This document shows positions 1-64,000 of a stretch of 64,000 nt of DNA, piece by piece (the stretch's first letter is position 1; every line of letters begins with the position of its first letter). The notes under the pieces are model-generated. The model did no database searches. It saw nothing but the letters and a program-made list of their open reading frames with translations, and was not told where the DNA came from. Source of the DNA: Streptomyces sp. TLI_105 (GTDB lineage: Bacteria; Actinomycetota; Actinomycetes; Streptomycetales; Streptomycetaceae); contig NZ_FNSM01000001.1 of the NCBI RefSeq assembly GCF_900105415.1, positions 5,605,501 through 5,669,500 on the forward strand, written 5' to 3'. The position numbers were made by a program, and so were the translations under genes.

Positions 1-1434
1 CTGCCCCTCGCCTACCTCGACGGACAGCCGCGCGGCGAGGTCCTCTCCCGCACCACCAACGACATCGACAACATCACCCAGACCCTCCAGCAGGCCTTCA
101 GCCAGATGACGCGCGCCCTGCTCACCCTGGTCGGCGTCCTCCTGATGATGTTCTGGATCTCCCCGGTGCTCGCCCTCGTCGCCCTCGCCACCGTGCCCGT
201 CTCGGTCGCCGTCGCGGCCTTCGTCGGCAAGCGCGCCCAGCCCCAGTTCGTGAAGCAGTGGGCCGTCACCGGCCGGCTCGGCAGCCACGTCGAGGAGATG
301 ATCACCGGCCACACCGAGGTCGTCGCCTTCGGCCGCCGCGCCGAGGCCGTCCGCCGCTTCGACGAGCTCGGCGAGGAGCTCTACCGGGCGAGCTTCCGCG
401 CCCAGTTCGTCTCCGGCTTCATCCAGCCCGCCCTGACCCTCGTCGGCAACCTCACCTACGTCGTCGTCGCCGTCGTCGGCGGCCTGCGGGTGGCGAGCGG
501 GACGCTGACCGTCGGCGACGTCCAGGCCTTCGTCCAGTACTCGTACGACTTCAACGGCCCCATCACCCAGGTCGCCGCCATGGCCAACCTCCTCCAGTCC
601 GGAGTGGCCTCCGCCGAGCGGGTCTTCGACCTCCTCGACGCCGAGGAGGAGTCCCCGGAGCCCACCACGCCCCACAAGCCCGCCGAGCTCCGCGGCCGGG
701 TCTCCTTCGAGAAGGTCGCCTTCCGCTACGAAGAGGACAAGCCGCTCATCGAGGACCTGTCGCTCACGGTGGAGCCGGGCCGGACGGTCGCCATCGTCGG
801 CCCCACCGGCGCCGGCAAGACGACCCTGGTCAACCTGCTCATGCGCTTCCACGAGGTGACGGCCGGCCGGATCACCCTCGACGGCGTCGACACCGCCGCC
901 ATGACCCGGGAGGAGCTGCGCTCCGCCACCGGCATGGTCCTCCAGGACACCTGGCTCTTCGGCGGCACCATCGCCGACAACATCGCCTACGGAGCGCCCG
1001 GAGAGGTCTCCCGCGAGCGGATCGTCGCCGCCGCGAAGGCCGCCCGCGCCGACCGGTTCGTCCGCACCCTGCCCGCCGGGTACGACACCGTCCTCGACGA
1101 GGACGGCGGCGGCCTCAGCGCCGGCGAGAAGCAGCTGATCACCCTCGCCCGCGCCTTCCTCTCCGACCCGGTGATCCTCGTCCTCGACGAGGCCACCAGC
1201 TCCGTCGACACCCGCACCGAGCTCCTCGTCCAGCAGGCCATGACCTCCCTGCGCGCGGGCCGCACCAGCTTCGTCGTCGCCCACCGGCTCTCCACGGTCC
1301 GGGACGCCGACACGATCCTGGTGATGGAGGGCGGCTCGATCGCCGAGCAGGGCACCCACGAGGAACTCCTCGCCGCCGGAGGGGCCTACGCCCGGCTGCA
1401 CGCCGCCCAGTTCGCCCGTACGGTGGAGACGTGA
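1..1434 (+). CDS. ABC exporter, fused membrane/ATPase half-transporter (5' partial)
   Basis: The reading frame is open from the first base, so the gene starts before the window and the N-terminal membrane helices are missing. What remains is the second half of an ABC transporter membrane domain followed by a complete ATPase domain: Walker A (GPTGAGKTT), signature LSAGEKQ, Walker B ([10 protein letters not shown]) and the switch histidine in VVAHRLST. The sequence is strongly similar throughout to the exporter half at 15648-17573 in this window, down to the same unusual SAGEKQ signature instead of SGGQ. It is therefore probably one half of a heterodimeric drug, lipid or peptide exporter whose partner lies upstream. 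The substrate cannot be read from the sequence. The stop codon overlaps the GTG start of the next gene. Confidence 0.9.
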
Positions 1435-2150
1435 TCGTCACCGTCCGCACCACCACCGACGCGCGCGCCAAGGCCGACGCCCTGGCGCGCGGCGCCGTCG
1501 AGGCCCGGCTCGCCGCCTGCGCGCAGATCTCGGGGCCCGTCACCTCCGTCTTCCACTGGCGGGGCGCGATCGAGACCTCCGAGGAGTGGGAGGTGGTGTT
1601 CAAGACCACCGAGGCCCGCTACCAGGCCCTGGAGGCGCACCTCCTCGCCGCCCACGACTACGAGACGCCCGAGATCCTCGCCACCCGGGTGACCCGGGTC
1701 AGCGAGCGCTACGCCCGCTGGGTCGAGGAGGAGACCGCGGCGGCCGCGGAGATCGAGGCCCCGGCGCCCGACGAGCGGCCGTTCTTCGTCTACGGGACGC
1801 TGCGTCCGGGCGCGTACAACCACGACCGCTTCCTCGCCGGCCGCATCGGCACCGAGGCGGACGCCGTGCTGCACGGGGCGGTCCTGCACGACGGACCCGG
1901 CTATCCGTACGTGGTCCCGGCGGACAAGGGCCAGGTGGTCGGCACGCTGCTCACGCCCGCGCCCGGCGCGTACGGCGAACTGTTCGGCCTGCTCGACCGC
2001 CTGGAGCTGCCCGTCGGATACGAGCGGGTGGCGAGGGACGTCGTACGGGTACGGGACGGGGCACGGGTGTCCGCCTGGGTGTTCCTGGCGGCCCCGGACG
2101 CGCCCCTCGGCCCGGTCATCGAGAGCGGCGACTGGTTCAGCCGGCCGTAG
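1431..2150 (+). CDS. cutA: CutA domain fused to gamma-glutamylcyclotransferase-like domain
   Basis: A 239-residue protein starting at a GTG that overlaps the stop of the ABC transporter gene (GTGA), so the two are translationally coupled. Residues 1 to about 105 are a complete CutA1 domain: the LAACAQI strand, the VFHWRGAIE segment and HDYETPEI. CutA forms trimers and has been linked to divalent-cation tolerance, although its biochemical role is unsettled. After a short linker, residues about 115-239 form an AIG2/GGCT-like fold opening with [10 protein letters not shown] and keeping the acidic residue in DRLELP before the Tyr-Glu-Arg; such enzymes make 5-oxoproline from gamma-glutamyl compounds. 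Both domains lie in one uninterrupted frame. The substrate of the second domain is unknown. Confidence 0.85.
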
Positions 2151-4239
2151 CCGCGTCCCCGGCGCGCTCCAGGCGCACCGCGCACACCTTGAACTCGGGC
2201 ATCCGCGAGACCGGGTCGAGCGCCGGGTTCACCAGCGTGTTGGCCCGCCCCTCCCCGTACCAGTGGAACGGCATGAAGACGGTGTCCGGCCGGATCGTCG
2301 CCGTGATCCGCGCAGGGGCGACGGCCCGCCCGCGCCGCGAGACCACCGCCAGCGCCTCTCCCTCGGCGACCCCGAGCCGCTCGGCGAGCCGGGGGTGGAG
2401 CTCCACGAAGGGGCCGGGCGCCGCCGCGTTCAGCTCGTCGACCCGCCGGGTCTGCGCCCCCGACTGGTACTGGGACACGACGCGGCCGGTGGTCAGCACG
2501 ACCGGGTAGTCGGCGTCCGTCTCCTCGGCCGCCGCCCGGTGCACCACCGGCACGAACCGGGCCCGCCCGTCCGCCGTCGCGAACCGCTCCAGGAAGAGGC
2601 GCGGGGTGCCCGCGTGGCCCTCGTCCGGGCACGGCCAGAACACGCCCCGCTCCTCCTCGATCCGCCGGTAGCTGATGCCCGCGTAGTCGGCGGGCCCGCC
2701 GGCCGAGGCACGGCGCAGCTCCTCGAAGACCTCCTCCGGGTCGGTCGGGAAGCCCTTCTCCCAGCCGAGCAGCCCGGCCAGTCCGTGCAGCACCTCCAGG
2801 TCGCTGCGGACGCCCCCGGGCGGGGTGAGGGCGCGGCGGCGCAGCAGCACCCTGCCCTCCAGGTTGGTCATGGTGCCGGTCTCCTCCGCCCACTGGGTCA
2901 CGGGCAGGACGACGTCGGCGAGTTCGGCGGTCTCGGAGAGCACCACGTCCGCGACGGCGAGGAAGTCGAGCGAGCGCAGCCGCTCCTCGACGTGCGCGGC
3001 GTGCGGCGCCGACACCACCGGGTTGGAGCCCATGAGCAGCAGGGCCTTGACGTCCCGGCCCAGCGCGTCGAGCAGCTCGTACGCGCTGCGCCCGGGGCCC
3101 GGCAGCGACTCCGGCGCGACGCCCCACACCCCGGCGACGTGCGCGCGGGCGGCCGGGTCGTCGAGCTTGCGGTAGCCGGGCAGCTGGTCGGCCTTCTGGC
3201 CGTGCTCGCGGCCGCCCTGGCCGTTGCCCTGGCCGGTGAGGCAGCCGTAGCCGCTCAGCGGGCGGCCGGCCCGGCCGGTGGCGAGGCAGAGGTTGATCCA
3301 GGCGCCGACGGTGTCGGTGCCCTTGGACTGCTGCTCGGGGCCGCGCGCGGTCAGCACCATGCCGTTCTCGGCGTCGCAGAACATCGCGACGGCCTCCCGC
3401 AGCTGGGGCACGGACACGCCGGTGATCCGCTCGACCTGCTCGGGCCAGTGGGACATGGCCCCGGCGCGGGCGCCCTCCCAGCCGTCGGTGCGGGTGGCGA
3501 CGAACTCCTCGTCCACCCGCCCCTCGGCCACCACCAGGTGCAGCATGCCGAGGGCGAGCGCGAGGTCGGTGCCGGGGCGCGGCGCGAGGTGCAGATCGGC
3601 CTGCTCGGCGGTGCGGGTGCGGCGGGGGTCGACGACGATCAGCTTCCCGCCGTTCTCCTTCAGCTCGGTGAGGTAGCGCAGGGCGGGCGGCATGGTCTCG
3701 GCGAGGTTGGAGCCGACGAGGATCACACAGCCGGTCCTCGGGATGTCCTCCAGGGGGAAGGGGAGTCCCCGATCGAGGCCGAAGGCCCGCTGGTGCGCGG
3801 CGGCGGCCGAGGACATGCAGAAGCGGCCGTTGTAGTCGATCTGCGAGGTGGCGAGGACGAGCCGGGCGAACTTGCCCAGCGTGTACGCCTTCTCGTTGGT
3901 GAGGCCGCCGCCGCCGAAGACCCCCACGGCATCGGGACCGTGGTCGGCGCGGGTCCGGCGAAGACCGTCGGCGACGACGGAGAGTGCCTCCTCCCAGGAC
4001 GCGGGCTCCAGGGCCCCCGTGTCAGGGCGCCGGACCAGGGGCTCGGTGAGCCGGACCCGGGAGGAGAGTACGGAGGGGGCGGTGCGGCCCTTGCCGCACA
4101 GGGCGCCCCGGTTGACGGGGAAGTCGGTCCGCTCGACCACCTCGGCGGGCAGCTCCGGCGCGCCGGTGGGGCGCAGCGACATGCCGCACTGCAGGGCGCA
4201 GTAGGGGCAGTGGGTGGGGACGGTGGCGGCGTCGGACAT
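2137..4239 (-). CDS. nasA: Molybdopterin oxidoreductase, probable assimilatory nitrate reductase catalytic subunit
   Basis: This 700-residue cytoplasmic enzyme has no signal peptide. Its N-terminus carries the [4Fe-4S] ligand pattern CPYCALQC followed by a fourth cysteine in GALCGKG, then the Mo-bis-MGD core, with a candidate Mo-ligand cysteine in NGRFCMSS. A C-terminal molydopterin-dinucleotide-binding domain includes the FMPFHWYGEGRANTL region. Length and motifs match the NasA/NarB class that reduces nitrate to nitrite for nitrogen assimilation. A formate-dehydrogenase-like role is the alternative. The C-terminal [2Fe-2S] domain of some NasA proteins is absent. The 3' end overlaps the convergent CutA-fusion gene by 14 bp. 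A GlnR-like motif lies just upstream, and a NarK-type transporter occurs elsewhere in the window. Confidence 0.8.
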   Translation of the reverse strand: MSDAATVPTHCPYCALQCGMSLRPTGAPELPAEVVERTDFPVNRGALCGKGRTAPSVLSSRVRLTEPLVRRPDTGALEPASWEEALSVVADGLRRTRADHGPDAVGVFGGGGLTNEKAYTLGKFARLVLATSQIDYNGRFCMSSAAAAHQRAFGLDRGLPFPLEDIPRTGCVILVGSNLAETMPPALRYLTELKENGGKLIVVDPRRTRTAEQADLHLAPRPGTDLALALGMLHLVVAEGRVDEEFVATRTDGWEGARAGAMSHWPEQVERITGVSVPQLREAVAMFCDAENGMVLTARGPEQQSKGTDTVGAWINLCLATGRAGRPLSGYGCLTGQGNGQGGREHGQKADQLPGYRKLDDPAARAHVAGVWGVAPESLPGPGRSAYELLDALGRDVKALLLMGSNPVVSAPHAAHVEERLRSLDFLAVADVVLSETAELADVVLPVTQWAEETGTMTNLEGRVLLRRRALTPPGGVRSDLEVLHGLAGLLGWEKGFPTDPEEVFEELRRASAGGPADYAGISYRRIEEERGVFWPCPDEGHAGTPRLFLERFATADGRARFVPVVHRAAAEETDADYPVVLTTGRVVSQYQSGAQTRRVDELNAAAPGPFVELHPRLAERLGVAEGEALAVVSRRGRAVAPARITATIRPDTVFMPFHWYGEGRANTLVNPALDPVSRMPEFKVCAVRLERAGDAATAG

Positions 4240-4261
4240 GCGGCCAGCATGCGTCCGGCGT

Positions 4262-4288
4262 GTTACGCGGGGCGGCGCGGCGTATTAC
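4262..4288 (-). promoter_or_regulatory. Possible GlnR box upstream of the nitrate reductase gene
   Basis: Read towards the gene, GTAAT and GTAAC half-sites are spaced exactly 22 nt apart, the a-site to a-site spacing of actinobacterial GlnR boxes. The intervening b-sites are weak; the second reads GACGC against a GAAAC consensus. GlnR controls nitrate assimilation genes in Streptomyces. The site is only 23-49 bp from the start codon. Seen: motif and spacing. Inferred: the regulator. Confidence 0.35.
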
Positions 4289-4311
4289 GGGAGCGGTGCC
4301 ATGCGCTCCGG

Positions 4312-5001
4312 TCAGCGCCCCCCGGCCGGTGAGGCCAGCGCCTCCGTGACGCCCTTCTCCCGCGGGCCCAGGAAGAGGGGGTCGGGGCGCAGGCCGGCGT
4401 CGAGGGCGGCCTTGCCCGCCGCGAAGAGCTCGCGGGTGGTGCCGTAGTACCAGGTGCGGTCGTGGGGTTCGGCGACCCCGACCCCGTACACGTCGACGCC
4501 CGCCCGGCCGCACAGCGCGACGGCCCGCTTGATGTGGAAGTCCTGGGTGACGAGGACGGCCCGGTCGACGCCGAAGACCTTCCGGGCGCGGACGCAGGAG
4601 TCCCAGGTGTCGAAGCCCGCGTAGTCGCTGACGATCCGCCCGTCCGGTACCCCGCGCGCGATGAGGTAGGCGCGCATGGCGCTCGGCTCGTCGTACGCGG
4701 TCCGGCTGTTGTCGCCGGTGACGAGCAGGACCCGGACCTTGCCCGCGCGGTACAGCTCGGCGGCGGTGTCGAGGCGGTGCGCGAGGTACGGGGTGGGCCG
4801 GCCCTTCCACAGGCCGGCGCCGAAGACGACGGCGACGTCCCGGGCGGGCACGTCGGCGACGGTACGGAGGCGGGGCTCGGCGACCGTCTGCATCCAGGTG
4901 GCGGGGGCGAGCGCGAGGACGGCGCCCAGCATCACGGCCTGGACGGTGCGGCGGCGGGCCCGGGTGGTGCGGGGGATCAACCGGGTGAGCCGTGCCGGCA
5001 T
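4312..5001 (-). CDS. SanA/YdcF-like DUF218 membrane-anchored protein
   Basis: The 229-residue protein has a basic N-terminus (about residues 1-18, rich in Arg) and one hydrophobic segment at about 19-37, followed by a DUF218 domain. Visible family features are VVFGAGLWKGRPT, LLVTGDNSR, the acidic pair DEPSAMR, and VLVTQDFHIKRAVALC. E. coli SanA, the best-known relative, affects vancomycin exclusion at high temperature, and DUF218 proteins are linked to envelope processes; the reaction is not established. The chosen ATG gives the usual SanA length. An upstream in-frame extension has no family resemblance and overlaps the aquaporin gene. Confidence 0.8.
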   Translation of the reverse strand: MPARLTRLIPRTTRARRRTVQAVMLGAVLALAPATWMQTVAEPRLRTVADVPARDVAVVFGAGLWKGRPTPYLAHRLDTAAELYRAGKVRVLLVTGDNSRTAYDEPSAMRAYLIARGVPDGRIVSDYAGFDTWDSCVRARKVFGVDRAVLVTQDFHIKRAVALCGRAGVDVYGVGVAEPHDRTWYYGTTRELFAAGKAALDAGLRPDPLFLGPREKGVTEALASPAGGR

Positions 5002-5039
5002 GCGGAAACCTCCGTGGGGCGGGGAGCGGTGTCGTTCTG

Positions 5040-5756
5040 TCACCCGGTCCGACGCGCTTCGGCGGCGTTCGGTTCGCCGGACGCCCGGTCTGTTCCGTAG
5101 AGCACACCGGCGAGGCCCATCCCGAGGAGCATGCCGAGCAGCTGCGCGCCGGCGAAGGCGGGCACGGAGGCGGGGGCGATTCCGGTGAAGGAGTCGGAGA
5201 ACGCCCGGCCCAGCGTGGCCGCCGGATTGGCGAAGGAGCCGGAGGAGGTGAACCAGATCGCCGCGCCGATGTAGCCGGCGACCGCGACGGGCGCGAGGGC
5301 GGGGCGGCCGATGTGGCGCAGGCCCCGGACGACGAGGACGAGCCCGGCGGTGGCGACGGCCTCGCCGAGGAGGAGGTGGAGCGCGGTGCGCGGCTCGGTG
5401 GCCCAGGAGCCGGGCGTCCGTCCGAACATCGCCTCGGCGAGCAGGGCGCCGGTGACGGCCCCGGCGAGCTGGGCGGCGATGTAGGCGAGGACCTCGCGCC
5501 CCTTGCTCCGGTGGCGCTGGGACCACCACTCGGAGAGCGTCACGACGGGGTTGAAGTGGGCTCCGGAGAGCGGGCCGATGAGGGCGATCAGCAGGCCGAG
5601 GCCGAGGGCGGACGCGGCGGCGTTGGCGAGCAGCCGGACGCCGATGTCCTGGCTCAGGGAGTCGGCGCGGATGCCGGAGCCGACGACGACGGCGACGAGG
5701 GCGGCGGTGCCGATGAACTCGGCTGCGGCGCGCCGGGGGAGTGCGGGCGGGGACAT
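5040..5756 (-). CDS. MIP/aquaporin family channel
   Basis: A polytopic membrane protein of 238 residues with six hydrophobic segments and two half-helix signature motifs. The first is a canonical NPV (HFNPVVTL) and the second a canonical NPA (FANPAATL), the pair that lines the aquaporin pore. It opens with the conserved AAEFIGTAALV stretch. It probably conducts water or small neutral solutes. Related MIP proteins sit in actinobacterial arsenic operons, but no ars gene is adjacent here. Two ATGs six bases apart (5762 and 5756) are both possible; the inner one gives MSPPALPRR. An inverted repeat lies directly over the translation start region. Confidence 0.85.
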   Translation of the reverse strand: MSPPALPRRAAAEFIGTAALVAVVVGSGIRADSLSQDIGVRLLANAAASALGLGLLIALIGPLSGAHFNPVVTLSEWWSQRHRSKGREVLAYIAAQLAGAVTGALLAEAMFGRTPGSWATEPRTALHLLLGEAVATAGLVLVVRGLRHIGRPALAPVAVAGYIGAAIWFTSSGSFANPAATLGRAFSDSFTGIAPASVPAFAGAQLLGMLLGMGLAGVLYGTDRASGEPNAAEARRTG

Positions 5757-5764
5757 TCTCATAA

Positions 5765-5780
5765 CGGAAAAGATATTCCG
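5765..5780. promoter_or_regulatory. Short inverted repeat in a divergent promoter region
   Basis: CGGAA-6 nt-TTCCG lies just upstream of the aquaporin start, in the 75-bp gap shared with the divergent gene at 5838. A further TTCGGAA follows at 5784-5790. The AT-rich patch is conspicuous in this GC-rich setting and could be an operator, but no regulator gene is adjacent. Confidence 0.25.
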
Positions 5781-5837
5781 TGATTCGGAAGGAAAAAAGA
5801 GGGGAGGAGAGGGGCGAGGCCCCCGTACGATCCGTCC

Positions 5838-6539
5838 ATGATCATCGACGACGTCCTCGGGGACGCGGTCCGCGACAACGCCGACTGGTGCCAGGCCATG
5901 TGCCGCGCCCACGGACTCACCGGCACCTTCGGCCCCCGCGCCTGGACCAGCGCCGTCCGCACCCCGCTCTACTATCCGGACGCGGTGACGCTGACGAAGG
6001 ACGCGACCGTCGAGGACGTCCTGACCGGCATCGACCGCACCGCCCCGGGCGCCTCCGTCAAGGACAGCCACGCCCGCCTCGACCTGACGTCCGAGGGCTT
6101 CCGCCTCCTCTTCGAGGCGAGCTGGATCCACCGCCCCGCCGGGCTCCCGGCCCCGGCCGCCACCGGAGACTGGCGGCCCGTCCGCACCCCGGAGGAACTC
6201 GCGGCCTGGGCCCTCGCCTGGAGCGACGGCGACGCGGACGAGGCGGCGCTGTTCCGTCCGGAACTCCTCGCCGACCCGGCGACGACCGTGATCGCGGGCC
6301 ACGGCCCGGACGGCCGGATCCTCGGGGGAGCGGTCCTCACCACGAGCACCCGCGTGACGGGGGTGTCGAACCTCTTCGCCGTGGACGGCACGGACCCGGC
6401 GCACGTGTGGGCCGGCACCCTGGGCCTGAGCCCCGCCGACCGCCCGGCCGTCGGCTACGAATCGGGCGACGACCTGACGCCCGCCCTCGCCACGGGCTTC
6501 GAGGAGCTCGCCCCCCTCCGCGTCTGGCTGGCCGGCTAG
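5838..6539 (+). CDS. Hypothetical protein, possible GNAT-like C-terminal half
   Basis: I do not recognise a named family for this 233-residue soluble protein. It has no signal peptide or membrane segment. The first half contains the acidic-aromatic stretch DNADWCQAMCRAHG. The second half has an alternating pattern (TTVIAGHGPDGRILGGAVL, then SNLFAVDG) that resembles the strands of acetyltransferase-like folds. The acetyl-CoA loop expected of an active GNAT enzyme is not evident. Codon usage is typical of the chromosome. The gene is divergent from the aquaporin and convergent with the amidotransferase gene, 18 bp away, and so is probably monocistronic. Confidence 0.65.
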   Translation: MIIDDVLGDAVRDNADWCQAMCRAHGLTGTFGPRAWTSAVRTPLYYPDAVTLTKDATVEDVLTGIDRTAPGASVKDSHARLDLTSEGFRLLFEASWIHRPAGLPAPAATGDWRPVRTPEELAAWALAWSDGDADEAALFRPELLADPATTVIAGHGPDGRILGGAVLTTSTRVTGVSNLFAVDGTDPAHVWAGTLGLSPADRPAVGYESGDDLTPALATGFEELAPLRVWLAG

Positions 6540-6557
6540 CCGGTCCCCTCCCCGTCG

Positions 6558-7391
6558 TCACGCCGCCGCAGGGACGAAGCGGTGCAGTTCGTCGTCGCCG
6601 GGCTGGACGACGCCGTAGCTGTTCTCCGGCACCTCCTTCCAGGCGCCGGGCAGGTCGCCGAGGGGCTCGGAGACGATGAGGCGGGTCTCCTCGGACACGT
6701 CCCGGAAGAAGGAGACGTCGGGGTGGAGCCTGCGCAGGGCCTCCACCCGCTTGCTGTAGAACAGCGAGCGGGAGGCGTGCGCGCTGGAGTAGCGGAAGGC
6801 CCAGAGGCGCTCGCCGTCGGTGAGGGCGAGCGTCATCTGGAGGGGGAACTCCATCCCGTGCTCACGGCCGACCCGTTCCACGACGGCCGCCATCGCGGCG
6901 ACGGCGGCGGGCGGGTCCCGGTCGAGGCCGAAGGTGAGGGCCAGGTAGAACATCACCTCGGAGTCCGTCGTGCCCTCGATGTCGGAGTAGAGCGCGGGGT
7001 CGACGAGCAGGGCGAGGTCACGGCGCACGCGGGAGAACCCGGCGATGGCGCCGTTGTGCATGAACATCCAGCGGCCGTGCCGGAACGGGTGACAGTTCGA
7101 CTGCTGCACGGCCGCCCCGGTCGACGCCCGGATGTGGGCGAAGAACAGCGGGGACCGGACGTGGTCCGCCAACTCCCGCAGATTGCGGTTGTTCCAGGCG
7201 GGGCCGACGTCCCTCAGCAATGCCGGGGTGTCGCTGTACGCCGAGTACCAGCCGACGCCGAACCCGTCGCCGTTGGTGGTCTCCACGCCGAGCTTGGAGT
7301 GCAGGCTCTGGTCGATCAGGGAGTGGTCCGGTCTGTAGAGGAGGGAGTCGAGCAGCACCGGCGTTCCCCGGTACGCGAGCCATCGGCACAT
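6558..7391 (-). CDS. Class II glutamine amidotransferase domain protein
   Basis: The protein starts MCRWLAY, placing the N-terminal nucleophile cysteine at position 2, as in Ntn-type class II glutaminases. Other glutaminase features are ETTNGDGFGVGWY, FAHIRASTG followed by NCHPF, and MHNGAI. At 277 residues it consists of little more than the glutaminase domain, like the YafJ/EgtC group. EgtC removes glutamate from a gamma-glutamyl intermediate in ergothioneine synthesis, but no other egt gene is adjacent, so the substrate is left open. The start codon is fixed by the need to expose Cys2. Confidence 0.85.
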   Translation of the reverse strand: MCRWLAYRGTPVLLDSLLYRPDHSLIDQSLHSKLGVETTNGDGFGVGWYSAYSDTPALLRDVGPAWNNRNLRELADHVRSPLFFAHIRASTGAAVQQSNCHPFRHGRWMFMHNGAIAGFSRVRRDLALLVDPALYSDIEGTTDSEVMFYLALTFGLDRDPPAAVAAMAAVVERVGREHGMEFPLQMTLALTDGERLWAFRYSSAHASRSLFYSKRVEALRRLHPDVSFFRDVSEETRLIVSEPLGDLPGAWKEVPENSYGVVQPGDDELHRFVPAAA

Positions 7392-7601
7392 GCGCGATCA
7401 CCTGGGTCCCTGCCGGATCGGCGGGCGGCCTCGCGCACCCCGTCCGGCCCTCCCATTCTCGGCGCCCTCCCCACGGGGTGCCACACCAGCGCCGACAGGA
7501 CGCGGGCCCGGCAGGCAGGGCCGGGAGCGCGTGAGCGGGGCGGCAAACACACGTCACGCGCCGGAAACGGCGAGGCAACGCACCCCCGTCAGGATCGGCA
7601 C

Positions 7602-8606
7602 ATGACGGAGCCGGACAGCGCGTTCGCCAGTACCGCGGGGCTGCTCGGAAGGATCGCCGGACAGCTCGGGGCCCAGCTGGCCCACGTGCGTCCGTACGAC
7701 CGCCGGCAGCGGAAACCCGACGAGGAGGCATGCCCACCGATGAACGTTCCCGCCCTCGCCGGACAGGGCCGCGCCCTGTTCGCCACCCCCGCCCCGGCCG
7801 CGCCCGCCCCCACCCTCGTCGCCGTGGGCCACGGCAGTCGTGACCCCCGTGCCCGGGCCACCCTGGCCCGTCTCCTCGACCGGGTCCGCGAGCTGCGCCC
7901 GGGGCTCGACGTGCGCCTCGCCCACATCGAGCTGAACGCCCCGCTGCTCGACGACACCCTCGCCGAGCTCGCCGCCGAAGGCCGGGACGTCGTCCTGGTC
8001 CCCCTCCTCTTCGCCCCCGGCCACCACGTCACCCACGACCTGCCCGCCGCCGTGGCCGCCGCGACCGCCACGGCCGGCGCCCCCGCCCTCCACGCCCGCG
8101 CAGCCGACCCCCGCGCAGCCGACCCCTTCGGTGCCTCCGCCTTCCGCGCCCGCGTGGCCGACCCCCTCGGCGCCCACCCCCTCCTCGTCGAGGCCCTCGC
8201 CGACCGCCTCGCCGAGGCCGGCTGGACGCCCGACGACACGGCCGCCACCGGCGTCGTCCTCGCCTCCGCCGGCTCCCGCGACCCCCGCTCCGGCGCCGTG
8301 ATCCGCCGGATCGCCGTCCTCCTCGGCGAGCGCCTCGGCGGCGTCCCCGTCGTCCCCGCGTACGCCTCCGCCGCCACGCCCACCGTCCCCGCCGCCGTCC
8401 GCGCGCTCACCGCCCGGGGCCGGCACCGGGTCGCCGTCGCCTCCTGCTTCACCGCCCCCGGCCTCTTCGTGACCCGCGCCGCCGCCGACGCCCCCTGGAT
8501 CGCGTCGGACCCGCTGGGCGCCCACCCGGCCCTCGCCCGCCTGGTCCTGCACCGCTACGACCGCGCCCGCACCACCCTTCCCGTACGGGAACTCGCCGCC
8601 GTCTGA
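7602..8606 (+). CDS. CbiX/SirB-type sirohydrochlorin chelatase-like protein
   Basis: The protein holds two homologous CbiX half-domains. The first has the metal-binding histidine in [14 protein letters not shown] and the second the degenerate copy [23 protein letters not shown] supplies further conserved histidines. Such proteins insert cobalt, iron or nickel into sirohydrochlorin, feeding cobalamin, siroheme or related cofactors. Between the halves is a low-complexity insert built on an ADP repeat (about residues 165-190) encoded by near-identical short DNA repeats. Two starts are credible: 7602 (334 residues, used here) and 7740, which is preceded by a stronger GAGGAGG ribosome binding site and would remove 46 residues of unconserved sequence. 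Confidence 0.75.
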
Positions 8607-8641
8607 GCTCTTCTGTCGGCCCCTCCGGTTACCTTCGACGC

Positions 8642-9958
8642 ATGGCAGGCATCGAGGACACCAAGGACAGCGCAGACATCACCGACACCCCCGGATACGA
8701 CGAGACCGCGACCGAACGCTGGGCCGCAGAGCCCGACAAGCGCCCCGGGCGCACCGCCTTCCAGCGCGACCGCGCCCGCGTGCTGCACTCCGCCGCGCTC
8801 CGCAGGCTCGCCGGCAAGACGCAGGTCGTCACCCCCGGCACCCGGAGTCACGCCTGGGACGCCAGCCCCCGCACCCGCCTCACGCACTCCCTGGAGTGCG
8901 CCCAGGTCGGCCGGGAGCTGGGCGCCGCCCTCGGCTGCGACCCCGATCTCGTCGAGGCCGCCTGCCTCTCCCACGACATGGGCCACCCGCCCTTCGGGCA
9001 CAACGGCGAGCAGGCGCTCAACGACGTCGCCAAGGACTGCGGCGGCTTCGAGGGGAACGCCCAGTCGCTCCGGCTCCTCACCCGCATCGAGCCGAAGCGC
9101 TTCGTGAAGGACGCCGACGGGGAGCTCGTCAGCGTGGGGCTGAACCTCACCCGCGCCGCCCTCGACGCCGCCACCAAGTACCCGTGGGCGCGCGGCGCCC
9201 ACCCCGAGGACCCCGGCTCGCCGAAGTTCGGCGTGTACGAGGACGACCGGCCCGTCTTCGAGTGGGTCCGGCAGGGCGCCCCCGCCCACCGCAAGTGCTT
9301 CGAGGCCCAGGTCATGGACTGGTCCGACGACGTGGCCTATTCGGTCCACGACTTCGAGGACGGACTGCACGCCGGGCACATCGACCCCAACATGCTCCTC
9401 GCCGAGCCCGAGCGCGCCGACATCTGGCAGGTCGCCATCGGCCGCTACGTACCCGAGGACACCGACCCGCAGGAGCTCGCCGAGGCCCTCGACCGGCTCG
9501 TCGACCAGGAGTGGTGGCCGCACGGCTACGACGGCTCGGCCGTCGCCCAGGCCCGGCTCAAGGACGCCACCAGCCAGCTCATCGGCCGCTTCTGCCTCGC
9601 CGCCGAGGGCGCCACCCGGCAGGCCTACGGCTCCGGGCGTCTCACGCGGTACGGGGCCGAGCTCGTCGTCCCCCGCGCCACCCGCAACGAGTGCGCGGTC
9701 CTCAAGGCCGTCGCCGACCGGTACGTGATGCAGCGACCCCAACAGGAGGCGCTCCGCGCCGACCAGCGCATCGTCGTCGCCGAACTCGCCGAGGCCCTCG
9801 TCGCCCGCGCCCCCGACGGCCTCGAACCGCAGTTCCGGGCCGCGTTCGACACGGCCCGCGACGACCGGGCCCGCAAGCGCGTCCTCGTCGACCAGATCGC
9901 CAACCTCACCGACGCCTCCGCCCGGGCCCTCCACGCCCGCCTCCGCGGCCCCCGCTAG
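8642..9958 (+). CDS. dgt: Deoxyguanosinetriphosphate triphosphohydrolase-like protein (HD domain)
   Basis: At 438 residues this is the usual length of the shorter bacterial dGTPase-like proteins. The HD-domain metal ligands are visible: [13 protein letters not shown] supplies the first His, [16 protein letters not shown] the HD pair, and [11 protein letters not shown] the last Asp. The N-terminal [20 protein letters not shown] stretch is also conserved. The enzyme is expected to remove triphosphate from dGTP or related dNTPs, limiting nucleotide pools. It lies upstream of dnaG on the same strand, a common actinobacterial arrangement with a loose functional link to replication. An internal TTTACC-poor, GC-rich coding bias shows no sign of transfer. 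Confidence 0.9.
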
Positions 9959-10084
9959 GCGGCACAGGCCCTCTTCCGTCACTCCCCTCGGTACGGGACC
10001 CTCGCAGGCACGGCCCGGGGAGGTACGACGGGACGAACGCCCGGGGGCGTAGGTTGGAACCGGTCGCAACGAGGAGGAAACGAC

Positions 10085-11344
10085 GTGGTCGACGCAGATC
10101 AGACCTTTGTCATCGTCGGCGGAGGCCTGGCAGGGGCCAAAGCGGCGGAGACCCTGCGCGCCGAGGGATTCAACGGCCGGGTGATCCTCATCGGCGACGA
10201 ACGCGACCACCCCTACGAGCGCCCACCGCTCTCCAAGGGCTACCTCGTCGGCGCCAAGGAGCGCGACAGCGTCTTCGTCCACGAGGCCGCCTGGTACGCG
10301 GCGAACGACGTCGAACTCCACCTCGGCCAGTCCGTCACCGCCGTCGACCGCGAGGCCCGCACCGTCCGCCTCGGCGACGGCACCGTCATCGGCTACGACA
10401 AGCTGCTCCTCGCCACCGGCGCCGAGCCCCGCCGCCTCGACGTCCCCGGCACCGAGCTCGCCGGCGTCCACCACCTGCGCCGGCTCGCCCACGCCGACCG
10501 GCTCCGCCAGGTCCTCGCCGGCCTCGGCCGGGACAACGGCCACCTGGTGATCGCCGGCGGCGGCTGGATCGGCCTGGAGGTCGCCGCCGCCGCCCGCGGC
10601 TACGGCGCCGAGGTCACCGTCGTCGAGGCCGACCCCACCCCGCTGTACCGGGTCCTCGGCCCCGAGCTCGGCCAGCTCTTCGCCGACCTGCACACCGACC
10701 ACGGCGTCCGCTTCCACTTCGGCGTCCGGCTCACCGAGATCGTCGGCCAGGACGGCATGGTCCTCGCCGTCCGCACCGACGACGGCGAGGAGCACCCGGC
10801 GCACGCCGTCCTCGCCGCGATCGGCGCCGCCCCCCGCACCGCCCTCGCCGAGAACTCGGGGCTCGCCCTCGTCGACCGGGCCGACGGCGGCGGCATCGCC
10901 GTCGACGAGTCCCTGCGCACCTCCGACCCCGACATCTACGCCGCCGGCGACGTGGCCGCCGCCCACCACCCGCTGCTGCACACCCGGCTCCGCGTCGAGC
11001 ACTGGGCCAACGCCCTCAACGGCGGCCCGGCCGCCGCCCGCGCCATGCTCGGACAGCGCGTCTCCTACGACCGGGTGCCCTACTTCTTCTCCGACCAGTA
11101 CGACCTGGGCATGGAGTACTCGGGCTGGGCGCCGCCCGGCACGTACGACCAGGTCGTGGTCCGCGGCGACACCGGCAAGCGCGAGTTCATCGCCTTCTGG
11201 CTCAAGGAGGGCCGGGTCCTCGCCGGGATGAACGTGAATGTGTGGGACGTCACAGACCCGATCCAGGCCCTCATCCGCGCCCGTACGGCCGTGGACCCGG
11301 AGGCCCTCGCGGACGCCTCCGTACCCCTGGAGAGCCTGATCTGA
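10085..11344 (+). CDS. FAD/NAD(P)-binding ferredoxin reductase-like oxidoreductase
   Basis: Starts at GTG behind a clear GAGGAGG site. The 419-residue protein has an N-terminal FAD dinucleotide fold (FVIVGGGLAGAKAAE), an NAD(P)-binding fold in the middle (LVIAGGGWIGLEVAAAA, about residues 157-173) and the late FAD motif DIYAAGDVAA. A small C-terminal reductase dimerisation domain follows. The YERPPLSKGYL stretch is typical of ferredoxin/rubredoxin/putidaredoxin reductases that serve P450s and Rieske oxygenases. No ferredoxin gene is adjacent, although two P450 genes lie about 25 kb downstream. Whether they share electrons is speculative. Only 29 bp separate its stop from the dnaG start. Confidence 0.85.
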   Translation: MVDADQTFVIVGGGLAGAKAAETLRAEGFNGRVILIGDERDHPYERPPLSKGYLVGAKERDSVFVHEAAWYAANDVELHLGQSVTAVDREARTVRLGDGTVIGYDKLLLATGAEPRRLDVPGTELAGVHHLRRLAHADRLRQVLAGLGRDNGHLVIAGGGWIGLEVAAAARGYGAEVTVVEADPTPLYRVLGPELGQLFADLHTDHGVRFHFGVRLTEIVGQDGMVLAVRTDDGEEHPAHAVLAAIGAAPRTALAENSGLALVDRADGGGIAVDESLRTSDPDIYAAGDVAAAHHPLLHTRLRVEHWANALNGGPAAARAMLGQRVSYDRVPYFFSDQYDLGMEYSGWAPPGTYDQVVVRGDTGKREFIAFWLKEGRVLAGMNVNVWDVTDPIQALIRARTAVDPEALADASVPLESLI

Positions 11345-11373
11345 TCGGTGCCGGTCACCCGTAGACTTCATGC

Positions 11374-13263
11374 GTGGCAGGCAGGATCAACGATGACGAC
11401 GTGAAGGCGGTACGGGACGCGGTCCCGATCGACGCCGTCGTGTCCGAGTACCTCCAGCTGCGCAACGCGGGCGGCGGCAACCTCAAGGGCCTGTGCCCCT
11501 TCCACGACGAGAAGTCGCCCTCCTTCCAGGTCAGCCCCAGCAAGGGACTCTTCCACTGCTTCGGCTGCCAGGAAGGCGGCGACACCATCGCCTTCGTGAT
11601 GAAGATCGACCACCTCTCCTTCTCGGAGACCGTCGAGCGCCTCGCCGCGAAGGCGGGCATCACCCTGCGGTACGAGGAAGGCGGCTACAACCCCGGCCAC
11701 CAGCGCGGCGAACGGATCCGCCTGATCGAGGCCCACAAGGCCGCCGCCGAGTACTACGCCGGCCAACTCGGCTCGCCCGAGGCCGAGATCGGCCGGAAGT
11801 TCCTCGCCGAGCGCGGCTTCGACCAGACCGCCGCCGAGCACTTCGGCGTCGGTTACTCCCCGGCCGGCTGGGACCACCTCACCCGCTTCCTGCGCGGCAA
11901 GGGCTTCTCCGACAAGGAACTGATCCTCTCCGGCCTCTCCCAGGACGGCCGCCGCGGTCCCATCGACCGCTTCCGCGGCCGCCTCATGTGGCCGATCAAG
12001 GACGTCGGCGGCGAGATCGTCGGCTTCGGCGCGCGCAAGCTCCGCGACGACGACAACGGCCCCAAGTACCTCAACACGCCCGAGACGCCGATCTACAAGA
12101 AGTCCCAGGTGCTCTACGGCATCGACCTGGCCAAGAAGGACATCGCCAAGATCAGCCGGGCCGTCGTCGTCGAGGGCTACACCGACGTCATGGCCTGCCA
12201 CCTCGCCGGCGTCACCACCGCCATCGCCACCTGCGGCACCGCCTTCGGCGGCGACCACATCAAGATCCTCCGCCGGCTCCTCATGGACAACGGCTCGGCC
12301 CGCGTCATCTTCACCTTCGACGGCGACGCCGCCGGCCAGAAGGCCGCCCTGCGCGCCTTCGAGGACGACCAGAAGTTCGCCGCCGAGACGTACATCGCCA
12401 TCGCCCCCGACGGCATGGACCCCTGCGAACTCCGCCTCGCCAAGGGCGACGAGGCCGTCGCCGAACTCGTCCAGCCCCGCACCCCGCTCTTCGAGTTCGC
12501 CCTCCGCCAGATCGTGACGCGGTACGACCTGGAGACCCCGGCGGGACGCGCCGCCGCCCTCGACGAGGCCGCGCCCATCGTCGCGAAGATCAAGAACATC
12601 GCCTCCCAGCACGAGGTCGCCGTCCAGCTCGCCGGCATGCTCGGCATCCTCGACACCCAGTTCGTGGTCCGGCGGGTCGCCCAGATCGCCCGCTGGCAGC
12701 GGCAGGGCGGCGAGCGGGGCCCGAGCCGTCAGCAGCCCCAGCGGACGTACGACACCCCGGCCCCGGCCGCCGCCCCCTCCGGCCCCGCGCTCAATCTGCG
12801 CAGCCCCGCCCACCGCACCGAGCGGGAGCTCCTCAAGCTCGCCCTCCAGCGGCCCGAACTGGTCTCCCCGGCCTTCGACGCCTATGGCGTCGACGAGTTC
12901 ACCGCCCCGCCCTACGCGGCCGTCAGGCAGTGCATCCAGGACGCGGGCGGCGCCACCGGCGCCCCCTCCGACTACCTCGACGCCGTCCGCGAGGCCGCCC
13001 CCAACGACTCGGTCCGCGCCCTCGTCACCGAACTCGCCGTCGAGACGATCTTCGCCAAGACCGTCGACGAGGCCTACGCCGGCGACCAGCTCGTCACCGT
13101 CCGCCTCCGCGCCGTCGACCGCCGCATCCGCGACGTCCAGGGCACCCTGGCCCGGCTCGGCGCGAACGGAGACCCCGAGCGGCTCGCCGCCGTGCAGAAC
13201 GAGCTGTGGGTCCTCACCCAGTACGGGCAGTCCCTCCGGAACAACGGCGCCGCGGCCCTCTGA
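11374..13263 (+). CDS. dnaG: DNA primase
   Basis: Primase makes the RNA primers for lagging-strand replication in partnership with the replicative helicase. The 629-residue protein begins with the CHC2 zinc finger (Cys41, His44, Cys62, Cys65). A catalytic core follows with the Toprim acidic motif in VVVEGYTDVMA and the DGDAAG segment (FTFDGDAAGQKAA). After a Pro/Gln-rich linker (about 450-475) a C-terminal helicase-interaction domain ends the protein. The start is GTG. Synteny with the neighbouring sigma-factor gene is typical of Streptomyces. Confidence 0.97.
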   Translation: MAGRINDDDVKAVRDAVPIDAVVSEYLQLRNAGGGNLKGLCPFHDEKSPSFQVSPSKGLFHCFGCQEGGDTIAFVMKIDHLSFSETVERLAAKAGITLRYEEGGYNPGHQRGERIRLIEAHKAAAEYYAGQLGSPEAEIGRKFLAERGFDQTAAEHFGVGYSPAGWDHLTRFLRGKGFSDKELILSGLSQDGRRGPIDRFRGRLMWPIKDVGGEIVGFGARKLRDDDNGPKYLNTPETPIYKKSQVLYGIDLAKKDIAKISRAVVVEGYTDVMACHLAGVTTAIATCGTAFGGDHIKILRRLLMDNGSARVIFTFDGDAAGQKAALRAFEDDQKFAAETYIAIAPDGMDPCELRLAKGDEAVAELVQPRTPLFEFALRQIVTRYDLETPAGRAAALDEAAPIVAKIKNIASQHEVAVQLAGMLGILDTQFVVRRVAQIARWQRQGGERGPSRQQPQRTYDTPAPAAAPSGPALNLRSPAHRTERELLKLALQRPELVSPAFDAYGVDEFTAPPYAAVRQCIQDAGGATGAPSDYLDAVREAAPNDSVRALVTELAVETIFAKTVDEAYAGDQLVTVRLRAVDRRIRDVQGTLARLGANGDPERLAAVQNELWVLTQYGQSLRNNGAAAL

Positions 13264-13380
13264 CACACGTTCGGTCACGCCCCGGTCTCAAAAAGTCACC
13301 GCACGCCCCTCGTGGCGGCGATGTGTCGTACCCCACACTGGGTGACGGTGTCGTTCCGCCCCTCCTGGAGGTCGCCCGCC

Positions 13381-14400
13381 GTGCAGACCGAGATCCGGAC
13401 CGTGTCGCAGGAGCCGTCCCCCGAGGAGCCGGACGAGCCGCCGGAGATCCCCGTCCAGCGTCGCCGCACCGGCGACCTCGGCGGCAACGGCCCCTCCTCC
13501 GACCTCTTCCGCCAGTACCTGCGCGAGATCGGCCGCATCCCGCTGCTCAGCGCCGAGGAGGAGGTCGAACTGGCCCGCCGCGTCGAGGCCGGGCTCTTCG
13601 CCGAGGAGAAACTCGCCAACACCCCCGACCTGGACACCCAGTTGGCGATCGACCTGGACCGGCTCGTCGTCCTCGGCCGGATCGCCAAGCGCAAGCTCAT
13701 CGAGGCCAACCTCCGCCTCGTCGTCTCCGTCGCCAAACGGTACGTGGGCCGCGGCCTCACCATGCTCGACCTCGTCCAGGAGGGAAACCTCGGCCTCATC
13801 AGGGCCGTCGAGAAGTTCGACTACGCACGCGGCTACAAGTTCTCCACGTACGCCACCTGGTGGATCCGCCAGGCCATGTCCCGGGCCCTCGCCGACCAGG
13901 CCCGGACCATCCGCGTCCCCGTGCACGTCGTCGAACTCATCAACCGCGTCATCCGCGTCCAGCGCCGCATGCTCCAGGAGCGCGGCTACGAACCCACCGC
14001 CGAAGAGGTCGCCGCCCAGCTGGACCTGGCACCCGAACGGGTCGGCGAGGTCCTCCGCCTCGCCCAGGAACCCGTCTCCCTGCACGCCCCCGTCGGCGAG
14101 GAGGAGGACGTCGCCCTCGGCGACCTCATCGAGGACGGCGACGCCGCCTCACCCGTCGAGTCCGCCGCCTTCCTGCTGCTCCGCCGCCACCTGGAGGACG
14201 TCCTCTCCACCCTCGGCGAACGCGAACGCAAGGTCGTCCAGCTCCGCTACGGCCTCGACGACGGCAGGCCCCGCACCCTGGAGGAGATAGGCCGCATCTT
14301 CGGCGTGACGCGCGAACGCATCCGCCAGATCGAGTCCAAGACCCTCAACAAACTGCGGGACCACGCCTACGCGGACCAGCTGCGCGGCTATCTGGACTAG
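13381..14400 (+). CDS. hrdA: RNA polymerase sigma factor, HrdA-like group 2 sigma-70
   Basis: GTG start with GGAGG nine bases upstream, giving 339 residues. All sigma-70 regions are present. Region 1.2 is [22 protein letters not shown]; region 2 runs from [19 protein letters not shown] through [21 protein letters not shown] with the -10 recognition helix. Region 3 follows, and region 4 ends with a helix-turn-helix ([17 protein letters not shown]). The long acidic N-terminal extension of the essential HrdB is missing, which marks this as one of the dispensable Hrd paralogues. Position directly downstream of dnaG points to HrdA rather than HrdC or HrdD; that assignment relies on remembered synteny. 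Confidence 0.88.
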
Positions 14401-15614
14401 TCGAGCTCCCTGACCGTGAGTGTCCACGGACCCTCGGCGTTGAACTTCAGCAGCTGCGGGCCGCGCGGGACCGGGACGGTCTGTCGGAGCGGCCCGATCT
14501 CGTTGAGGAGCAGGTCCATGTCGGGCAGCCGTCCGTCGGTGCGACCGCCGACCCCGTAGCTCTGGATGCCGACATAGCCCCGGCCGTTCCTCGGGTCGCC
14601 CTTGAACTCCACCCGGAGGTCCGCCCCGCCACCGAGGTAGATCAGTGCCTCGGGACCGTAGCCGTGCAGCGTTCCCTCCAGGCGGCGGGCGGCGGCCAGC
14701 GGCTTCACCCGCAGGATCCAGCGGTTCTCGGCGGCAAGCCGCATGCGCAGCGGGCGGCCCTTGGGGACCGGGGCGGCCGCGCTGCCCAGGAAGTCGGGCA
14801 GCAGGGCGTTGAAGAGGAAGTCGACCTCGTCCTTGTTGCGCCGGTCGAGCGGGAAGAGGCCCAGGTAGCCGTAACCCTCCTGCGCGAGTTCGACGAGAAC
14901 GGGGCCGTTTCCGACCCGGTCGTCGAGGGCGATCACGTCGTTGCCGAGCCCCTCGGCGACGAAGGGCTCGAAGACGGGGCCGAACTCCCAGCCCTCGACC
15001 AGTTCGTACGGCCGGTCGGCCGGCGGGAACGGCCCGGTGGGGGCGGGCGCGGGCGTCGGCTCCGGCTCGCCCAGGGGGCCGCCGGCGGCGGGCAGCGGCT
15101 GCCCCGGCATCTTCACGACCCCGACCAGCGGGACCGGCCCGCACACGACCGGCTGCGGCTCCGGCTCCTCCTCCGCCACCTCGACCCCGTACTCCGTGAC
15201 GAGACCGGCGAGCCCGGAGCCGTGCCCCCGCCCGAGCCCCGTGAACTTCCAGCCGCCCGACTCCCGGAAGAACTCCCCGAAGGCGACGGCGGTCGCGTCC
15301 CCCGTACCCGTCACCGCGTACGAGGCGACGGCCGCCCCGTCCGGTGCGGCCGCCTCCAGGACGCCGCCGTCCGCCTCCCCGGCGATCACGATCCGCTCGA
15401 CGGCCGCCTCCACCTCGTGCAACGCGAGGACCAGCGAAGCCTGTTCGTGCCGTACCGCACCGGAGGGATGCACGGGCTGCCCGGCGAAGACCATGTCCGC
15501 GTCCCCCCGGACCCGGCCGTCCGTGCCGAGCAGCAGTGCCGCCACATCCACGCCCTCGGCACCCACGCGCAGGGTGACCGACGGCACCCACGCATCCTTG
15601 GTTATGTGACCCAT
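14397..15614 (-). CDS. TerD-domain protein with C-terminal extension
   Basis: The first 150 or so residues form a TerD/CABP domain: [31 protein letters not shown], the calcium-type acidic residues, and the late [27 protein letters not shown] motif. TerD proteins belong to tellurite-resistance and calcium-linked stress systems and are numerous in Streptomyces. A Pro-rich linker (about residues 185-220) leads to a second globular region of about 190 residues that I do not recognise, giving about 405 residues in all. The stop overlaps the convergent hrdA stop. The start ATG lies inside the 3' arm of a perfect 15-bp hairpin with no Shine-Dalgarno sequence before it. Confidence 0.8.
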
Positions 15615-15640
15615 GCCGCACATCATGCGGCATGGGTCAC
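15606..15640 (-). promoter_or_regulatory. Perfect 15-bp hairpin over the TerD start codon
   Basis: A 15-bp perfect inverted repeat (arms 15606-15620 and 15626-15640) with a 5-nt loop fills the gap between the ABC exporter gene and the TerD gene. In the transcript the TerD start ATG (15614-15612) falls within the downstream arm. No T-run follows, so it is not a standard intrinsic terminator. It could be a translational switch, a transcript-end stabiliser or a DNA operator. Confidence 0.7.
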
Positions 15641-15647
15641 CGCCGGG

Positions 15648-17573
15648 TCAGTCGACCTCGGCGACCGCCTGCGCGAACTGCGCCGCGTACAGCCGGGCGT
15701 AGGCCCCGCCGGACGACAACAGCTCCTCGTGCGTGCCCTGTTCGACGATCGAGCCGTTCTCCATCACCAGGATCACGTCCGCGTCCCGGATCGTGGAGAG
15801 CCGGTGCGCGATCACGAACGAGGTCCGCCCGGCCGCGAGTCGGGCCATCGCCTTCTGGATGAGGACCTCGGTGCGGGTGTCGACCGAGCTGGTCGCCTCG
15901 TCCAGGACGAGGATCACCGGATCGGACAGGAACGCCCGCGCGATGGTGATCAGCTGCTTCTCGCCCGCGCTGACCCCCGCCCCGTCGTCCTCGATCACCG
16001 TGTCGTACCCCTCGGGCAGGGTCCGGATGAACCGGTCGGCGTGCGCGGCGCGCGCCGCCTCCTCGACCTCGGCCCGGCTCACCGGGCGCGTGGCGCCGTA
16101 CGCGATGTTGTCCGCGATGGTGCCGCCGAAGAGCCAGGTGTCCTGGAGGACCATGCCGATGCCCTTCCGCAGCTCCTCGCGGGACATCTTCGCCACGTCC
16201 ACCCCGTCCAGGGTGATCCGGCCGCCCGTCACCTCGTAGAACCGCATCAGCAGGTTCACCAGGGTCGTCTTGCCGGCGCCGGTCGGGCCGACGATCGCGA
16301 CCGTCTGCCCCGGATCCACCGCGAGCGACAGGTCCTCGATGAGCGGCTTGTCCTCCTCGTAACGGAAGGAGACGCCTTCCAGGGCCACCTTGCCCTTGAG
16401 GCCCAGAGGCTTCTCGCTCGTCGGGCCGTCCGGCTCCTGCTCCTCCGCGTCGAGCAGCTCGAAGATCCGCTCCGCCGAGGCGACACCGGACTGCACCAGG
16501 TTCGCCATCGACGCGACCTGCGTCAGCGGCATCGAGAACTGGCGCGAGTACTGGATGAAGGCCTGCACGTCACCGATGGACAGACTGCCGGTCGCCACCC
16601 GCAGACCGCCGACCACGGCCACGAGCACGTAGTTGATGTTCGAGACGAAGAACATCACCGGCTGCATCACACCGCTGTTGAACTGCGCCTTGAACCCGGC
16701 CTCGTACAGCGCCTCGTTCTGCTCGCGGAAGTCCTTCGCGGACTCCTCCTGCCGGCCGAAGACCTTCACCAGGCCGTGCCCGGTGTACATCTCCTCCACG
16801 TGCGCGTTGAGCGCGCCCGTCGACTTCCACTGCTGCACGAAGTGCGGCTGCGAGCGCTTGCCGATCTTCGCCGCGACGAACACCGAGACCGGCACCGTCA
16901 CCAGCGCCACCAGCGCGAGCAGCGGCGAGATCCAGAACATCATCCCGAGCACGCCGACGATCGTGAGCAGCGAGTTGATCAGCTGGCCCATCGACTGCTG
17001 GAGCGTCTGCGAGATGTTGTCGATGTCGTTGGTCGCCCGGGACAGCACCTCGCCGCGCTTCGCCTTGTCGAAGTACGAGAGGGGGAGCCGCGCCAGCTTC
17101 GTCTGGACGTCCTCCCGCATCCGGTAGACCGTCCGGTTGATCACCTTGATCGACATGCGGGTGGAGACCAGCATCAGCAGGCCCGCCGCCACGTAGATCA
17201 CGAGGACCCACAGCAGGACCCCGCCGACCGCGCCGAAGTCGATCCCCTTGCCGGGGGTGAAGTCGACCCCGGACAGCATGTCGGCCATGCCGCTGTCGCC
17301 GTCCGCGCGGAGCTTCTGCAGGGCCTGCGCCTTCGTGACGCCCTCGGGCATGTTCCGCCCGACGACGCCCGCGAAGATCAGGTCCGTCGCCCTGCCGAGG
17401 ATCTTCGGCCCGACCACTGAGGCCGCCACCGACAGCACGCCCGCGATCAGCATCAGCCAGAGCGTGCCGCGCTCGGGCGCCAGCTGCTTCAGCAGCCGCT
17501 TGCCCGAATTCTTGAAGTCCATGGACCGCTCACCGGACTGGCCCATCATCATGCGTCCGCCAGGACCGGCCAT
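15648..17573 (-). CDS. Heterodimeric ABC exporter subunit (consensus Walker B, atypical signature)
   Basis: A full half-transporter of 641 residues: six membrane helices in about residues 35-330, then an ATPase domain with Walker [10 protein letters not shown], signature VSAGEKQ, Walker [11 protein letters not shown] with its catalytic glutamate, and the switch IAHRLST. Its start overlaps the partner's stop as TGATG, so the two are translationally coupled and should assemble as one exporter. The signature departs from LSGGQ, which fits the asymmetric heterodimers in which one ATP site is degenerate. The protein is closely similar to the partial exporter at the window's left edge. The substrate is unknown. 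Confidence 0.9.
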   Translation of the reverse strand: MAGPGGRMMMGQSGERSMDFKNSGKRLLKQLAPERGTLWLMLIAGVLSVAASVVGPKILGRATDLIFAGVVGRNMPEGVTKAQALQKLRADGDSGMADMLSGVDFTPGKGIDFGAVGGVLLWVLVIYVAAGLLMLVSTRMSIKVINRTVYRMREDVQTKLARLPLSYFDKAKRGEVLSRATNDIDNISQTLQQSMGQLINSLLTIVGVLGMMFWISPLLALVALVTVPVSVFVAAKIGKRSQPHFVQQWKSTGALNAHVEEMYTGHGLVKVFGRQEESAKDFREQNEALYEAGFKAQFNSGVMQPVMFFVSNINYVLVAVVGGLRVATGSLSIGDVQAFIQYSRQFSMPLTQVASMANLVQSGVASAERIFELLDAEEQEPDGPTSEKPLGLKGKVALEGVSFRYEEDKPLIEDLSLAVDPGQTVAIVGPTGAGKTTLVNLLMRFYEVTGGRITLDGVDVAKMSREELRKGIGMVLQDTWLFGGTIADNIAYGATRPVSRAEVEEAARAAHADRFIRTLPEGYDTVIEDDGAGVSAGEKQLITIARAFLSDPVILVLDEATSSVDTRTEVLIQKAMARLAAGRTSFVIAHRLSTIRDADVILVMENGSIVEQGTHEELLSSGGAYARLYAAQFAQAVAEVD

Positions 17574-19306
17574 CAGGCTGCCTCCGCCTCGGTCAGCTGG
17601 GAGAGCACGATCTCCCGGTACGTCTCGTTCTCCGCCATCAGCTCACGGTGCCGTCCGGTGCCCACGACCCGGCCCTCGTCGAGGACGACGATCCGGTCGG
17701 CGTCCCGGATGGTGGAGACGCGCTGGGCGACGATCACCACGGTCGAGTCCGCCGTCTCCTGGGCCAGCGCGGCCCGGAGCAGGGCGTCCGTCTCGTAGTC
17801 GAGCGCGGAGAAGGAGTCGTCGAAGAGGTAGATCTCCGGCCGCTGCACGAGCGTCCGCGCGATGGCGAGGCGCTGGCGCTGGCCGCCGGAGACGTTGGTG
17901 CCGCCCTGCGCGATCGGGGCGTTCAGGCCGTGCTCCAGTTTCCTTACGAAGTCGGCGGCCTGGGCGACCTCCAGGGCGTGCCAGAGTTCCTCGTCGGTGG
18001 CGTCGGGCTTGCCGTACCGGAGGTTGGTGGCCACCGTCCCGGAGAACAGGTACGGCTTCTGGGGGACGAGTCCGACGGTCCTGGCCATCAGGGCGGGGTC
18101 GAGTTCGCGCACGTCGACGCCGTCGACGAGGACCTCGCCGCCGGTGGCGTCGAAGAGCCGGGGCACCAGCCCCAGCAGCGTCGACTTGCCGCTGCCCGTG
18201 GAGCCGATGATCGCGGTGGTCTCACCGGGCCGGGCGACCAGCGCCACGTCCTTCAGGACCGACTCCTCCGCGCCCGGGTAGCGGAAGTCCGCGCTCCTGA
18301 CCTCCAGGTGCCCGCGCCGGTCGAGCGTCCGCACCGGCTCGGCCGGCGGCACGACGCTCGTCTCCGTGCCGAGGACCTCCTCGATGCGCTCCGCGCACAC
18401 CTCGGCGCGCGGCACCATCATGAACATGAAGGTGGCCATCATCACGGCCATCACGATCTGCATCAGATAGGCGAGGAAGGCGGTCAGCGCGCCGATCTCC
18501 ATCCCGCCGCTGTCGATGCGGTGCGCGCCGAACCAGACCACGGCCACGCTGGAGACGTTCACGACGGTCATCACCGTCGGGAACATCAGCGCCATCAGCC
18601 GTCCCGTCGCCATCGACACGGCGGTCAGCTCGCCGTTGGACCCGCGGAAGCGCTCCTCCTCGTACTCGTCCTTCACGAAGGCGCGGATGACCCGGTTGCC
18701 GGTGATCTGCTCGCGCAGCACCCGGTTCACCGTGTCGAGCCGCTCCTGCATGGTCCGGAAGAGCGGCCGCATCCTCCGCACGATCAGCGAGACGGCCACG
18801 CCGAGGATCGGCACCACCGCGAGCAGCACGCCCGACAGGGGCACGTCCTGGCCCAGCGCCATCACGATGCCGCCGACGCACATGATGGGCGCGGAGACCA
18901 TCAGGGTGAACCCCATCAGGACCAGCATCTGGACCTGCTGGACGTCATTGGTGGTACGGGTGATCAGCGACGGCGCGCCGAAGTGGCCGAGTTCCCGGGC
19001 GGAGAAGGACTGCACCCGGTCGAAGACCGCGCCGCGCACGTCGCGGCCGAGCGCCGAGGCGGTCCGCGCGCCGTAGTACACGGCCCCGATGTTGCAGACG
19101 ACCTGGACGACGGAGACGCCGACCATCAGGGCGCCGAAGCGCAGGATGTAGCCGGTGTCCCCGTTGACGACACCGTGGTCGATGATGTCGGCGTTCAGGG
19201 TCGGCAGGTAGAGGCTCGCGCAGGTCTGCAGGAACTGCAGCAGGACGAGCAGCGCGATGGGTTTTCGATAGGGCCGCAGATGGGTTCGGAGAAGTCTTAT
19301 GAGCAC
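17573..19306 (-). CDS. Heterodimeric ABC exporter subunit (degenerate Walker B)
   Basis: Starts at GTG with AGGAG upstream; 577 residues with a membrane domain and an ATPase domain. Motifs are Walker A GSTGSGKST, canonical signature VSGGQRQRLA, and a Walker B reading YLFDDSFSALD in which the catalytic Glu is Asp. The switch region reads VAQRVST, with Gln where His is usual. This is the expected counterpart of the SAGEKQ subunit encoded next to it: its Walker motifs pair with the partner's odd signature to form the weak ATP site, as in TM287/288-type exporters. Multidrug or metabolite export is likely; the cargo is unknown. Confidence 0.9.
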   Translation of the reverse strand: MLIRLLRTHLRPYRKPIALLVLLQFLQTCASLYLPTLNADIIDHGVVNGDTGYILRFGALMVGVSVVQVVCNIGAVYYGARTASALGRDVRGAVFDRVQSFSARELGHFGAPSLITRTTNDVQQVQMLVLMGFTLMVSAPIMCVGGIVMALGQDVPLSGVLLAVVPILGVAVSLIVRRMRPLFRTMQERLDTVNRVLREQITGNRVIRAFVKDEYEEERFRGSNGELTAVSMATGRLMALMFPTVMTVVNVSSVAVVWFGAHRIDSGGMEIGALTAFLAYLMQIVMAVMMATFMFMMVPRAEVCAERIEEVLGTETSVVPPAEPVRTLDRRGHLEVRSADFRYPGAEESVLKDVALVARPGETTAIIGSTGSGKSTLLGLVPRLFDATGGEVLVDGVDVRELDPALMARTVGLVPQKPYLFSGTVATNLRYGKPDATDEELWHALEVAQAADFVRKLEHGLNAPIAQGGTNVSGGQRQRLAIARTLVQRPEIYLFDDSFSALDYETDALLRAALAQETADSTVVIVAQRVSTIRDADRIVVLDEGRVVGTGRHRELMAENETYREIVLSQLTEAEAA

Positions 19307-19380
19307 GGCTCCTACTATCGCCCGCACCCCGGGAGCGTTACGACTTGGTTTAGGGGGCGGGCGGAGCCCGGGGCAAGACT

Positions 19381-20820
19381 TTACGAACCGAACGCGCCCG
19401 GGTGGATCTGCTCCCGCGTCGCCACGTACTGCTGCCGCACCGCCTGCCCCGCCGACAGCTCGTCGCCGGGCTCCAGGATCTGCGCGACCGCGCCCTGCCA
19501 CGGCGGGGGAGCGGACGGGGACAGCGTGCCCCGCGCGACCCCGAGCGCCCAGGCGGCCTGCCGGGCCGCGCCGAGCGCCGCGTAGTCGGCCGGCTGGGGG
19601 ACGACGACCTGGGCGCCGAAGAGCGCCGGCGCGAGGGCCTGCACGGCCGGCAGGGCGGCCGCCGCGCCGAGCAGGAAGACCCGCCGCACCTCGACGCCCC
19701 GCCCGCGCAGCACGTCCATGGCGTCGGCGAGCGCGCAGAGCATCCCCTCGAACGCCGCCCGCGCCAGGTGTTCGGGCTTCATCGACTCGCGCCGCAGCCC
19801 GCTGAGCGTGCCCGCGGTGTGCGGCAGGTTCGGGGTCCGCTCGCCCTCCAGATAGGGCAGCAGGACGAGCCCGGAGGCCCCGGGCGTCGACTTCAGCGCC
19901 AGCGCCGACAGCTCCTCCAGCGACTCCAGGCCCAGCATCTCGGCGGTCCCCCGCAGCGCCCGTACGGCATTGGAGGTGGAGACGACGGGCAGGTGCATGC
20001 CGGTGGCGTCGGCGAAGGAGGTGATCATGCCGCTCGGGTCGGCGAGGGCGTCGTGGTGCACGGCCATCACGGAGCCGGAGGCGCCGAGCGAGACCACCGC
20101 GTCGCCGGGGCCGAGGCCGAGGCCGAGCGCGGCGGCCATCGTCTCGCCGGTGCCGGCGGAGACGAGGAGGCCCTCGGGGGTGATGCCGGCCGCGTCGGAG
20201 GGACCGAGGACCTCGGGCAGCACGGCCTGGTGGCCGAGCGCCAGCTCGACGAGGTCGGGCCGGTAGGTCCCGGTCCGCGTGGACCAGTAGCCGGTGCCGG
20301 AGGCGGCGCCGCGGTCGGTGGTGCGGCGGGCGGGACGGCCCAGGAGCTGCCAGACGAGCCAGTCGTGGGGCTGGAGCACCATGGCGACCCGCTGGGCGTT
20401 CTCGGGTTCCGCGCGGGCCAGCCAGCGCAGCTTGGCGACCGGCTGTCCGGCGCCGGGCACGCTGCCGACGGCTTCGGCCCAGGCCTGCCGGCCGCCCAGC
20501 GACTCGACGAGGTCGGCGGCGGCGACCTGCGCCCGCTTGTCGTTGCGGACCAGCGCGGGCCGCACCAGGCCGCCCTGCGCGTCGAGCGGCACGAGCCCGT
20601 GCTGCTGCGCGGAGACGCCGATGGCCTCCACGCCCTCCAGGAGCCCGCCGGTGGCGGCCTCCCCGAGCGAGAGCAGCCAGGACTGCGGATCGACGTCGAC
20701 GGCCTTCGGTTCGCCGGGATGCGCGGCGTACCCCTGCCGCAGTACGGCACCCGTGTCCGTGTCACAGACGACGATGCGTGTGAACTCCGCAGAGCTGTCC
20801 AGTCCGGCGACTATCCCCAT
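19381..20820 (-). CDS. FGGY-family carbohydrate kinase, xylulokinase-like
   Basis: The 479-residue length and two-lobe pattern are those of FGGY kinases. Visible elements are the phosphate-binding start GIVAGLDSSAEFTRIVVCD and the xylulokinase-type VSAQQHGLVPLD. The C-lobe ATP site includes SLGASGSV, and the LLPYLEGERTPN stretch is typical of XylB. It should phosphorylate a ketose such as D-xylulose, but no xylose isomerase or sugar transporter gene is adjacent, so the substrate remains open. The gene stands alone between the exporter pair and a small membrane protein gene. Confidence 0.8.
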   Translation of the reverse strand: MGIVAGLDSSAEFTRIVVCDTDTGAVLRQGYAAHPGEPKAVDVDPQSWLLSLGEAATGGLLEGVEAIGVSAQQHGLVPLDAQGGLVRPALVRNDKRAQVAAADLVESLGGRQAWAEAVGSVPGAGQPVAKLRWLARAEPENAQRVAMVLQPHDWLVWQLLGRPARRTTDRGAASGTGYWSTRTGTYRPDLVELALGHQAVLPEVLGPSDAAGITPEGLLVSAGTGETMAAALGLGLGPGDAVVSLGASGSVMAVHHDALADPSGMITSFADATGMHLPVVSTSNAVRALRGTAEMLGLESLEELSALALKSTPGASGLVLLPYLEGERTPNLPHTAGTLSGLRRESMKPEHLARAAFEGMLCALADAMDVLRGRGVEVRRVFLLGAAAALPAVQALAPALFGAQVVVPQPADYAALGAARQAAWALGVARGTLSPSAPPPWQGAVAQILEPGDELSAGQAVRQQYVATREQIHPGAFGS

Positions 20821-20849
20821 GACACATGATTCTGCCGCACGCGCGGCGC

Positions 20850-21161
20850 TCAGGTGTTGCTGGTGCCCCAGTCCTCCTCGTCGACCTTGCCGTTGCCCAT
20901 GCCGCGCCCGCGCAGGGCGTGGACCCGGTCGGTCACGGAGGACGGCAGCCGGTCGCCGACCTTGTCGCCCACCAGGTGCACCGCCTTCCCCGCGGCCTGG
21001 CGGCCGGTCTGGGCGGCGGTCTCCGCGGCGTTCCGCACGGCCGGGTTCTCGGCGAACTCCTTCGCGGACTTCTTCATCTGTTCGTAGCGCTCGCGACCGG
21101 CCCGCGTGCCGATCACGTAACCGAGGGCGAGTCCCACGACGAACGTCAGCTTGTACCGCAC
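20850..21161 (-). CDS. Small YtxH-like membrane-anchored protein
   Basis: A 103-residue protein with one N-terminal hydrophobic segment (LTFVVGLALGYVIGTRAG, about residues 5-22) followed by a long charged amphipathic helix with repeated Ala/Lys/Glu heptads. It has the look of YtxH-type stress or envelope proteins common in actinobacteria. No catalytic motif is visible. It lies 29 bp upstream of the kinase gene on the same strand and may be cotranscribed with it. Confidence 0.75.
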   Translation of the reverse strand: MRYKLTFVVGLALGYVIGTRAGRERYEQMKKSAKEFAENPAVRNAAETAAQTGRQAAGKAVHLVGDKVGDRLPSSVTDRVHALRGRGMGNGKVDEEDWGTSNT

Positions 21162-21297
21162 GGCTGCGATCCTTCCCTGGAGGCCCTGGGGATACCGATT
21201 GGCGGAGCACCCCCCTGCTTGCGCTAATGTATGTCTCGCAGCGAGCGAGCGCCGCCCGGCAAGGTCCGAGGTGGAGCCGATCGGTGCAACGCAGCAA

Positions 21298-21370
21298 TCC
21301 CCTGTAGCTCAATTGGCAGAGCAGCCGGCTGTTAACCGGCAGGTTACTGGTTCGAGTCCAGTCGGGGGAG
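21298..21370 (+). tRNA. tRNA-Asn (GTT), copy 1
   Basis: A 73-nt cloverleaf without encoded CCA. The acceptor stem TCCCCTG pairs with CGGGGGA, the anticodon loop CTGTTAA gives anticodon GTT, and the T-arm contains GGTTCGAGTCC. It differs from the copy five bases downstream mainly in the anticodon stem and variable region. Confidence 0.95.
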
Positions 21371-21375
21371 CGCGA

Positions 21376-21448
21376 TCCCCTGTAGCTCAATTGGCAGAGC
21401 ATTCGGCTGTTAACCGGAGGGTTACTGGTTCGAGTCCAGTCGGGGGAG
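21376..21448 (+). tRNA. tRNA-Asn (GTT), copy 2
   Basis: Tandem duplicate of the preceding tRNA, with identical acceptor, D- and T-arms and anticodon GTT. Its anticodon stem contains a G-U pair (TTCGG/CCGGA) instead of the all-Watson-Crick stem of copy 1. The two are probably cotranscribed and processed from one precursor ending at the terminator downstream. Confidence 0.95.
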
Positions 21449-21459
21449 CAAGACGGAAG

Positions 21460-21481
21460 AGGACCCTTAGGGGTCCTTTTT
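21460..21481 (+). terminator. Intrinsic terminator of the tRNA-Asn pair
   Basis: A 7-bp stem (AGGACCC/GGGTCCT) with a 4-nt loop is followed by a run of Ts, just after the second tRNA. Confidence 0.85.
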
Positions 21482-21614
21482 CGCGTCTCCGGGAACCATC
21501 CGGAGCGCGGCGCGGTCTTCATGGTCGAGCAGAGCCGATCATCCGGAGCAGGAGATCGTATGAGCGGCTATGCTGCGGCAGACGGCGCGCACACATGTAC
21601 GCGCCTCACCGTTC

Positions 21615-21691
21615 GGGGCGGTAGCTCAGCCGGTTAGAGCAGCGGACTCATAATCCGTCGGCCGTGGGTTCGAGTCCCACCCGCCCCACCA
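21615..21691 (+). tRNA. tRNA with CAT anticodon (elongator Met or Ile2)
   Basis: A 77-nt cloverleaf with encoded CCA: acceptor GGGGCGG/CCGCCCC, anticodon loop CTCATAA, T-arm GGTTCGAGTCC. The normal base-paired first position excludes initiator tRNA. CAT anticodons serve either elongator methionine or, after lysidine modification, AUA isoleucine, and the two cannot be separated here by eye. Confidence 0.93.
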
Positions 21692-21692
21692 C

Positions 21693-21736
21693 AGCCCGTG
21701 GCCGCAGGAAGGTTTCTCCGCGACCACGGGCTTCTT
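21693..21736 (+). terminator. Terminator downstream of the CAT tRNA
   Basis: AGCCCGTGG pairs with CCACGGGCT across a 22-nt loop and is followed by a short T-rich tract, immediately after the tRNA 3' end. Confidence 0.7.
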
Positions 21737-21802
21737 GCTCCCACGGTGCACCCGTCGCGACGCGGATCACGGCAGCGACACGCCCGGAGTCGCCCGGACG
21801 CC

Positions 21803-22729
21803 TCAGTCCGCGCGGAAGGCGACGCGGACCGTGTTGCCCGCCGGGATCACGAGCACGCTGCCGCCCGTCTCGGACCAGTTCTCGGGGATGAGGAACATCC
21901 GGCCGTTCACCTCCGCGAGGAGGCGCAGGCCCTCGTACCGGTACCGGAACCGCTGCGGGTGGTCGGCGACGGGCAGGACGGTCTCGCGTGCCTGCCGGGG
22001 CGGGAAGTAGAGCCGCTCCGGAGTGTCGACGGTCACCGCCGGGCGCAGCCACAGATTGCGCGCCAGATACCGGGCGTCGTCGTCGCCGTGCTGCTTCGCG
22101 TACGCGTGGACCGCCCAGAAGGACGACAGGCCGACCAGCGCGGCGACGAGCGCGAGCGCCAGCCGCTCGCGCGCCACCGGGTAGTCGGCGCCGCTCAGCT
22201 TGAAGAACAGGGCCCTGCCGTATACGACGAGCACCAGTCCGCTGCCGAGCAGCAGCGGGGTGTCCATCGCCCCGGCGTCCCACACGCCGAGCCCGCCGAG
22301 CATGCCGAGAGCGAAGAGGACCAGGCCGCAGACCGAGAGCAGGTACGGCGCGAACCGGCCGCCGGGCGGCAGGCGGCCGCTCCTGGCTCCCAGCGCGCGT
22401 GCCGCGTAGTAGACCAGGACGGCGACCAGCGCGACGGTGAGCGCGGTGCCGGCGGGTACGTAGAGGGCGCCCGCGCTGCGCAGCGCGTAGTCCTGGGTGG
22501 AGAAGCCGAGGGTCGCGGCGTCGACGCCGAAGTGTGCGTAGAGGGCGTCGGTGTAGGCGAAGCCGAAGTACAGCAGCAGGGCGCCGATGAAGGTGGTCGG
22601 GGCGAGCAGCGTGGCGAGCGTGATGGCCCAGTTGCTCCAGGGACGGCCGCCGCTGTCGGAGTCCCCCTCGGCCGTGACGGGCCCGTCGGCCGCGGGGCCC
22701 CCGTCGTTCCCCCGGTTCCCTTCGGCCAT
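21803..22729 (-). CDS. Multi-pass membrane protein of unknown function
   Basis: 308 residues. After a Gly/Asp-rich cytoplasmic N-terminus (1-30) come about five hydrophobic segments: near 33-55, 88-110, 128-148, 154-172 and 188-205. A C-terminal domain of about 100 residues follows; it looks extracytoplasmic and rich in beta strands. I recognise no family motif. The gene is followed on the same strand, after 23 bp in the upstream direction, by a lipoprotein gene; together they may form a small envelope operon. Confidence 0.7.
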   Translation of the reverse strand: MAEGNRGNDGGPAADGPVTAEGDSDSGGRPWSNWAITLATLLAPTTFIGALLLYFGFAYTDALYAHFGVDAATLGFSTQDYALRSAGALYVPAGTALTVALVAVLVYYAARALGARSGRLPPGGRFAPYLLSVCGLVLFALGMLGGLGVWDAGAMDTPLLLGSGLVLVVYGRALFFKLSGADYPVARERLALALVAALVGLSSFWAVHAYAKQHGDDDARYLARNLWLRPAVTVDTPERLYFPPRQARETVLPVADHPQRFRYRYEGLRLLAEVNGRMFLIPENWSETGGSVLVIPAGNTVRVAFRAD

Positions 22730-22752
22730 ACGGCCCCCTTCGCCCGGGCGGC

Positions 22753-23568
22753 TCAGCCGAGCCCACCGGACTTGCCGGTGCCCCCGTCGGTGGTTCCCCC
22801 GGTGGTCTCGCCCGTGGTCTCGCCGGGGGGCGTCTCCCCGGTCGTCTCGCCGGTGGTTTCCCCGGTGGTCTCGCCGGGGGGCGTCTCCCCGGTCGTCTCC
22901 CCGGTCGTCTCCCCGGTGGTCTCGCCGGTGGTCTCGCCGGGGGGCGTCTCCCCGGTCGTTTCGCTGGTGGTCTCGCCGGTGGGGTTCAGTTGAACGGAGA
23001 GCGCGTCCTCGTCCTCGCCCCTGACCCCGCCCTCGTCCCGAAGGGTCACGCAGATGATGCGCGGCTGGTTGGAGGTCACGTCTCCCTGTCCCTGGGGGAA
23101 ACTGAAGGACACCTTGAAGTCCTTCCCCTCCGACTTCGGCGGGACGGTGACGGTCTGGCTCGGTGGGGCGATGGGTTGGCGCTTCCCGTCCGGCGAGCAG
23201 TCCACGACCGCGACCGTGCCCACGTAGGGTTCGGACGACGGATTCTCCACGAACTTCTCGTAGGCGAACGGGAAGGTTCCACCGAAGGCGTCGGAGAGCC
23301 GGCCCGCGCGGCTGAAGTTTCCGCTGTCCTTCTCCCGCCTCCGCCGCTCCTGCGCGTCCGCTTCCGTGTCGCCTCCCCCCGTCGTCCCGGCGGTCGCCGT
23401 GGCGTCGGTGGAGTCGGTCGCGTCCGAGGCGACGCCGGTCTCGGAGGTCCGGTTCTCCCCCTCCGACCCGGAGGAGCAGCCGGTCAGCGGGGCGGCCCCG
23501 GCGCAGAGGAGAACGAGGGCGAGGAGCGCGCCCCTGGAGATCCGCCGACGAGTCGTCCTGCCGCGCAT
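22753..23568 (-). CDS. Putative lipoprotein with C-terminal Gly-Glu-Thr-Thr repeats
   Basis: The 271-residue protein has an Arg-rich N-terminus, a hydrophobic core and the lipobox LTGC, so Cys31 should be lipidated after export. A Ser/Thr/Asp-rich spacer precedes a domain of about 110 residues containing TVPPKSEGKDFKVSFSFPQGQGDV, which I cannot name. The last 70 residues consist of tandem GETT/GETPP units ending in GKSGGLG. These form an extended, very acidic tail probably exposed at or spanning the cell wall. It is transcribed upstream of the membrane protein gene 23 bp away. An exact function is not evident. Confidence 0.75.
   Translation of the reverse strand: MRGRTTRRRISRGALLALVLLCAGAAPLTGCSSGSEGENRTSETGVASDATDSTDATATAGTTGGGDTEADAQERRRREKDSGNFSRAGRLSDAFGGTFPFAYEKFVENPSSEPYVGTVAVVDCSPDGKRQPIAPPSQTVTVPPKSEGKDFKVSFSFPQGQGDVTSNQPRIICVTLRDEGGVRGEDEDALSVQLNPTGETTSETTGETPPGETTGETTGETTGETTGETPPGETTGETTGETTGETPPGETTGETTGGTTDGGTGKSGGLG
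22794..22985. repeat. Tandem repeats encoding a GETT/GETPP tail
   Basis: Twelve-base units (GTCTCGCCGGTG and variants) recur across the 3' end of the lipoprotein gene. They are grouped into higher-order blocks separated by GGGGGGCGTCTCCCC segments that encode the Pro-Pro variant. The array stays in frame and is a likely site of length variation between strains. Confidence 0.85.
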
Positions 23569-23699
23569 GGAGCCTCCCGATCCGGGGCGGTCGGAACGGA
23601 CTGCCCCCGTCCCGTGTCCCGGCAGCCTAAAACGGCGTCATATCGGGTGAAACCGCCGTTCGGGTAGCTGTACCGGAGTGGCCCGCGCGCGCGTGGTGT

Positions 23700-23727
23700 C
23701 CCCGGCACCGGGTGCGCGGTGCCGGGG
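23700..23727. terminator. GC-rich hairpin beside the phospholipase remnant
   Basis: An 11-bp perfect stem (CCCCGGCACCG/CGGTGCCGGGG) with a 6-nt loop lies 12 bp beyond the remnant's stop. The intact phospholipase gene has a similar hairpin in the same relative place, so it appears to have been copied with the gene end. Confidence 0.6.
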
Positions 23728-23739
23728 CGGTCGTCGGCG

Positions 23740-23925
23740 TCAGTACGTCAGGATCGCCGGGTCGGACTGGCTCGCCGCACCCGTCTCCACGTGACCGGCG
23801 AGGCGGCGGACGTGAGGGTGAGGTCGTACCAGCGGTGGGCGGCGGAGACGTCGACGCTGTGGGTGACCGCGGCGCCCTTCGCGACGGAGAGCGTCTCTGG
23901 GCACCGCCGTAGGCGTTGATGCCGG
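23740..23925 (-). pseudogene. Decayed 3' end of a phospholipase C gene
   Basis: Reading the three minus-strand frames in turn recovers the last 60 or so codons of a phosphocholine-type phospholipase C. NAYGG is in one frame, TLSVAKGAAVTHS followed by HRWYDLTLTSAAS in a second, and RRLAGHVETGAASQ ending in DPAILTY and a stop in the third. The intact gene at 27988-30042 has the same order and nearly the same residues. At least two frameshifts separate the pieces, and no other part of the gene is recognisable upstream. The flanking 23569-24249 interval otherwise shows only a candidate promoter region for the gene at 24250. Confidence 0.85.
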
Positions 23926-24249
23926 CGGTCCGGCAGCCCGGCGCCGCGAAGCCGGTCACTCCTGGGAGTGACGGAGAGCGATCGGGCCGACGACAGGCCG
24001 TCACCGGGTTCGGTCCGTGGGTCATGCCGCCGGTGCGCAGCCGGGACGGTGCCGTGACCGCCGGGAACGGCCGTCGTTCCTGACGTCCCGTGAGGTGCGG
24101 TGCGCGATGCCCTCGTCCGAACGCCTTGGGTCCGTATGCACCATCCCAAGTGGCAGGAGGCTCGGCGGCAGCTGACGGTGATCCGTGTCGCCGCGTATGG
24201 AGAGCCGACACTGGGTCAGCTGACGCGGCGTACGGAAGGAAGTTCAGCG

Positions 24250-24915
24250 ATGCGCTCTGCCCGCATTCTCTTCGCCGCGGCTGCCACCGCCGGCACCCTG
24301 GCGCTCGCCGCACCCGGCGCCTACGCGATCACCGCAGGTGACTGGGACGGCTCCTCCCAGAGCAAGGAAAGCGACCACGGCTCCTCCCACAGCCAGGAGA
24401 GCGACCACGGCTCCTCCCACAGCGAGGAGAGCGACCACGGCAAGCCGAAGGGCGGCATGCACACCGGCTCCGGCGCCCTGTCCCTCGTCAGCGGAGACGA
24501 GTGGTCCAAGGAGCACGACAAGGGTGACAAGTCCGAGAAGGAGCACGACAAGGGCGACAAGTCCGAGAAGGAGCACGACAAGGGCGACCGGTACGAGAAG
24601 GAGCACGAGAAGCCCAAGGGCGGCATGCACACCGGCTCCGGCGCCCTGTCCCTCGTGAACGCCGACGACTGGACCAAGGACACGGAGAAGGACACGGAGA
24701 AGGGCAAGCAGAAGGACTGGAGCAAGGACACGGAGAAGGACGAGTCGAACGACGAGGGCGGCTACAAGTCGGAGAAGCCGAAGGGCGGCATGCACACGGG
24801 CGGCGGCGGCCTCGCGAGCGGCACCACGAACGTGACCGGCGCGGCCCTGGCCGCGGGCGGACTCGCCGCGTTCGTTCTCTACCGCCGTAGGAAGGCCGCC
24901 GGCGCGGCTGCGTGA
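24250..24915 (+). CDS. Repeat-rich surface protein, probable sortase substrate
   Basis: A signal peptide (RSARILFAAAATAGTLALAAPGAYA) is followed by a very hydrophilic 221-residue protein and ends with a hydrophobic helix and an RRRK tail, the layout of a wall-sorted protein. The body carries repeats: SSHSxESDHG units, KEHDKGDKSE units, and three copies of KPKGGMHTGSGALSL. The last copy lies just before the C-terminal helix. No LPxTG is present; LASGT is the only nearby sequence loosely like the LAxTG of actinobacterial sortases. GGAAGGAAG precedes the ATG at good distance. The class F sortase gene follows 113 bp downstream on the same strand, which supports pairing. Confidence 0.75.
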   Translation: MRSARILFAAAATAGTLALAAPGAYAITAGDWDGSSQSKESDHGSSHSQESDHGSSHSEESDHGKPKGGMHTGSGALSLVSGDEWSKEHDKGDKSEKEHDKGDKSEKEHDKGDRYEKEHEKPKGGMHTGSGALSLVNADDWTKDTEKDTEKGKQKDWSKDTEKDESNDEGGYKSEKPKGGMHTGGGGLASGTTNVTGAALAAGGLAAFVLYRRRKAAGAAA

Positions 24916-25028
24916 GGAAGACCGGACGCAGGGGCCGTCTCCCGGACGGCGGCCCCTGCGTCCGGGAGACGGCCCCGCCCCCGTACCCCCGAGCCCGAAT
25001 CTTCCGCCCGAGTCCGAAGGAGCCCCTG

Positions 25029-25781
25029 GTGACGACCCGACCGGATCCCGCTGACGCGGGAGCGTCCCGGCGTATCCCGCGGTGGGTGGCCCCCGCCGTG
25101 TTCTGGACGCTGGTTCTCGCTGTGCTTCTGCTCGTCTTCCGTCCGTGGGTGTCCGACCAGGACACGGAAGCACCGACCCGGCCCGCGGCCGCGGCCGAGC
25201 CCGGTGGCGCTGCGGCCCCCGCCCCGTCGTCACTCCCCGGCTCCTCGCGCCGTGCGTCGCCGAGTGCCGTCCCGGCGTCCGGTCCGTCGATGCCGAGGTC
25301 GGCCCCCACCCGGCTGAGGATTCCCAAGATCGGAGTGGACGCGCCGTTCACCGGCCTGAAGATCGGCCCTTCCGGTGCGCTCGACCCGCCCCCGGCCGAC
25401 GACACGAACCTGGTGGGCTGGCAGGAGTCCGGCATCTCCCCGGGTGAACGGGGGACCGCGATCGTCGCGGGCCATCTGGACACGGCCACCGCCCCAGCCG
25501 TCTTCGCCCGGCTCGGCGAGCTCAAGGCCGGAGACACCTTCGAGGTGAGCCGCGCCGACGGCACCACCGCCGCCTTCCTCATCGACTCCGTGGAGGAGTT
25601 CAGCAAGGACGACTTCCCGGACCGGCGCGTCTACGAGGACACCCCCGACGCGCTCGTCCGGCTCATCACGTGCGCGGGCCCCTACGACCGCAAGGCCAAG
25701 GACTACACCGAGAACCTGGTCGTCTTCGCCCACCTGGAGGAGTCCGGCGAGTGGGCGCCCCCTGCCGAGGGCGGCCGTTGA
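25029..25781 (+). CDS. Class F sortase
   Basis: A transpeptidase that anchors or links exported proteins at the cell wall. From the GTG start behind GAAGGAG it has 250 residues: a cytoplasmic basic start, one transmembrane helix (VAPAVFWTLVLAVLLLVF, about 20-37), a Pro/Ala/Ser-rich extracellular spacer (45-92) and the sortase domain. All three catalytic residues are visible: His149 in VAGHLDT, Cys215 in LITCAG, and Arg221 in the following YDR. The domain architecture fits actinobacterial class F enzymes. The gene sits directly after a candidate surface substrate. Confidence 0.88.
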   Translation: MTTRPDPADAGASRRIPRWVAPAVFWTLVLAVLLLVFRPWVSDQDTEAPTRPAAAAEPGGAAAPAPSSLPGSSRRASPSAVPASGPSMPRSAPTRLRIPKIGVDAPFTGLKIGPSGALDPPPADDTNLVGWQESGISPGERGTAIVAGHLDTATAPAVFARLGELKAGDTFEVSRADGTTAAFLIDSVEEFSKDDFPDRRVYEDTPDALVRLITCAGPYDRKAKDYTENLVVFAHLEESGEWAPPAEGGR

Positions 25782-26244
25782 GGAAAGCGGCGAAATCGGT
25801 GACGTCGTACGGCGGCGTGCCCCGGAGCGCAACCACCTGAAGATTTCGGGCGAATCGCCGACCTGGAACACGGTCGGCGATCAATCGTCCCTGCCGGGCC
25901 TGAGCCCCTCCCGTGCACGTGGCACGTCCGCATGCGCCCATGGCGGTGGCGCGCTGGACGTGCTTGTCGCGTATTGCGAGCGTGCAGGATGCCGGGCCGC
26001 CCTTTCCGGCGGGAATGACGGCGACGGCCGGGGCTTTGCCGCGGGGCGCCCGAACCGACTTGCTCCAGGGAAGCCTGACGCCTTTATCGACCGTGGCCGT
26101 ATCGGCCCCGACGTCGGCGAGATACGAGATCTCGACGGTCCCCGTTCCCGTGACCTCGTACGTCACTTCGCCCGTCGACGCGGCGCGCGGCTCCGGCTGC
26201 CCGGCGGGCCCAGGAAGCCGTGGCTCCGTCGCAGTCGTCGTCAT
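25666..26244 (-). CDS. MmpS-like domain protein, probably damaged
   Basis: Residues about 25-110 match the MmpS fold of actinobacterial membrane proteins: VTYEVTGTGTVEISYL, then RLPWSKSVRA, and a closing SCTLAIRDK region with paired cysteines. MmpS proteins partner RND-type MmpL lipid exporters in mycobacteria; Streptomyces relatives are usually single secreted or anchored proteins. The usual N-terminal membrane segment is missing here. After GACGRATC the frame runs about 80 residues past the expected end, through a hairpin and into the convergent sortase gene. A TGA in another frame just beyond GPGRDD would give a natural stop, so a frameshift or pseudogene is likely. The start is uncertain (26244 or 26325). 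Confidence 0.45.
   Translation of the reverse strand: MTTTATEPRLPGPAGQPEPRAASTGEVTYEVTGTGTVEISYLADVGADTATVDKGVRLPWSKSVRAPRGKAPAVAVIPAGKGGPASCTLAIRDKHVQRATAMGACGRATCTGGAQARQGRLIADRVPGRRFARNLQVVALRGTPPYDVTDFAAFLNGRPRQGAPTRRTPPGGRRRPGSRCSPWPCGRRGPRT
25854..25881. terminator. 10-bp hairpin between convergent genes
   Basis: ATCGCCGACC and GGTCGGCGAT pair perfectly across an 8-nt loop downstream of the sortase gene. The hairpin also falls inside the odd C-terminal extension of the opposing MmpS-like frame, suggesting that frame should once have ended before it. No T-run follows on the plus strand. Confidence 0.5.
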
Positions 26245-26455
26245 CGTCGTCGGGGGAGCAGCGCACTTCCGTCGATCCCGACTTCGGTCGCCGGCAGGCC
26301 CGTCCGAAGGCGTGACGCTGATCACAGTGCGGACCCGTGATGATCCGGTGCCCGGTTCCGCTGGGTTGTCGGGAGGACGTGGAAGACCTGCGGTCCTCCC
26401 GAGGAGCCAGGGAACCGGGGGAGCCGCACCGGTTCACACACGAGGGGTGGGACCG

Positions 26456-26920
26456 ATGGACCGAGTCAGCCGCATGCTGCGGGCCGCCGACATGAGCCGG
26501 CACGCCTCCTCGTTCGCCTCCCGTACGACCGCGAGGACACGGCTCCCCCTCGACTTCTCCGCGGCCAGCCTGCGCATCGTCGACCGCGTGGTGGACGGTC
26601 TGCGGCGGGGGGCCGGCGACCCGGCCGACGTCGCACCGGTCCTCCAGGAGCTCGGTGCGTACGTCGGCGAAGTGCTCGTCCGGCAGGCGCGGGCCCGCTG
26701 GGTCGACTTCGACGACATGACGTCCGAACTGTTCGGACAGCCGGTCGGCGTCCGGACCTTCGACGGACGGGCGTGGAACCCGCTCGGCAAGGTGGTCAAC
26801 CGCTTCGAGCTGGGCCCCGAAGAATCCGCTTACGAGCTCTTCCTGCTGGTCCCGCGTCGTCCCAAGGACCTGCCGCTGCCACGGGGGACGGCCCACGGCC
26901 CCCGGCTGACGGCTGCGTAG
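26456..26920 (+). CDS. Hypothetical soluble protein
   Basis: A 154-residue protein with a GAGGGGTGGG site before the ATG. It has no signal peptide or membrane helix. The predicted pattern is an N-terminal helix pair (FSAASLRIVDRVVDGLRRG, then VAPVLQELGAYVGEVLVRQ), followed by the strand-rich WVDFDDM and AWNPLGKVVNRFELG stretch. Such single-domain proteins are widespread in Streptomyces and unnamed; I cannot assign a function. Neighbours on both sides are decayed genes, yet this frame looks intact and has normal codon bias. Confidence 0.6.
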   Translation: MDRVSRMLRAADMSRHASSFASRTTARTRLPLDFSAASLRIVDRVVDGLRRGAGDPADVAPVLQELGAYVGEVLVRQARARWVDFDDMTSELFGQPVGVRTFDGRAWNPLGKVVNRFELGPEESAYELFLLVPRRPKDLPLPRGTAHGPRLTAA

Positions 26921-26967
26921 GGTGATGCGCCGGGCAGCGCGACGCGGGAAGACCAGGGGAAGAACAT

Positions 26968-27438
26968 GTGAGGGCGGACGACGCCGCTCTGCTGCATGCG
27001 GTGCAACCTGCGCGGAACGGTGACGACGAGGCGTTCGCGGACGTGTACCGGATCGTGCAGCCCGGACTTCTGGGATATCCGAGAGGGCTCGTCGGCGAGT
27101 CCGCCGAGGACGTGGCCTCCGACGCGTGCCTCGAGACAGCCCGCGACCTGGCGCGGTTCCGCGGAGACGGCGCGGGGTTCCGCGGCTGGACCGCGACCAT
27201 CGCCCGCCACCGCGCGCTGGACCACCTGCGGCGCCTGTGCTCCCGACCGCGTACGGCCCCGTTCGCGCAGGAGGTGCTCGACCTGCCCTGCGCCCCGGAG
27301 GGGTGGACGACGCCTCGGCCCGAGCGGCGGTCGCCGCGTCCCGTGCTGCCCGCGACACGGGCCTGCACAGGTCCCGGCGCACCGGACGCCGCGAGGACTG
27401 GCGTTCCGTACCGAGACACGGCACAGGACCCTCGTTGA
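26968..27438 (+). CDS. Truncated ECF-type sigma factor, probable pseudogene
   Basis: From a GTG with AGGGGAAG upstream, the first 95 residues are a convincing sigma-70 region 2: DEAFADVYRIVQPGLLGYPRGLVG, AEDVASDACLE, ARFRGDGAGFRGWTATIARHRALDHLRR. After about residue 105 the frame degenerates into Pro/Arg-rich sequence. No region 4 helix-turn-helix for -35 recognition is found in any of the three forward frames. The protein could bind core polymerase at most weakly. It lies in an interval with other decayed genes. Confidence 0.5.
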   Translation: MRADDAALLHAVQPARNGDDEAFADVYRIVQPGLLGYPRGLVGESAEDVASDACLETARDLARFRGDGAGFRGWTATIARHRALDHLRRLCSRPRTAPFAQEVLDLPCAPEGWTTPRPERRSPRPVLPATRACTGPGAPDAARTGVPYRDTAQDPR

Positions 27439-27847
27439 GAACCGCACGCGCGGCCCTGGCCGCGAGCCGGGCCCCGGGCGGCGGGGCGTTCGCCGCGGCC
27501 GCGTCGCCCGCCCCCTTCGACGAGACCGGGGCCCGCGAACCCGAACCGCGTCGCAGCGCCTCTGCTCCGCTCCCGTCAGGGGGGTACGCGGTCCCCTCGT
27601 TCGAATCCCCGGGCGCAGGCTCGCCGGCCCCTCACGGAGTCCCCACCACACTCCGTATTCCCCACAAGCCGGTACGGCCTCGTCCTCGGCCTTCGGGCAC
27701 GAGCGCTCCGTCCCCGCCAAGAGCCCCTTCGGCACCCCCGCGAAGCCCGAAGCGGGTCACTCGGTCCACCCTCCCCCCCCCGGCGACTGTCGGGGAGGGC
27801 GACGGCTGACGGGGCGCGGTCGCCGACCACCGCTCCCCGAGCGGTAG

Positions 27848-27867
27848 GGGGTCATGGTCATGACCCC
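27848..27867. promoter_or_regulatory. Inverted repeat GGGGTCATG-2 nt-CATGACCCC
   Basis: A near-perfect 20-bp palindrome in a gene-free interval. The size suits a dimeric regulator, but no gene start lies next to it, so its role is unknown. Confidence 0.3.
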
Positions 27868-27944
27868 ACCCCATCACCGTCGCGTACGACGGACGTCCGA
27901 GGACCTGCTCAGCCCGCCCCGGCATCGCTGCTCACCCGGCACGC

Positions 27945-27975
27945 CGCCCCGGCGCCCGTGTCCGGTGCCGGGGCG
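27945..27975 (-). terminator. Terminator hairpin of the phospholipase C gene
   Basis: A 12-bp GC-rich stem with one G-T pair (27945-27956 with 27964-27975) lies just beyond the stop codon. It has no T-run, as is common in Streptomyces. Confidence 0.65.
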
Positions 27976-27987
27976 GGTCCGGAGGCG

Positions 27988-30042
27988 TCAGTAGGTCAGG
28001 ATGCCCGGGTCCGTCGTGCCCGCCGCGCCCGTCTCCACGTGGCCCGCCAGGCGGCGGAGGTAGTCCGTGGAGGCGGAGGACGTGACGGTGACGTCGTACC
28101 ACCGGGCGGAGGCGGAGAGCGGGACGGTGTGGCTGACGGTGGCGCCCTTGGGGACGGAGAGGGTCGTCGGGGTGCCGCCGTACGCGTTGGTGACGGTCAC
28201 CGTGGCCGTCGTGCCGGCGTTGGTGAAGGTCAGCGCGAGGTCGCCGGTCGTGGCGTCGTGCCGGGCGGTCACCTCCGGGACGGCCGTCTTGCCGGGGGAG
28301 CGGAAGCGGCGGAGGAAGCCGTTGGGGCCGTGGACCGTGAGGTCGGTGAGGCCCTTGCTGTACTTGGTGTTCCAGGTGTCCGCGATCGACTTGCTCGCCT
28401 CCGCCGTGTACGTCCACGGGGCGTCCGTGCGGTTCGCCGAGGTCACGTAGAACTGGGCGCCGGCCGCGGGGCCGCCGCTGAAGACGAGGCGGTAGGTGCC
28501 CGCCGTCACGTCCGCCGCGCCGTCCACGTACGGCGCGTACTTCAGCGGGCGGGTCGGCTTGGCGCCCGGCTCCTGGCGGGGCATCGCGCCGACGGCCGGG
28601 GCGGTGGCCAGGAAGTCGGGGTGGCGGTTCTTGTCCGGCGGGTAGTAGCCGTCCGTCGGGGGCAGCGCGGCCGGCTGGGTCTGCGTGCGGGTGAAGTCGA
28701 AGGCGCTGGTCAGGTCGCCGCAGACCGCTCGGCGCCAGGGGGAGATGTTGGGTTCGCGCACCCCGAAGCGGCTCTCCATGAAGCGGATGACCGAGGTGTG
28801 GTCGAAGGTCTCGGAGCAGGTGTAGCCGCCGGTGGACCACGGCGAGACGACGATCATCGGGACGCGCGGGCCCAGGCCGTAGGGGCCGGCCACGTAGCCC
28901 GTCTTGCCGCCGAAGTAGTCGAGGGTGGTCGGGACCGTCGACAGGCCCTGCGCCGCCGAGCCCGGGGCGTAGGGCGGGACGACGTGGTCGAAGAAGCCGT
29001 CGTTCTCGTCGTACGTGATGAACAGCGCCGTACGGGCCCACACGTCCGGGTTCGAGGTCAGCGCGTCCAGGACCTGCGCGATGTACCAGGCGCCGTAGTT
29101 GGCGGGCCAGTTGGCGTGCTCGGAGAAGGCCTCGGGGGCCGCGATCCAGGAGATCTGGGGGAGCCGGCCGGCCTGCACGTCGGCGCGCAGGACGTCGAAG
29201 TAGCCCTCGCCCGCCTTGGCGTTCGTGCCGGTGCGGGCCTTGTCGTAGAGCGGGTTGCCGGGCTGGGCGTTGCGGTAGTTGTTGAAGTACAGGAGGGAGT
29301 TGTCGCCGTAGTTGCCGCGGAAGGCGTCGTTGATCCAGCCCCAGGAGCCGGCCGCGTTCAGGCCGTCGCCGATGTCCTGGTAGACCTTCCAGGAGACCCC
29401 CGCCGCCTCCAGGCGCTCGGGGTAGGTGGTCCAGCCGTAGCCCGCCTCGGCGTTGTTCAGGACGGGGCCGCCGCCCGTGCCGTCGTTGCCGACGTACCCG
29501 GTCCACATGTAGTAGCGGTTCGGGTCGGTGGCGCCGATGAACGAGCAGTGGTACGCGTCGCAGATGGTGAACGCGTCGGCGAGCGCGTAGTGGAAGGGGA
29601 TGTCCTCACGGGTGAGGTGCGCCATCGTGGCCTTGGTCTTGGCCGGTATCCAGTTGTCGTACCTGCCCTTGTTGAAGGCGCTCTGGCCGCCCGCCCAGTC
29701 GTGGTTGAGGCCCTGGAGGTACTCCATGCCCAGCTTGTCGCTGGTCGGCCGGAAGGGGAGCGTGACCTTGCTGCCGTCCGACTGGTTCCAGACCGACTTC
29801 CCGCTGGGCAGCGTCACCGGGCGCGGGTCACCGAAGCCCCGTACGCCCTTCATCGCCCCGAAATAGTGGTCGAAGGAACGGTTCTCCTGCATCAGGACCA
29901 CGATGTGCTCGATGTCCTGGATCGTGCCGGTGGCGCCCTGCGCCGGGATCGCGGCGGCGCGGGCGATGCTCTCCGAGAGCATCGTGAACGCGGCGGCGCC
30001 GCCGGTCAGCTGCAGGAACCGGCGGCGATTGAGGTCGGCCAT
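27988..30042 (-). CDS. plcC: Secreted phosphocholine-specific phospholipase C
   Basis: A 684-residue enzyme with a twin-arginine signal (LNRRRFLQLTGGAAAFTML, about 4-22), so it is probably exported folded. The catalytic phosphoesterase domain opens with IEHIVVLMQENRSFDHYFG, whose Glu-Asn and Asp residues bind metal in this acid-phosphatase/PLC family. Other motifs are FHYALADAFTICDAYHCS, TNPNRYYMWTG-like sequence, and FITYDENDGFFDHVVPP. The C-terminal half has two copies of a DUF756-type beta domain, ending WYDVTVTSSAS and a short tail. It would hydrolyse phosphatidylcholine or sphingomyelin outside the cell to release phosphocholine. A decayed copy of its last 60 codons lies 4 kb to the left. 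Confidence 0.93.
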   Translation of the reverse strand: MADLNRRRFLQLTGGAAAFTMLSESIARAAAIPAQGATGTIQDIEHIVVLMQENRSFDHYFGAMKGVRGFGDPRPVTLPSGKSVWNQSDGSKVTLPFRPTSDKLGMEYLQGLNHDWAGGQSAFNKGRYDNWIPAKTKATMAHLTREDIPFHYALADAFTICDAYHCSFIGATDPNRYYMWTGYVGNDGTGGGPVLNNAEAGYGWTTYPERLEAAGVSWKVYQDIGDGLNAAGSWGWINDAFRGNYGDNSLLYFNNYRNAQPGNPLYDKARTGTNAKAGEGYFDVLRADVQAGRLPQISWIAAPEAFSEHANWPANYGAWYIAQVLDALTSNPDVWARTALFITYDENDGFFDHVVPPYAPGSAAQGLSTVPTTLDYFGGKTGYVAGPYGLGPRVPMIVVSPWSTGGYTCSETFDHTSVIRFMESRFGVREPNISPWRRAVCGDLTSAFDFTRTQTQPAALPPTDGYYPPDKNRHPDFLATAPAVGAMPRQEPGAKPTRPLKYAPYVDGAADVTAGTYRLVFSGGPAAGAQFYVTSANRTDAPWTYTAEASKSIADTWNTKYSKGLTDLTVHGPNGFLRRFRSPGKTAVPEVTARHDATTGDLALTFTNAGTTATVTVTNAYGGTPTTLSVPKGATVSHTVPLSASARWYDVTVTSSASTDYLRRLAGHVETGAAGTTDPGILTY

Positions 30043-30120
30043 GGGGGAGTTCTCCTCCGGTGTGAGTACGACGGGGGGTGCGGGTGCGCGTGCGCGTGCG
30101 GCGCGACCTGGCGGACCGGC

Positions 30121-30150
30121 TCACGGGCGCCCCAAGGAGAGCGCCCGTGA
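30121..30150 (-). terminator. 10-bp hairpin between ohr and the phospholipase gene
   Basis: TCACGGGCGC and GCGCCCGTGA pair perfectly across a 10-nt loop, about 80 bp upstream of the phospholipase start. It probably terminates ohr transcription; a role in the phospholipase leader is possible. Confidence 0.5.
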
Positions 30151-30285
30151 ACCACCGCCAGGAGGCCGTCCCATGACTGCCCGTCGTACGGCGGAAGAAC
30201 CCCCCGTGCCCGAACGTGAAAACTCACAACCGAACGCCCCCGGTGGGTCGATGACCACCAGGGGTGTGCGGGAAGCAACAGAAAA

Positions 30286-30702
30286 CTACTCGACGACGAG
30301 CTCGACCTCGATGTTTCCGCGCGTGGCCTTCGAGTAGGGGCAGAAGGCGTGCGTCTTCTTCAGCAGGGTGAGGCCGGCCTCGCCCTGGAGGTGGTCGGGG
30401 AACTCGGCGCGCATCACGACCGCGAGGCCGAAGCCGCCGTCCGCCGGGTCCTTGCCGATGGAGACCTCGGCGGTGACGGAGACCTCGGAGATGTCGATCC
30501 GCTCCTGGCGGGCGATCACGCCCATGGCGCTGGCGAAGCAGGCCGCGTACCCGGCGGCGAAGAGCTGCTCCGGGTTGGTGCCCTGGCCGTTGCCGCCGAG
30601 GGCCTCCGGGTGGGCCAGGGGGAGGTCGAGCCGGCCGTCGGAGCTGACGGCGCGGCCCTCGCGGCCGTTGGCGGTGGCGACGGCGGTGTAGATCGCGTCC
30701 AT
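30286..30702 (-). CDS. ohr: Organic hydroperoxide reductase (Ohr)
   Basis: A 138-residue Ohr/OsmC protein with the family's two redox cysteines, Cys55 (GYAACFASA) and Cys121 (FCPYSKATRGN). It reduces lipid and organic peroxides, using lipoyl proteins as electron source in studied species. It is transcribed divergently from a MarR regulator carrying the OhrR sensor cysteine, and the shared gap contains a perfect palindrome. This is the classic ohr-ohrR arrangement. A second ohr gene lies at 54464 next to a different type of MarR regulator. Confidence 0.95.
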   Translation of the reverse strand: MDAIYTAVATANGREGRAVSSDGRLDLPLAHPEALGGNGQGTNPEQLFAAGYAACFASAMGVIARQERIDISEVSVTAEVSIGKDPADGGFGLAVVMRAEFPDHLQGEAGLTLLKKTHAFCPYSKATRGNIEVELVVE

Positions 30703-30756
30703 GGGTTCTTCCGTTCCTCGAAGGGATCGTGTCGGGCTGCCCTCATATTGTTAGGG

Positions 30757-30786
30757 CACGATTAAGTTGTGCACAACTTAATCGTG
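30757..30786. promoter_or_regulatory. OhrR operator, perfect 30-bp palindrome
   Basis: Arms of 15 bp are perfectly complementary with no spacer (core AAGTTGTGCACAACTT). The AT-rich site lies between the divergent ohr and ohrR genes, 55 bp from the ohr ATG and 32 bp from the ohrR ATG. It resembles known OhrR boxes and would let one regulator dimer or pair of dimers control both genes. Confidence 0.85.
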
Positions 30787-30817
30787 TGTGATGCGCGTCT
30801 CCCGTATCCTGGGCTCC

Positions 30818-31282
30818 ATGGACGAGGACTTCCTCCGGCTCGACAACCAGATCTGCTTCTCCCTGCACGCCGCCACCCGCGCCTTCAACGGCGTCTACCG
30901 GGGCGCGCTCAAGGAGCTGGGCCTGACCTACCCCCAGTACCTCGTCATGCTCGTGCTCTGGGAGCACGGCGAGCTGCCCGTGAAGGGGATCGGCGAACGG
31001 CTGCGGCTCGACTCCGGAACCCTGTCCCCGCTGCTCAAGCGGCTGGAGGCGGCCGGATACGTCGAGCGCCGCCGCAGCCCCGAGGACGAGCGGTCCGTCA
31101 CCGTCCGCCTGACCGGTGACGGGACCGCCCTGCGCGAGAAGGCCCTCGGCGTGCCGCGCCGGATCGCCGCCGCCACCGGGCTTGACCTGGCGGAACTCGG
31201 AGAGCTGCGGGAGCGCCTCCACGCCCTGGCCGTCCGGCTCGACGGGGTCGACCCGGACGACGTGGCCGCCGCCTGCGGCTGA
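30818..31282 (+). CDS. ohrR: MarR-family peroxide sensor OhrR
   Basis: The 154-residue repressor carries the OhrR signature near its start: LRLDNQICFSLHAATRAF with the peroxide-sensing Cys13 and the neighbouring tyrosine in LTYPQYLVMLVLWEH. The winged helix-turn-helix includes RLRLDSGTLSPLLKRLEAAGYVERRRSPEDERS. Oxidation of the cysteine should release it from the palindrome between the two genes and derepress ohr. I used the inner ATG because upstream codons (to 30788) would overlap the palindrome and lack family similarity. Confidence 0.93.
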   Translation: MDEDFLRLDNQICFSLHAATRAFNGVYRGALKELGLTYPQYLVMLVLWEHGELPVKGIGERLRLDSGTLSPLLKRLEAAGYVERRRSPEDERSVTVRLTGDGTALREKALGVPRRIAAATGLDLAELGELRERLHALAVRLDGVDPDDVAAACG

Positions 31283-31309
31283 CCTCCGCTCGTACGGGGC
31301 GGCGGCCCC

Positions 31310-32563
31310 CTACGGAGCGGTGATCACCAGCGCCGCGTTGTGCCCGCCGAAGCCCACCGACGTGGAGACCGCGAGGCGGAGCCTGGCTCCCCGGGCCGTC
31401 GTCGGGACGTCCAGGTCGACGCCCTCGCCCGGCTCCGCGAAGTTCGCGGTCGGCGGCACGGTCTCCTCCGCGAGCGACAGCACCGTGAGCGCCGCCTCCA
31501 CCGCCCCCGCCGCGCCCAGCAGGTGCCCGGTCACCCCCTTCGTCGACGTCACCGGCGGCCGGTGCGGAAGGAGCGCCGCGAGCACCGCCGCCTCCACGGC
31601 GTCACCGCGCGGCGTACCCGTCCCGTGCGCGTTGACCAGGTCGACGTCGCCCGGCACCGCGCCCGCCTCCGCGAGCGCGCCCCGGACGGCCGCCGTCAGG
31701 CCGGAGCCGTCCGGCCGGGGCGCCACCACGTGGTGCGCGTCCGACGTCGCCCCGTAGCCCGTGATCAGCGCCCGGGGCCGGACCCCGCGCGCGGCGGCGT
31801 CCGCCGGGCGTTCCAGGACCAGGAACCCCGCGCCCTCCGCCATCACGAAGCCGTCCCGGTCCCTGTCGAACGGCCGCAGCCCGCCCGCCGGGTCGTGGAA
31901 CCGGCGGGACAGCGCGCCGAGCCGGTCGAAACCCGCCACGTAGAACGGGCTCAGCGACGCCTCGGCCCCGCCCGCCAGGACGAGGTCGCAGCGGCCCAGG
32001 GCCAGCAGGTCGAGCGCGACGCCGATCGCCGTGGCGCCCGCCGCGCACGCCGTGGTCACCGCGGTCGACGGGCCGCGGATCCCGAACTCGACGGCCAGCT
32101 GCCCCGCGACGGAGTTCGGCAGCGCGCCCGGCACCGCGAACGGGGACATGTCCCCGGGGCCGTCCGTCCGCAGCACCTCGCGCTGCGCCTCGAACGTGAG
32201 GACGCCGCCCGCCCCGATCCCGGCGACCACGCCGACCCGCGCCCCGTCCCAGCCGGCGGGGTCCAGACCGGCGTCGGCGAGCGCCTCCCGCGCCGCGACC
32301 AGCGCGAGCAGCGCGCTCCGGTCGGGCCGCCGGGCCGTCACCGCCCTGCCGAGGTCCCCGGGGAGCGCGGGCGCCCGGCAGGCGAGGTAGCGCAGGCCGT
32401 CCCGCTCTTCGAGGGCGGCGGTGGCCTTCCCGGCGCGGACGGTCTCCCAGGTCGTCGCGGCGTCCGCGCCGGCCGGGGTGAAGAGACCGATGCCGGTGAC
32501 GGCGGCCCCGGCGCCTCGGCCGCCGCCCGTGCTCGCCGCGCCCCCCGGCGCCGGGCCCGGCAT
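31310..32563 (-). CDS. Beta-ketoacyl-ACP synthase (KAS II-like)
   Basis: A 417-residue condensing enzyme with a complete catalytic set: Cys173 in TACAAG, His313 in NAHGTGTPRGD and His347 in STKGVTGHLLGAAG. It should join a malonyl-ACP to an acyl starter. The Ser/Gly/Ala-rich N-terminus before AVTGIGLFTP is unusually loose. It is the last gene of an operon with an ACP whose stop overlaps its start (TGATG). No chain-length factor, ketoreductase or acyltransferase-domain gene is nearby, so it either borrows primary fatty-acid enzymes or does a single elongation. It differs from a housekeeping FabF by context. Confidence 0.88.
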   Translation of the reverse strand: MPGPAPGGAASTGGGRGAGAAVTGIGLFTPAGADAATTWETVRAGKATAALEERDGLRYLACRAPALPGDLGRAVTARRPDRSALLALVAAREALADAGLDPAGWDGARVGVVAGIGAGGVLTFEAQREVLRTDGPGDMSPFAVPGALPNSVAGQLAVEFGIRGPSTAVTTACAAGATAIGVALDLLALGRCDLVLAGGAEASLSPFYVAGFDRLGALSRRFHDPAGGLRPFDRDRDGFVMAEGAGFLVLERPADAAARGVRPRALITGYGATSDAHHVVAPRPDGSGLTAAVRGALAEAGAVPGDVDLVNAHGTGTPRGDAVEAAVLAALLPHRPPVTSTKGVTGHLLGAAGAVEAALTVLSLAEETVPPTANFAEPGEGVDLDVPTTARGARLRLAVSTSVGFGGHNAALVITAP

Positions 32564-32793
32564 CAGGCCACCCCCGCGTACCGGCAGACGAGGTCCTCGA
32601 TCGCCGCGACCGTGGGCGACGCGTACAGCTCCTCCTCCGGGACCGGGACGCCCCGCTCCTTGCGGAGCACGAGGGCGAGCTCGGTGAGGAGGAGCGAGTC
32701 GAGCCCGGCCTCCTCGCGGGTGGACTCCGGGGTGATGTCCGCCGGGTCGAGACCGAGCGAGACGAGCAGGGTCTTCAGTTCGTCGAAGGTCAT
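32563..32793 (-). CDS. Acyl carrier protein
   Basis: A 76-residue ACP with the phosphopantetheine attachment serine at position 33 in AGLDSLLLTELALVL and the acidic helix II expected for partner docking. GLDSLL rather than the DSLD of primary-metabolism AcpP suggests a dedicated carrier for secondary metabolism. It shares one base with the ketosynthase start and follows the cyclase gene after 27 bp, so the three are probably cotranslated. A phosphopantetheinyl transferase must come from elsewhere in the genome. Confidence 0.9.
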   Translation of the reverse strand: MTFDELKTLLVSLGLDPADITPESTREEAGLDSLLLTELALVLRKERGVPVPEEELYASPTVAAIEDLVCRYAGVA

Positions 32794-32820
32794 GGCGTTC
32801 CTTGGGGGGCAGAGGTCGGT

Positions 32821-34419
32821 TCAGTGCGCGACGCACGCGCGCGCGTGGTTCAGGCCGAGCAGCACGCACACGTCCGTCAGGAGCGGCACGTGGTACGCGA
32901 GCGGCCGGGGCCCCGCCTGGTCCGGGCGGGAGACGAAGCCGCCGTCCGGCCGCTGCCGCTCCAGGAGGTGGCGCACCGCCCGCCCGGTCGCACCCCGGGC
33001 GGACGGCACGGTCGGTGTCCGGGCCACCGCGATCAGCGAGTACGCCGTGCTGATCGGGTCGCTCGGATCGGACGGCACGTGCCCCCAGCCGCCGTCCGCG
33101 TTCTGCGTGTCGAGCAACCGGGACACGGCCCGCGCCCGGGCCCGCGCCACCTCCGCCCGGGCCGGATGCCCGGGCGCCACGGCCAGGAAGGAGTCGTGGG
33201 CGAGGACGGTACGGAACAGGGCGTTGCTCTCGTTCAGGCTCCAGCTGCGCTCGAAGGAGCCGGCGGCCTCCTGCCGGGCCGCGACGAACCGGACGGCGGC
33301 CTCCACCGCCGGCCGGTGCGCGGGCTCGGGAGCCAGCGCGTTCACGGCCGCCGCCGTTATCGCCACCTCGGAGGCGGTGCCGTGCTCGAAGGTCGGGAAG
33401 CCGCCGTCCGCACCCTGCCGGGCCAGCAGGTACCGCTCGCCGGCCGCCACCTCCGGGCCGAACAGCACCGCGCCCGTCGCCCGCAGGAACTCCACGCAGT
33501 ACGAGGTGTCGTCCACGTCGCTCTGCCCGACGCCCCGGTCGAACCCCCAGCCGCCGTCGGGGTTCCGGTGCTCCACCAGGGCCGACGCGAGGGCCCGCAG
33601 GGTGTGCGCCGGAGCTCCCGCCCCGGCCAGCGCGAGCCCGCCGGTCGCCGTCGCGAACACGTCCATCCCCGTGATGAACGGCAGCCCGCCGTCCTCACGG
33701 AGCCAACCGCGCAGCTCCCGCGCCCGCGCCCGTGCCGCCTCCGCGTACCGGGGGCGCAGCCGCAGCGCGAGCAGCGCGAGGATCCGGGCGAGGTGGTTGC
33801 CGTACGGGGGCGGGCCGGGCAGCGCACAGGGTTCGAGCGCCCGCCAGTCCTCCTCCGTGACGAGCCGCGGAGCACCCGTCCCGAAGGCGTACAGGACCTT
33901 GAGGGCGGCCATCTCCGTGATCAGCCACCGCTGTTGGCCGCGCGCCTCGAAGAGCGTCTCGGGGGAGGGGAGTTCGGAGAAGGGGTGGGCGCCCAACTCG
34001 GCCAGGAGCGTCTGGAACATCAGCCGCTTGCGTCCGGCCGTGAAGTGGTCGAAGCCGCCGAGCAGCCGGGCGAGCGCGCCCCGCCCGTCCACGTACTCGC
34101 CGAGGGCCGCGCGGGCGGCGGCCTCCTGCACGGGGTCGGGGGCGCCCTCGTCCACGGCCGTCTTCAGCCGGCGCATCAGCCGCTCCTGGGCGTCCGGGTC
34201 CACGCCCGTCACCGTGAGCAGTCGCAGGGCCAGGGCGGATTCCAGGATCCGGCTGTCGCACGGCGCCCGGAGCAGTCCCCCGGGCCCGGCGGCCGCCACC
34301 AGACGGGTGGCGAGCCGTGCCCGGGCGCGGTCGAGCGGCTCGGTCCCCGGGTGGGGCTCCGGCCGGGGTCCGGGGACGGCGAGGGAGGCGCCGGGTAAGG
34401 GCAGCGCGCAGTACGTCAT
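32821..34419 (-). CDS. Class II terpene cyclase-like protein (prenyltransferase/squalene-cyclase repeats)
   Basis: A 532-residue alpha-barrel protein with at least four QW-like repeats (NPDGGWGF, GADGGFP, NADGGWGH, RPDGGFV). Asp301-Val-Asp-Asp304, followed by Thr-Ser, matches the DxDD acid motif of class II cyclases. It lies at the position (about 300 of 500-530) seen in bacterial diterpene and drimane-type cyclases. No class I DDxxD or NSE metal motif is present, so a protonation-initiated cyclisation that leaves any diphosphate in place is expected. No prenyl diphosphate synthase gene is adjacent. The next gene upstream is a NUDIX hydrolase that could remove the diphosphate. Cyclase activity is inferred; a non-catalytic repeat protein cannot be excluded. 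Confidence 0.75.
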   Translation of the reverse strand: MTYCALPLPGASLAVPGPRPEPHPGTEPLDRARARLATRLVAAAGPGGLLRAPCDSRILESALALRLLTVTGVDPDAQERLMRRLKTAVDEGAPDPVQEAAARAALGEYVDGRGALARLLGGFDHFTAGRKRLMFQTLLAELGAHPFSELPSPETLFEARGQQRWLITEMAALKVLYAFGTGAPRLVTEEDWRALEPCALPGPPPYGNHLARILALLALRLRPRYAEAARARARELRGWLREDGGLPFITGMDVFATATGGLALAGAGAPAHTLRALASALVEHRNPDGGWGFDRGVGQSDVDDTSYCVEFLRATGAVLFGPEVAAGERYLLARQGADGGFPTFEHGTASEVAITAAAVNALAPEPAHRPAVEAAVRFVAARQEAAGSFERSWSLNESNALFRTVLAHDSFLAVAPGHPARAEVARARARAVSRLLDTQNADGGWGHVPSDPSDPISTAYSLIAVARTPTVPSARGATGRAVRHLLERQRPDGGFVSRPDQAGPRPLAYHVPLLTDVCVLLGLNHARACVAH

Positions 34420-34624
34420 GGGGAGGTGTCCTTCGGTGCTGTCGTACGAAAGGCGGGGTGCCGGCCAGGGGAGGTCGACCAGGGGGCTTCGGGCGGCGGG
34501 AAGGCGCTGCGCGCGCTCCGCGCCGTGCGGCCGTCGCGCCGTGCGGCGTCCGTGCCGTACGGGCTCCGCGACCACGGTGGTCGGCGGGGCGAGAGGCGCC
34601 GTGCGGTCTTCGCGCCCCGGGCGG

Positions 34625-35260
34625 TCAGCCGGGGAAGAGGCGCCGCACCGCCTCCGCGCCGGCCGGGACCAGCGGGGTGTAGCCGCCGGTCAGGACCGCG
34701 AGCGGTGCGACGAAGCCGCACCAGGCGATCTCGCTCGGATCCGGCCGGGGCGCGCGGTCCACCACCCAGCGGTGGACCGTCAGGAAGCAGGCGCCGTGCG
34801 GATCGTCGACGCGGATCCGGTACGCCTCCGTCAGGCCGGGCGCCTGCTCCCAGCCCAGCTCCTCCCGGAGCTCCCGGAGCGCGGCCGCCCGGTACTCCTC
34901 GCCGCTGCGGACCGCCCCGCCGATCAGGACGTCGTAGTGGTCCGGGTAGGCCGGTGCCGAGGCGGTCCGCCGGTAGAGGAGGACCCGGCCGGCGTGGTCG
35001 GTGCAGACGGTCGCCGCGTACCGGCGGAGCAGTCCGGTGGGCGGCCCGGCGGCCCGTCCGCCCTGGGCGACCACCCGGTCCCGGGGGTCGACGTAGTCGA
35101 CGCGCTCGGAGACGTACCCCTCGGAAGCGTGCCTCTCGGAGCCGTGCCTCTCGGCGGCGCACCCCTCGGCGGCGTACCTCCCGGCGGCGCGCGTCTCGGG
35201 GCCGCGCCCGTCGGGCGGGAACGCCCCGGACGGGCGCCGGTCCGGTGCGGGCGCGTTCAC
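34625..35260 (-). CDS. NUDIX hydrolase with repetitive N-terminus
   Basis: Starts at GTG overlapping the P450 stop (GTGA). Residues about 75-211 form a NUDIX domain with an intact box: G-G-A-V-R-S-G-E-E then RELREELGW, supplying the metal-binding glutamates. The closest general type is the IPP-isomerase/ADP-sugar branch. In this operon a prenyl diphosphate is an attractive substrate, since some NUDIX enzymes dephosphorylate prenyl diphosphates. The first 70 residues contain six or seven pentapeptide units (ERHGS, ERHAS, EGYVS and similar) that do not belong to the fold. 205 bp separate it from the cyclase gene. Confidence 0.85.
   Translation of the reverse strand: MNAPAPDRRPSGAFPPDGRGPETRAAGRYAAEGCAAERHGSERHASEGYVSERVDYVDPRDRVVAQGGRAAGPPTGLLRRYAATVCTDHAGRVLLYRRTASAPAYPDHYDVLIGGAVRSGEEYRAAALRELREELGWEQAPGLTEAYRIRVDDPHGACFLTVHRWVVDRAPRPDPSEIAWCGFVAPLAVLTGGYTPLVPAGAEAVRRLFPG
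35105..35215. repeat. 15-bp tandem repeats in the NUDIX gene
   Basis: About seven imperfect 15-bp units (centred on CTCTCGG plus a variable GCCGTG-like half) encode a pentapeptide array at the protein's N-terminus. The unit length is a multiple of three, so copy changes would keep the frame. Confidence 0.75.
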
Positions 35261-36564
35261 GGTCGCTCGCGGACGCGCGCGTGCAGCGGACCGGCCGGGC
35301 GCAGGTTGATGCCGAACACGGGCTCGCCCACCGGTCCGGTCGTCTCGACCGTGAACCGGGAGAGGAGCGCGCCGAGCAGCACCTCCATCTCCCGCATGGC
35401 GAACCGCGTCCCGAGACAGGCGCGCGGGCCGATGCCGAAGGGAAGGTACGCGCCGGGCGGCAGCGGCGACCGGGCCGGGAAGCGGCCGGGGTCGAAGGCC
35501 TCGGGCTCCGGCCAGACCTCCGGGTCGCGGTGGGTCAGGTAGGGGCAGACGAGGAGGTCCGTACCGGCCGGGATCGCCCAGCCGTCCAGCGTCTCGTCCG
35601 CCGGGCTGTGCCGGGGCAGCAGCCAGCCCGTCGGGTAGAGCCGCAGCGTCTCGGAGAGCACCGCCTCCACGGCCGAAGCGTCCCCCGCCGCCCGCTCCAT
35701 GATCTCCGGGTGTGCGTCGAGCAGGACGAACGCCCAGGTCAGGGTGCGGGCACTGCTCTCGTACCCGGCGACGAGCAGGGTGACGAGCTCGTCGCGGATC
35801 AGCCGGTCCGTGTACGCCGGATCCGTCTCGGCCGCGTCGAGCAGCCGGTCCAGGACGCTGGGACCTGCCGTGCGGAGCCCACCGGGCTCGCGGGCCCCGG
35901 CACCGTCCCTCCGGTGGCGGACGCGGGCGTCGGCGAGCGCCCGGAGGATCCGCTCGTCGAGCGCGGCGATCGCCGACTCGACCTCCGGCGGCAGCGCGGT
36001 CGCGCCGCCCACGTCGGCGGGGAGCGCGGCGACGATGTCCTGCACGGCCGCCAGGTCGACGTACGTCTCCTGGTCGAGGGGCCGGTCCGTGAGCGAGCGC
36101 CAGATCGTGTCGACCGTGAAGAACTGCACGTCCTCGGCGATGTCGGTCGGCACGCCCCGGCGCGCCCGCTCCGTCCAGCGGTCGACGACGCACGCCGCCG
36201 CCCCCGCGATGTGCTGCTCCCAGCGCTGGATGCCCCGGCCCGTGAACATCGCCTGGAGCAGCTTCCGCTGGGACCGCCAGGCCTCGCCCGTGGCGGTCAG
36301 CATGCCGTCCCCGAGGAGGGGTCTCGCCCGGTGCGACCGCTTCACGTACCGGTCGCCGCCGACGCCGAGCACCTGGTGCACGTGCCGGGGGTCCGTGACC
36401 AGGACCGCCGCCCGGCCGCCACGGCGGAATCCGGTCAGCCGGCCCGGCGTGTGCGCCTGGCGGAGGAGGTCCACGAGGGGTGCTCCGGAGGCAGTCCAGG
36501 CCGTCACGGCGTCGTCGTCGAGGAAGTCGGGGAGCATGCCATCCGTCACGCATTGCGATTGCAT
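35257..36564 (-). CDS. Cytochrome P450 (cluster P450 1)
   Basis: A 435-residue soluble P450 with the heme-ligand loop FGIGPRACLGTRF (Cys near 383), the K-helix ETLRLYPTGW, and an I-helix reading AGYESSARTLTW, where the usual acid-Thr pair is Glu-Ser. It is the first gene of the minus-strand operon and would hydroxylate or epoxidise the operon's product. Redox partners are not encoded nearby. The ATG used leaves 21 bp to the divergent acyltransferase start. The in-frame ATG at 36537 (MLPDFLDDD) is equally possible and would leave room for promoters. Confidence 0.9.
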   Translation of the reverse strand: MQSQCVTDGMLPDFLDDDAVTAWTASGAPLVDLLRQAHTPGRLTGFRRGGRAAVLVTDPRHVHQVLGVGGDRYVKRSHRARPLLGDGMLTATGEAWRSQRKLLQAMFTGRGIQRWEQHIAGAAACVVDRWTERARRGVPTDIAEDVQFFTVDTIWRSLTDRPLDQETYVDLAAVQDIVAALPADVGGATALPPEVESAIAALDERILRALADARVRHRRDGAGAREPGGLRTAGPSVLDRLLDAAETDPAYTDRLIRDELVTLLVAGYESSARTLTWAFVLLDAHPEIMERAAGDASAVEAVLSETLRLYPTGWLLPRHSPADETLDGWAIPAGTDLLVCPYLTHRDPEVWPEPEAFDPGRFPARSPLPPGAYLPFGIGPRACLGTRFAMREMEVLLGALLSRFTVETTGPVGEPVFGINLRPAGPLHARVRERP

Positions 36565-36585
36565 GATGACGTATCGTAGCGGCCC

Positions 36586-37962
36586 GTGCGATCTTCAGAT
36601 CCGGTTCGATCTTCCGCAGGGGTGCCGCTCGGGGTGCTCGACCGGCTCTCCCTCGACGTGGCGGCACTGCATGCGACGGACTCCGCCCTGCACCTCGGCG
36701 GCTTGATCGTCTTCGAGGGGGAACCGCCTTCCCGCGCAAGGGTGTTGGATCATCTGAGGCGTCGCGTCGGCCTGCTCCCCGAGCTCGCCCACCGGCTCGC
36801 GGGCGACGCGGGGCGCCCCCGCTGGGAGCCCGACCCCGGCTTCGATCCCGATCTTCACCTGTACGAGCTACCCGGAGGCGCCGACCCGTTGACGGTCGTC
36901 GCCGAGCTGCTGCGGCAACCCCTGCCGCGTGACCGGCCGTTGTGGGGGCTCTGGCTCGTCCGCCGGGCCGGCGGCGGGCGATGGGGGCTCTGCTACCGCG
37001 CCCACCACGCCTTCCAGGACGGTGCCGCCGCCGTCGCCACCCTGGAGCGGCTGCTCGGCCCCGAGGAGGCGCCGCGCCCCAGGACCCTCACCTTCCGGCC
37101 GCCCCGGCCCGTGCCCTGGGCCGCCGTCCTCCCCGAGTTCCGGCCGCCGCGCCGCGTCACCTGGTGGCCGGCCCTCGACACCCCGCCCGCCCAGTCCTAC
37201 GCCGCCGCGTTCGCCGACGTCGACACCGCCCGGCTGCACGCGCTCGGCCGTCTGACCGGGGCCACCGTCCCGCAGCTCTGCCTGGCCCTGACCACCGGGG
37301 CGCTGCGCGCCTGGCACCCCGAGGGCTGGGGGCCGGACGGCCCCGGTCACGGCCGGGGGCTGCGCGCCAACCTCGGGATCAGCGTCCGGGACCCCGACGA
37401 CCCCCGTCCCCTGCTCGGCAACCGGGTCGCCGTCGCCGGGGTCGACCTCCCCTGCGGCGAACCCGACCCGGCCCGGCGGCTCGCCCGCCTCGGAGGCGCC
37501 CTCGACCACACCCGGCTCGCCCGGCTGGCCGACGCCCACCGGGTCGTCCTGCGCGGACTTCCGTACCGGATCGGCCGCCTGGCGCTCGCCCGCAGCATCG
37601 ACGCCCGGTACACCCCGCTCAGCGTCGCCGACCTCCGGATCCGGCAGCCCCTCGACTTCGCCGGAACCCCCGCGGCCGGGGTGTACGCCCTGCCGGTCAT
37701 GGTGCCGGGCCAGCCGCTCTTCGTCGCCTGGGTCGTGCACCGCCGCCGCCTCCATGTCACCTTCCTCACCGACCGCGCCCTCGCCGACGCCGAACGGCTG
37801 CCGGAGGCATGGGAGTCGGCCCTCGTCACGTACGAACGGCTGGCCGGGGAAGGGGCGTTCGCCGGGGCGTGCGGGTTGTTCGGGCAGGCGGGTGAGGGCC
37901 CGCTCGCGCGGGCGAGTGACGGCGCGTTCGCGCGGGCCGAGGGCGGGGTGGGGGCGCCGTGA
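36586..37962 (+). CDS. Wax ester synthase/diacylglycerol acyltransferase-like protein
   Basis: About 458 residues with the WS/DGAT N-terminal domain: LSLDVAALHATDSALHLGG, PLWGLWLV and the catalytic HHxxxDG motif (His140-His141 to Asp145-Gly146, HHAFQDG). The C-terminal half has ANLGISVRDP, but the usual NVPGP motif is not preserved. These enzymes transfer an acyl group from CoA to an alcohol. In this cluster a hydroxylated terpenoid would be a plausible acceptor, with an acyl chain from the ketosynthase/ACP pair; ordinary lipid storage is the alternative. The GTG at 36622 (VPLGVLDRL) fits family starts better than 36586. It overlaps the next gene as GTGA. Confidence 0.82.
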   Translation: MRSSDPVRSSAGVPLGVLDRLSLDVAALHATDSALHLGGLIVFEGEPPSRARVLDHLRRRVGLLPELAHRLAGDAGRPRWEPDPGFDPDLHLYELPGGADPLTVVAELLRQPLPRDRPLWGLWLVRRAGGGRWGLCYRAHHAFQDGAAAVATLERLLGPEEAPRPRTLTFRPPRPVPWAAVLPEFRPPRRVTWWPALDTPPAQSYAAAFADVDTARLHALGRLTGATVPQLCLALTTGALRAWHPEGWGPDGPGHGRGLRANLGISVRDPDDPRPLLGNRVAVAGVDLPCGEPDPARRLARLGGALDHTRLARLADAHRVVLRGLPYRIGRLALARSIDARYTPLSVADLRIRQPLDFAGTPAAGVYALPVMVPGQPLFVAWVVHRRRLHVTFLTDRALADAERLPEAWESALVTYERLAGEGAFAGACGLFGQAGEGPLARASDGAFARAEGGVGAP

Positions 37963-39515
37963 GCGGCTCGGATCCGGTGTCCCCGCGGCCGCCCGACCGC
38001 GGGCAGGAGCCGTCACCCGACCACGGACAGGAGTCGCCACCCGGTCGCGGGCAGGAGGCCTCGCCCGACCATGGACAGGAGCCGCCGCCCAGCCACGGGC
38101 AGGAAGCGCCGCCCGACCACGGACAGGAGCCGTCGCCCGACCACAGGCAGGAGCCCCGGCCCCGGGGCGGGGAGGCGCCCCCGCCCCCGTACGGCCAAGC
38201 GCCCCCGCCCCGGCACGGGCGGGCTCCCGGGGCGTGGCCGCTGCTCGGGCATCTGCCGTATCTGGCCACCCGGCCGCTGGCCTTCCTGGACTCGCTGCCC
38301 GGCCACGGCGACGTGGTCCGGGTGCGGATGGGGACCCGGACCGCCCACGTGGTCAGCCACCCCGCCCTCGTCCGCCGCGTCCTCACCGACCGCGGCTCCT
38401 TCGACCGGAGCGGCGTCCTGTACGAGAAGGTCCGCGCGCTCCTCGGCAACGGCCTGGCCACCTGCCCGAACGCCGAGCACCGGGACCAGCGGCGCGCCCT
38501 CCAACCGGCTTTCCGTCCCTCCCTGATGGACCGCTACGCCGCCGTGATGACGGCCGAGACCCAGGCCCTGACCGGGCGCTGGCGGCCCGGCGCGGTCGTC
38601 GACGTCACCGAGGAGGCGTTCCGGCTCACGACCGCCGTCGCCGTCCGCACCCTCTTCTCCGCCGGCATCACCCCGCGCGCCGCGGAGGAGCTGCGCGAGG
38701 CCCTCGAAGTCCTGCTGCGCGGGGTCTACATGCGGGTCGTGGCGCCGGCCGTCGACCGGGTGCCCTCCCCGTCCCGCCGCCGCTACCACCGGGCCCTGGC
38801 CCGCTGGCGTACGGGCGTCGCCGCCATCGTCGCCTCGTACCGGGCGACCGGGGTGGACCACGGGGACGCCCTCTCGCTGCTGCTCGCCGTGCGGGACGAG
38901 CGCGGCCGGTCCCTGTCGGACGCCGAACTCGGCGACCAGGTCGCCACCCTGGTCCTGGCCGGCGCCGAGACCACCTCCTCGGTCGTCGCCTGGGCCCTGC
39001 GCCTCCTGGTCGACCACCCCGAGGCCGCCGCCCGGCTGCGCGAGGAGCTCGACGCGGTCCTCCCGGGCCGCCCGGTCGCCCCGGCCGACCTGCCCCGGCT
39101 GTCGTACACCGCTGACGTGGTGCGCGAGGTGCTCCGCCTCTACCCGCCGGCCTGGGCGGTCACCCGCACCGCCACCCGCGAGACCGAGCTGGCGGGGAGG
39201 CCGCTGCCGCCCGGCTCCACGGTGATCTGCTGCCTCTACCTGCTCCACCGGCGCCAGGAGCTCTTCCCGGACGCGGCGCGCTTCGACCCGGGGCGCTGGG
39301 CGGCGGAGGAGGTGCCGCGGGACGCCTGGCTTCCGTTCGGGCTCGGTGCCACCAAGTGCGTCGGGGACGTGTTCGGCACGGTCGAGGCCACCCTCGCGCT
39401 CGCCGCGATCGCCTCGCGCTGGCACCTGACCCCGGTCTCGCCGCGCCCGCCCCGCCCGGTCCCGCGCATCGTCCTCTCGCCGGGGCCGCAGCCGATGCGG
39501 CTTGCCGAACGGTGA
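37959..39515 (+). CDS. Cytochrome P450 with N-terminal tandem octapeptide repeats (cluster P450 2)
   Basis: A 518-residue protein whose P450 domain begins only at about residue 90 (GAWPLLGHLPYL). The I-helix AGAETTSSVVAW, K-helix EVLRLYPPAW and heme loop FGLGATKCVGD (Cys467) are intact, so it should be active. The family start, unlike that of most bacterial P450s, includes the proline-rich GHLPYLA region found in terpene-oxidising enzymes such as pentalenene oxygenase. Residues 12-67 are seven copies of an eight-residue unit, PDHGQEPS and variants, without hydrophobic character. It is translationally coupled to the acyltransferase. Confidence 0.9.
   Translation: MSGSDPVSPRPPDRGQEPSPDHGQESPPGRGQEASPDHGQEPPPSHGQEAPPDHGQEPSPDHRQEPRPRGGEAPPPPYGQAPPPRHGRAPGAWPLLGHLPYLATRPLAFLDSLPGHGDVVRVRMGTRTAHVVSHPALVRRVLTDRGSFDRSGVLYEKVRALLGNGLATCPNAEHRDQRRALQPAFRPSLMDRYAAVMTAETQALTGRWRPGAVVDVTEEAFRLTTAVAVRTLFSAGITPRAAEELREALEVLLRGVYMRVVAPAVDRVPSPSRRRYHRALARWRTGVAAIVASYRATGVDHGDALSLLLAVRDERGRSLSDAELGDQVATLVLAGAETTSSVVAWALRLLVDHPEAAARLREELDAVLPGRPVAPADLPRLSYTADVVREVLRLYPPAWAVTRTATRETELAGRPLPPGSTVICCLYLLHRRQELFPDAARFDPGRWAAEEVPRDAWLPFGLGATKCVGDVFGTVEATLALAAIASRWHLTPVSPRPPRPVPRIVLSPGPQPMRLAER
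37992..38159. repeat. 24-bp tandem repeats in the second P450 gene
   Basis: Seven consecutive units of 24 bp, each close to CCCGACCACGGACAGGAGC plus a variable end, encode the octapeptide array. Copies diverge mostly at third positions and in a few residues. Confidence 0.9.
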
Positions 39516-39578
39516 GCGGAGAAGCGGGCCCCAGCCTTCGTTCACCGAATTGTAAGGAGCATCAACCGCGATCGCCCC

Positions 39579-39584
39579 TATACT
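39579..39584 (+). promoter_or_regulatory. TATACT -10 element adjoining a start codon
   Basis: TATACT ends seven bases before the acetyltransferase ATG, which places the likely transcription start on or beside the A of the start codon. There is no Shine-Dalgarno sequence in between. A clear -35 is not visible. Confidence 0.5.
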
Positions 39585-39590
39585 CACCTC

Positions 39591-40043
39591 ATGTCCGACA
39601 TCACTGTCCGGCGCGCCACCGCCGACGACTCCAAGCGGCTCACCCGGCTCGTCCGGACCTCAGGGGCCTACCGGGGCGACTACGCCGTCATGGTCGAGGG
39701 GTACCAGGTCGGCGGCCCGTACATCGAGCACCACCCCGTCTTCGTCGCCGTCGACGACGGTGACGGCGGCCGGGTGCTCGGCTTCTACGCGCTCCTCGTC
39801 GACGAGGCCGAACTCGACCTCGCGTTCGTCGCCGACGCGGCCCAGGGGCTCGGCATAGGCCGGCTCCTCATGGAGCACATGACCGGGCAGGCCAGGGCCG
39901 CCGGACTCGACTCCGTGCGGGTCGTCGCGCATCCGCCGGCCGAGGAGTTCTACCTGCGGACGGGCGCCGTCCGCACCGGCACCGTGCCGCCCACCGGCCG
40001 CATCCACTGGGAGCGCCCCGAGCTGCGGTACGACGTCGCGTGA
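39591..40043 (+). CDS. GNAT family N-acetyltransferase, possibly leaderless
   Basis: A 150-residue single-domain acetyltransferase opening SDITVRRATADDSKRL. The acetyl-CoA loop reads AQGLGIGRLLMEHM, matching the Q/RxxGxG/A pattern, and a C-terminal EEFYLRTGAVRTG strand-turn closes the fold. The acceptor is unknown. A TATACT sequence just before the ATG, with no ribosome binding site, suggests a leaderless message. Its stop overlaps the GTG of the MFS transporter gene, so the two are coupled. Confidence 0.88.
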   Translation: MSDITVRRATADDSKRLTRLVRTSGAYRGDYAVMVEGYQVGGPYIEHHPVFVAVDDGDGGRVLGFYALLVDEAELDLAFVADAAQGLGIGRLLMEHMTGQARAAGLDSVRVVAHPPAEEFYLRTGAVRTGTVPPTGRIHWERPELRYDVA

Positions 40044-41305
40044 CCGCCGCCCAGGACACCCGGGAGCGGGAGCGGGACCGCCGCAAGGTCTTCGCCGACC
40101 TCACCCCGCTGCGCACCTCCGCGCACTACCGCCGCCTCTGGTTCGGGAACACCGTCTCCTGGGTCGGACAGGGCATGACGGCCCTCGCCGTCTCCCTCCA
40201 GGTGTACGACATCACCCGCTCGCCCTTCTCCGTCGGGCTCGTCGGCCTCTTCGCCCTCGTCCCGCTGGTCGTCTTCGGCCTGTACGGCGGCGCCATCGCC
40301 GACACCGTCGACCGACGCAAGCTCGGCCTCGCCAGCGCGAGCGGCTCCGCCGTGCTGTCCGTCGCCCTGGCCGCCGCCGCGTTCGCCGGCTTCCACCACG
40401 TCTGGTTCCTGTACGGGATCGTCGCCCTCCAGGCCGTGTGCGCCGCGCTCAACGCGCCCGCCCGCTCCTCGATGATCCCCCGGCTCCTGCCGCCCGAGCA
40501 GCTGCGCGCCGCCAACGCGCTCAACTCGATGGTCACCACCTTCGGCACCCTCGTCGGGCCCAGCCTCGGCGGCCTGATCGTCGGGTTCGCCGGCTACCAG
40601 ACCGCGTACCTCGTGGACGCCGTCGCCTTCACCGCGAGCCTGTACGCGATGTGGCGGCTGCCGTCCATGCTGCCCGAACGCACGGGCAGCAAGAGGGCCT
40701 CGGTCCTCGACGGGCTCCGCTTCCTCGCCACCCGCCCCAACCTGCGCATGACGTTCTTCTCGGACTTCTGCGCGATGATCCTCGCCCATCCCCGCGCCCT
40801 GTTCCCGGCCGTCGCCGTCCTCTGGTACGGCGGTGACGCGAAGACCACCGGACTCCTCGTGGCCGCGCCCGCGTTCGGGGCGCTCCTCGGCGGGGTGCTG
40901 TCCGGCTGGCAGGGCCGCATCCGCCACCACGGGCAGGCGATCCTGCTCGCCGTCGCCTCCTGGGGCACGGCCGTCGCCGTCTTCGGGCTGACCCGGAACC
41001 TCTGGCTCGGGCTCCTCCTGCTCGCCCTCGCCGGCTACTCCGACACCGTCTCGATGATCTTCCGGAACACGATGATGCAGGTCGCCGCCCCGGACGAGAT
41101 GCGCGGCCGGCTCCAGGGCGTCTTCATCGTGGTCGTCGCGGGCGGGCCCCGCCTCGGCGACTTCCTCGCGGGCTCCGTCGCGGACCTCACCTCGCCGGCG
41201 GTCGCCATCACCGGCGGCGGGATCGCCTGCGTCGTCGCGATCGGACTCCTCGCCCTGTACGGACGCGGATTCCGCCGCTACGACGCCCACGACCCGACTC
41301 CCTGA
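40040..41305 (+). CDS. MFS exporter (EntS/MFS_3-like)
   Basis: A 421-residue transporter with about 12 membrane segments. The cytoplasmic loop GGAIADTVDRRKLG after helix 2 is the MFS signature A. ALNAPARSSMIPRLLPPEQLRAANALNSM is typical of the MFS_3 group that includes enterobactin exporter EntS. Export of a small hydrophobic compound or siderophore is likely. It is coupled by GTGA overlap to the acetyltransferase gene; the pair may modify and export the same molecule, or exporter use by the nearby biosynthetic cluster is possible. No direct evidence distinguishes these. Confidence 0.88.
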   Translation: MTAAQDTRERERDRRKVFADLTPLRTSAHYRRLWFGNTVSWVGQGMTALAVSLQVYDITRSPFSVGLVGLFALVPLVVFGLYGGAIADTVDRRKLGLASASGSAVLSVALAAAAFAGFHHVWFLYGIVALQAVCAALNAPARSSMIPRLLPPEQLRAANALNSMVTTFGTLVGPSLGGLIVGFAGYQTAYLVDAVAFTASLYAMWRLPSMLPERTGSKRASVLDGLRFLATRPNLRMTFFSDFCAMILAHPRALFPAVAVLWYGGDAKTTGLLVAAPAFGALLGGVLSGWQGRIRHHGQAILLAVASWGTAVAVFGLTRNLWLGLLLLALAGYSDTVSMIFRNTMMQVAAPDEMRGRLQGVFIVVVAGGPRLGDFLAGSVADLTSPAVAITGGGIACVVAIGLLALYGRGFRRYDAHDPTP

Positions 41306-41311
41306 CCCCTA

Positions 41312-41471
41312 GGGGGTATCTCGCCGATCAGGCCGGGCTCGCGGGGGATGGTGCCGCGCCTCGCCGCGTTGTCGTCGGTCGCCGACGCTCCGCGTCGCCT
41401 CCCTCCTCCGCCTTGCGATCCACGGCACCATCCCCCGCTCCCTGATCCGGCCTGATCGGCGAGACACCCCC
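41312..41471. repeat. Long imperfect inverted repeat (intergenic element)
   Basis: Arms at 41312-41356 and 41423-41471 match over about 45 bp with few mismatches (GTATCTCGCCGATCAGGCCGG against the complement of its partner, then GGGGGATGGTGCCG). They are separated by a 66-bp GC-rich centre. It fills most of the 311-bp gap after the MFS gene. From memory, closely similar sequences recur between genes in many Streptomyces genomes, which would make this a dispersed REP/MITE-type element or structured RNA; that needs a search. Confidence 0.75.
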
Positions 41472-41561
41472 TGGAACAGCCCCTGCCGTCCTGGCGGTTG
41501 GCCGCCACGGCACATAACCGCCAGGAGCGACGGGGGTCGACTCCCGCCCCATGGGCCAAGA

Positions 41562-41608
41562 CTCCTCGCGGACCCGGAACCCACCCCCGACCCCGGGTCC
41601 GCGAGGAG
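41562..41608 (+). promoter_or_regulatory. 16-bp hairpin enclosing the subtilase ribosome binding site
   Basis: Arms 41562-41577 and 41593-41608 are perfectly complementary with a 15-nt loop. The downstream arm ends in GCGAGGAG, the Shine-Dalgarno sequence eight bases before the subtilase ATG, so the site is fully paired in the folded leader. No T-run follows, which argues against a simple terminator. Confidence 0.75.
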
Positions 41609-41616
41609 TTCGAACG

Positions 41617-44600
41617 ATGACGTCGAGGACCGCACCCTTCGACAGAGGCAGGGCCGCGTTGCTCGCCGCGGGCATCTCCCTCGTGATGCTCTCGGCCGGG
41701 CAGACCGCCGCCGCCGCGAACACCGCCCCCGCCGTGCCGGACACCTTCACGGCGTCCGCGACCAGCCACACCGTCACCCTCGTCACCGGCGACCGCGTCA
41801 CCCTCACCGACCTCGGCGACGGCGACAGGACCGTCACCGTCGACCGGGCGAAGGGCGCCACCGGCGCGATACGCAGCCGGACCGCGAACGGCCGCGTCAC
41901 CGTCGTCCCCGACGAGGCCCGCCCCTACCTCGACTCCGGCGCGCTCGACCCGCGCCTCTTCGACGTCACCGGCCTCGTCGAGCAGGGCATCACCGGCGAA
42001 CTCCCGCTGATCGTCACGTACGGCGGGAAGAGCGCCCGCACCACCGCCGCCCCGCGCGGCACCGAGACCGTCCGCGCCCTGCCCAGCATCGGCGGGGCCG
42101 CCGTCACCGCCACCGACCCCACCGCCTTCTGGCAGGACTTCACCGCGCGCGGCACCCGGGCCGCCCGCGCCGCCACCCCCGGCAAGGTCTGGCTCGACGG
42201 CCGCGTCGAGGCCGCCATGGCCGAGTCCAACGCCCAGATCGGCACCCCCAAGGCGTGGGAGGCCGGGCTCACCGGCAAGGGCGTCAAGGTCGCCGTCCTC
42301 GACACCGGTGCCGACCTCGGCCACCCCGACCTCGTGGGCCGGATCGCCGAGACCAAGTCCTTCATCGAGGGCCAGGAGGTCGCCGACCGCGGCGGCCACG
42401 GCACCCACGTCACCTCCACCGTCGGCGGCTCCGGCGCCGCGAGCGACGGCAAGGAGAAGGGCGTCGCCCCCGGCGCCACCCTCGCCGTCGGCAAGGTCCT
42501 CAGCGACGAGGGATCCGGCACCGAGTCGCAGATCATCGCGGGCATGGAATGGGCCGCCGAGGACGTCGACGCGAAGATCGTCTCGATGAGCCTCGGCTCC
42601 CGTGAACCCAGCGACGGCACCGACCCGATGGCCCAGGCCGTCGACACGCTCTCCGCCGAGACCGGCGCCCTCTTCGTCATCGCCGCCGGAAACTCCGGCT
42701 ACCCCGGCTCCATCGGCTCGCCCGGCGCCGCCGACTCCGCGCTCACCGTCGGCGCCGTCGACTCCGCCGACCGGGCCGCCTACTTCACCAGCCAGGGCCC
42801 CCGCTTCGGCGACCAGGCCCTCAAGCCCGACGTGTCGGCGCCCGGCGTGGACATCCTCGCCGCCCGCTCCCGACTCGTCCCCGGCAGCGGCCTCTACACC
42901 ACCATGAGCGGCACCTCCATGGCGACCCCGCACGTCGCCGGCGTCGCCGCGCTGCTCGCCGAGAAGCACCCCGACTGGACCGGCGCCCAGCTCAAGGACG
43001 CACTGATGTCCTCCTCGAAGACCCTCGACGCCGGAGCGTACGAGCTCGGCGCCGGCGGGGTCGACGTGGCCGCCGCGATCGCCGCGAACGTCACCGCCAC
43101 CGGCTCCGCCGACCTCGGCTTCACCTCCTGGCCGTACGAGGAGAGCAAGCCGGTCACCCAGACCGTCACCTACACCAACTCCTCGGACCGGCCGGTCGAA
43201 CTGAACCTCGCCGTCGAGGGCATGCCCGCCGGGGTCGCCGCCCTCGCCGACACCGCCCTCACCGTCCCCGCCCACGGCTCCGCCTCCACCACCGTCACCG
43301 GCGACGGCACCGAGGCCCCCGTCGGGCAGTCCTCCGGCCGGATCACCGCCACCGCCGACGGCACGCCCGTCGCGCACACCGCCCTCGGCCTGGTGAAGGA
43401 GGAGGAGCGCTACACCCTCACCGTCCACGTCAAGGACCGCGACGGCGCCCCCACCCCCGCCTACCTGGGCGTCCAGCAGCTCGCCGAGAACGTGGACCCC
43501 TTCCCGGCCACCGTCGGCGAGTCCGGCACGCTCCGACTGCGCCTCAAGCCCGGCACGTACACCGTCGACACCTTCCTCGACGTGCGCGGCTCGGGCGGCA
43601 AGGACTCCCTCGGCCTCGGCTTCCTCACCGAGCCCGAGATCGTCCTCGACCGCGACCGCGAGATCACCCTCGACGGACGGCAGCTGCGCGAGATCCGCGC
43701 CGAGGTCGAGAAGCGCACCGAGACCCGCCAGCTCCTCATGGAGTTCGACCGCGAGGCGAACGGCGCCTCCTACGGCGGAGCCGTCCAGGTCCCCGCCGCG
43801 TACGACTCGATCTTCGCCGCGCCCACCCGGAAGCCCGCCACCGGCACCTTCGAGTACCGGACCGTCTGGCGCCTCGGCAAGCCGCTCCTGGAGGCGGGCG
43901 TCGACGGCGTCCGCCTCTCCGGCGCCACCCCGCAGGCCGGCGCGACCCTCCTCGAAGGCCGCCACCGCCTCGGCCTCGTCGACGCGGGCACCGGCACCCC
44001 CGCCGAGTACACCGGCAAGAACGCCACGGGCAAGGCCGTCCTCGTCCGGCTCACCGAGGGCGCCGACCCGAAGCAGCTCGCCCAGACCGCCCAGGACGCG
44101 GGCGCGAAGGTCCTGTTCGTGACCGACGACCGGCCCGGCCGGCTGATGGAGTGGTTCGGCACCGCCGACTACGAGGACCGGCCGCTCGCCGTCGCCACCG
44201 TGAACACCGCCGACGCGCACCGGCTCGCCGCCGGCGCCGCCCGGGGCCTGCGCGTCGACCTGACCGGCACCCGCTTCACCCCGTACGCCTACGACCTCTC
44301 CGAGGGACACCCCGGCGCCATCGGCACGGACCTCGTCTTCCGGCCCGACGAGGGCGAACTGGCCACCGTGCACTCCACGTTCCGCATGCCGACCCGGCGG
44401 GCGGAGCTCGGCGGAGAGTTCCGCTACTCGATCACCGACACCTTCCGGATCGGCTTCGGCTTCAAGGAGTGGATCGCCTTCCCGACCGAGCGCACCGAGT
44501 ACGTCTCCACCGGCACCGGCCAGCGCTGGCACGAGTCCGTCGACCTCGGCGACTCCCTGGAGGAGCGCGGCGGCCAGTCCGTCTACCGGGGCGGCAGCCG

Positions 44601-45306
44601 CACGGAACTCGACTGGTTCGGCCCCGTCTGGCACCCGTGGCTCGGCACCGGCCTCGGCTGGGGCCAGCAGCGCACCGGCAACGACCTCCGCTTCAACACC
44701 CCCGGCTGGGGCGACTCCGGCACCGACCACACCGGCTTCGGCAACGTGTGGAGCGACGACACGATGAGCCAGTACACCGAGGTGTACGTGAACGGCGTCC
44801 GCGTCGACCGCAAGAAGAGCTCCGGCGCCTACGCCTGGGACGCCCCGGCGGCGGAGGCCACGTACAAGGTCGTCACCGACACCGCCCTCGACGCGGACCG
44901 CTGGCGGCTCGGCACCAAGGGCCACAGCGAATGGACCTTCCGCTCCGCCGAGACCCCCGACGACCGGATCACCTACCTGCCGATGCTCAACCTCGGCTTC
45001 GACCTGGACACCGACCTCCACGGCGACGTCCGCGCCGGCAGCCGGCTGCCCGTCGGCATCTCCGCCGAGTACGTGAAGGGCGCGGCCGGCACCGGCACCA
45101 TCGGCACCGGCGCCCTGGAGGTCTCCTACGACGAGGGCACGACCTGGACGAGGGTCACGCTCAAGAAGTCCTCGCGCGGCGCCGCCTGGACCGGCGAACT
45201 CAGCGTCCCGTCCGGCGCGGGCTCCGTCTCGCTGCGGGCCGGGGCGAGCGACGACCGGGGCGGGTCGGTGCGTCAGGAGCTGATCCGCGCGGTGGGAGTG
45301 AAGTAG
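41617..45306 (+). CDS. Secreted subtilisin-family (S8) serine peptidase, large multidomain
   Basis: A 1229-residue exported protease. A signal peptide (about 10-40, LLAAGISLVMLSAGQTAAAA) precedes a propeptide of about 170 residues and the S8 domain. The triad is Asp229 (VAVLDTGAD), His261 (GGHGTHVTS) and Ser434 (GTSMATPHVAG). A protease-associated-type segment near 820-900 (VLVRLTEG to VATVN), several beta domains and a C-terminal NxxxxSSDRPV-like strand region make up the rest. It is expected to degrade extracellular proteins during development or nutrition. The long C-terminus ends VRQELIRAVGVK without anchoring signals. Its ribosome binding site lies in a strong hairpin. Confidence 0.92.
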   Translation: MTSRTAPFDRGRAALLAAGISLVMLSAGQTAAAANTAPAVPDTFTASATSHTVTLVTGDRVTLTDLGDGDRTVTVDRAKGATGAIRSRTANGRVTVVPDEARPYLDSGALDPRLFDVTGLVEQGITGELPLIVTYGGKSARTTAAPRGTETVRALPSIGGAAVTATDPTAFWQDFTARGTRAARAATPGKVWLDGRVEAAMAESNAQIGTPKAWEAGLTGKGVKVAVLDTGADLGHPDLVGRIAETKSFIEGQEVADRGGHGTHVTSTVGGSGAASDGKEKGVAPGATLAVGKVLSDEGSGTESQIIAGMEWAAEDVDAKIVSMSLGSREPSDGTDPMAQAVDTLSAETGALFVIAAGNSGYPGSIGSPGAADSALTVGAVDSADRAAYFTSQGPRFGDQALKPDVSAPGVDILAARSRLVPGSGLYTTMSGTSMATPHVAGVAALLAEKHPDWTGAQLKDALMSSSKTLDAGAYELGAGGVDVAAAIAANVTATGSADLGFTSWPYEESKPVTQTVTYTNSSDRPVELNLAVEGMPAGVAALADTALTVPAHGSASTTVTGDGTEAPVGQSSGRITATADGTPVAHTALGLVKEEERYTLTVHVKDRDGAPTPAYLGVQQLAENVDPFPATVGESGTLRLRLKPGTYTVDTFLDVRGSGGKDSLGLGFLTEPEIVLDRDREITLDGRQLREIRAEVEKRTETRQLLMEFDREANGASYGGAVQVPAAYDSIFAAPTRKPATGTFEYRTVWRLGKPLLEAGVDGVRLSGATPQAGATLLEGRHRLGLVDAGTGTPAEYTGKNATGKAVLVRLTEGADPKQLAQTAQDAGAKVLFVTDDRPGRLMEWFGTADYEDRPLAVATVNTADAHRLAAGAARGLRVDLTGTRFTPYAYDLSEGHPGAIGTDLVFRPDEGELATVHSTFRMPTRRAELGGEFRYSITDTFRIGFGFKEWIAFPTERTEYVSTGTGQRWHESVDLGDSLEERGGQSVYRGGSRTELDWFGPVWHPWLGTGLGWGQQRTGNDLRFNTPGWGDSGTDHTGFGNVWSDDTMSQYTEVYVNGVRVDRKKSSGAYAWDAPAAEATYKVVTDTALDADRWRLGTKGHSEWTFRSAETPDDRITYLPMLNLGFDLDTDLHGDVRAGSRLPVGISAEYVKGAAGTGTIGTGALEVSYDEGTTWTRVTLKKSSRGAAWTGELSVPSGAGSVSLRAGASDDRGGSVRQELIRAVGVK

Positions 45307-45318
45307 CGGAGTGACGCG

Positions 45319-45353
45319 AGGCCGGGCCCCTCCTCCGTCGAGGGGTCCGGCCT
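45319..45353. terminator. Bidirectional terminator between the subtilase and matB genes
   Basis: A 13-bp stem with one G-T pair (AGGCCGGGCCCCT/AGGGGTCCGGCCT) and a 9-nt loop lies in the 73-bp gap between two convergent genes. Confidence 0.75.
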
Positions 45354-45379
45354 TCGTCGAGGGGCCGGTCTCCGTCCGC

Positions 45380-46849
45380 TCAACCGGCCGCCGGCAGCGC
45401 CTTCTTCAGCACCTTGCCCATGTCGTTGCGGGGCAGCGCGTCGAGGTAGCGCACCACCCGGGGACGCTTGTGCGGCGCGAGCAGCCCCGCCACGTGGTCG
45501 GTGAGCTCCGCCTCCGCCGGCGGCTTCTCCCCGTCCTGCGGCACCACCCAGGCCACGATCCGCTCGCCCAGATCGGGATCCGGCTCGCCCGTGACGGCCG
45601 CCTCCCGGACGCCGGGGTGGTCGAGGAGCGCGTTCTCGATCTCACCCGCCCCGATCTTGTAGCCGCCGCTCTTGATCAGGTCCGTCGCCTTCCTGCCCAC
45701 CAGACGCACCCCGCCGTCCGCCTCGCGGACCGCCATGTCGCCGGTGCGGAACCAGTCGCCGTCGAAGGCCGCCGCCGTCGCGTCCGGCCGGTTCAGATAA
45801 CCGGAGAAGAGGTTCGGGCCGCGCACCTGCACCTCGCCGACCGTCTCCCCGTCGAGCTCCTCCAGGACGGAGCCGTCCTCGTCCACAAGGCGCAGGCCCA
45901 CCCCCGCGAGCGGCGTCCCGACCGTCCCCGGCCGGGGTTCGCCGCCCGGGCGCACGCTGGTGTTCATGAGCGTCTCGCTCATCCCGTACCGCTCCACCAC
46001 CGTCCGGCCCGTCGCCGCCGCGATCCGCTCGTGGTCGTGCACCGGCAGCGCCGCCGAACCGGAGACGAGGAGCCGGGCGCGGGCCAGGGCTTCGGCGAGG
46101 TGCGGGTCCTCGTCAAGGGCGTCCGCGATCCGGTGGTACATCGTCGGTACGCCGAAGAGCATGGTCCCGCCGTCGCCCAGCTCCCGCCCGACGCCCTCCA
46201 CCGAGAAGGCCCCCAGGTGCCGGACCTCGCCGCCGCGCCGCAAGGGGCCCAGGATCCCGAGGACGAGCCCGTGCACATGGAACAGCGGCAGCGCGTGCAC
46301 CAGGACGTCGTCCGCCGTCCACGACCAGGCCTCGGCCAGCGCGTCCAGGGAGGCGGCGACCGCGCGGTGCGAGAGGAGGACGCCCTTCGGGGGACCGGTC
46401 GTGCCGGAGGTGTAGACGACGAGCGCGGTCGCCTCGGGATCGACGGGGGCGGTGGCAGGGGGCTCGGGAGGCCCGGGCGGCCCGGTGAGCTCGACGTCGA
46501 CCCGGGGGAGCGCCGCGAGCCCCGCCGGCAGCTCGTCCCCCGGGCCCGCGAGCACCAGGTCGGGCGCGCTGTCGCCGAGGATGTGCGCCAACTCCCGCTC
46601 ACCGGTACGCGGATTGAGCGGTACGGCCGGCACGCCGGCGAGCAGGGCGGCGACCACGGCGACGGCCGTGCGGGCGGTGGGCGTCGCCCAGACGGCCACC
46701 AGGCCCGCGCCCCCGACCCGCCCGGCCAGGGCACCGGCGGCGCGGGCCAGCTCGGCGTACGTCAGGGAGTCGGGGCCTACGCGCAGGGCGGGGCGGTCGT
46801 CGGACGGAACCGCCGGTTCGAGCTCGAGTTCGGGGAAGAGCGCACTCAC
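45380..46849 (-). CDS. matB: Malonyl-CoA synthetase
   Basis: An ANL-family ligase of 489 residues that activates malonate to malonyl-CoA with ATP, supplying extender units. Motifs include the P-loop YTSGTTGPPKG, the LFHVHGLVLGILGPLRRGG stretch, VSGSAALPVHDHERIAAATG, ERYGMSETLMN and the hinge/catalytic lysine regions DLIKSGGYKIGAGEIE and RNDMGKVLKKAL. The whole sequence is very close to what I remember of S. coelicolor MatB. GTG start with GAGGAG upstream. It could raise malonyl-CoA for polyketide synthesis, including the ketosynthase/ACP pair about 13 kb away. Confidence 0.92.
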   Translation of the reverse strand: MSALFPELELEPAVPSDDRPALRVGPDSLTYAELARAAGALAGRVGGAGLVAVWATPTARTAVAVVAALLAGVPAVPLNPRTGERELAHILGDSAPDLVLAGPGDELPAGLAALPRVDVELTGPPGPPEPPATAPVDPEATALVVYTSGTTGPPKGVLLSHRAVAASLDALAEAWSWTADDVLVHALPLFHVHGLVLGILGPLRRGGEVRHLGAFSVEGVGRELGDGGTMLFGVPTMYHRIADALDEDPHLAEALARARLLVSGSAALPVHDHERIAAATGRTVVERYGMSETLMNTSVRPGGEPRPGTVGTPLAGVGLRLVDEDGSVLEELDGETVGEVQVRGPNLFSGYLNRPDATAAAFDGDWFRTGDMAVREADGGVRLVGRKATDLIKSGGYKIGAGEIENALLDHPGVREAAVTGEPDPDLGERIVAWVVPQDGEKPPAEAELTDHVAGLLAPHKRPRVVRYLDALPRNDMGKVLKKALPAAG

Positions 46850-47438
46850 CGGTCGTACTCCTCGGGTCGTCGAGGGCGAGGGGTTACGCCACGCATTCTG
46901 CCCCGCGAAAACCCTGCGCAGGGCCCGCTCGGGTGCCCACGCGGTTGGGGGCGCGCGCCGGCTGGGGCGGTACCCACCCTTCGCGCCCCCCGTTGTGGGC
47001 GCGCCGGCTGGGGCAGTGCCCGCTCGCCCCCGCCCACCCCCGTTGTGGGCAGTCGTTCCGCTGGGGCGGTGCCCACCCACCCCGTCGCCCCCCCCGTTGT
47101 GGGCAATCGTTCCGCTGGGGCGGAACGGGTGGGCACAACGGAACGGCGCCCCTTGCCGGGCCCAGGCTCCCGCGCCCTGACCCGCACCGACCTGTGCGGC
47201 GCACGTGTGGTGCGGGTCCAGGCGCGGAACGCGGAGGCGCCGCTGAGGTCGCCGTCCCGTGTGCCCACCCTCCCCCAAGCTCTCGGCTTCGCTCGAGCAG
47301 GGGGGACCCCCTCGCCCCCCAGCGGGACGATTGCCCACACGGGTGGTGGGTGGGAGCACCGCCCTGCGGGCGCAGCCCATATGGGCGGGGGCGGAAGGGG
47401 CACCGCCCCGCCGGGCGCGCCGCGGCGCGGCGCGGGGG
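46850..47438. repeat. Intergenic repeat cluster
   Basis: This 589-bp gene-free gap is packed with repeats. Four related units of about 50 bp (46940-47130) share CGTTGTGGGC followed by CGTTCCGCTGGGGCGG or GCGCCGGCTGGGGC. An inverted copy of the same motif is at 47319-47342. Between them, 47269-47312 forms an imperfect hairpin with CTCGGCTTCGCTCGAGC in its loop region. From memory, both motifs are common between genes in Streptomyces chromosomes. No coding frame here resembles a protein family. Confidence 0.8.
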
Positions 47439-48674
47439 TCAAGGACTGGTGGTGGTCAGTCTCGTCGGGTGGGGGTCCGGCGCTTCCTCGGCCGGTTCGA
47501 TTCCCCGCATCCGACCGTACGCGTACACACACCCCGCCAGCGCCAGGTCCGACAGCAGCATGAAGCCGATCGAGTACGAGCCCTTCGCGCTGTAGATCGC
47601 GCCCATCACCAGCGGCGGCAGGAACCCGCCGAGTCCGCCCGTCGCGCCGACGATGCCGGTCACGCTGCCGACCTTGGCCTGCGGGGTGACCTGGGAGACC
47701 AGGGCGAAGACGGAGCCGCTCGCGGTGCCGAGCCCGGCGGCCATGACGAGCAGGGCGAGGGTGCCGCCGGGGTTCAGCGCCGGGTCGAAGGCCTGGACGA
47801 TGGCGAGCAGGGCGACGATCCCGAGCGCGACGGCCGTCACGAGCGCCGGGTGGATCCGGTCCGAGAGCCAGCCGCCGATGGGGCGGAAGACGACCGTCAC
47901 CAGGGCGAACCCGGCCGCCTTGGTGCCCGCGTCCGTCGGGTCGAGCTCGTACCAGGTCTTCAGGTACGTCGGCAGGTAGACGCCGAACGCGACGATGCCG
48001 CCGAACCCGATCGCGTACAGCGCTGACAGCTCCCACGTCACCCGCAGCCGTGCCGCCGAGCCCAGGCGACCGGCCAGGGAGGCGGTGGGGACGGGGCGGT
48101 CCGGGCGGTCCGTGATGAGGAACGCCGCGAGCACCGCGTACGCCGCCAGCGCGATCGCGACCACGACGAACGGTAGGTTCTCGGCGTGCTTGGCGATCCG
48201 GGGCGTGAAGTAGCCGGAGAGCGCGACTCCGCCCATGCCCATGCCGAACACCCCGAGGGCGAGTCCGCGCTTGGCGGGCGGGAACCAGGAGTTGACGAGC
48301 GGGATGCCGATGGCGAACGTCGTGCCGCCGAGGCCGAGGAGGAAGCCGACGACCAGCATCAGGCCGTAACTGTCCTTGACGACGATCAGGAGCAGCACCG
48401 GAACGATCGTCAGCGCCGAGACCAGCGGGAACATCAGCTTCGCCCCGTACCTGTCGGTCAGCGCCCCGGCCGGGATGCGGCCGACCGAGCCGACCAGGAC
48501 GGGCACCGCGACGAGCAGGGACTGCTGGAAGGAGCTGAGGTCGAGCCGGTCGCCGTACCAGCTCGCGATGGGTGCGATCAGGTCCCACGCCCAGAAGGTG
48601 AGCGTGAAGCCGACGGTGGCCGTCACCAGGTTGCGGTAGGCCACCGCTGTGGGGGCCTTGGTCTCGGTGGTCAC
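47439..48674 (-). CDS. narK: Nitrate/nitrite MFS transporter (NarK-like)
   Basis: A transporter of about 411 residues with 12 membrane helices. The two nitrate-signature regions are visible: GLGGTTFAIGIPLVNSWFPPAKRGLALGVFGMGMGG in helix 5 and GLGTASGSVFALVSQVTP in helix 11, with NarK-type glycines. The helix 2-3 loop reads GRIPAGALTDRYGAK. It probably imports nitrate or exports nitrite and would suit the nitrate reductase gene at 2137-4239, although the two are 43 kb apart. The start is uncertain: GTG 48674 is used, but the GGAGG site is very close, and TTG 48686 is in frame. Confidence 0.88.
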   Translation of the reverse strand: MTTETKAPTAVAYRNLVTATVGFTLTFWAWDLIAPIASWYGDRLDLSSFQQSLLVAVPVLVGSVGRIPAGALTDRYGAKLMFPLVSALTIVPVLLLIVVKDSYGLMLVVGFLLGLGGTTFAIGIPLVNSWFPPAKRGLALGVFGMGMGGVALSGYFTPRIAKHAENLPFVVVAIALAAYAVLAAFLITDRPDRPVPTASLAGRLGSAARLRVTWELSALYAIGFGGIVAFGVYLPTYLKTWYELDPTDAGTKAAGFALVTVVFRPIGGWLSDRIHPALVTAVALGIVALLAIVQAFDPALNPGGTLALLVMAAGLGTASGSVFALVSQVTPQAKVGSVTGIVGATGGLGGFLPPLVMGAIYSAKGSYSIGFMLLSDLALAGCVYAYGRMRGIEPAEEAPDPHPTRLTTTSP

Positions 48675-48735
48675 CCCTCCAGTCAAGATCCGGGGGAGGG
48701 GCTCGGCGCGCCGGACTGGTCCGTACGAGGGTCCT

Positions 48736-50280
48736 TCAGGGCCAGGTCACCGTGGTCGGCGGCGTGCCGTCGTCCTCGACGCGCAGTCGGGCGCCGTCGT
48801 TCCCCGCCGACACCTCGACCGTGATCGCGCCGACCCCCGGCCGCCGGTGCGCCGCCGCGAGCGCCCCGCGCAACACGGCGAGGAGCCTGTCCGCCGTCTC
48901 CTCGTCGACGAGCGTGTCGACCGCGCCGGAGAAGTGCACGGACGGCTGGAAGCCGAGCGGGACCGCGGCCCCGCCGGTCTCGCGCAGCACCCGCCCCCGG
49001 AAGGAGGCCGGCGCGTCCGCCGGCGGCTGCTGGAGGGCGAAGATGGTCGTCCGGACCTCCTGGATCGTCGAGTCCAGTTCGTCCACGGCCCGGCCGAGCA
49101 GCGCGTCCTCGTCGGAGGAGCCGGCCGCCCGCCGCCGGGTGGACTCGAGCATCATCTCCGTGGCGAACAGCCGCTGCACCACCAGGTCGTGCAGGTCCCG
49201 CGCGATCCGGTCGCGGTCCTCGAAGACGGCGAGCCGCTCCCGGTCGTGCCGCGCGTCCGCGAGGACCAGCGCGAGCGCCGCCTGGGAGGCGAACTGCGAG
49301 GCGAGCAGCCGTTCCACCGCCGAGTACGGCCGGCCGCCGCGCCGCCGGGGCAGGGCGAGGGTCCCGATGAGCTTCCCGCCGCTCTGCAGCGGCAGCATCA
49401 TCGACGGACCGAAGCGGGACCGGACGTGCGTGGTCATCCGCGGATCGGTCGCCGAGTCCTCCACGAAGACGGGCTCCCCGCCGAGGAGTTGGACCAGGAC
49501 GGGGGAGCCGGGTGCGATCGTCGTGCCGACCAGGTCGCCCGGGTCGTCCTTGGTGGAGGCGGCGACGATCTCCATCCCGCCCTCCTCGGTGGGCTGGAGC
49601 ACCACGCCGGCCGAGGCGTCGGCGAGGATGCGGGCCTGCTCGGCGACGGTCGTCAGGGCGTTCTGGGCGGTGGCGCCGGTGAGCAGGGCCGTGGTCACCG
49701 CGGCCGCGCCCTCGATCCAGCGCTCCCGCTGCCGGGCCGTCTCGTACAGCCGGGCGTTGCCGATGGCGATCCCCGCCTGGGAGGCGAGGACCCGGAGCAG
49801 GGCGAGGTCCTCCTCGGTGAAGGGGCCCCCGCGCTTCTCGGTGAGGTACAGGTTGCCGAAGACCTCGGTGTGGACCCGGATCGGGACGCCGAGGAAGCCG
49901 TGCATCTCCGGGTGGCCCTCGGGGACGCCGGAGGAGCGCGGGTCGGTCGTCAGGTCGTCGAGCCGCAGCGGCCGCGGGTCCTGGACGAGGACGCCGAGCA
50001 GCCCGGTGCGACCGTCGGGGAGACGGCCGATCCGCCGGCGCTCCTCGCCGGTCATGCCGGAGGTGAAGAGCTCGGTGAGGCGGTGGCGCTCGGGGTCGAC
50101 GACCCCGAGCGCCCCGTAGCGGGCCCCGGTCAGCTCGGTCGCGGAGTCCACGACGTGCTGGAGGGTGGTGCGGAGTTCGAGGTCCGTGCCGACGCCGAGG
50201 ACCGCTTCGAGCAGCATGGGCAGGCGGGGGGAGTCCTCGTCCGTGTCCGCGCCCCCGGCGCCTTCGTCCATGATCGTCAT
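48736..50280 (-). CDS. GAF-domain sensor histidine kinase with eroded ATPase domain
   Basis: A 514-residue cytoplasmic protein with two GAF domains (about 20-190 and 205-345), then a dimerisation/phosphoacceptor helix with His364 in RIARDLHDLVVQRLFA, the HisKA_3 type of DevS/DosS-like kinases. The final ATP-binding domain is abnormal. The N-box position reads LLAVLRGALAAAHRRPG without the expected Asn, and the G-box ends in DDGTPPTTVTWP instead of DNGxG. It may therefore be weakly active or signal in other ways. No response-regulator gene is adjacent. The upstream neighbour on the same strand is mbl. Confidence 0.85.
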   Translation of the reverse strand: MTIMDEGAGGADTDEDSPRLPMLLEAVLGVGTDLELRTTLQHVVDSATELTGARYGALGVVDPERHRLTELFTSGMTGEERRRIGRLPDGRTGLLGVLVQDPRPLRLDDLTTDPRSSGVPEGHPEMHGFLGVPIRVHTEVFGNLYLTEKRGGPFTEEDLALLRVLASQAGIAIGNARLYETARQRERWIEGAAAVTTALLTGATAQNALTTVAEQARILADASAGVVLQPTEEGGMEIVAASTKDDPGDLVGTTIAPGSPVLVQLLGGEPVFVEDSATDPRMTTHVRSRFGPSMMLPLQSGGKLIGTLALPRRRGGRPYSAVERLLASQFASQAALALVLADARHDRERLAVFEDRDRIARDLHDLVVQRLFATEMMLESTRRRAAGSSDEDALLGRAVDELDSTIQEVRTTIFALQQPPADAPASFRGRVLRETGGAAVPLGFQPSVHFSGAVDTLVDEETADRLLAVLRGALAAAHRRPGVGAITVEVSAGNDGARLRVEDDGTPPTTVTWP

Positions 50281-50319
50281 GGTCTCATTGTCGTACGAAC
50301 CCTCCGGAACCCGGATGAT

Positions 50320-51381
50320 TCACTCTTCGTCGGCGAGCGGGTCCCGCTCCGCCAGCGGGTCCAGGACCATCGGCTGGACCTTGCCCTCCAGCATCGCGCC
50401 CAGCCCCAGGACCGCGCACACGTCCGGCCGTTCGGCGATGTGCACCGGCATCCCGGTCGCCTCCCGCAGCATCTGGTCGAGGCCCGGCAGCAGGGCGCTG
50501 CCGCCCACCATCATGATCCCGCGGTCCGCGAGGTCGGCCACGAGGTCCGGCGGGCAGTCCCGCAGCACCTTCCCGATGCCGTCGAGGACCGCCGTCAGCG
50601 GGGTGTGGATCGCGTCCCGTACGGCGGCGGTGTCGACGGTCACCGAACGCGCCAGGCCCGTGGCGACGTCCCGGCCGTGGATCTCCGTCCAGGCGGGTCC
50701 CTGCGTCGTCAGGCCGTTGCCGCTGAGCGCCAGTTGCAGCGGGCGCACCGACTGGCTCGGCAGCATCAGCTCGTGGTGGTGGCGCAGGTGCTGGATGACG
50801 GCGTGGTCGATGGCGTCGCCGCCGACGGCCATCCGCTCCGCCGTGACGATCGCGCCGAGCGAGAGCACCGCGACCTGCGTGGTCGCCGCCCCGCACACCA
50901 GGATCATGGTCGCGGTCGGCTGCTCGACGGGGAGTCCGCAGCCCACGGCCGCCGCGATCAGGGTGTCGACCAGCTCGACCCGGCGCGCCCCGAGACCGAC
51001 GAGAGTCTCCACGGCGGCGCGCTGCGCGAGCGGATCGCTGTCGTGCGGGGTGCAGGCGGCCGCGCGCAGCCGGGGCTTGCGGCGCAGCTGCCGGCGCAGC
51101 TTCTCGCCGAGGAGGTGACGGAGCATCCGCTGCGCCATCTCGATGTCGACGACCGTGCCGCCCGAGACCGGGCGCACGACCCGGATGTAGTCGGGGGTGC
51201 GGCCGGTCATCTTCTCGGCGAGCGCGCCGACGGCGATGAGCGCTCCGGTACGGGTGTTGACGGCGGCGACGCTGGGCTCGTCGACGACGAGTCCGGCGCC
51301 CTTGACGAAGACCCGGGTGCGGGCGGCACCCAGGTCGACGGCGACATGGCAACGACGCAGCTGATCAAGGCTGACGGTCAC
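50320..51381 (-). CDS. mbl: MreB-like actin homologue (Mbl)
   Basis: A 353-residue actin-fold protein: phosphate-1 loop VAVDLGAARTRVFVKG, VGGDAIDHAVIQHLR, and the adenosine-site region IMMVGGSALLPGLDQMLREATGMPV. Streptomyces Mbl acts with MreB in spore-wall synthesis rather than rod shape. The GTG start has GGAGG eight bases before it; a longer frame upstream lacks similarity. Compared with MreB the sequence is unusual in the histidine/cysteine-rich AAACTPHDSDPLAQ and QHLRHHHELM segments. The gene is transcribed towards the GAF kinase gene, 39 bp away, and divergently from the zinc-ribbon protein gene. Confidence 0.9.
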   Translation of the reverse strand: MTVSLDQLRRCHVAVDLGAARTRVFVKGAGLVVDEPSVAAVNTRTGALIAVGALAEKMTGRTPDYIRVVRPVSGGTVVDIEMAQRMLRHLLGEKLRRQLRRKPRLRAAACTPHDSDPLAQRAAVETLVGLGARRVELVDTLIAAAVGCGLPVEQPTATMILVCGAATTQVAVLSLGAIVTAERMAVGGDAIDHAVIQHLRHHHELMLPSQSVRPLQLALSGNGLTTQGPAWTEIHGRDVATGLARSVTVDTAAVRDAIHTPLTAVLDGIGKVLRDCPPDLVADLADRGIMMVGGSALLPGLDQMLREATGMPVHIAERPDVCAVLGLGAMLEGKVQPMVLDPLAERDPLADEE

Positions 51382-51667
51382 GGCGGATCCTCCGGAGTGC
51401 GGTGCTGGCACGGGCGAGGGGGTCGCGATTCGCGGTCCTGTTCGCATCGTCCGGCCCTCCGGGGCGCGGCGCGCGCTGGGCTGCGCCGCCCGGGGCCCCG
51501 GGTGCGGGCTGTGCCGGAGTGCCCACTCCCGGTGAGGAAGGTCCGGAGGCGATCCTTCCCGAAGCGGGAGAATCACGGCGCCCCGCCGTCGACCTGCGGT
51601 TTCCACACAGGATCCTCACGTCCGCGCCTACCTGACGCCGCACCGGGCCGCATAGCCTGCGGGCCCC

Positions 51668-52801
51668 ATGGACTACTGCCACGCGTGCCGGCGGCATCTC
51701 AACGGGGCCCTCGCCTGTGCCGGGTGCGGGACTCCCGTCGAGGAACTGCGGTACGAGACCCCCCGCATGCAGGACCCCACCCCGGTCCACGCCCCGGTCC
51801 ACACCCCGGACCACGGTTACGGCGCCCCGGTCCGGTCCGCGATCCACGGCGCGCCGGACGGGTCCGCGGCCTATGGCGCCCCCGGGGCCTACGGCACGAA
51901 CGGCCGGGCCGCGGCCTATGGCGCCCCGGGCCAGGCCGCCGCCTACGGCGCCCCCGGCCGCCCCGCGGCCTACGGCGACCCCGGTGGACCCACCGCCTAC
52001 GGCGAACAGAGCAGGGCCGCCGCCTACGGGGCCCCGAGCCCGCCCGCCCCCGACGAACCGTCCCTGGACGGTGGGGCCGACGGGGACGACCTGGACCGGC
52101 CCGCGCCCGAGCACGTCTACGAGCTGGACGTCCTGGAACCGCCGCGTCCGGCCCCCGGCGGGCGCCGTGCCGCCGCCCGCGGCCGCTCGGCCACGCGGCG
52201 GGGGAAGCGATCGCGCTCGCGCCGGGGTCGTACGGTCCTCGTGGGGACGGTGGGCCTGGTCCTCGCGGCCGGGACGCTGAGCCTGGCGAGGCTCGCCCTG
52301 GAGGAGCCGCCGCAGGACGGCGCCGCCACCGCCGTGGAGGAGCTGGAGGTCACCGAGACCCCGCTCTCGCCCGAACCCGTGGAGACCACCGAATCGCCGG
52401 AGGGCTCGAGCCCGGCCCCGTCGACGGACGCACCGGGCTCCGTCTCCGCGCGCCCCCGCCAGGTGAGCACGGGATCGGGCTCGAACTCGGGATCGGGCTC
52501 GGGTACGGGTACGGGATCCGGTACGGGGGCGGGGTCGCGCCCCGGCACGGGCACGGGGGCCGGTGACGGTACCGGTCAGGGAGGCGGCGGGGCCCCGGCC
52601 TCCGCGCCGGTGACCACCGGTCCGGCCTCTCCGCCCGCCACGCCCACCGGGTCCGCCTCCGCGACGGCGGACGACCCGACGCCGGGCGGCTCGGGGACGC
52701 CCACGGGGCCGGCGCCCTCGACCACGGGCCCCACGCCGGGCCAGACCCCGACGCCCGACCCGACCCCGACGTGCACCCGCTTCCTCTGGTGGTGTGTCTG
52801 A
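51668..52801 (+). CDS. Zinc-ribbon, low-complexity single-pass membrane protein
   Basis: A 377-residue protein starting MDYCHACRRHL, followed by CAGC: two Cys-x-x-Cys knuckles of a small zinc ribbon. Then come repeated AAYGAPG units (about 55-115), an acidic stretch, a very basic region and one membrane helix (TVLVGTVGLVLAAGTLSLARLAL, about 194-216). The outside part is Ser/Thr/Gly/Pro-rich and ends with TCTRFLWWCV, whose two cysteines bracket a hydrophobic pair. It is divergent from mbl. The arrangement suggests a cytoplasmic sensor or scaffold linked across the membrane; no function is known to me. Confidence 0.8.
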   Translation: MDYCHACRRHLNGALACAGCGTPVEELRYETPRMQDPTPVHAPVHTPDHGYGAPVRSAIHGAPDGSAAYGAPGAYGTNGRAAAYGAPGQAAAYGAPGRPAAYGDPGGPTAYGEQSRAAAYGAPSPPAPDEPSLDGGADGDDLDRPAPEHVYELDVLEPPRPAPGGRRAAARGRSATRRGKRSRSRRGRTVLVGTVGLVLAAGTLSLARLALEEPPQDGAATAVEELEVTETPLSPEPVETTESPEGSSPAPSTDAPGSVSARPRQVSTGSGSNSGSGSGTGTGSGTGAGSRPGTGTGAGDGTGQGGGGAPASAPVTTGPASPPATPTGSASATADDPTPGGSGTPTGPAPSTTGPTPGQTPTPDPTPTCTRFLWWCV

Positions 52802-52838
52802 GGCTGGTGGTGCGTCTTAGGCTCCCGGCTCCGGGCGC

Positions 52839-53273
52839 TTACGCCACGTCCGCGCCCAGCATCCGCTTCAGCAGGTCCCGGAGCAGGGTCCGTTCGGTCT
52901 CGGTCAGTTCGCCGAGCGGTTCGCGGGCGAAGTCGAGGGACTCGCGCAGCCGGCGGGCGGTGTCCAGGCCCTCGTCCGTGGGGACGGCCAGCTTGACCCG
53001 CCGGTCGTCCGGGTCGGGCCGACGCTCGACCAGGCCGCGGGCCTCCAGGCGGTCGACGATCCCGGTGATGTTGGAGGGCTCGCACTTGAGCTTCTGGGCG
53101 ATGCGGCGCATCGGCAGCGGGTCGAGCGAGAGGAGGCCGAGGACGCGGGCCTGGGCGCCGGTCAGCGCGTGCTGTGCGGCCGCCTGCTCGTACTCCTCGT
53201 AGTAGCGCGCCACGACCGTGCCGATCAGCTCGACGACTTCGAGGGTCAGGGGGTCCGTGCGTGAGGTGGCCAT
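52839..53273 (-). CDS. MarR-family transcriptional regulator
   Basis: A 144-residue winged-helix regulator with DNA-binding helix MRRIAQKLKCEPSNITGIVDRLEARGLVERRPDPDDRR. It lacks the N-terminal sensor cysteine of OhrR but has one cysteine inside the recognition-helix region. It is divergent from the zinc-independent reductase gene, and the 105-bp gap includes an imperfect palindrome, so that gene (and possibly the ohr copy behind it) is the probable target. The inducer is unknown; electrophiles or quinones are plausible from the neighbours. Confidence 0.88.
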   Translation of the reverse strand: MATSRTDPLTLEVVELIGTVVARYYEEYEQAAAQHALTGAQARVLGLLSLDPLPMRRIAQKLKCEPSNITGIVDRLEARGLVERRPDPDDRRVKLAVPTDEGLDTARRLRESLDFAREPLGELTETERTLLRDLLKRMLGADVA

Positions 53274-53293
53274 GGGGACGAGTCTACTCGGAT

Positions 53294-53335
53294 ACTTGAC
53301 AACATGAAATATCTAGGCGCATGGTTGTTTGAGGT
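53294..53335. promoter_or_regulatory. Candidate MarR operator between divergent genes
   Basis: ACTTGACAACATG and CATGGTTGTTTGAGGT form an imperfect inverted repeat around an AT-rich centre, in the gap between the MarR gene and the oxidoreductase gene. It includes a TTGACA that could act as a -35 for the plus-strand gene. Confidence 0.4.
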
Positions 53336-53378
53336 AGTGAACCTTTTGTGATCTCAAGCTTTCCTGGAGGCCGTGCTC

Positions 53379-54398
53379 ATGTCCGTTCTTCCCGCGTCCA
53401 GCCGTGAGTGGCACCTCGTCGCCCGTCCGCACGGCTGGCCCGTGCCGGCGGACTTCGCCCTGCGCGAGACCCCGGTCACCGAGCCCGCCGAGGGCCGCAT
53501 CCTCGTGCGCAACCTGCACTTCTCCGTCGACCCGTACATGCGCGGCCGGATGAACGACGTGAAGTCGTACATCCCGCCCTTCAAGCTCGACCACCCGATG
53601 GACGGCGGCGCGGTCGGCGAGGTCGTGGCGTCCAACGCCGAGGGCTTCGCCGTCGGCGACCACGTCCTGCACGGCCTCGGCTGGCGCGAGTACGCCGACG
53701 TCCCGGCCCAGCACGCCACCAAGGTCGACCCGGCGCTCGCCCCCCTCTCCGCCTACCTCGGCGTGCTCGGCATGACCGGCCTCACGGCCTACGCCGGCCT
53801 CTTCGAGGTGGCCTCCTTCAAGGAGGGCGACGCCGTCTTCGTCTCCGGCGCGGCCGGCGCCGTCGGCAGCCAGGTCGGCCAGATGGCGCGGCTCAAGGGC
53901 GCCTCCCGGGTCATCGGCTCCGCCGGCTCCGACGAGAAGGTCAAGTTCCTCGTCGAGGAGCTCGGCTTCGACGCGGCCTTCAACTACAAGAACGGCCCGG
54001 TCAAGGACCAGCTCCGCGAGGCCGCCCCGGACGGCATCGACGTCTACTTCGACAACGTCGGCGGCGACCACCTCGAAGCCGCGATCTCCTCGCTCAACGT
54101 CCACGGCCGCGCCACCATCTGCGGCATGATCGCCCAGTACAACGACACCGAGCCGGTCCCCGGCCCGCGCAACATGGCGATGATCATCGGCAAGCGGCTG
54201 CGGCTCCAGGGCGTCCTCGTCGGCGACCACTACGGCCTGCAGAACCAGTTCGTCCAGGAGGTCGGCGGCTGGCTCGCCTCGGGCGAGCTGAAGCACCGCG
54301 AGACCTTCGTCGAGGGCATCGAGAACGGCGTGGACGCCTTCCTCGGCCTGCTCCGCGGCGACAACACCGGAAAGATGATCGTCTCGGCGACCCGCTAG
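53379..54398 (+). CDS. NADP-dependent zinc-free oxidoreductase (MDR family, CurA-like)
   Basis: A 339-residue medium-chain reductase of the leukotriene-B4/curcumin-reductase type. The N-terminal half has VDPYMRGRMND; the nucleotide fold reads VFVSGAAGAVGSQVGQMARLKG (about 150-172). Further on are YFDNVGGDHLEAAI and the family's MIAQYND. Zinc ligands of alcohol dehydrogenases are absent. It should reduce alpha,beta-unsaturated carbonyls using NADPH, a detoxification role. The ATG is preceded by GGAGG at eight bases. A second ohr gene follows 65 bp downstream. Confidence 0.9.
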   Translation: MSVLPASSREWHLVARPHGWPVPADFALRETPVTEPAEGRILVRNLHFSVDPYMRGRMNDVKSYIPPFKLDHPMDGGAVGEVVASNAEGFAVGDHVLHGLGWREYADVPAQHATKVDPALAPLSAYLGVLGMTGLTAYAGLFEVASFKEGDAVFVSGAAGAVGSQVGQMARLKGASRVIGSAGSDEKVKFLVEELGFDAAFNYKNGPVKDQLREAAPDGIDVYFDNVGGDHLEAAISSLNVHGRATICGMIAQYNDTEPVPGPRNMAMIIGKRLRLQGVLVGDHYGLQNQFVQEVGGWLASGELKHRETFVEGIENGVDAFLGLLRGDNTGKMIVSATR

Positions 54399-54463
54399 TC
54401 TTCCCTCAGCCGCCGCGATCGTGGGCGCGAGTCGTCGGCGGAACGAACAAGGAAGACACCAGC

Positions 54464-54886
54464 ATGTCGATCCAGCAGTCCGATGTTCTCTACACCGCCG
54501 TCGCCACCGCCGAGAACGGCCGTGACGGGCGCGTCGCCACCGACGACGGTCAGCTCGACGTCGTCGTGAACCCGCCCAAGGCCATGGGCGGGTCCGGCGC
54601 CGGCACCAACCCCGAGCAGCTCTTCGCGGCCGGCTACAGCGCCTGCTTCCAGGGCGCGCTCGGCGTGGTCGCCCGCAACGAGAACGCCGACGTCTCCGGC
54701 TCGACGGTCACCGCCGAGGTCGGCATCGGCAAGAACGACGACGGCTTCGGCATCATCGTCAAGATCTCGGCGACCATCCCGAACGTGGACGCCGAGACCG
54801 CCAAGAGCCTGATCGAGAAGGCCCACCAGGTCTGCCCGTACTCCAAGGCGACCCGCGGCAACATCACGGTCGAGCTCGCCGTCTGA
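54464..54886 (+). CDS. Organic hydroperoxide reductase (Ohr), second copy
   Basis: A 140-residue Ohr/OsmC protein with both redox cysteines (GYSACFQGA and VCPYSKATRGN) and the QLFAAGYSACF helix. It is clearly homologous to the ohr product at 30286-30702 but diverged, with Asn/Asp-rich loops. It is probably cotranscribed with the oxidoreductase under the non-OhrR MarR protein, which suggests that it answers a different signal. A strong hairpin terminator follows the stop. Confidence 0.93.
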   Translation: MSIQQSDVLYTAVATAENGRDGRVATDDGQLDVVVNPPKAMGGSGAGTNPEQLFAAGYSACFQGALGVVARNENADVSGSTVTAEVGIGKNDDGFGIIVKISATIPNVDAETAKSLIEKAHQVCPYSKATRGNITVELAV

Positions 54887-54908
54887 GCCACGGACGCGCG
54901 CACCGCGC

Positions 54909-54944
54909 GAGGACCGCACCCCGACCGACCGGGGTGCGGTCCTC
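54909..54944 (+). terminator. Terminator after the second ohr gene
   Basis: A 15-bp perfect stem (54909-54923 with 54930-54944) and 6-nt loop, with no T-run, lies 23 bp past the ohr stop and before the kinase gene. Confidence 0.8.
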
Positions 54945-55002
54945 GCCGCGTGCGGAGGGCTGCGGCATCATGTCCGTGTCCTGCGGACGGGGGGAGCCAG
55001 TG

Positions 55003-56574
55003 GTGTCGGACAATGGGTCGGAGCAGGCCGGTCACGAGCTGATCGGCGGGCGCTACCGCCTGGGCGAGCGGCTCGGCCAGGGCGGCATGGGCGTGGTCCG
55101 ACGGGCCACCGACGAGCTGCTCGGCCGCCCGGTCGCCGTCAAGACCCTCGCGCTCGACTCCGGCGCCGATCCGGCGGGCGCCCTGCGGGAGGCCCGGGTC
55201 GTCGCCCAGATCCGCCACCCCCATGTGATCGTCGTCCACGACGTCGTCGAGCACGACGGCCTGCCCGCCCTGGTGATGGAGCTGGTCGACGGCGGCTCGC
55301 TCGCCGACCGGCTGGCGGCGGGCGAGGTGCTGACCCCGCGGGAGGCCGCCCGGCTCGGGCTCGACCTGCTCGACGCGCTGTCCGCCGCGCACGCCCGCGA
55401 CGTGCTGCACCGGGACGTGAAGCCCGCCAACGTCCTCCTGGAGAAGGACACCGGCAGGGCGGTCCTGACCGACTTCGGCATCGCCAGCCTCCCCGGGGCG
55501 ACGACCCTCAGCCGGACCGGGGTCTTCATCGGCACCCCGGAGTACACGGCGCCGGAGCGGATGCGGGGCGGCGACGCCGGACCCGCCTCCGACCTGTGGT
55601 CGCTCGGCGCGCTGCTGTGCGCGGCGGCCACGGGCACCTCGCCGTTCCGCCGGGACTCGATCGGCGCCGTCCTGCACGCCATCGTGTACGAGGAGATCCG
55701 GCCGTCCGAGCGGATGGGACCGCTCGTTCCCGTCGTCCGGGGCCTCCTCGAACGGGACCCGGACCGGCGCCTCGGCGCCGCCGAGGCCCGCCGGATGCTG
55801 GCCGCGTGCGCGGCGGGGGAGGAGCCGCAGCCGGCCGTGTACGCCCCCACCGCGCGCGAGACCGGGCCGTACGCCGTGCCGGTGCCGGCCACGGCCGGTG
55901 GAGACCTGGCCGCCGGGACCCGGGGAACCGGACTGCGCGGCAGGACCGTGCCGCTCGTGGCCACCGCCGTCGCGCTCTGCGTCGCGGTGGCGACCGTGAT
56001 GGTGCTGCGCGCCGTCCAGGGCGAGCCCGCGACGGGGGCGTCGCCGTCCGGCTCGCGGAGCCCCTCGGCGACGTCCGCCCCCGCGCCCACGCCGTCCCGG
56101 CCCTCCGGCGCCGCCGGATCCGATACCGGGGCGTCCGCGTACCGGGAGGTCGCCGACGCCGACGGGTTCACCGTGAGCGTCCCGTACGGTGCGCTCCGCT
56201 CCACCGACGGCGAGCGGGTGTTCTACACGACGGGGGACGGGGCCGTACGGGTCGGGATCAGGATCAGGCCGCTGCCGCCCGGCGGCGCGATCGGCGTGAT
56301 GCGGTCCTCCGACGAGAGCGGCGCGAAGGACTACCCGGGGTACCGCGACGCCACGGTCGAGGAGATCACGCACAAGGGACTGCCGGCCGCGCGCTGGGAG
56401 TTCACGTGGAGCGGATTCACTCCGGCCGAGGGCGCCCGTCACACCGTCGACGTCTGCTGGGAGCGGGGCAGCATCCTGTACGACCTGTGGGCGTCCGCGC
56501 CGGTGGACCGCGCCGACGAGTCCGTGCGGGCCCTCGACGAGGCCCTCGGCTCCTTCCGTACGACCGGCGGCTGA
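55003..56574 (+). CDS. Membrane-anchored Ser/Thr protein kinase
   Basis: A PknB-type Hanks kinase of 523 residues: Gly-rich loop LGQGGMGVV, catalytic Lys47, HRDVKPAN with Asp138, DFG at 157-159 and the activation-loop GTPEYTAPE. After about residue 270 a juxtamembrane linker leads to one membrane helix (about 312-332) and a Ser/Pro-rich spacer. The extracellular domain of about 140 residues (YREVADADGFTVSVPYGA to FRTTGG) is not a PASTA array; it may bind an unknown ligand. GTG 55003 is chosen for its spacing from GGGGGGAG; GTG 55000 and ATG 54970 are alternatives. 42 bp separate it from the EI24 gene. Confidence 0.9.
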   Translation: MSDNGSEQAGHELIGGRYRLGERLGQGGMGVVRRATDELLGRPVAVKTLALDSGADPAGALREARVVAQIRHPHVIVVHDVVEHDGLPALVMELVDGGSLADRLAAGEVLTPREAARLGLDLLDALSAAHARDVLHRDVKPANVLLEKDTGRAVLTDFGIASLPGATTLSRTGVFIGTPEYTAPERMRGGDAGPASDLWSLGALLCAAATGTSPFRRDSIGAVLHAIVYEEIRPSERMGPLVPVVRGLLERDPDRRLGAAEARRMLAACAAGEEPQPAVYAPTARETGPYAVPVPATAGGDLAAGTRGTGLRGRTVPLVATAVALCVAVATVMVLRAVQGEPATGASPSGSRSPSATSAPAPTPSRPSGAAGSDTGASAYREVADADGFTVSVPYGALRSTDGERVFYTTGDGAVRVGIRIRPLPPGGAIGVMRSSDESGAKDYPGYRDATVEEITHKGLPAARWEFTWSGFTPAEGARHTVDVCWERGSILYDLWASAPVDRADESVRALDEALGSFRTTGG

Positions 56575-56616
56575 CCTGCCCCGGCGGCCTCCGGAGGCAC
56601 CGATAGGGTGGCTCCC

Positions 56617-57456
56617 ATGCGTGATTTCGGGGCGGGTTTCAGGTATTTGCTGCAGGGCCAGAAGTGGGTCGGCGGGCACGGGCGCTGGCTCGGCTTCGGG
56701 CTGCTGCCCGGCCTCGTGACGCTCGTCCTCTACGCCGGCGCGCTCGTCGGCCTCGGCTACGGCGCCGACGACCTGACCGCGTGGGCGACGCCGTTCGCCG
56801 ACGACTGGTCCTCGCCCTGGCAGGGTGTTTTCCGCGGCGCCCTGACGGGACTCGTCTTCGCCTTCGGGCTCTTCCTCGCGGTGATCACCTTCACCGCCGT
56901 CACCCTCCTCGTCGGCCAGCCCTTCTACGAGTCGCTCTCCGAGGAGGTCGACCGCAGCGAGGGCGGCGAGGTCCCCGAGTCGGGCCTGCCGCTCTGGCGC
57001 GAGCTGTGGATCTCGGCCCGGGACAGCCTGCGGGTCCTGGTGCGGGTCGCGTTCTACGGCGTCCTGCTCTTCGCCTGCGGGTTCATCCCCGTCGTCGGCC
57101 AGACCGTCGTCCCCGCCGTCGGCTTCTGCGTCTCCGGCTTCTTCCTCGCCGAGGAGCTGACGGCCGTCGCGCTCCAGCGCCGGGGCGTCGAGCTCAAGGA
57201 GCGGCTGCGGCTGCTCCGCGGGCGCCGGATGGCCGCCCTGGGCTTCGGCGTCCCCCTGACGCTCGCCTTCCTCGTGCCGTTCGTCGCCGTCTTCCTCATG
57301 CCGGGAGCGGTCGCCGGAGCCACCCTGATGGCCCGCGACCTGCGCGGCGAGACGGCCGGTGACGCCTCCGACGAGGACGATCAGGAAAACGATCAAGAAG
57401 GCGGCAACCTTCCTTCCTCCGGTGGCGACCAGGAGGTGCACCACCTCCCCCACTGA
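56617..57456 (+). CDS. EI24/CysZ-family membrane protein
   Basis: A 279-residue protein with an N-terminal FRYLLQG region, four main hydrophobic segments and the family feature VGQPFYESLSEEVD after the second. These features match EI24/CysZ proteins. CysZ imports sulfate in enterobacteria, but actinobacterial relatives are uncharacterised and may act differently. The C-terminus is an acidic, low-complexity tail (ASDEDDQENDQEGGN) ending VHHLPH. The start at 56617 omits three residues from a possible GTG at 56608. It precedes the pectate lyase gene by only 11 bp. Confidence 0.82.
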   Translation: MRDFGAGFRYLLQGQKWVGGHGRWLGFGLLPGLVTLVLYAGALVGLGYGADDLTAWATPFADDWSSPWQGVFRGALTGLVFAFGLFLAVITFTAVTLLVGQPFYESLSEEVDRSEGGEVPESGLPLWRELWISARDSLRVLVRVAFYGVLLFACGFIPVVGQTVVPAVGFCVSGFFLAEELTAVALQRRGVELKERLRLLRGRRMAALGFGVPLTLAFLVPFVAVFLMPGAVAGATLMARDLRGETAGDASDEDDQENDQEGGNLPSSGGDQEVHHLPH

Positions 57457-57467
57457 AGAAGGAACAC

Positions 57468-58286
57468 ATGACGTCACACAAGCGGAAGACGGGCCGCCGC
57501 CGCGCGGTCATCGGCGGCCTCAGCGCCCTCGGCATCACCGGCGCGGCCGTCGTCGCCGGCACTCTGCTCGCCCCCGCGGGCGCGGCGGGAGCCGTCGCGG
57601 CCTGGCCGGAGGCGAAGGGCGACAAGCCGGTCGCCACGACCATCGAGGTCACCGGCACCTACGACGGCAAGCTCAAGCGCTTCCACGGCACCGGTGAGCT
57701 CGGCTCGGACGGCCAGGACGAGAGCCAGAAGCCGGTCTTCGTCCTCAAGGACGGCGCCGTCCTCAAGAACGTGATCCTCGGGACGCCGGCCGCCGACGGC
57801 GTCCACTGCCTCGGCAGCTGCACCCTCCAGAACGTCTGGTGGGAGAACGTCGGCGAGGACGCCGCCACCTTCAAGGGCACCTCCGCCTCGTCGGTGTACG
57901 CGGTGTACGGCGGCGGCGCGAAGAGCGCCTCCGACAAGGTCTTCCAGTTCAACGGCGCGGGCAAGCTGGTCGTGACCAAGTTCCAGGTCTCCGACTTCGG
58001 CAAGCTCGTCCGCTCCTGCGGCAACTGCAAGAAGCAGTACGCGCGGACGATCCTGATCAACGACGTGGACGTCACCGCGCCCGGCAAGTCGATCGTCGGC
58101 GTCAACGCCAACCACGGCGACACGGCGACCCTGCGGAACATCCGGATCCACGGCGACGCCAAGCAGAAGATCAAGCCGTGCACCCGCTTCACCGGGAACA
58201 ACACCGGCAAGGAGCCCAAGGAGATCGGCACCGGCCCGGACGGCACCACCTGCCGCTACTCGGCCGCCGACCTCTCGTACCAGTAG
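57468..58286 (+). CDS. Secreted pectate lyase (PL3-like)
   Basis: A 272-residue exported enzyme. The N-terminus has RRR followed by a hydrophobic stretch (about 13-42), consistent with Tat or Sec export. The mature part matches PL3 pectate lyases: DGAVLKNVILG, ADGVHCLGSCTLQNVWWENVGEDAATFKG and the cysteine-rich VRSCGNCKKQYARTI. It would cleave polygalacturonate by beta-elimination with calcium. GAAGGA precedes the ATG. The stop codon is the start of a short direct repeat (58281-58302 and 58314-58337). Linkage to the EI24 gene is probably only positional. Confidence 0.9.
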   Translation: MTSHKRKTGRRRAVIGGLSALGITGAAVVAGTLLAPAGAAGAVAAWPEAKGDKPVATTIEVTGTYDGKLKRFHGTGELGSDGQDESQKPVFVLKDGAVLKNVILGTPAADGVHCLGSCTLQNVWWENVGEDAATFKGTSASSVYAVYGGGAKSASDKVFQFNGAGKLVVTKFQVSDFGKLVRSCGNCKKQYARTILINDVDVTAPGKSIVGVNANHGDTATLRNIRIHGDAKQKIKPCTRFTGNNTGKEPKEIGTGPDGTTCRYSAADLSYQ

Positions 58287-58337
58287 CAGCCGAGTACCCG
58301 TAGCCCCGAGGGCCAGTAGCAGCCCCGAGTACCCGTA
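58281..58337. repeat. Short direct repeat after the pectate lyase gene
   Basis: CAGTAGCAGCCGAGTACCCG is repeated with two inserted bases 33 bp downstream. The first copy contains the stop codon, suggesting a local duplication of the gene's 3' end. Confidence 0.75.
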
Positions 58338-58350
58338 CCGCGCCCGGCCC

Positions 58351-59313
58351 TCAGTCGTCGAGGGTCGGGTGCAGCTCGGGGCGGGCGTCCCACCAGGCCC
58401 GGTGGAAGGCGTTGTTGTCGACGTTCGCCAGGTACGCGCGGGCCGCCGCCCGGTACAGCAGCTCCGCCTGCGGGGCCGGTACGGCGGCCCGGTTCCAGGC
58501 GAGCCGGATGCGCCCCGTCACCGGGTCGCCCTCCAGGGGCCGAAGGACCGTGCCCTCCGCCGCCGGAGCCGTCGGCTGGCTCATCGAGATCGCCCGGCCG
58601 GACGCGATGAGGTCGTAGTGCATCTTGCGGTCGGCGACCCGGTGCCGCAGCGACGGGGTGAACCCGGCCTTCCCGCAGGCCGCGACCAGCGCCTCCGGGC
58701 CGCCGTCGTCGTCCTCCACCAGCGTCATCCAGGACTCGCCCGCGAGCTCGGCGAGCGCGATCCGCTCCCGGCCGGCCAGCGGATGTTCCGCCGAGAGCCG
58801 CACGCAGAACGGCTCCTTGGGGACGAGGGTGCGGGCCGTCGTCCCCTCGGGCAGCGGCACCTCGTGGTCGTTGACCTCCCCGTACAGGACGGCGTCGTAC
58901 CGCCCCGCGCCGAGCTGCCGGGTCAGTGTCGTCGCGGAGTGCTCCACGGTGACGGCGATCTCCCGCCCCGCCACGACCTGCTCCAGCTCCCCGAGCAGCC
59001 GGTCGACGAGGACGAGCAGGATGCAGCCGAGCCGCAGCGGGGCGTGCGGGGCGACGGCCCGGGCCCCGGCGACCAGCGCGTCCATCTCGCCGAGCACGAG
59101 CCGCGCCTTGGCCAGCACGAACTCGCCCAGCGGGGTGGGCTCCACACCGTGCCGACCGCGCAGGAAGAGCTCTCCGCCGGCGACCCGCTCGATGCGCCGC
59201 AGCTGCGCCGAGAGGGCCGGTTGCGAGACCCCGAGCCGCCCGGCGGCCCGCCCCAGACTGCCCGCTTCCGCTATCCGGCAGACGGCTTCGAGATGCCTCA
59301 ACTCCAGCTGCAT
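58351..59313 (-). CDS. LysR-family transcriptional regulator
   Basis: A 320-residue LysR protein: N-terminal helix-turn-helix ELRHLEAVCRIAEAGSLGRAAGRLGVSQPALSAQLRRIE, then a periplasmic-binding-protein-like effector domain (about 95-295). The ATG giving MQLELRHLE matches usual LysR starts. It is divergent from the M4 metallopeptidase gene with 137 bp between start codons, so that gene is a possible target. The effector is unknown. Confidence 0.9.
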   Translation of the reverse strand: MQLELRHLEAVCRIAEAGSLGRAAGRLGVSQPALSAQLRRIERVAGGELFLRGRHGVEPTPLGEFVLAKARLVLGEMDALVAGARAVAPHAPLRLGCILLVLVDRLLGELEQVVAGREIAVTVEHSATTLTRQLGAGRYDAVLYGEVNDHEVPLPEGTTARTLVPKEPFCVRLSAEHPLAGRERIALAELAGESWMTLVEDDDGGPEALVAACGKAGFTPSLRHRVADRKMHYDLIASGRAISMSQPTAPAAEGTVLRPLEGDPVTGRIRLAWNRAAVPAPQAELLYRAAARAYLANVDNNAFHRAWWDARPELHPTLDD

Positions 59314-59450
59314 TTCAGCAGCGTACGCAGCCGCGCACGGGCGCACCATAACCCGCGTCTTATGCCGGATGAGATGTCCCGAACTGGCCATGTCCACGCC
59401 CATACTCGGCGCGACGATCCGTCTCCCCCACCCTTGAACGGAGCACGACG

Positions 59451-61640
59451 TTGCACCCGACCAGACTCACGGCGGCCGTGGCCGCCCTGGCGCTCTCGGC
59501 GAGCCTCGCGACCGCCCTCGCCGGACCGGCGACCGCGGCGACCCCGCAGGCCCGACCCGTACCCCCGGGTCACGGCAAGGCGCTCGCCCTCGCCGCCGCC
59601 GACAGGGCCGCGAGCAGCGGTCTCGACGAGCTGCGGCACGGCGCCGACGAGGACCTCGTCCGGACGTCCGTCACCCCCTGGACGAACGGCCTGTACTACG
59701 CCTCGTACGAGCGCACCTACCGCGGCCTGCCGGTCGTCGGCGGCGACGCGGTCGTCGTCTCCGACAGTTCCGGCAAGGTCCGCGAGGTCACCGGCGCCCC
59801 GGCCCCCGCCATCAGGCTCTCCACGAAGGCGAAGGTGACGGCCGGGGCGGCCCTCGCCACCGCCCGGAAGCAGCTGGCCTCGGTCGAGAGCGCGAGCGCT
59901 CCGGAGCTGACCGTGCTCCTCAAGGACGGCAAGGCCGTCCTCACCTGGCACACCCTGGTCATCGGCCGGACCGCGCAGGATGCCCCGAGCTCCCTCGACA
60001 CGTACGTCGACGCGCGCACCGGGTCCGTCGCCCGCGCCACCGACAAGATCCTGCACGCCGACGGCCGTGGCTACCACAACGGCAACGTCACCATCGACAC
60101 CGCCGCGAGCTCGATGACCGACACCAGCCGTGGCTCCTTCAAGTGCGGCGGCCAGAACGGCAGCGCCTACACGGGCTCCTCGCCGTGGGGCAACAACGGC
60201 GCCAACGACCTGGTGACCGCCTGCGTCGACATCATGTACGCGGCGCAGAAGGAACACTCCATGCTCAAGGAGTGGTTCGGCTACAACGGCCAGAACGGCC
60301 AGGGCGGCATGGTCCCGGCCCGCGCCGGACTCTCCGAGGTCAACGCCTACTACGACGGTACGAAGACCACGTACGGGCGCGCCCAGACCGGCTCCAACCA
60401 GCTCACCGGCATCGACGTCGTGGCCCACGAGTACGGCCACGAGATCTTCGACCGGACGCCGGGCAGCTCGGGTTCGTCCAACGAGAACGGCGGCATGAAC
60501 GAGTCGACGGGCGACATCTTCGGCGCGCTCACCGAGCACTACGCCAACAACCCGAACGACACCCCGGACTACACGGTCGGCGAGAAGGTCAACTTCTTCG
60601 GCGACGGCAAGCCGATCCGGAACATGTACAACCCCTCCCTCGTCGGCAACGACCCCAACTGCTACCCGCAGCTGACCTCCGGCACCGAGGTGCACGCGGC
60701 GGCAGGCCCGCAGAACCACTGGTTCTACCTGCTGGCGGAGGGCTCCAACCCGGGCGGCGGCAAGCCCAGCAGCCCGATATGTTCCGGCGGGCCGTCCTCC
60801 GTGACCGGCATCGGCATCCAGAAGGCCGGCAAGGTCTTCATGGGCGCCCTGCTCATGAAGACCTCCTCCTGGAACCACCTCGCCGCCCGCAAGGCGACCC
60901 TGACCAGTGCCAAGAACACCTACGGCAGCGCCGAGTGCAACGCCGTGAAGGCGGCCTGGAACGCGGTCGGCGTGCCGGCCCAGTCCGGCGAGACCGACTG
61001 CGGCGGCACCAGCACCCCGGACTTCTCGCTCGCCCTGAACCCGTCCTCGGGCTCGGTCCAGCCGGGTGCCTCCGTCACCTCCACGGTGAACACCTCCACC
61101 ACCGGCGGCAGCGCGCAGACCGTGCAGCTCTCCGCGAGCGGCGCCCCGAGCGGGGTCACCGTCTCCTTCAGCCCCTCCTCGGTGACCTCCGGCTCCTCGT
61201 CCACGATGACCGTGCAGGTCGCCGCGGGCACGGCCAACGGCACGTACCCGATCACCGTCACCGGTACGGGCTCCGCCACGCACACGGTCACCTACCAGCT
61301 GTCGGTCGGCACCACGACCCCGCCCACCGGCTGCGACACCACCGAGTACACGTACCGGGGCACCCTGGCCTCCGGTCAGGCCGAGGCCCAGCCGGACGGC
61401 TCGTACTACTACTCGGCGACCTCCGGCACCCACGTGGGCTGCCTGCGCGGCCCGGCCGGGGCCGACTTCGACCTGTACCTGCAGAAGTGGAACGGGTCGA
61501 CGTGGGTGGACGTGGCCGTCGGCGGCACGGCGACCGCGGACGAGGACACCAGCTACTACGGCACCGCGGGCTACTACCGGTACGTGGTCCACGCGTACAG
61601 CGGCTCCGGCGCCTACACGCTGGGCCTGAGCGCCCCGTAA
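59451..61640 (+). CDS. Secreted M4 (thermolysin-type) metallopeptidase
   Basis: A 729-residue exported protease beginning at a TTG start with GGAG eight bases before it. Order: signal peptide (about 1-30), FTP/PepSY propeptide (60-195), M4 catalytic domain with zinc motif HEYGHE near residue 326 and GGMNESTGD supplying the third ligand. A Ser/Thr-rich beta domain of about 90 residues (PDFSLALNPSSGSVQPGASV) and a PPC-type pre-peptidase C-terminal domain (YTYRGTLASGQ to GAYTLGLSAP) follow. It should be a broad extracellular protease activated by propeptide removal. The divergent LysR gene may control it. Confidence 0.92.
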   Translation: MHPTRLTAAVAALALSASLATALAGPATAATPQARPVPPGHGKALALAAADRAASSGLDELRHGADEDLVRTSVTPWTNGLYYASYERTYRGLPVVGGDAVVVSDSSGKVREVTGAPAPAIRLSTKAKVTAGAALATARKQLASVESASAPELTVLLKDGKAVLTWHTLVIGRTAQDAPSSLDTYVDARTGSVARATDKILHADGRGYHNGNVTIDTAASSMTDTSRGSFKCGGQNGSAYTGSSPWGNNGANDLVTACVDIMYAAQKEHSMLKEWFGYNGQNGQGGMVPARAGLSEVNAYYDGTKTTYGRAQTGSNQLTGIDVVAHEYGHEIFDRTPGSSGSSNENGGMNESTGDIFGALTEHYANNPNDTPDYTVGEKVNFFGDGKPIRNMYNPSLVGNDPNCYPQLTSGTEVHAAAGPQNHWFYLLAEGSNPGGGKPSSPICSGGPSSVTGIGIQKAGKVFMGALLMKTSSWNHLAARKATLTSAKNTYGSAECNAVKAAWNAVGVPAQSGETDCGGTSTPDFSLALNPSSGSVQPGASVTSTVNTSTTGGSAQTVQLSASGAPSGVTVSFSPSSVTSGSSSTMTVQVAAGTANGTYPITVTGTGSATHTVTYQLSVGTTTPPTGCDTTEYTYRGTLASGQAEAQPDGSYYYSATSGTHVGCLRGPAGADFDLYLQKWNGSTWVDVAVGGTATADEDTSYYGTAGYYRYVVHAYSGSGAYTLGLSAP

Positions 61641-61673
61641 GGGGATGAGCACCCCGTGACGGGGCGGGGCGGT

Positions 61674-61697
61674 GTCACGGACCGGGGGTTCCGTGAC
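61674..61697 (+). terminator. 8-bp hairpin downstream of the metallopeptidase gene
   Basis: GTCACGGA and TCCGTGAC pair across an 8-nt loop, 34 bp after the stop. It is the first of two hairpins in this gap. Confidence 0.55.
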
Positions 61698-61709
61698 GGC
61701 CGCCCCGGA

Positions 61710-61746
61710 GGGCCGGACGGTCGTACGTCCCACGACCGTCCGGCCC
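61710..61746. terminator. Bidirectional terminator between convergent genes
   Basis: A perfect 15-bp stem (61710-61724 with 61732-61746) with a 7-nt loop separates the metallopeptidase gene from the convergent hydrolase gene, ending 11 bp before the latter's stop. Confidence 0.85.
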
Positions 61747-61757
61747 TTCACCCGTGC

Positions 61758-62483
61758 TCAGCGCACCTCGGCGAGGACGAACCCCGGCTCCTCGGCCCCC
61801 GCGTCCGCGATCCGTTCGCCGTCCGGACCCCAGGCCCCGGCCAGGCCGACGCCGACCCCGTCCTCGTTGGCCCCCAGGACGTTGCCGAGCACCACGTACA
61901 GACCGAAGTCCCGGGCTCGTACGGGATACACCTTCTCGAAGGAGTCGTTGTCGGCATCGAGCACCGAACTCGCCAGATACACGGTGCACCTGTCGGACGC
62001 GGCCCGCTCGGCCAGCTCGGGGAAGCGGTTGTCGTAGCAGGTGGCCAGCGCGAACCGGATGCCGTCGAGCGCGAACCGCCCGTCGGCCCCGCCCGGTTCG
62101 AAGACCTCCGCCTCGACCCCGTACAGGTGCTGCTTGTCGTAGCGGGCGAGGAGCGAGCCGTCCGGGCCGATCACGAGCGTGGTGATCCCGGCGCCCGAAC
62201 CGGCCGTCCTCACCGGCCCGTTGACCACGGCCGCCGCGCCGGCGTCCCGGCAGGCGTCCCGTACGGGCCGGAGGCGCGGGTCGTCCTCGGTGAGGACCAG
62301 GGCGGGGGTGTCGCGGATCAGGGACGGCTCGTACCCGGTGAGCGAGAGCTCGGAGAAGACCACGACCCGGGCCCCCTCCGCCCCGGCCGCCCGGACCAGG
62401 CCGGCGATCGTACGGACGTTGGCGTCGATGTCCCCGGCGACCGGGACGAACTGGGTGGCTGCGACGATCATGGCGGCCATCAT
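61758..62483 (-). CDS. Carbon-nitrogen hydrolase (nitrilase superfamily)
   Basis: A single-domain amidase/nitrilase protein of about 240 residues. The Glu-Lys-Cys triad is complete: Glu in VVFSELSLTGYE, Lys in ARYDKQHLYG and Cys in ATCYDNRFPE. The acceptor amide or nitrile is unknown; omega-amidase or carbamoyl-hydrolase activity is typical of this size. The third of three close ATGs (62471, MIVAATQF) fits the family start best, but the first (62483) has the better upstream GGA. The LysR gene next door is on the same strand, 20 bp upstream. Confidence 0.87.
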   Translation of the reverse strand: MMAAMIVAATQFVPVAGDIDANVRTIAGLVRAAGAEGARVVVFSELSLTGYEPSLIRDTPALVLTEDDPRLRPVRDACRDAGAAAVVNGPVRTAGSGAGITTLVIGPDGSLLARYDKQHLYGVEAEVFEPGGADGRFALDGIRFALATCYDNRFPELAERAASDRCTVYLASSVLDADNDSFEKVYPVRARDFGLYVVLGNVLGANEDGVGVGLAGAWGPDGERIADAGAEEPGFVLAEVR

Positions 62484-62503
62484 CCCGTGTCCGACTGTAA
62501 GGA

Positions 62504-63421
62504 TCAAGAGTGGTCCGAGGGTATTAGCTGCTCCGCCGTCTCGCGGAGCAGGCCCAGGAACGCGGTCGCCGCGACCGTCGGGGTCGCGGGCGCCGCCGCG
62601 CAGATCCGGCGGTACGGGACGTCCTCCGGGTGGATCGTGACGAGAGCGACGTCCCGTCGCACCGAAGCCGCCGCCAACGCGGGCACGAGCGTGACGCCGA
62701 GGCCCGCCGCCACGGCCCCCAGCTTGGCGATCCAGTCGTGCGCGAGCAGCCCGGTGCGCGGCCGGAAACCGGCGGCGACGGCCGGCCGGAACAGGGTGTC
62801 CTCCAGGCGCTCGTGGCCGACGATCCACTCCTCGTCGGCCAGCTCCGCGAGCCGCACGGCCCGCCGCCCCGCACACGGATGCCCCCGCTCCAGGGCCACC
62901 AGCATCGGTTCGTCGAGCAGGGGGTGCAGCGTCACGCCGGGCGGCGGGGGAACGGCGGCCGCGGGGCCGACCACCGCGAGGTCCTCCTCCCCGGCGACCA
63001 CGAGCCCGAGGTGCTTGGCCGACGGCCCCTCGACGCGCGTGACCACGACCCCCGGGTGGCGCTCCCGGAAGGCGGCCTGCGCGCGCGGCACGAGGGAGGC
63101 GGTGGCGCTGGAGAAGGCCCCGAGCCGCAGCAGCCCGCCGTCGAGCGTGCGCAGCGAGGCCAGTTCGGCCCGGGCCGCGGCCAGCCGGTCCCGTACCGCC
63201 TCGGCGTGCGGCAGCAGCACCCGGCCCGCCTCGGTGAGCCGCACCCCGCGCGGCAGGCGCTCGAACAGCTCCGCGCCCATCTCCTCCTCCAGGGACTGCA
63301 CTTGGCGGGAGACCGCGGACTGCGTGTAGCCGAGGGCGTGGGCGGCGGCGGTGAAGGAGCCCGCGCGGGCGACCGCGAGGAAGGCCTCGTACAGGCCATG
63401 CGAGAGGGGCATGGCGGCCAT
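62504..63421 (-). CDS. LysR-family transcriptional regulator
   Basis: A 305-residue LysR regulator with N-terminal AFLAVARAGSFTAAAHALGYTQSAVSRQVQSLEEEMG and a C-terminal effector-binding domain. It is divergent from the dehydrogenase gene at 63471 with only 49 bp between start codons, the usual arrangement for a LysR protein controlling its neighbour. It may also be cotranscribed with the downstream hydrolase gene. Several in-frame ATGs (63430, 63421, 63412) are possible. Confidence 0.9.
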   Translation of the reverse strand: MAAMPLSHGLYEAFLAVARAGSFTAAAHALGYTQSAVSRQVQSLEEEMGAELFERLPRGVRLTEAGRVLLPHAEAVRDRLAAARAELASLRTLDGGLLRLGAFSSATASLVPRAQAAFRERHPGVVVTRVEGPSAKHLGLVVAGEEDLAVVGPAAAVPPPPGVTLHPLLDEPMLVALERGHPCAGRRAVRLAELADEEWIVGHERLEDTLFRPAVAAGFRPRTGLLAHDWIAKLGAVAAGLGVTLVPALAAASVRRDVALVTIHPEDVPYRRICAAAPATPTVAATAFLGLLRETAEQLIPSDHS

Positions 63422-63470
63422 GCTAGACATTCGCTTGTGGCATGTACGGGGCGGTCCTAGCGTCGAGGAC

Positions 63471-64000
63471 ATGGAGAACACCCAGCTCTCGCAGATCGCC
63501 TTCCTCGGCCTCGGTTCCATGGGCCTGCCGATGGCCCGCCGCCTCCTCGACGCCGGCCACCCCCTGACCGTCTGGAACCGCACCGCCGCCAAGGCCGACG
63601 CCCTCGTCGCCGACGGCGCCGTCCGCGCCGCGACCCCCGCCGAGGCCGTCCGGGACGCCGACGTCGTCGTCACGATGCTCGCGGACCCGGCCGCCGCCCT
63701 CGCCGTCGCGGACGAGCTGATCCCGGCGCTGCGCCCCGGCACCCACTGGATCGACACCTCGACCGTCGGCCCGGACACCGTCGCCGCCCTCGCCGCCCGG
63801 CTCCCCGCCGGGGTCACCCTCCTCGACGCGCCCGTCATGGGCAGCGTCGACCGGGCGGCCACCGGTGAGCTGCTGATCCTCGCGGGCGGCGACACCGCGC
63901 CCGTCGCCGGCGTCCTCGACCGGCTCGGCACCGTCACCCCCTGCGGAGGCCCCGGCACGGGTGCCGCCCTCAAACTCGTCCTCATCAACGCCGTCATCGG
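63471..64000 (+). CDS. 3-Hydroxyisobutyrate dehydrogenase-like NAD(P)-dependent oxidoreductase (3' partial)
   Basis: The gene runs off the right edge; 176 codons are visible. The N-terminal dinucleotide fold reads IAFLGLGSMGLPMARRLLDAGHPLTVWNRT, the classic start of beta-hydroxyacid dehydrogenases. The conserved substrate-binding segment is APVMGSVDRAATGEL, and the catalytic lysine region begins at GTGAALKLVLIN. It would oxidise a 3-hydroxy acid or reduce an imine; imine reductases share this architecture and cannot be excluded without the C-terminal half. It is divergent from a LysR gene that probably regulates it. Confidence 0.9.
   Translation, partial: MENTQLSQIAFLGLGSMGLPMARRLLDAGHPLTVWNRTAAKADALVADGAVRAATPAEAVRDADVVVTMLADPAAALAVADELIPALRPGTHWIDTSTVGPDTVAALAARLPAGVTLLDAPVMGSVDRAATGELLILAGGDTAPVAGVLDRLGTVTPCGGPGTGAALKLVLINAVI

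Follow-up and report, generated by a model that had tools for sequence, protein, structure and literature searches.

A Streptomyces locus of seven genes that probably makes an acylated, oxidised drimane-type sesquiterpenoid

Results

Seven intact genes and a candidate divergent promoter

In the window (the whole 64,000-nt stretch of Streptomyces sp. TLI_105 DNA that was analysed), an intact set of seven genes occupies positions 31310–39515, with catalytic motifs present in all of them. Gene calls, Pfam matches and motif positions bear out the initial annotation in this respect. The features of the locus and its flanks are:

30286–30702, minus strand: Ohr, neighbour of the OhrR-like regulator
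30788–31282, plus strand: OhrR-like MarR regulator (best NCBIfam match OhrR, 152.9 bits, below the cut-off of 200)
31310–32563, minus strand: ketosynthase (KAS), 417 aa, PF00109/PF02801
32563–32793, minus strand: acyl carrier protein (ACP), 76 aa, PF00550 (49.8 bits)
32821–34419, minus strand: class II sesquiterpene cyclase, 532 aa, PDB 7xq4 match, DxDD
34625–35260, minus strand: NUDIX hydrolase, PF00293, NUDIX box
35257–36564, minus strand: P450a, PF00067, heme-Cys motif
36561–36598, no strand assigned: conserved 38-bp candidate divergent promoter element GCATGATGACGTATCGTAGnGnnCnGTGCGATCTTCAG with −10-like boxes
36586–37962, plus strand: WS/DGAT-type O-acyltransferase (WS), PF03007, HHAFQDG
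37959–39515, plus strand: P450b, PF00067, heme-Cys motif
39591–41305, plus strand: 150-aa gene and MFS transporter (MFS_3/MFS_1 Pfam matches for the transporter)

Each of the seven genes exceeds the curated Pfam cut-off of its family. The DNA reads TGATG at the ACP/KAS overlap and GTGA at the P450a/NUDIX and WS/P450b junctions, as had been noted; the spacings are not all short, as had also been claimed, since the gap between cyclase and NUDIX genes is 205 bp with the cyclase start at ATG 34419 (49 bp with GTG 34575). In comparisons of the window with six related loci, dN/dS is 0.16–0.55 across the seven genes, a range that leaves out P450b against L004 (1.36) and L007 (0.98), where only a paralogue was matched. 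Judged by these ratios and by recurrence in rearranged order in distant relatives, the gene set is more than a product of chance.

Sixteen of 19 close-clade loci, reduced loci among them, retain the OhrR-like/Ohr genes, a conserved flank outside the cluster. The 150-aa gene and MFS transporter, kept in 13 of the same 19 loci, again including reduced ones, probably also lie outside. The 150-aa gene, which has no NCBIfam match, is presumably a GNAT.

The candidate promoter element contains two overlapping −10-like boxes, TATCGT on the plus strand (36572–36577) and TACGAT on the minus strand (36578–36573), each positioned 8 nt before a start codon. The window and 13 of 35 loci carry the element unchanged, and its core GATGACGTATCGTAG occurs once in the genome, with a single further site at two mismatches. 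Decayed copies are present in five loci; these are reduced relatives, indicating that the gene set was lost there, not gained.

The cyclase belongs to the drimenyl diphosphate synthase clade

The cyclase matches PDB 7xq4 (SsDMS) with an E-value of 1.3e-142, the SsDMS chains aligning over residues 28–526, and is 54% identical to P0054 of Streptomyces showdoensis (SsDMS, the crystallised drimenyl diphosphate synthase, DMS). As SsDMS is already solved and characterised, we rejected the idea that the cyclase represents a novel family. Both SQHop Pfam models score above cut-off and Prenyltrans below it, and the DxDD motif sits at residues 301–304 (QSDVDDT, 299–305). In a phylogenetic tree, the window cyclase, SsDMS and CavC fall in one 36-row clade (SH-aLRT 99), in which the window cyclase belongs to the sister half, of 20 rows, and does not fall between SsDMS and CavC. 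Together, these comparisons assign it to the class II sesquiterpene cyclases of the DMS clade, with a predicted conversion of FPP to a drimane diphosphate.

The window subclade departs from SsDMS and CavC at positions that hardly vary otherwise, with H510 replacing Asp, P205-Y206 replacing Trp-Glu/Gln and L395 replacing Arg, so the product is perhaps not drimenyl diphosphate. In particular, Asp506 of SsDMS, also Asp in CavC, is His510 in the window cyclase; no fewer than 16 of the 17 close-clade rows share this His, which is the commonest residue in the distant group as well (9 of 22). To our knowledge, Asp506 of SsDMS is not known as defining for DMS enzymes. The near-fixed Asp-to-His change may allow a different drimane isomer. 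H510 might correspond to PtmT2 D502/Tpn2 G485, the product switch described in PMC9814783; our profile search aligned Tpn2 (7xkx) over profile positions 360–459 only, short of that site.

The NUDIX hydrolase and P450a resemble the cav cluster

The NUDIX protein carries its NUDIX box, GAVRSGEEYRAAALRELREE, at residues 115–134, and the RE..EE part of the box is present in 28 of 29 related loci. The gene accompanies the cyclase in 28 of 31 distinct loci and is fused to it in P0058 of Actinomadura terrae. The NUDIX hydrolase is thus the usual cyclase partner; it is expected to dephosphorylate the cyclised diphosphate.

P450a is the reciprocal best match (46% over 425 aa) of the cav-locus P450 adjoining the NUDIX gene, which we named CavA by gene order. 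Its heme-Cys motif, at residue 376, is found in 22/22 loci above threshold. P450b, with the motif at residue 460, is pentalenene-oxygenase-like by NCBIfam (391.9 bits, below the cut-off of 800) and variable, reaching 200 bits in 16 of 31 rows and falling below in the other 15 (L022 at 199).

The cav-type combination of DMS, NUDIX hydrolase and CavA-like P450 is therefore complete in the window. The cav cluster of S. clavuligerus (L069; PMC11035983) also has P450b-like P450s; in that paper, E. coli with CavC produces drimenol, and CavA is a C-2/C-3 hydroxylase. However, the 24.9 kb of the cav locus that were analysed hold no KAS, ACP or WS match. The SsDMS locus (L070), whose cyclase equals SsDMS except for the start residue and two residues altered in P0054, has a homologous cyclase and NUDIX hydrolase and all seven genes, as in the window, in a different order. 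The orphan status implied by the initial annotation is thus not supported, since the cyclase/NUDIX/P450 part matches characterised enzymes.

A FabF-like ketosynthase with a dedicated ACP

The KAS scores 387.9 bits against TIGR03150 (fabF), below the 493.75 cut-off of this FabF (KAS II) equivalog model. It carries TACAAG (171), NAHGTGT (311) and KGVTGH (342); the TACA and K...GH motifs recur in 21 of 21 related loci, and NAHGTGT in 16, the other five reading NAHATGT. The KAS proteins of drimane clusters group in one 23-row clade, whose only outsider is L153. No KS-CLF pair is present among the genes called at 27–46 kb, the KAS there being a single FabF-like one; the lack of a chain-length factor fits its being FabF-like and not a type II PKS ketosynthase. 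The ACP has a DSL motif with Ser33 and accompanies the KAS in 22 of 22 rows; the L012 ACP has no DS motif. No KR, DH, ER, MAT or PPTase gene is found among the seven cluster genes.

A short-chain gate in the KAS was considered and rejected: in the full alignment, Ala stands at the places of both FabF Ile108 and Phe133, sites that we take to have a role in acyl chain length. With Ala at both, the chain length is not predictable.

KAS relatives are common, at least 195 of 392 genomes of the genus matching at E 1e-100 or better, so the KAS gene alone is no marker of the cluster. In 16 control loci around KAS relatives outside cyclase loci, a WS match occurs in one and a cyclase or NUDIX match in none.

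A divergent WS/DGAT-type acyltransferase

The WS protein scores 69.5 bits against PF03007 (cut-off 23.6) and carries HHAFQDG at residues 140–146, HHxxxDG being present in 20/20 loci above threshold. Against TIGR02946 (wax ester/TAG synthase) it reaches 142.3 bits, below the 309.95 cut-off; by these scores it is a divergent member of the WS/DGAT family. The best structural matches of its AlphaFold model (mean pLDDT 71) are the wax synthases 7nxg and 6chj, followed by condensation domains, 6cgo among them. The WS matches in L016 and L017, counted as present, cross a stop late, at residues 451 and 433, behind HHxxxDG; this stop is most likely the natural gene end.

As in the window, two other loci (L080 and L086) bring together a cyclase homologue, a WS/DGAT domain, an ACP and a ketosynthase, with WS and ACP fused. 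They differ in having a class I synthase, a KASIII in place of the FabF-like KAS, no NUDIX match, and a cyclase homologue that is 37–38% identical and bears DTDC, not DxDD, which makes them an imperfect parallel.

KAS, ACP and WS are kept or lost nearly as a block

Of 31 distinct DMS-clade loci, 22 carry KAS and ACP (22 of 37 with six dropped loci included). The pattern is close to all-or-none: KAS, ACP and WS all occur in 21 of the 31, none in nine, and KAS and ACP with a decayed WS in one (L012). The KAS changes at least six times on the cyclase tree; only four independent KAS differences lie on well-supported branches, too few for a strong sign test of KAS–WS co-loss, which gives p 0.125. 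Among 392 genomes of the window's genus, KAS and ACP adjoin the cyclase in ten, with WS too in nine. The co-occurrence proposed initially is upheld, the cyclase not being usually found without the set, and accidental neighbourhood was rejected because the set recurs across related loci in rearranged order. In three related loci (L134, L137 and L139) the cyclase has no match to any partner gene; that of L134 is flanked by a LysR-type regulator on one side and a Cys/Met-metabolism gene on the other.

Discussion

Our results suggest, with fair confidence, that the product of the seven genes is an oxidised drimane-type sesquiterpenoid onto which the WS/DGAT-type enzyme esterifies an acyl chain made by KAS and ACP. 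This agrees with the first proposal of a cyclic, oxidised terpenoid bearing an acyl chain that a single ketosynthase and its own ACP would build, and that proposal is still the best reading. The class II cyclase would protonate FPP via DxDD and close two rings to give a drimane diphosphate, from which the NUDIX hydrolase would remove the diphosphate to yield a drimenol-type alcohol; these two steps are predicted from close homology to characterised enzymes. CavA-like P450a would then hydroxylate the decalin, probably on the A ring, with P450b as a variable second oxidase. The FabF-like KAS would extend an acyl chain bound to the dedicated ACP, with malonyl loading, reduction and 4′-phosphopantetheinylation presumably borrowed from primary metabolism, and the WS/DGAT-type enzyme would esterify a drimane hydroxyl with this ACP-bound acyl group. 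We infer the steps from oxidation onward from gene content, co-loss, motifs and fusions. The cluster has no class I terpene synthase and no prenyl diphosphate synthase, as first observed, but this is normal for the route: FPP is a housekeeping metabolite and the NUDIX enzyme would supply the alcohol. Counted against the esterified drimane are the cyclase subclade substitutions, a possible acyl-CoA donor, the lack of reductive, MAT and PPTase genes, L012, P450b variability, the sign-test p value, the DTDC homologues and the three loci whose cyclase has no partner match.

The donor is the point on which the nearest alternative turns. The same terpenoid might be acylated from cellular acyl-CoA, with KAS and ACP making or trimming a short acyl unit or serving, for example, in priming. 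Acyl-CoA is the usual donor of wax synthases and reductive enzymes are missing from the seven genes; we nevertheless consider this unlikely, as WS is missing in 9/9 rows without KAS and ACP, other terpenoid loci have WS fused to an ACP, and the fold family of WS takes in carrier-protein-dependent condensation domains.

It is highly improbable that the KAS/ACP chain is instead C-linked to the terpene, or hydroxylated as a separate lipid, with WS acting on that lipid or an intermediate. KAS/ACP pairs related to the window's do occur in clusters without a cyclase match (L174 and L175), but the seven genes include no prenyltransferase or aromatic-acceptor gene, and the NUDIX enzyme would yield an alcohol ready for esterification. 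That the cluster is decaying and silent is harder still to credit: relatives do decay (WS and ACP in L012; L023 is shattered), yet the seven genes here have the dN/dS range, intact motifs and exactly conserved promoter element described above. A drimenol cluster that merely adjoins an unrelated acyl cluster would fit the reduced loci L008, L009 and L098, where NUDIX and cyclase stand without the other five genes, but can practically be set aside given the single predicted shared divergent promoter and the occurrence of all seven genes together in other orders and other genera of the family (L017, L019, L021, L070, L132 and L135).

The terpene half of the esterified-drimane route is already known from relatives, and the chain-attaching half appears unreported. 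According to PMC11035983 (2024), earlier bacterial DMS studies reported no natural drimane and no associated clusters, and its authors present their work as the earliest account of natural drimanes from bacteria, found as free alcohols. Among the titles and abstract openings listed from the open-licence literature, none describes acyl-drimane biosynthesis in bacteria, though a prior mention is possible, and no paper there combines drimenol with an acyl carrier protein. Marine bacterial drimenol synthases (PMC9128629) are also bacterial drimenol makers, set apart by their description as HAD-type cyclases. The fungal drt (Aspergillus calidoustus) and ast (A. oryzae) clusters follow a like logic of drimane cyclase, phosphatase, P450s and acyl ester (PMC11035983, PMC11026467, PMC5024094), but with HAD-type cyclases and an HR-PKS (DrtA) or the NRPS-like, ester-forming AstA; the likeness is one of logic, taken from the papers.

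A broader reading is tentative and could well fail as a whole. Actinobacteria may have evolved drimane acyl esters apart from fungi, with a chain made by a FabF-like KAS and ACP and taken by the WS/DGAT-type enzyme straight from the ACP. The unit would be old, being present in the SsDMS locus, with the free hydroxydrimenols of S. clavuligerus coming from a lineage without it; and the window-clade cyclase would have shifted (H510, P205-Y206) to another isomer, giving a new acylated drimane and not a drimenol ester.

If the esterified-drimane reading is right, a small but widespread Streptomycetaceae set holds a complete route to acylated drimanes, a bacterial, ACP-based counterpart of the fungal drimane esters, and the locus of the crystallised bacterial drimane cyclase carries it too, its natural product overlooked. 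The cluster would also make it possible to test a WS/DGAT-type enzyme that acts on carrier-protein-bound acyl groups. The natural loss variants L008, L009, L097 and L098 are ready-made comparisons. L175 likewise places a FabF-like KAS (57%) beside an ACP, as in the window; its KAS lies outside the drimane KAS clade, and the locus adds KASIII, seryl-tRNA synthetase-like and flavin reductase genes.

Gene content and borders of the cluster

The seven-gene cluster is real, conserved and functional-looking, and the best explanation of it, which we consider probable, is an acyl-drimane pathway. It lies in an 8.88-Mb genome, and its genes, called from codon-position bias and start-codon inspection, carry the following Pfam names:

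KAS, minus strand: ketoacyl-synthase
ACP, minus strand: PP-binding
Cyclase, minus strand: SQHop cyclase domains
NUDIX, minus strand: NUDIX
P450a, minus strand: P450
WS, plus strand: WS_DGAT_cat
P450b, plus strand: P450

Catalytic motifs are present in all seven proteins on inspection, and start/stop codon overlaps are read in the DNA at ACP/KAS, P450a/NUDIX and WS/P450b, recovering the gene set with intact motifs described in the initial annotation. The left flank, Ohr/OhrR, is kept in 16 of 19 close-clade loci and the right flank, a 150-aa gene and an MFS transporter, in 13 of 19; because both persist in relatives missing most of the cluster, they mark its borders. Farther out, the left side has a phospholipase C (window 27988–30042; phosphocholine-specific, TIGR03396, 838.9 bits), and the right side has an acyl-CoA synthetase as well as a subtilisin-like protease.

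The terpene half resembles characterised drimane clusters

The nearest solved structures to the cyclase by sequence are 7xq4, 8zg1, 7xr7 and relatives (E about 1e-142). P0054, a protein with the source name Streptomyces showdoensis, is such a structure protein with two altered residues and is thus identified as SsDMS, the drimenyl diphosphate synthase to which PMC11035983 and PMC12365925 refer. In the cyclase tree (61 rows), the window enzyme groups with SsDMS and with CavC of the characterised S. clavuligerus drimane cluster (cav) in a clade of 36 rows; CavC produces drimenol in E. coli (PMC11035983). The 25 more distant homologues stand apart (33–39% identity by local alignment), and the 14–20-kb stretches around them contain no match to the window NUDIX.

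The window cyclase belongs to the sister half of the SsDMS/CavC clade, so bracketing by characterised enzymes is imperfect. Near-fixed differences separate the halves (at least 16 of 17 rows in the window's half versus at least 12 of 14): H510 replaces the Asp of SsDMS and CavC (outgroup His in 9 and Asp in 4 of 22 rows), P205-Y206 replaces Trp-Glu in SsDMS and Trp-Gln in CavC (outgroup Trp in 22 and Glu in 21 of 22 rows), and L395 takes the place of Arg. P0054 has Ile at Tyr505, adjoining the Asp that corresponds to H510, a hint that this spot may have been probed by those who solved the structure. Given the near-fixed differences, it is possible that the window cyclase forms a different drimane isomer.

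Three loci (L134, L137 and L139) hold clade cyclases near which none of the six partner genes has a match; in L134 the cyclase gene is flanked by genes for a LysR-type regulator and for an enzyme of Cys/Met metabolism. One cyclase sequence is shared by L014, a record titled Microtetraspora glauca whose name may be wrong, and L099 of genome G076, from the window's genus.

A NUDIX match adjoins the cyclase in 28 of 31 distinct loci, and in Actinomadura terrae (P0058, locus L020) NUDIX and class II cyclase form a single 702-aa protein. P450a pairs by reciprocal best match (46%) with the NUDIX-adjacent P450 of the S. clavuligerus locus; by gene order the latter is CavA, the enzyme that hydroxylates positions C-2 and C-3 (PMC11035983). 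P450b, which finds further matches there at 43–44% and 36–37%, is variable, reaching at least 200 bits in 16 of 31 rows.

The terpene half of the window cluster is that of SsDMS and cav, and the orphan status implied in the initial annotation is not supported for this half. The open-licence literature searched, with incomplete coverage of key papers, yielded no report of the bacterial acyl unit. As a whole the cluster is similar to fungal drimane ester pathways in logic, not by descent: in drt the HR-PKS DrtA makes the chain (PMC11026467), and a HAD-cyclase, an acyltransferase and two P450s take part as well (PMC11035983), whereas in ast the NRPS-like AstA esterifies aryl acids (PMC5024094).

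KAS, ACP and WS occur beside the cyclase nearly as a block

We compared the seven proteins with 21 of 36 related loci (15 with only partial matches, at 23–41%, were set aside) and with the cav locus. The comparison also took in 40 regions, out of 48 listed matches, in 392 genomes belonging to the window's genus, and 11 regions obtained by searching 394 genomes across the family. Removal of duplicates, 25 distant rows and six awkward rows left 31 rows including the window. KAS, ACP and WS are all present in 21 and all absent in 9, while L012 has KAS and ACP without an intact WS. The awkward rows were L013 (contig edge), L015, L023 and L140 (frameshifted or shattered), L071 (partial) and L141 (very divergent); L023 holds fragments of all three genes, and the other five hold none within the sequence covered, the left side of L013 being missing.

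KAS requires at least six changes on the cyclase tree. The sign test is limited to four independent pairs on well-supported branches, of which an average of 3.7 show WS following KAS (p 0.125). KAS relatives at E 1e-100 occur in at least 195 of the 392 genus genomes; among 16 control regions chosen from the listed non-cyclase hits of the KAS search in these genomes, WS matches occur in one (L174) and cyclase or NUDIX matches in none.

All seven genes recur in other orders in L017 (P450b match 34%), L019, L021, L132 and L135, and six of seven exceed thresholds in L022, L133 and L136. The locus L070 has P450a, WS, KAS, ACP, NUDIX, cyclase and P450b, and its cyclase is SsDMS, identical to P0054 except for the start residue and that protein's two altered residues. 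Because all seven recur reordered, and the flanks of L017 (three genes checked) and L132 (two genes checked) look unrelated, there is strong sequence evidence that they form one functional set. The conserved co-occurrence that the initial annotation named as a check is borne out, as a KAS/ACP/WS near-block in the 31 cyclase loci and as the reordered sets.

L012 retains KAS, both P450s and, at 7060–8075, a decayed WS gene without HHxxxDG; its ACP is divergent (43%) and lacks the DS motif. In this locus the loss may have only begun, or the pathway may have changed.

A divergent element records loss of the acyl genes

Between P450a and WS lies the following feature:

36561–36598: 38-bp conserved divergent promoter element

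Its 34 specified bases are identical in 12 aligned sequences, despite neighbour proteins being 67–74% identical. Among 35 loci scanned, it is exact in 13 (11 of these used to define it), decayed in L008, L009, L097, L015 and L098 (3, 5, 5, 7 and 10 mismatches, respectively), all without KAS, ACP and WS, and without a copy at up to 11 mismatches in the remaining 17. In L008 and L009, the decayed copy still includes the first bases of the lost WS gene; these reduced loci therefore descend from full clusters, and their sequences indicate that they arose by loss, not gain, of acyl genes.

The element has overlapping −10-like boxes on both strands, each 8 nt upstream of a start codon, suggesting two leaderless transcripts. 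In the window's genome the 15-bp core is found once, with one further site that differs at 2 positions; the element is therefore no regulon-wide site.

WS and KAS as a putative acyl unit

The WS protein carries HHxxxDG. The top matches of its AlphaFold model (mean pLDDT 71, 12 sequences) are wax synthases, followed by NRPS condensation domains, among them 6cgo, by title the chain-release condensation domain of the enacyloxin polyketide synthase. Two more distant terpenoid loci, L080 (8346–13960) and L086 (6052–11844), encode a class I terpene synthase, a cyclase homologue (37–38%) with DTDC replacing DxDD, a 541-aa WS/DGAT–ACP fusion and a KASIII; these operons would represent a second, different acyl-terpenoid design. 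Such a fusion, encoded within a terpenoid operon, gives the strongest hint at present that these enzymes may use ACP-bound acyl groups.

In the KAS tree, all 22 drimane-cluster KAS used fall in one clade (SH-aLRT 100) with a single outsider, L153, although the data do not reject strict monophyly (p-AU 0.44). This outsider comes from L174, where positions 5481–16748 hold the drimane-clade KAS, an ACP, two WS/DGAT genes, a P450 (43% to P450b), an SDR, an aminotransferase and a KASIII, with no match to the window cyclase; L174 may be the acyl unit in another context. The window KAS is FabF-like but scores under the FabF cut-off, and it shares 49% identity with its best paralogue in the window's genome; its pocket residues allow no chain-length prediction.

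Another small carrier-protein cluster of the same genome (L142, 7982–12048) combines a radical SAM protein, ACP, KAS and SDR domains. A further KAS/ACP pair (L175, 7114–12056; KAS 57%), whose KAS type is near-identical in several genomes of the genus, lies with KASIII, flavin reductase, aminotransferase and seryl-tRNA synthetase-like genes, a set reminiscent of azoxy compound clusters.
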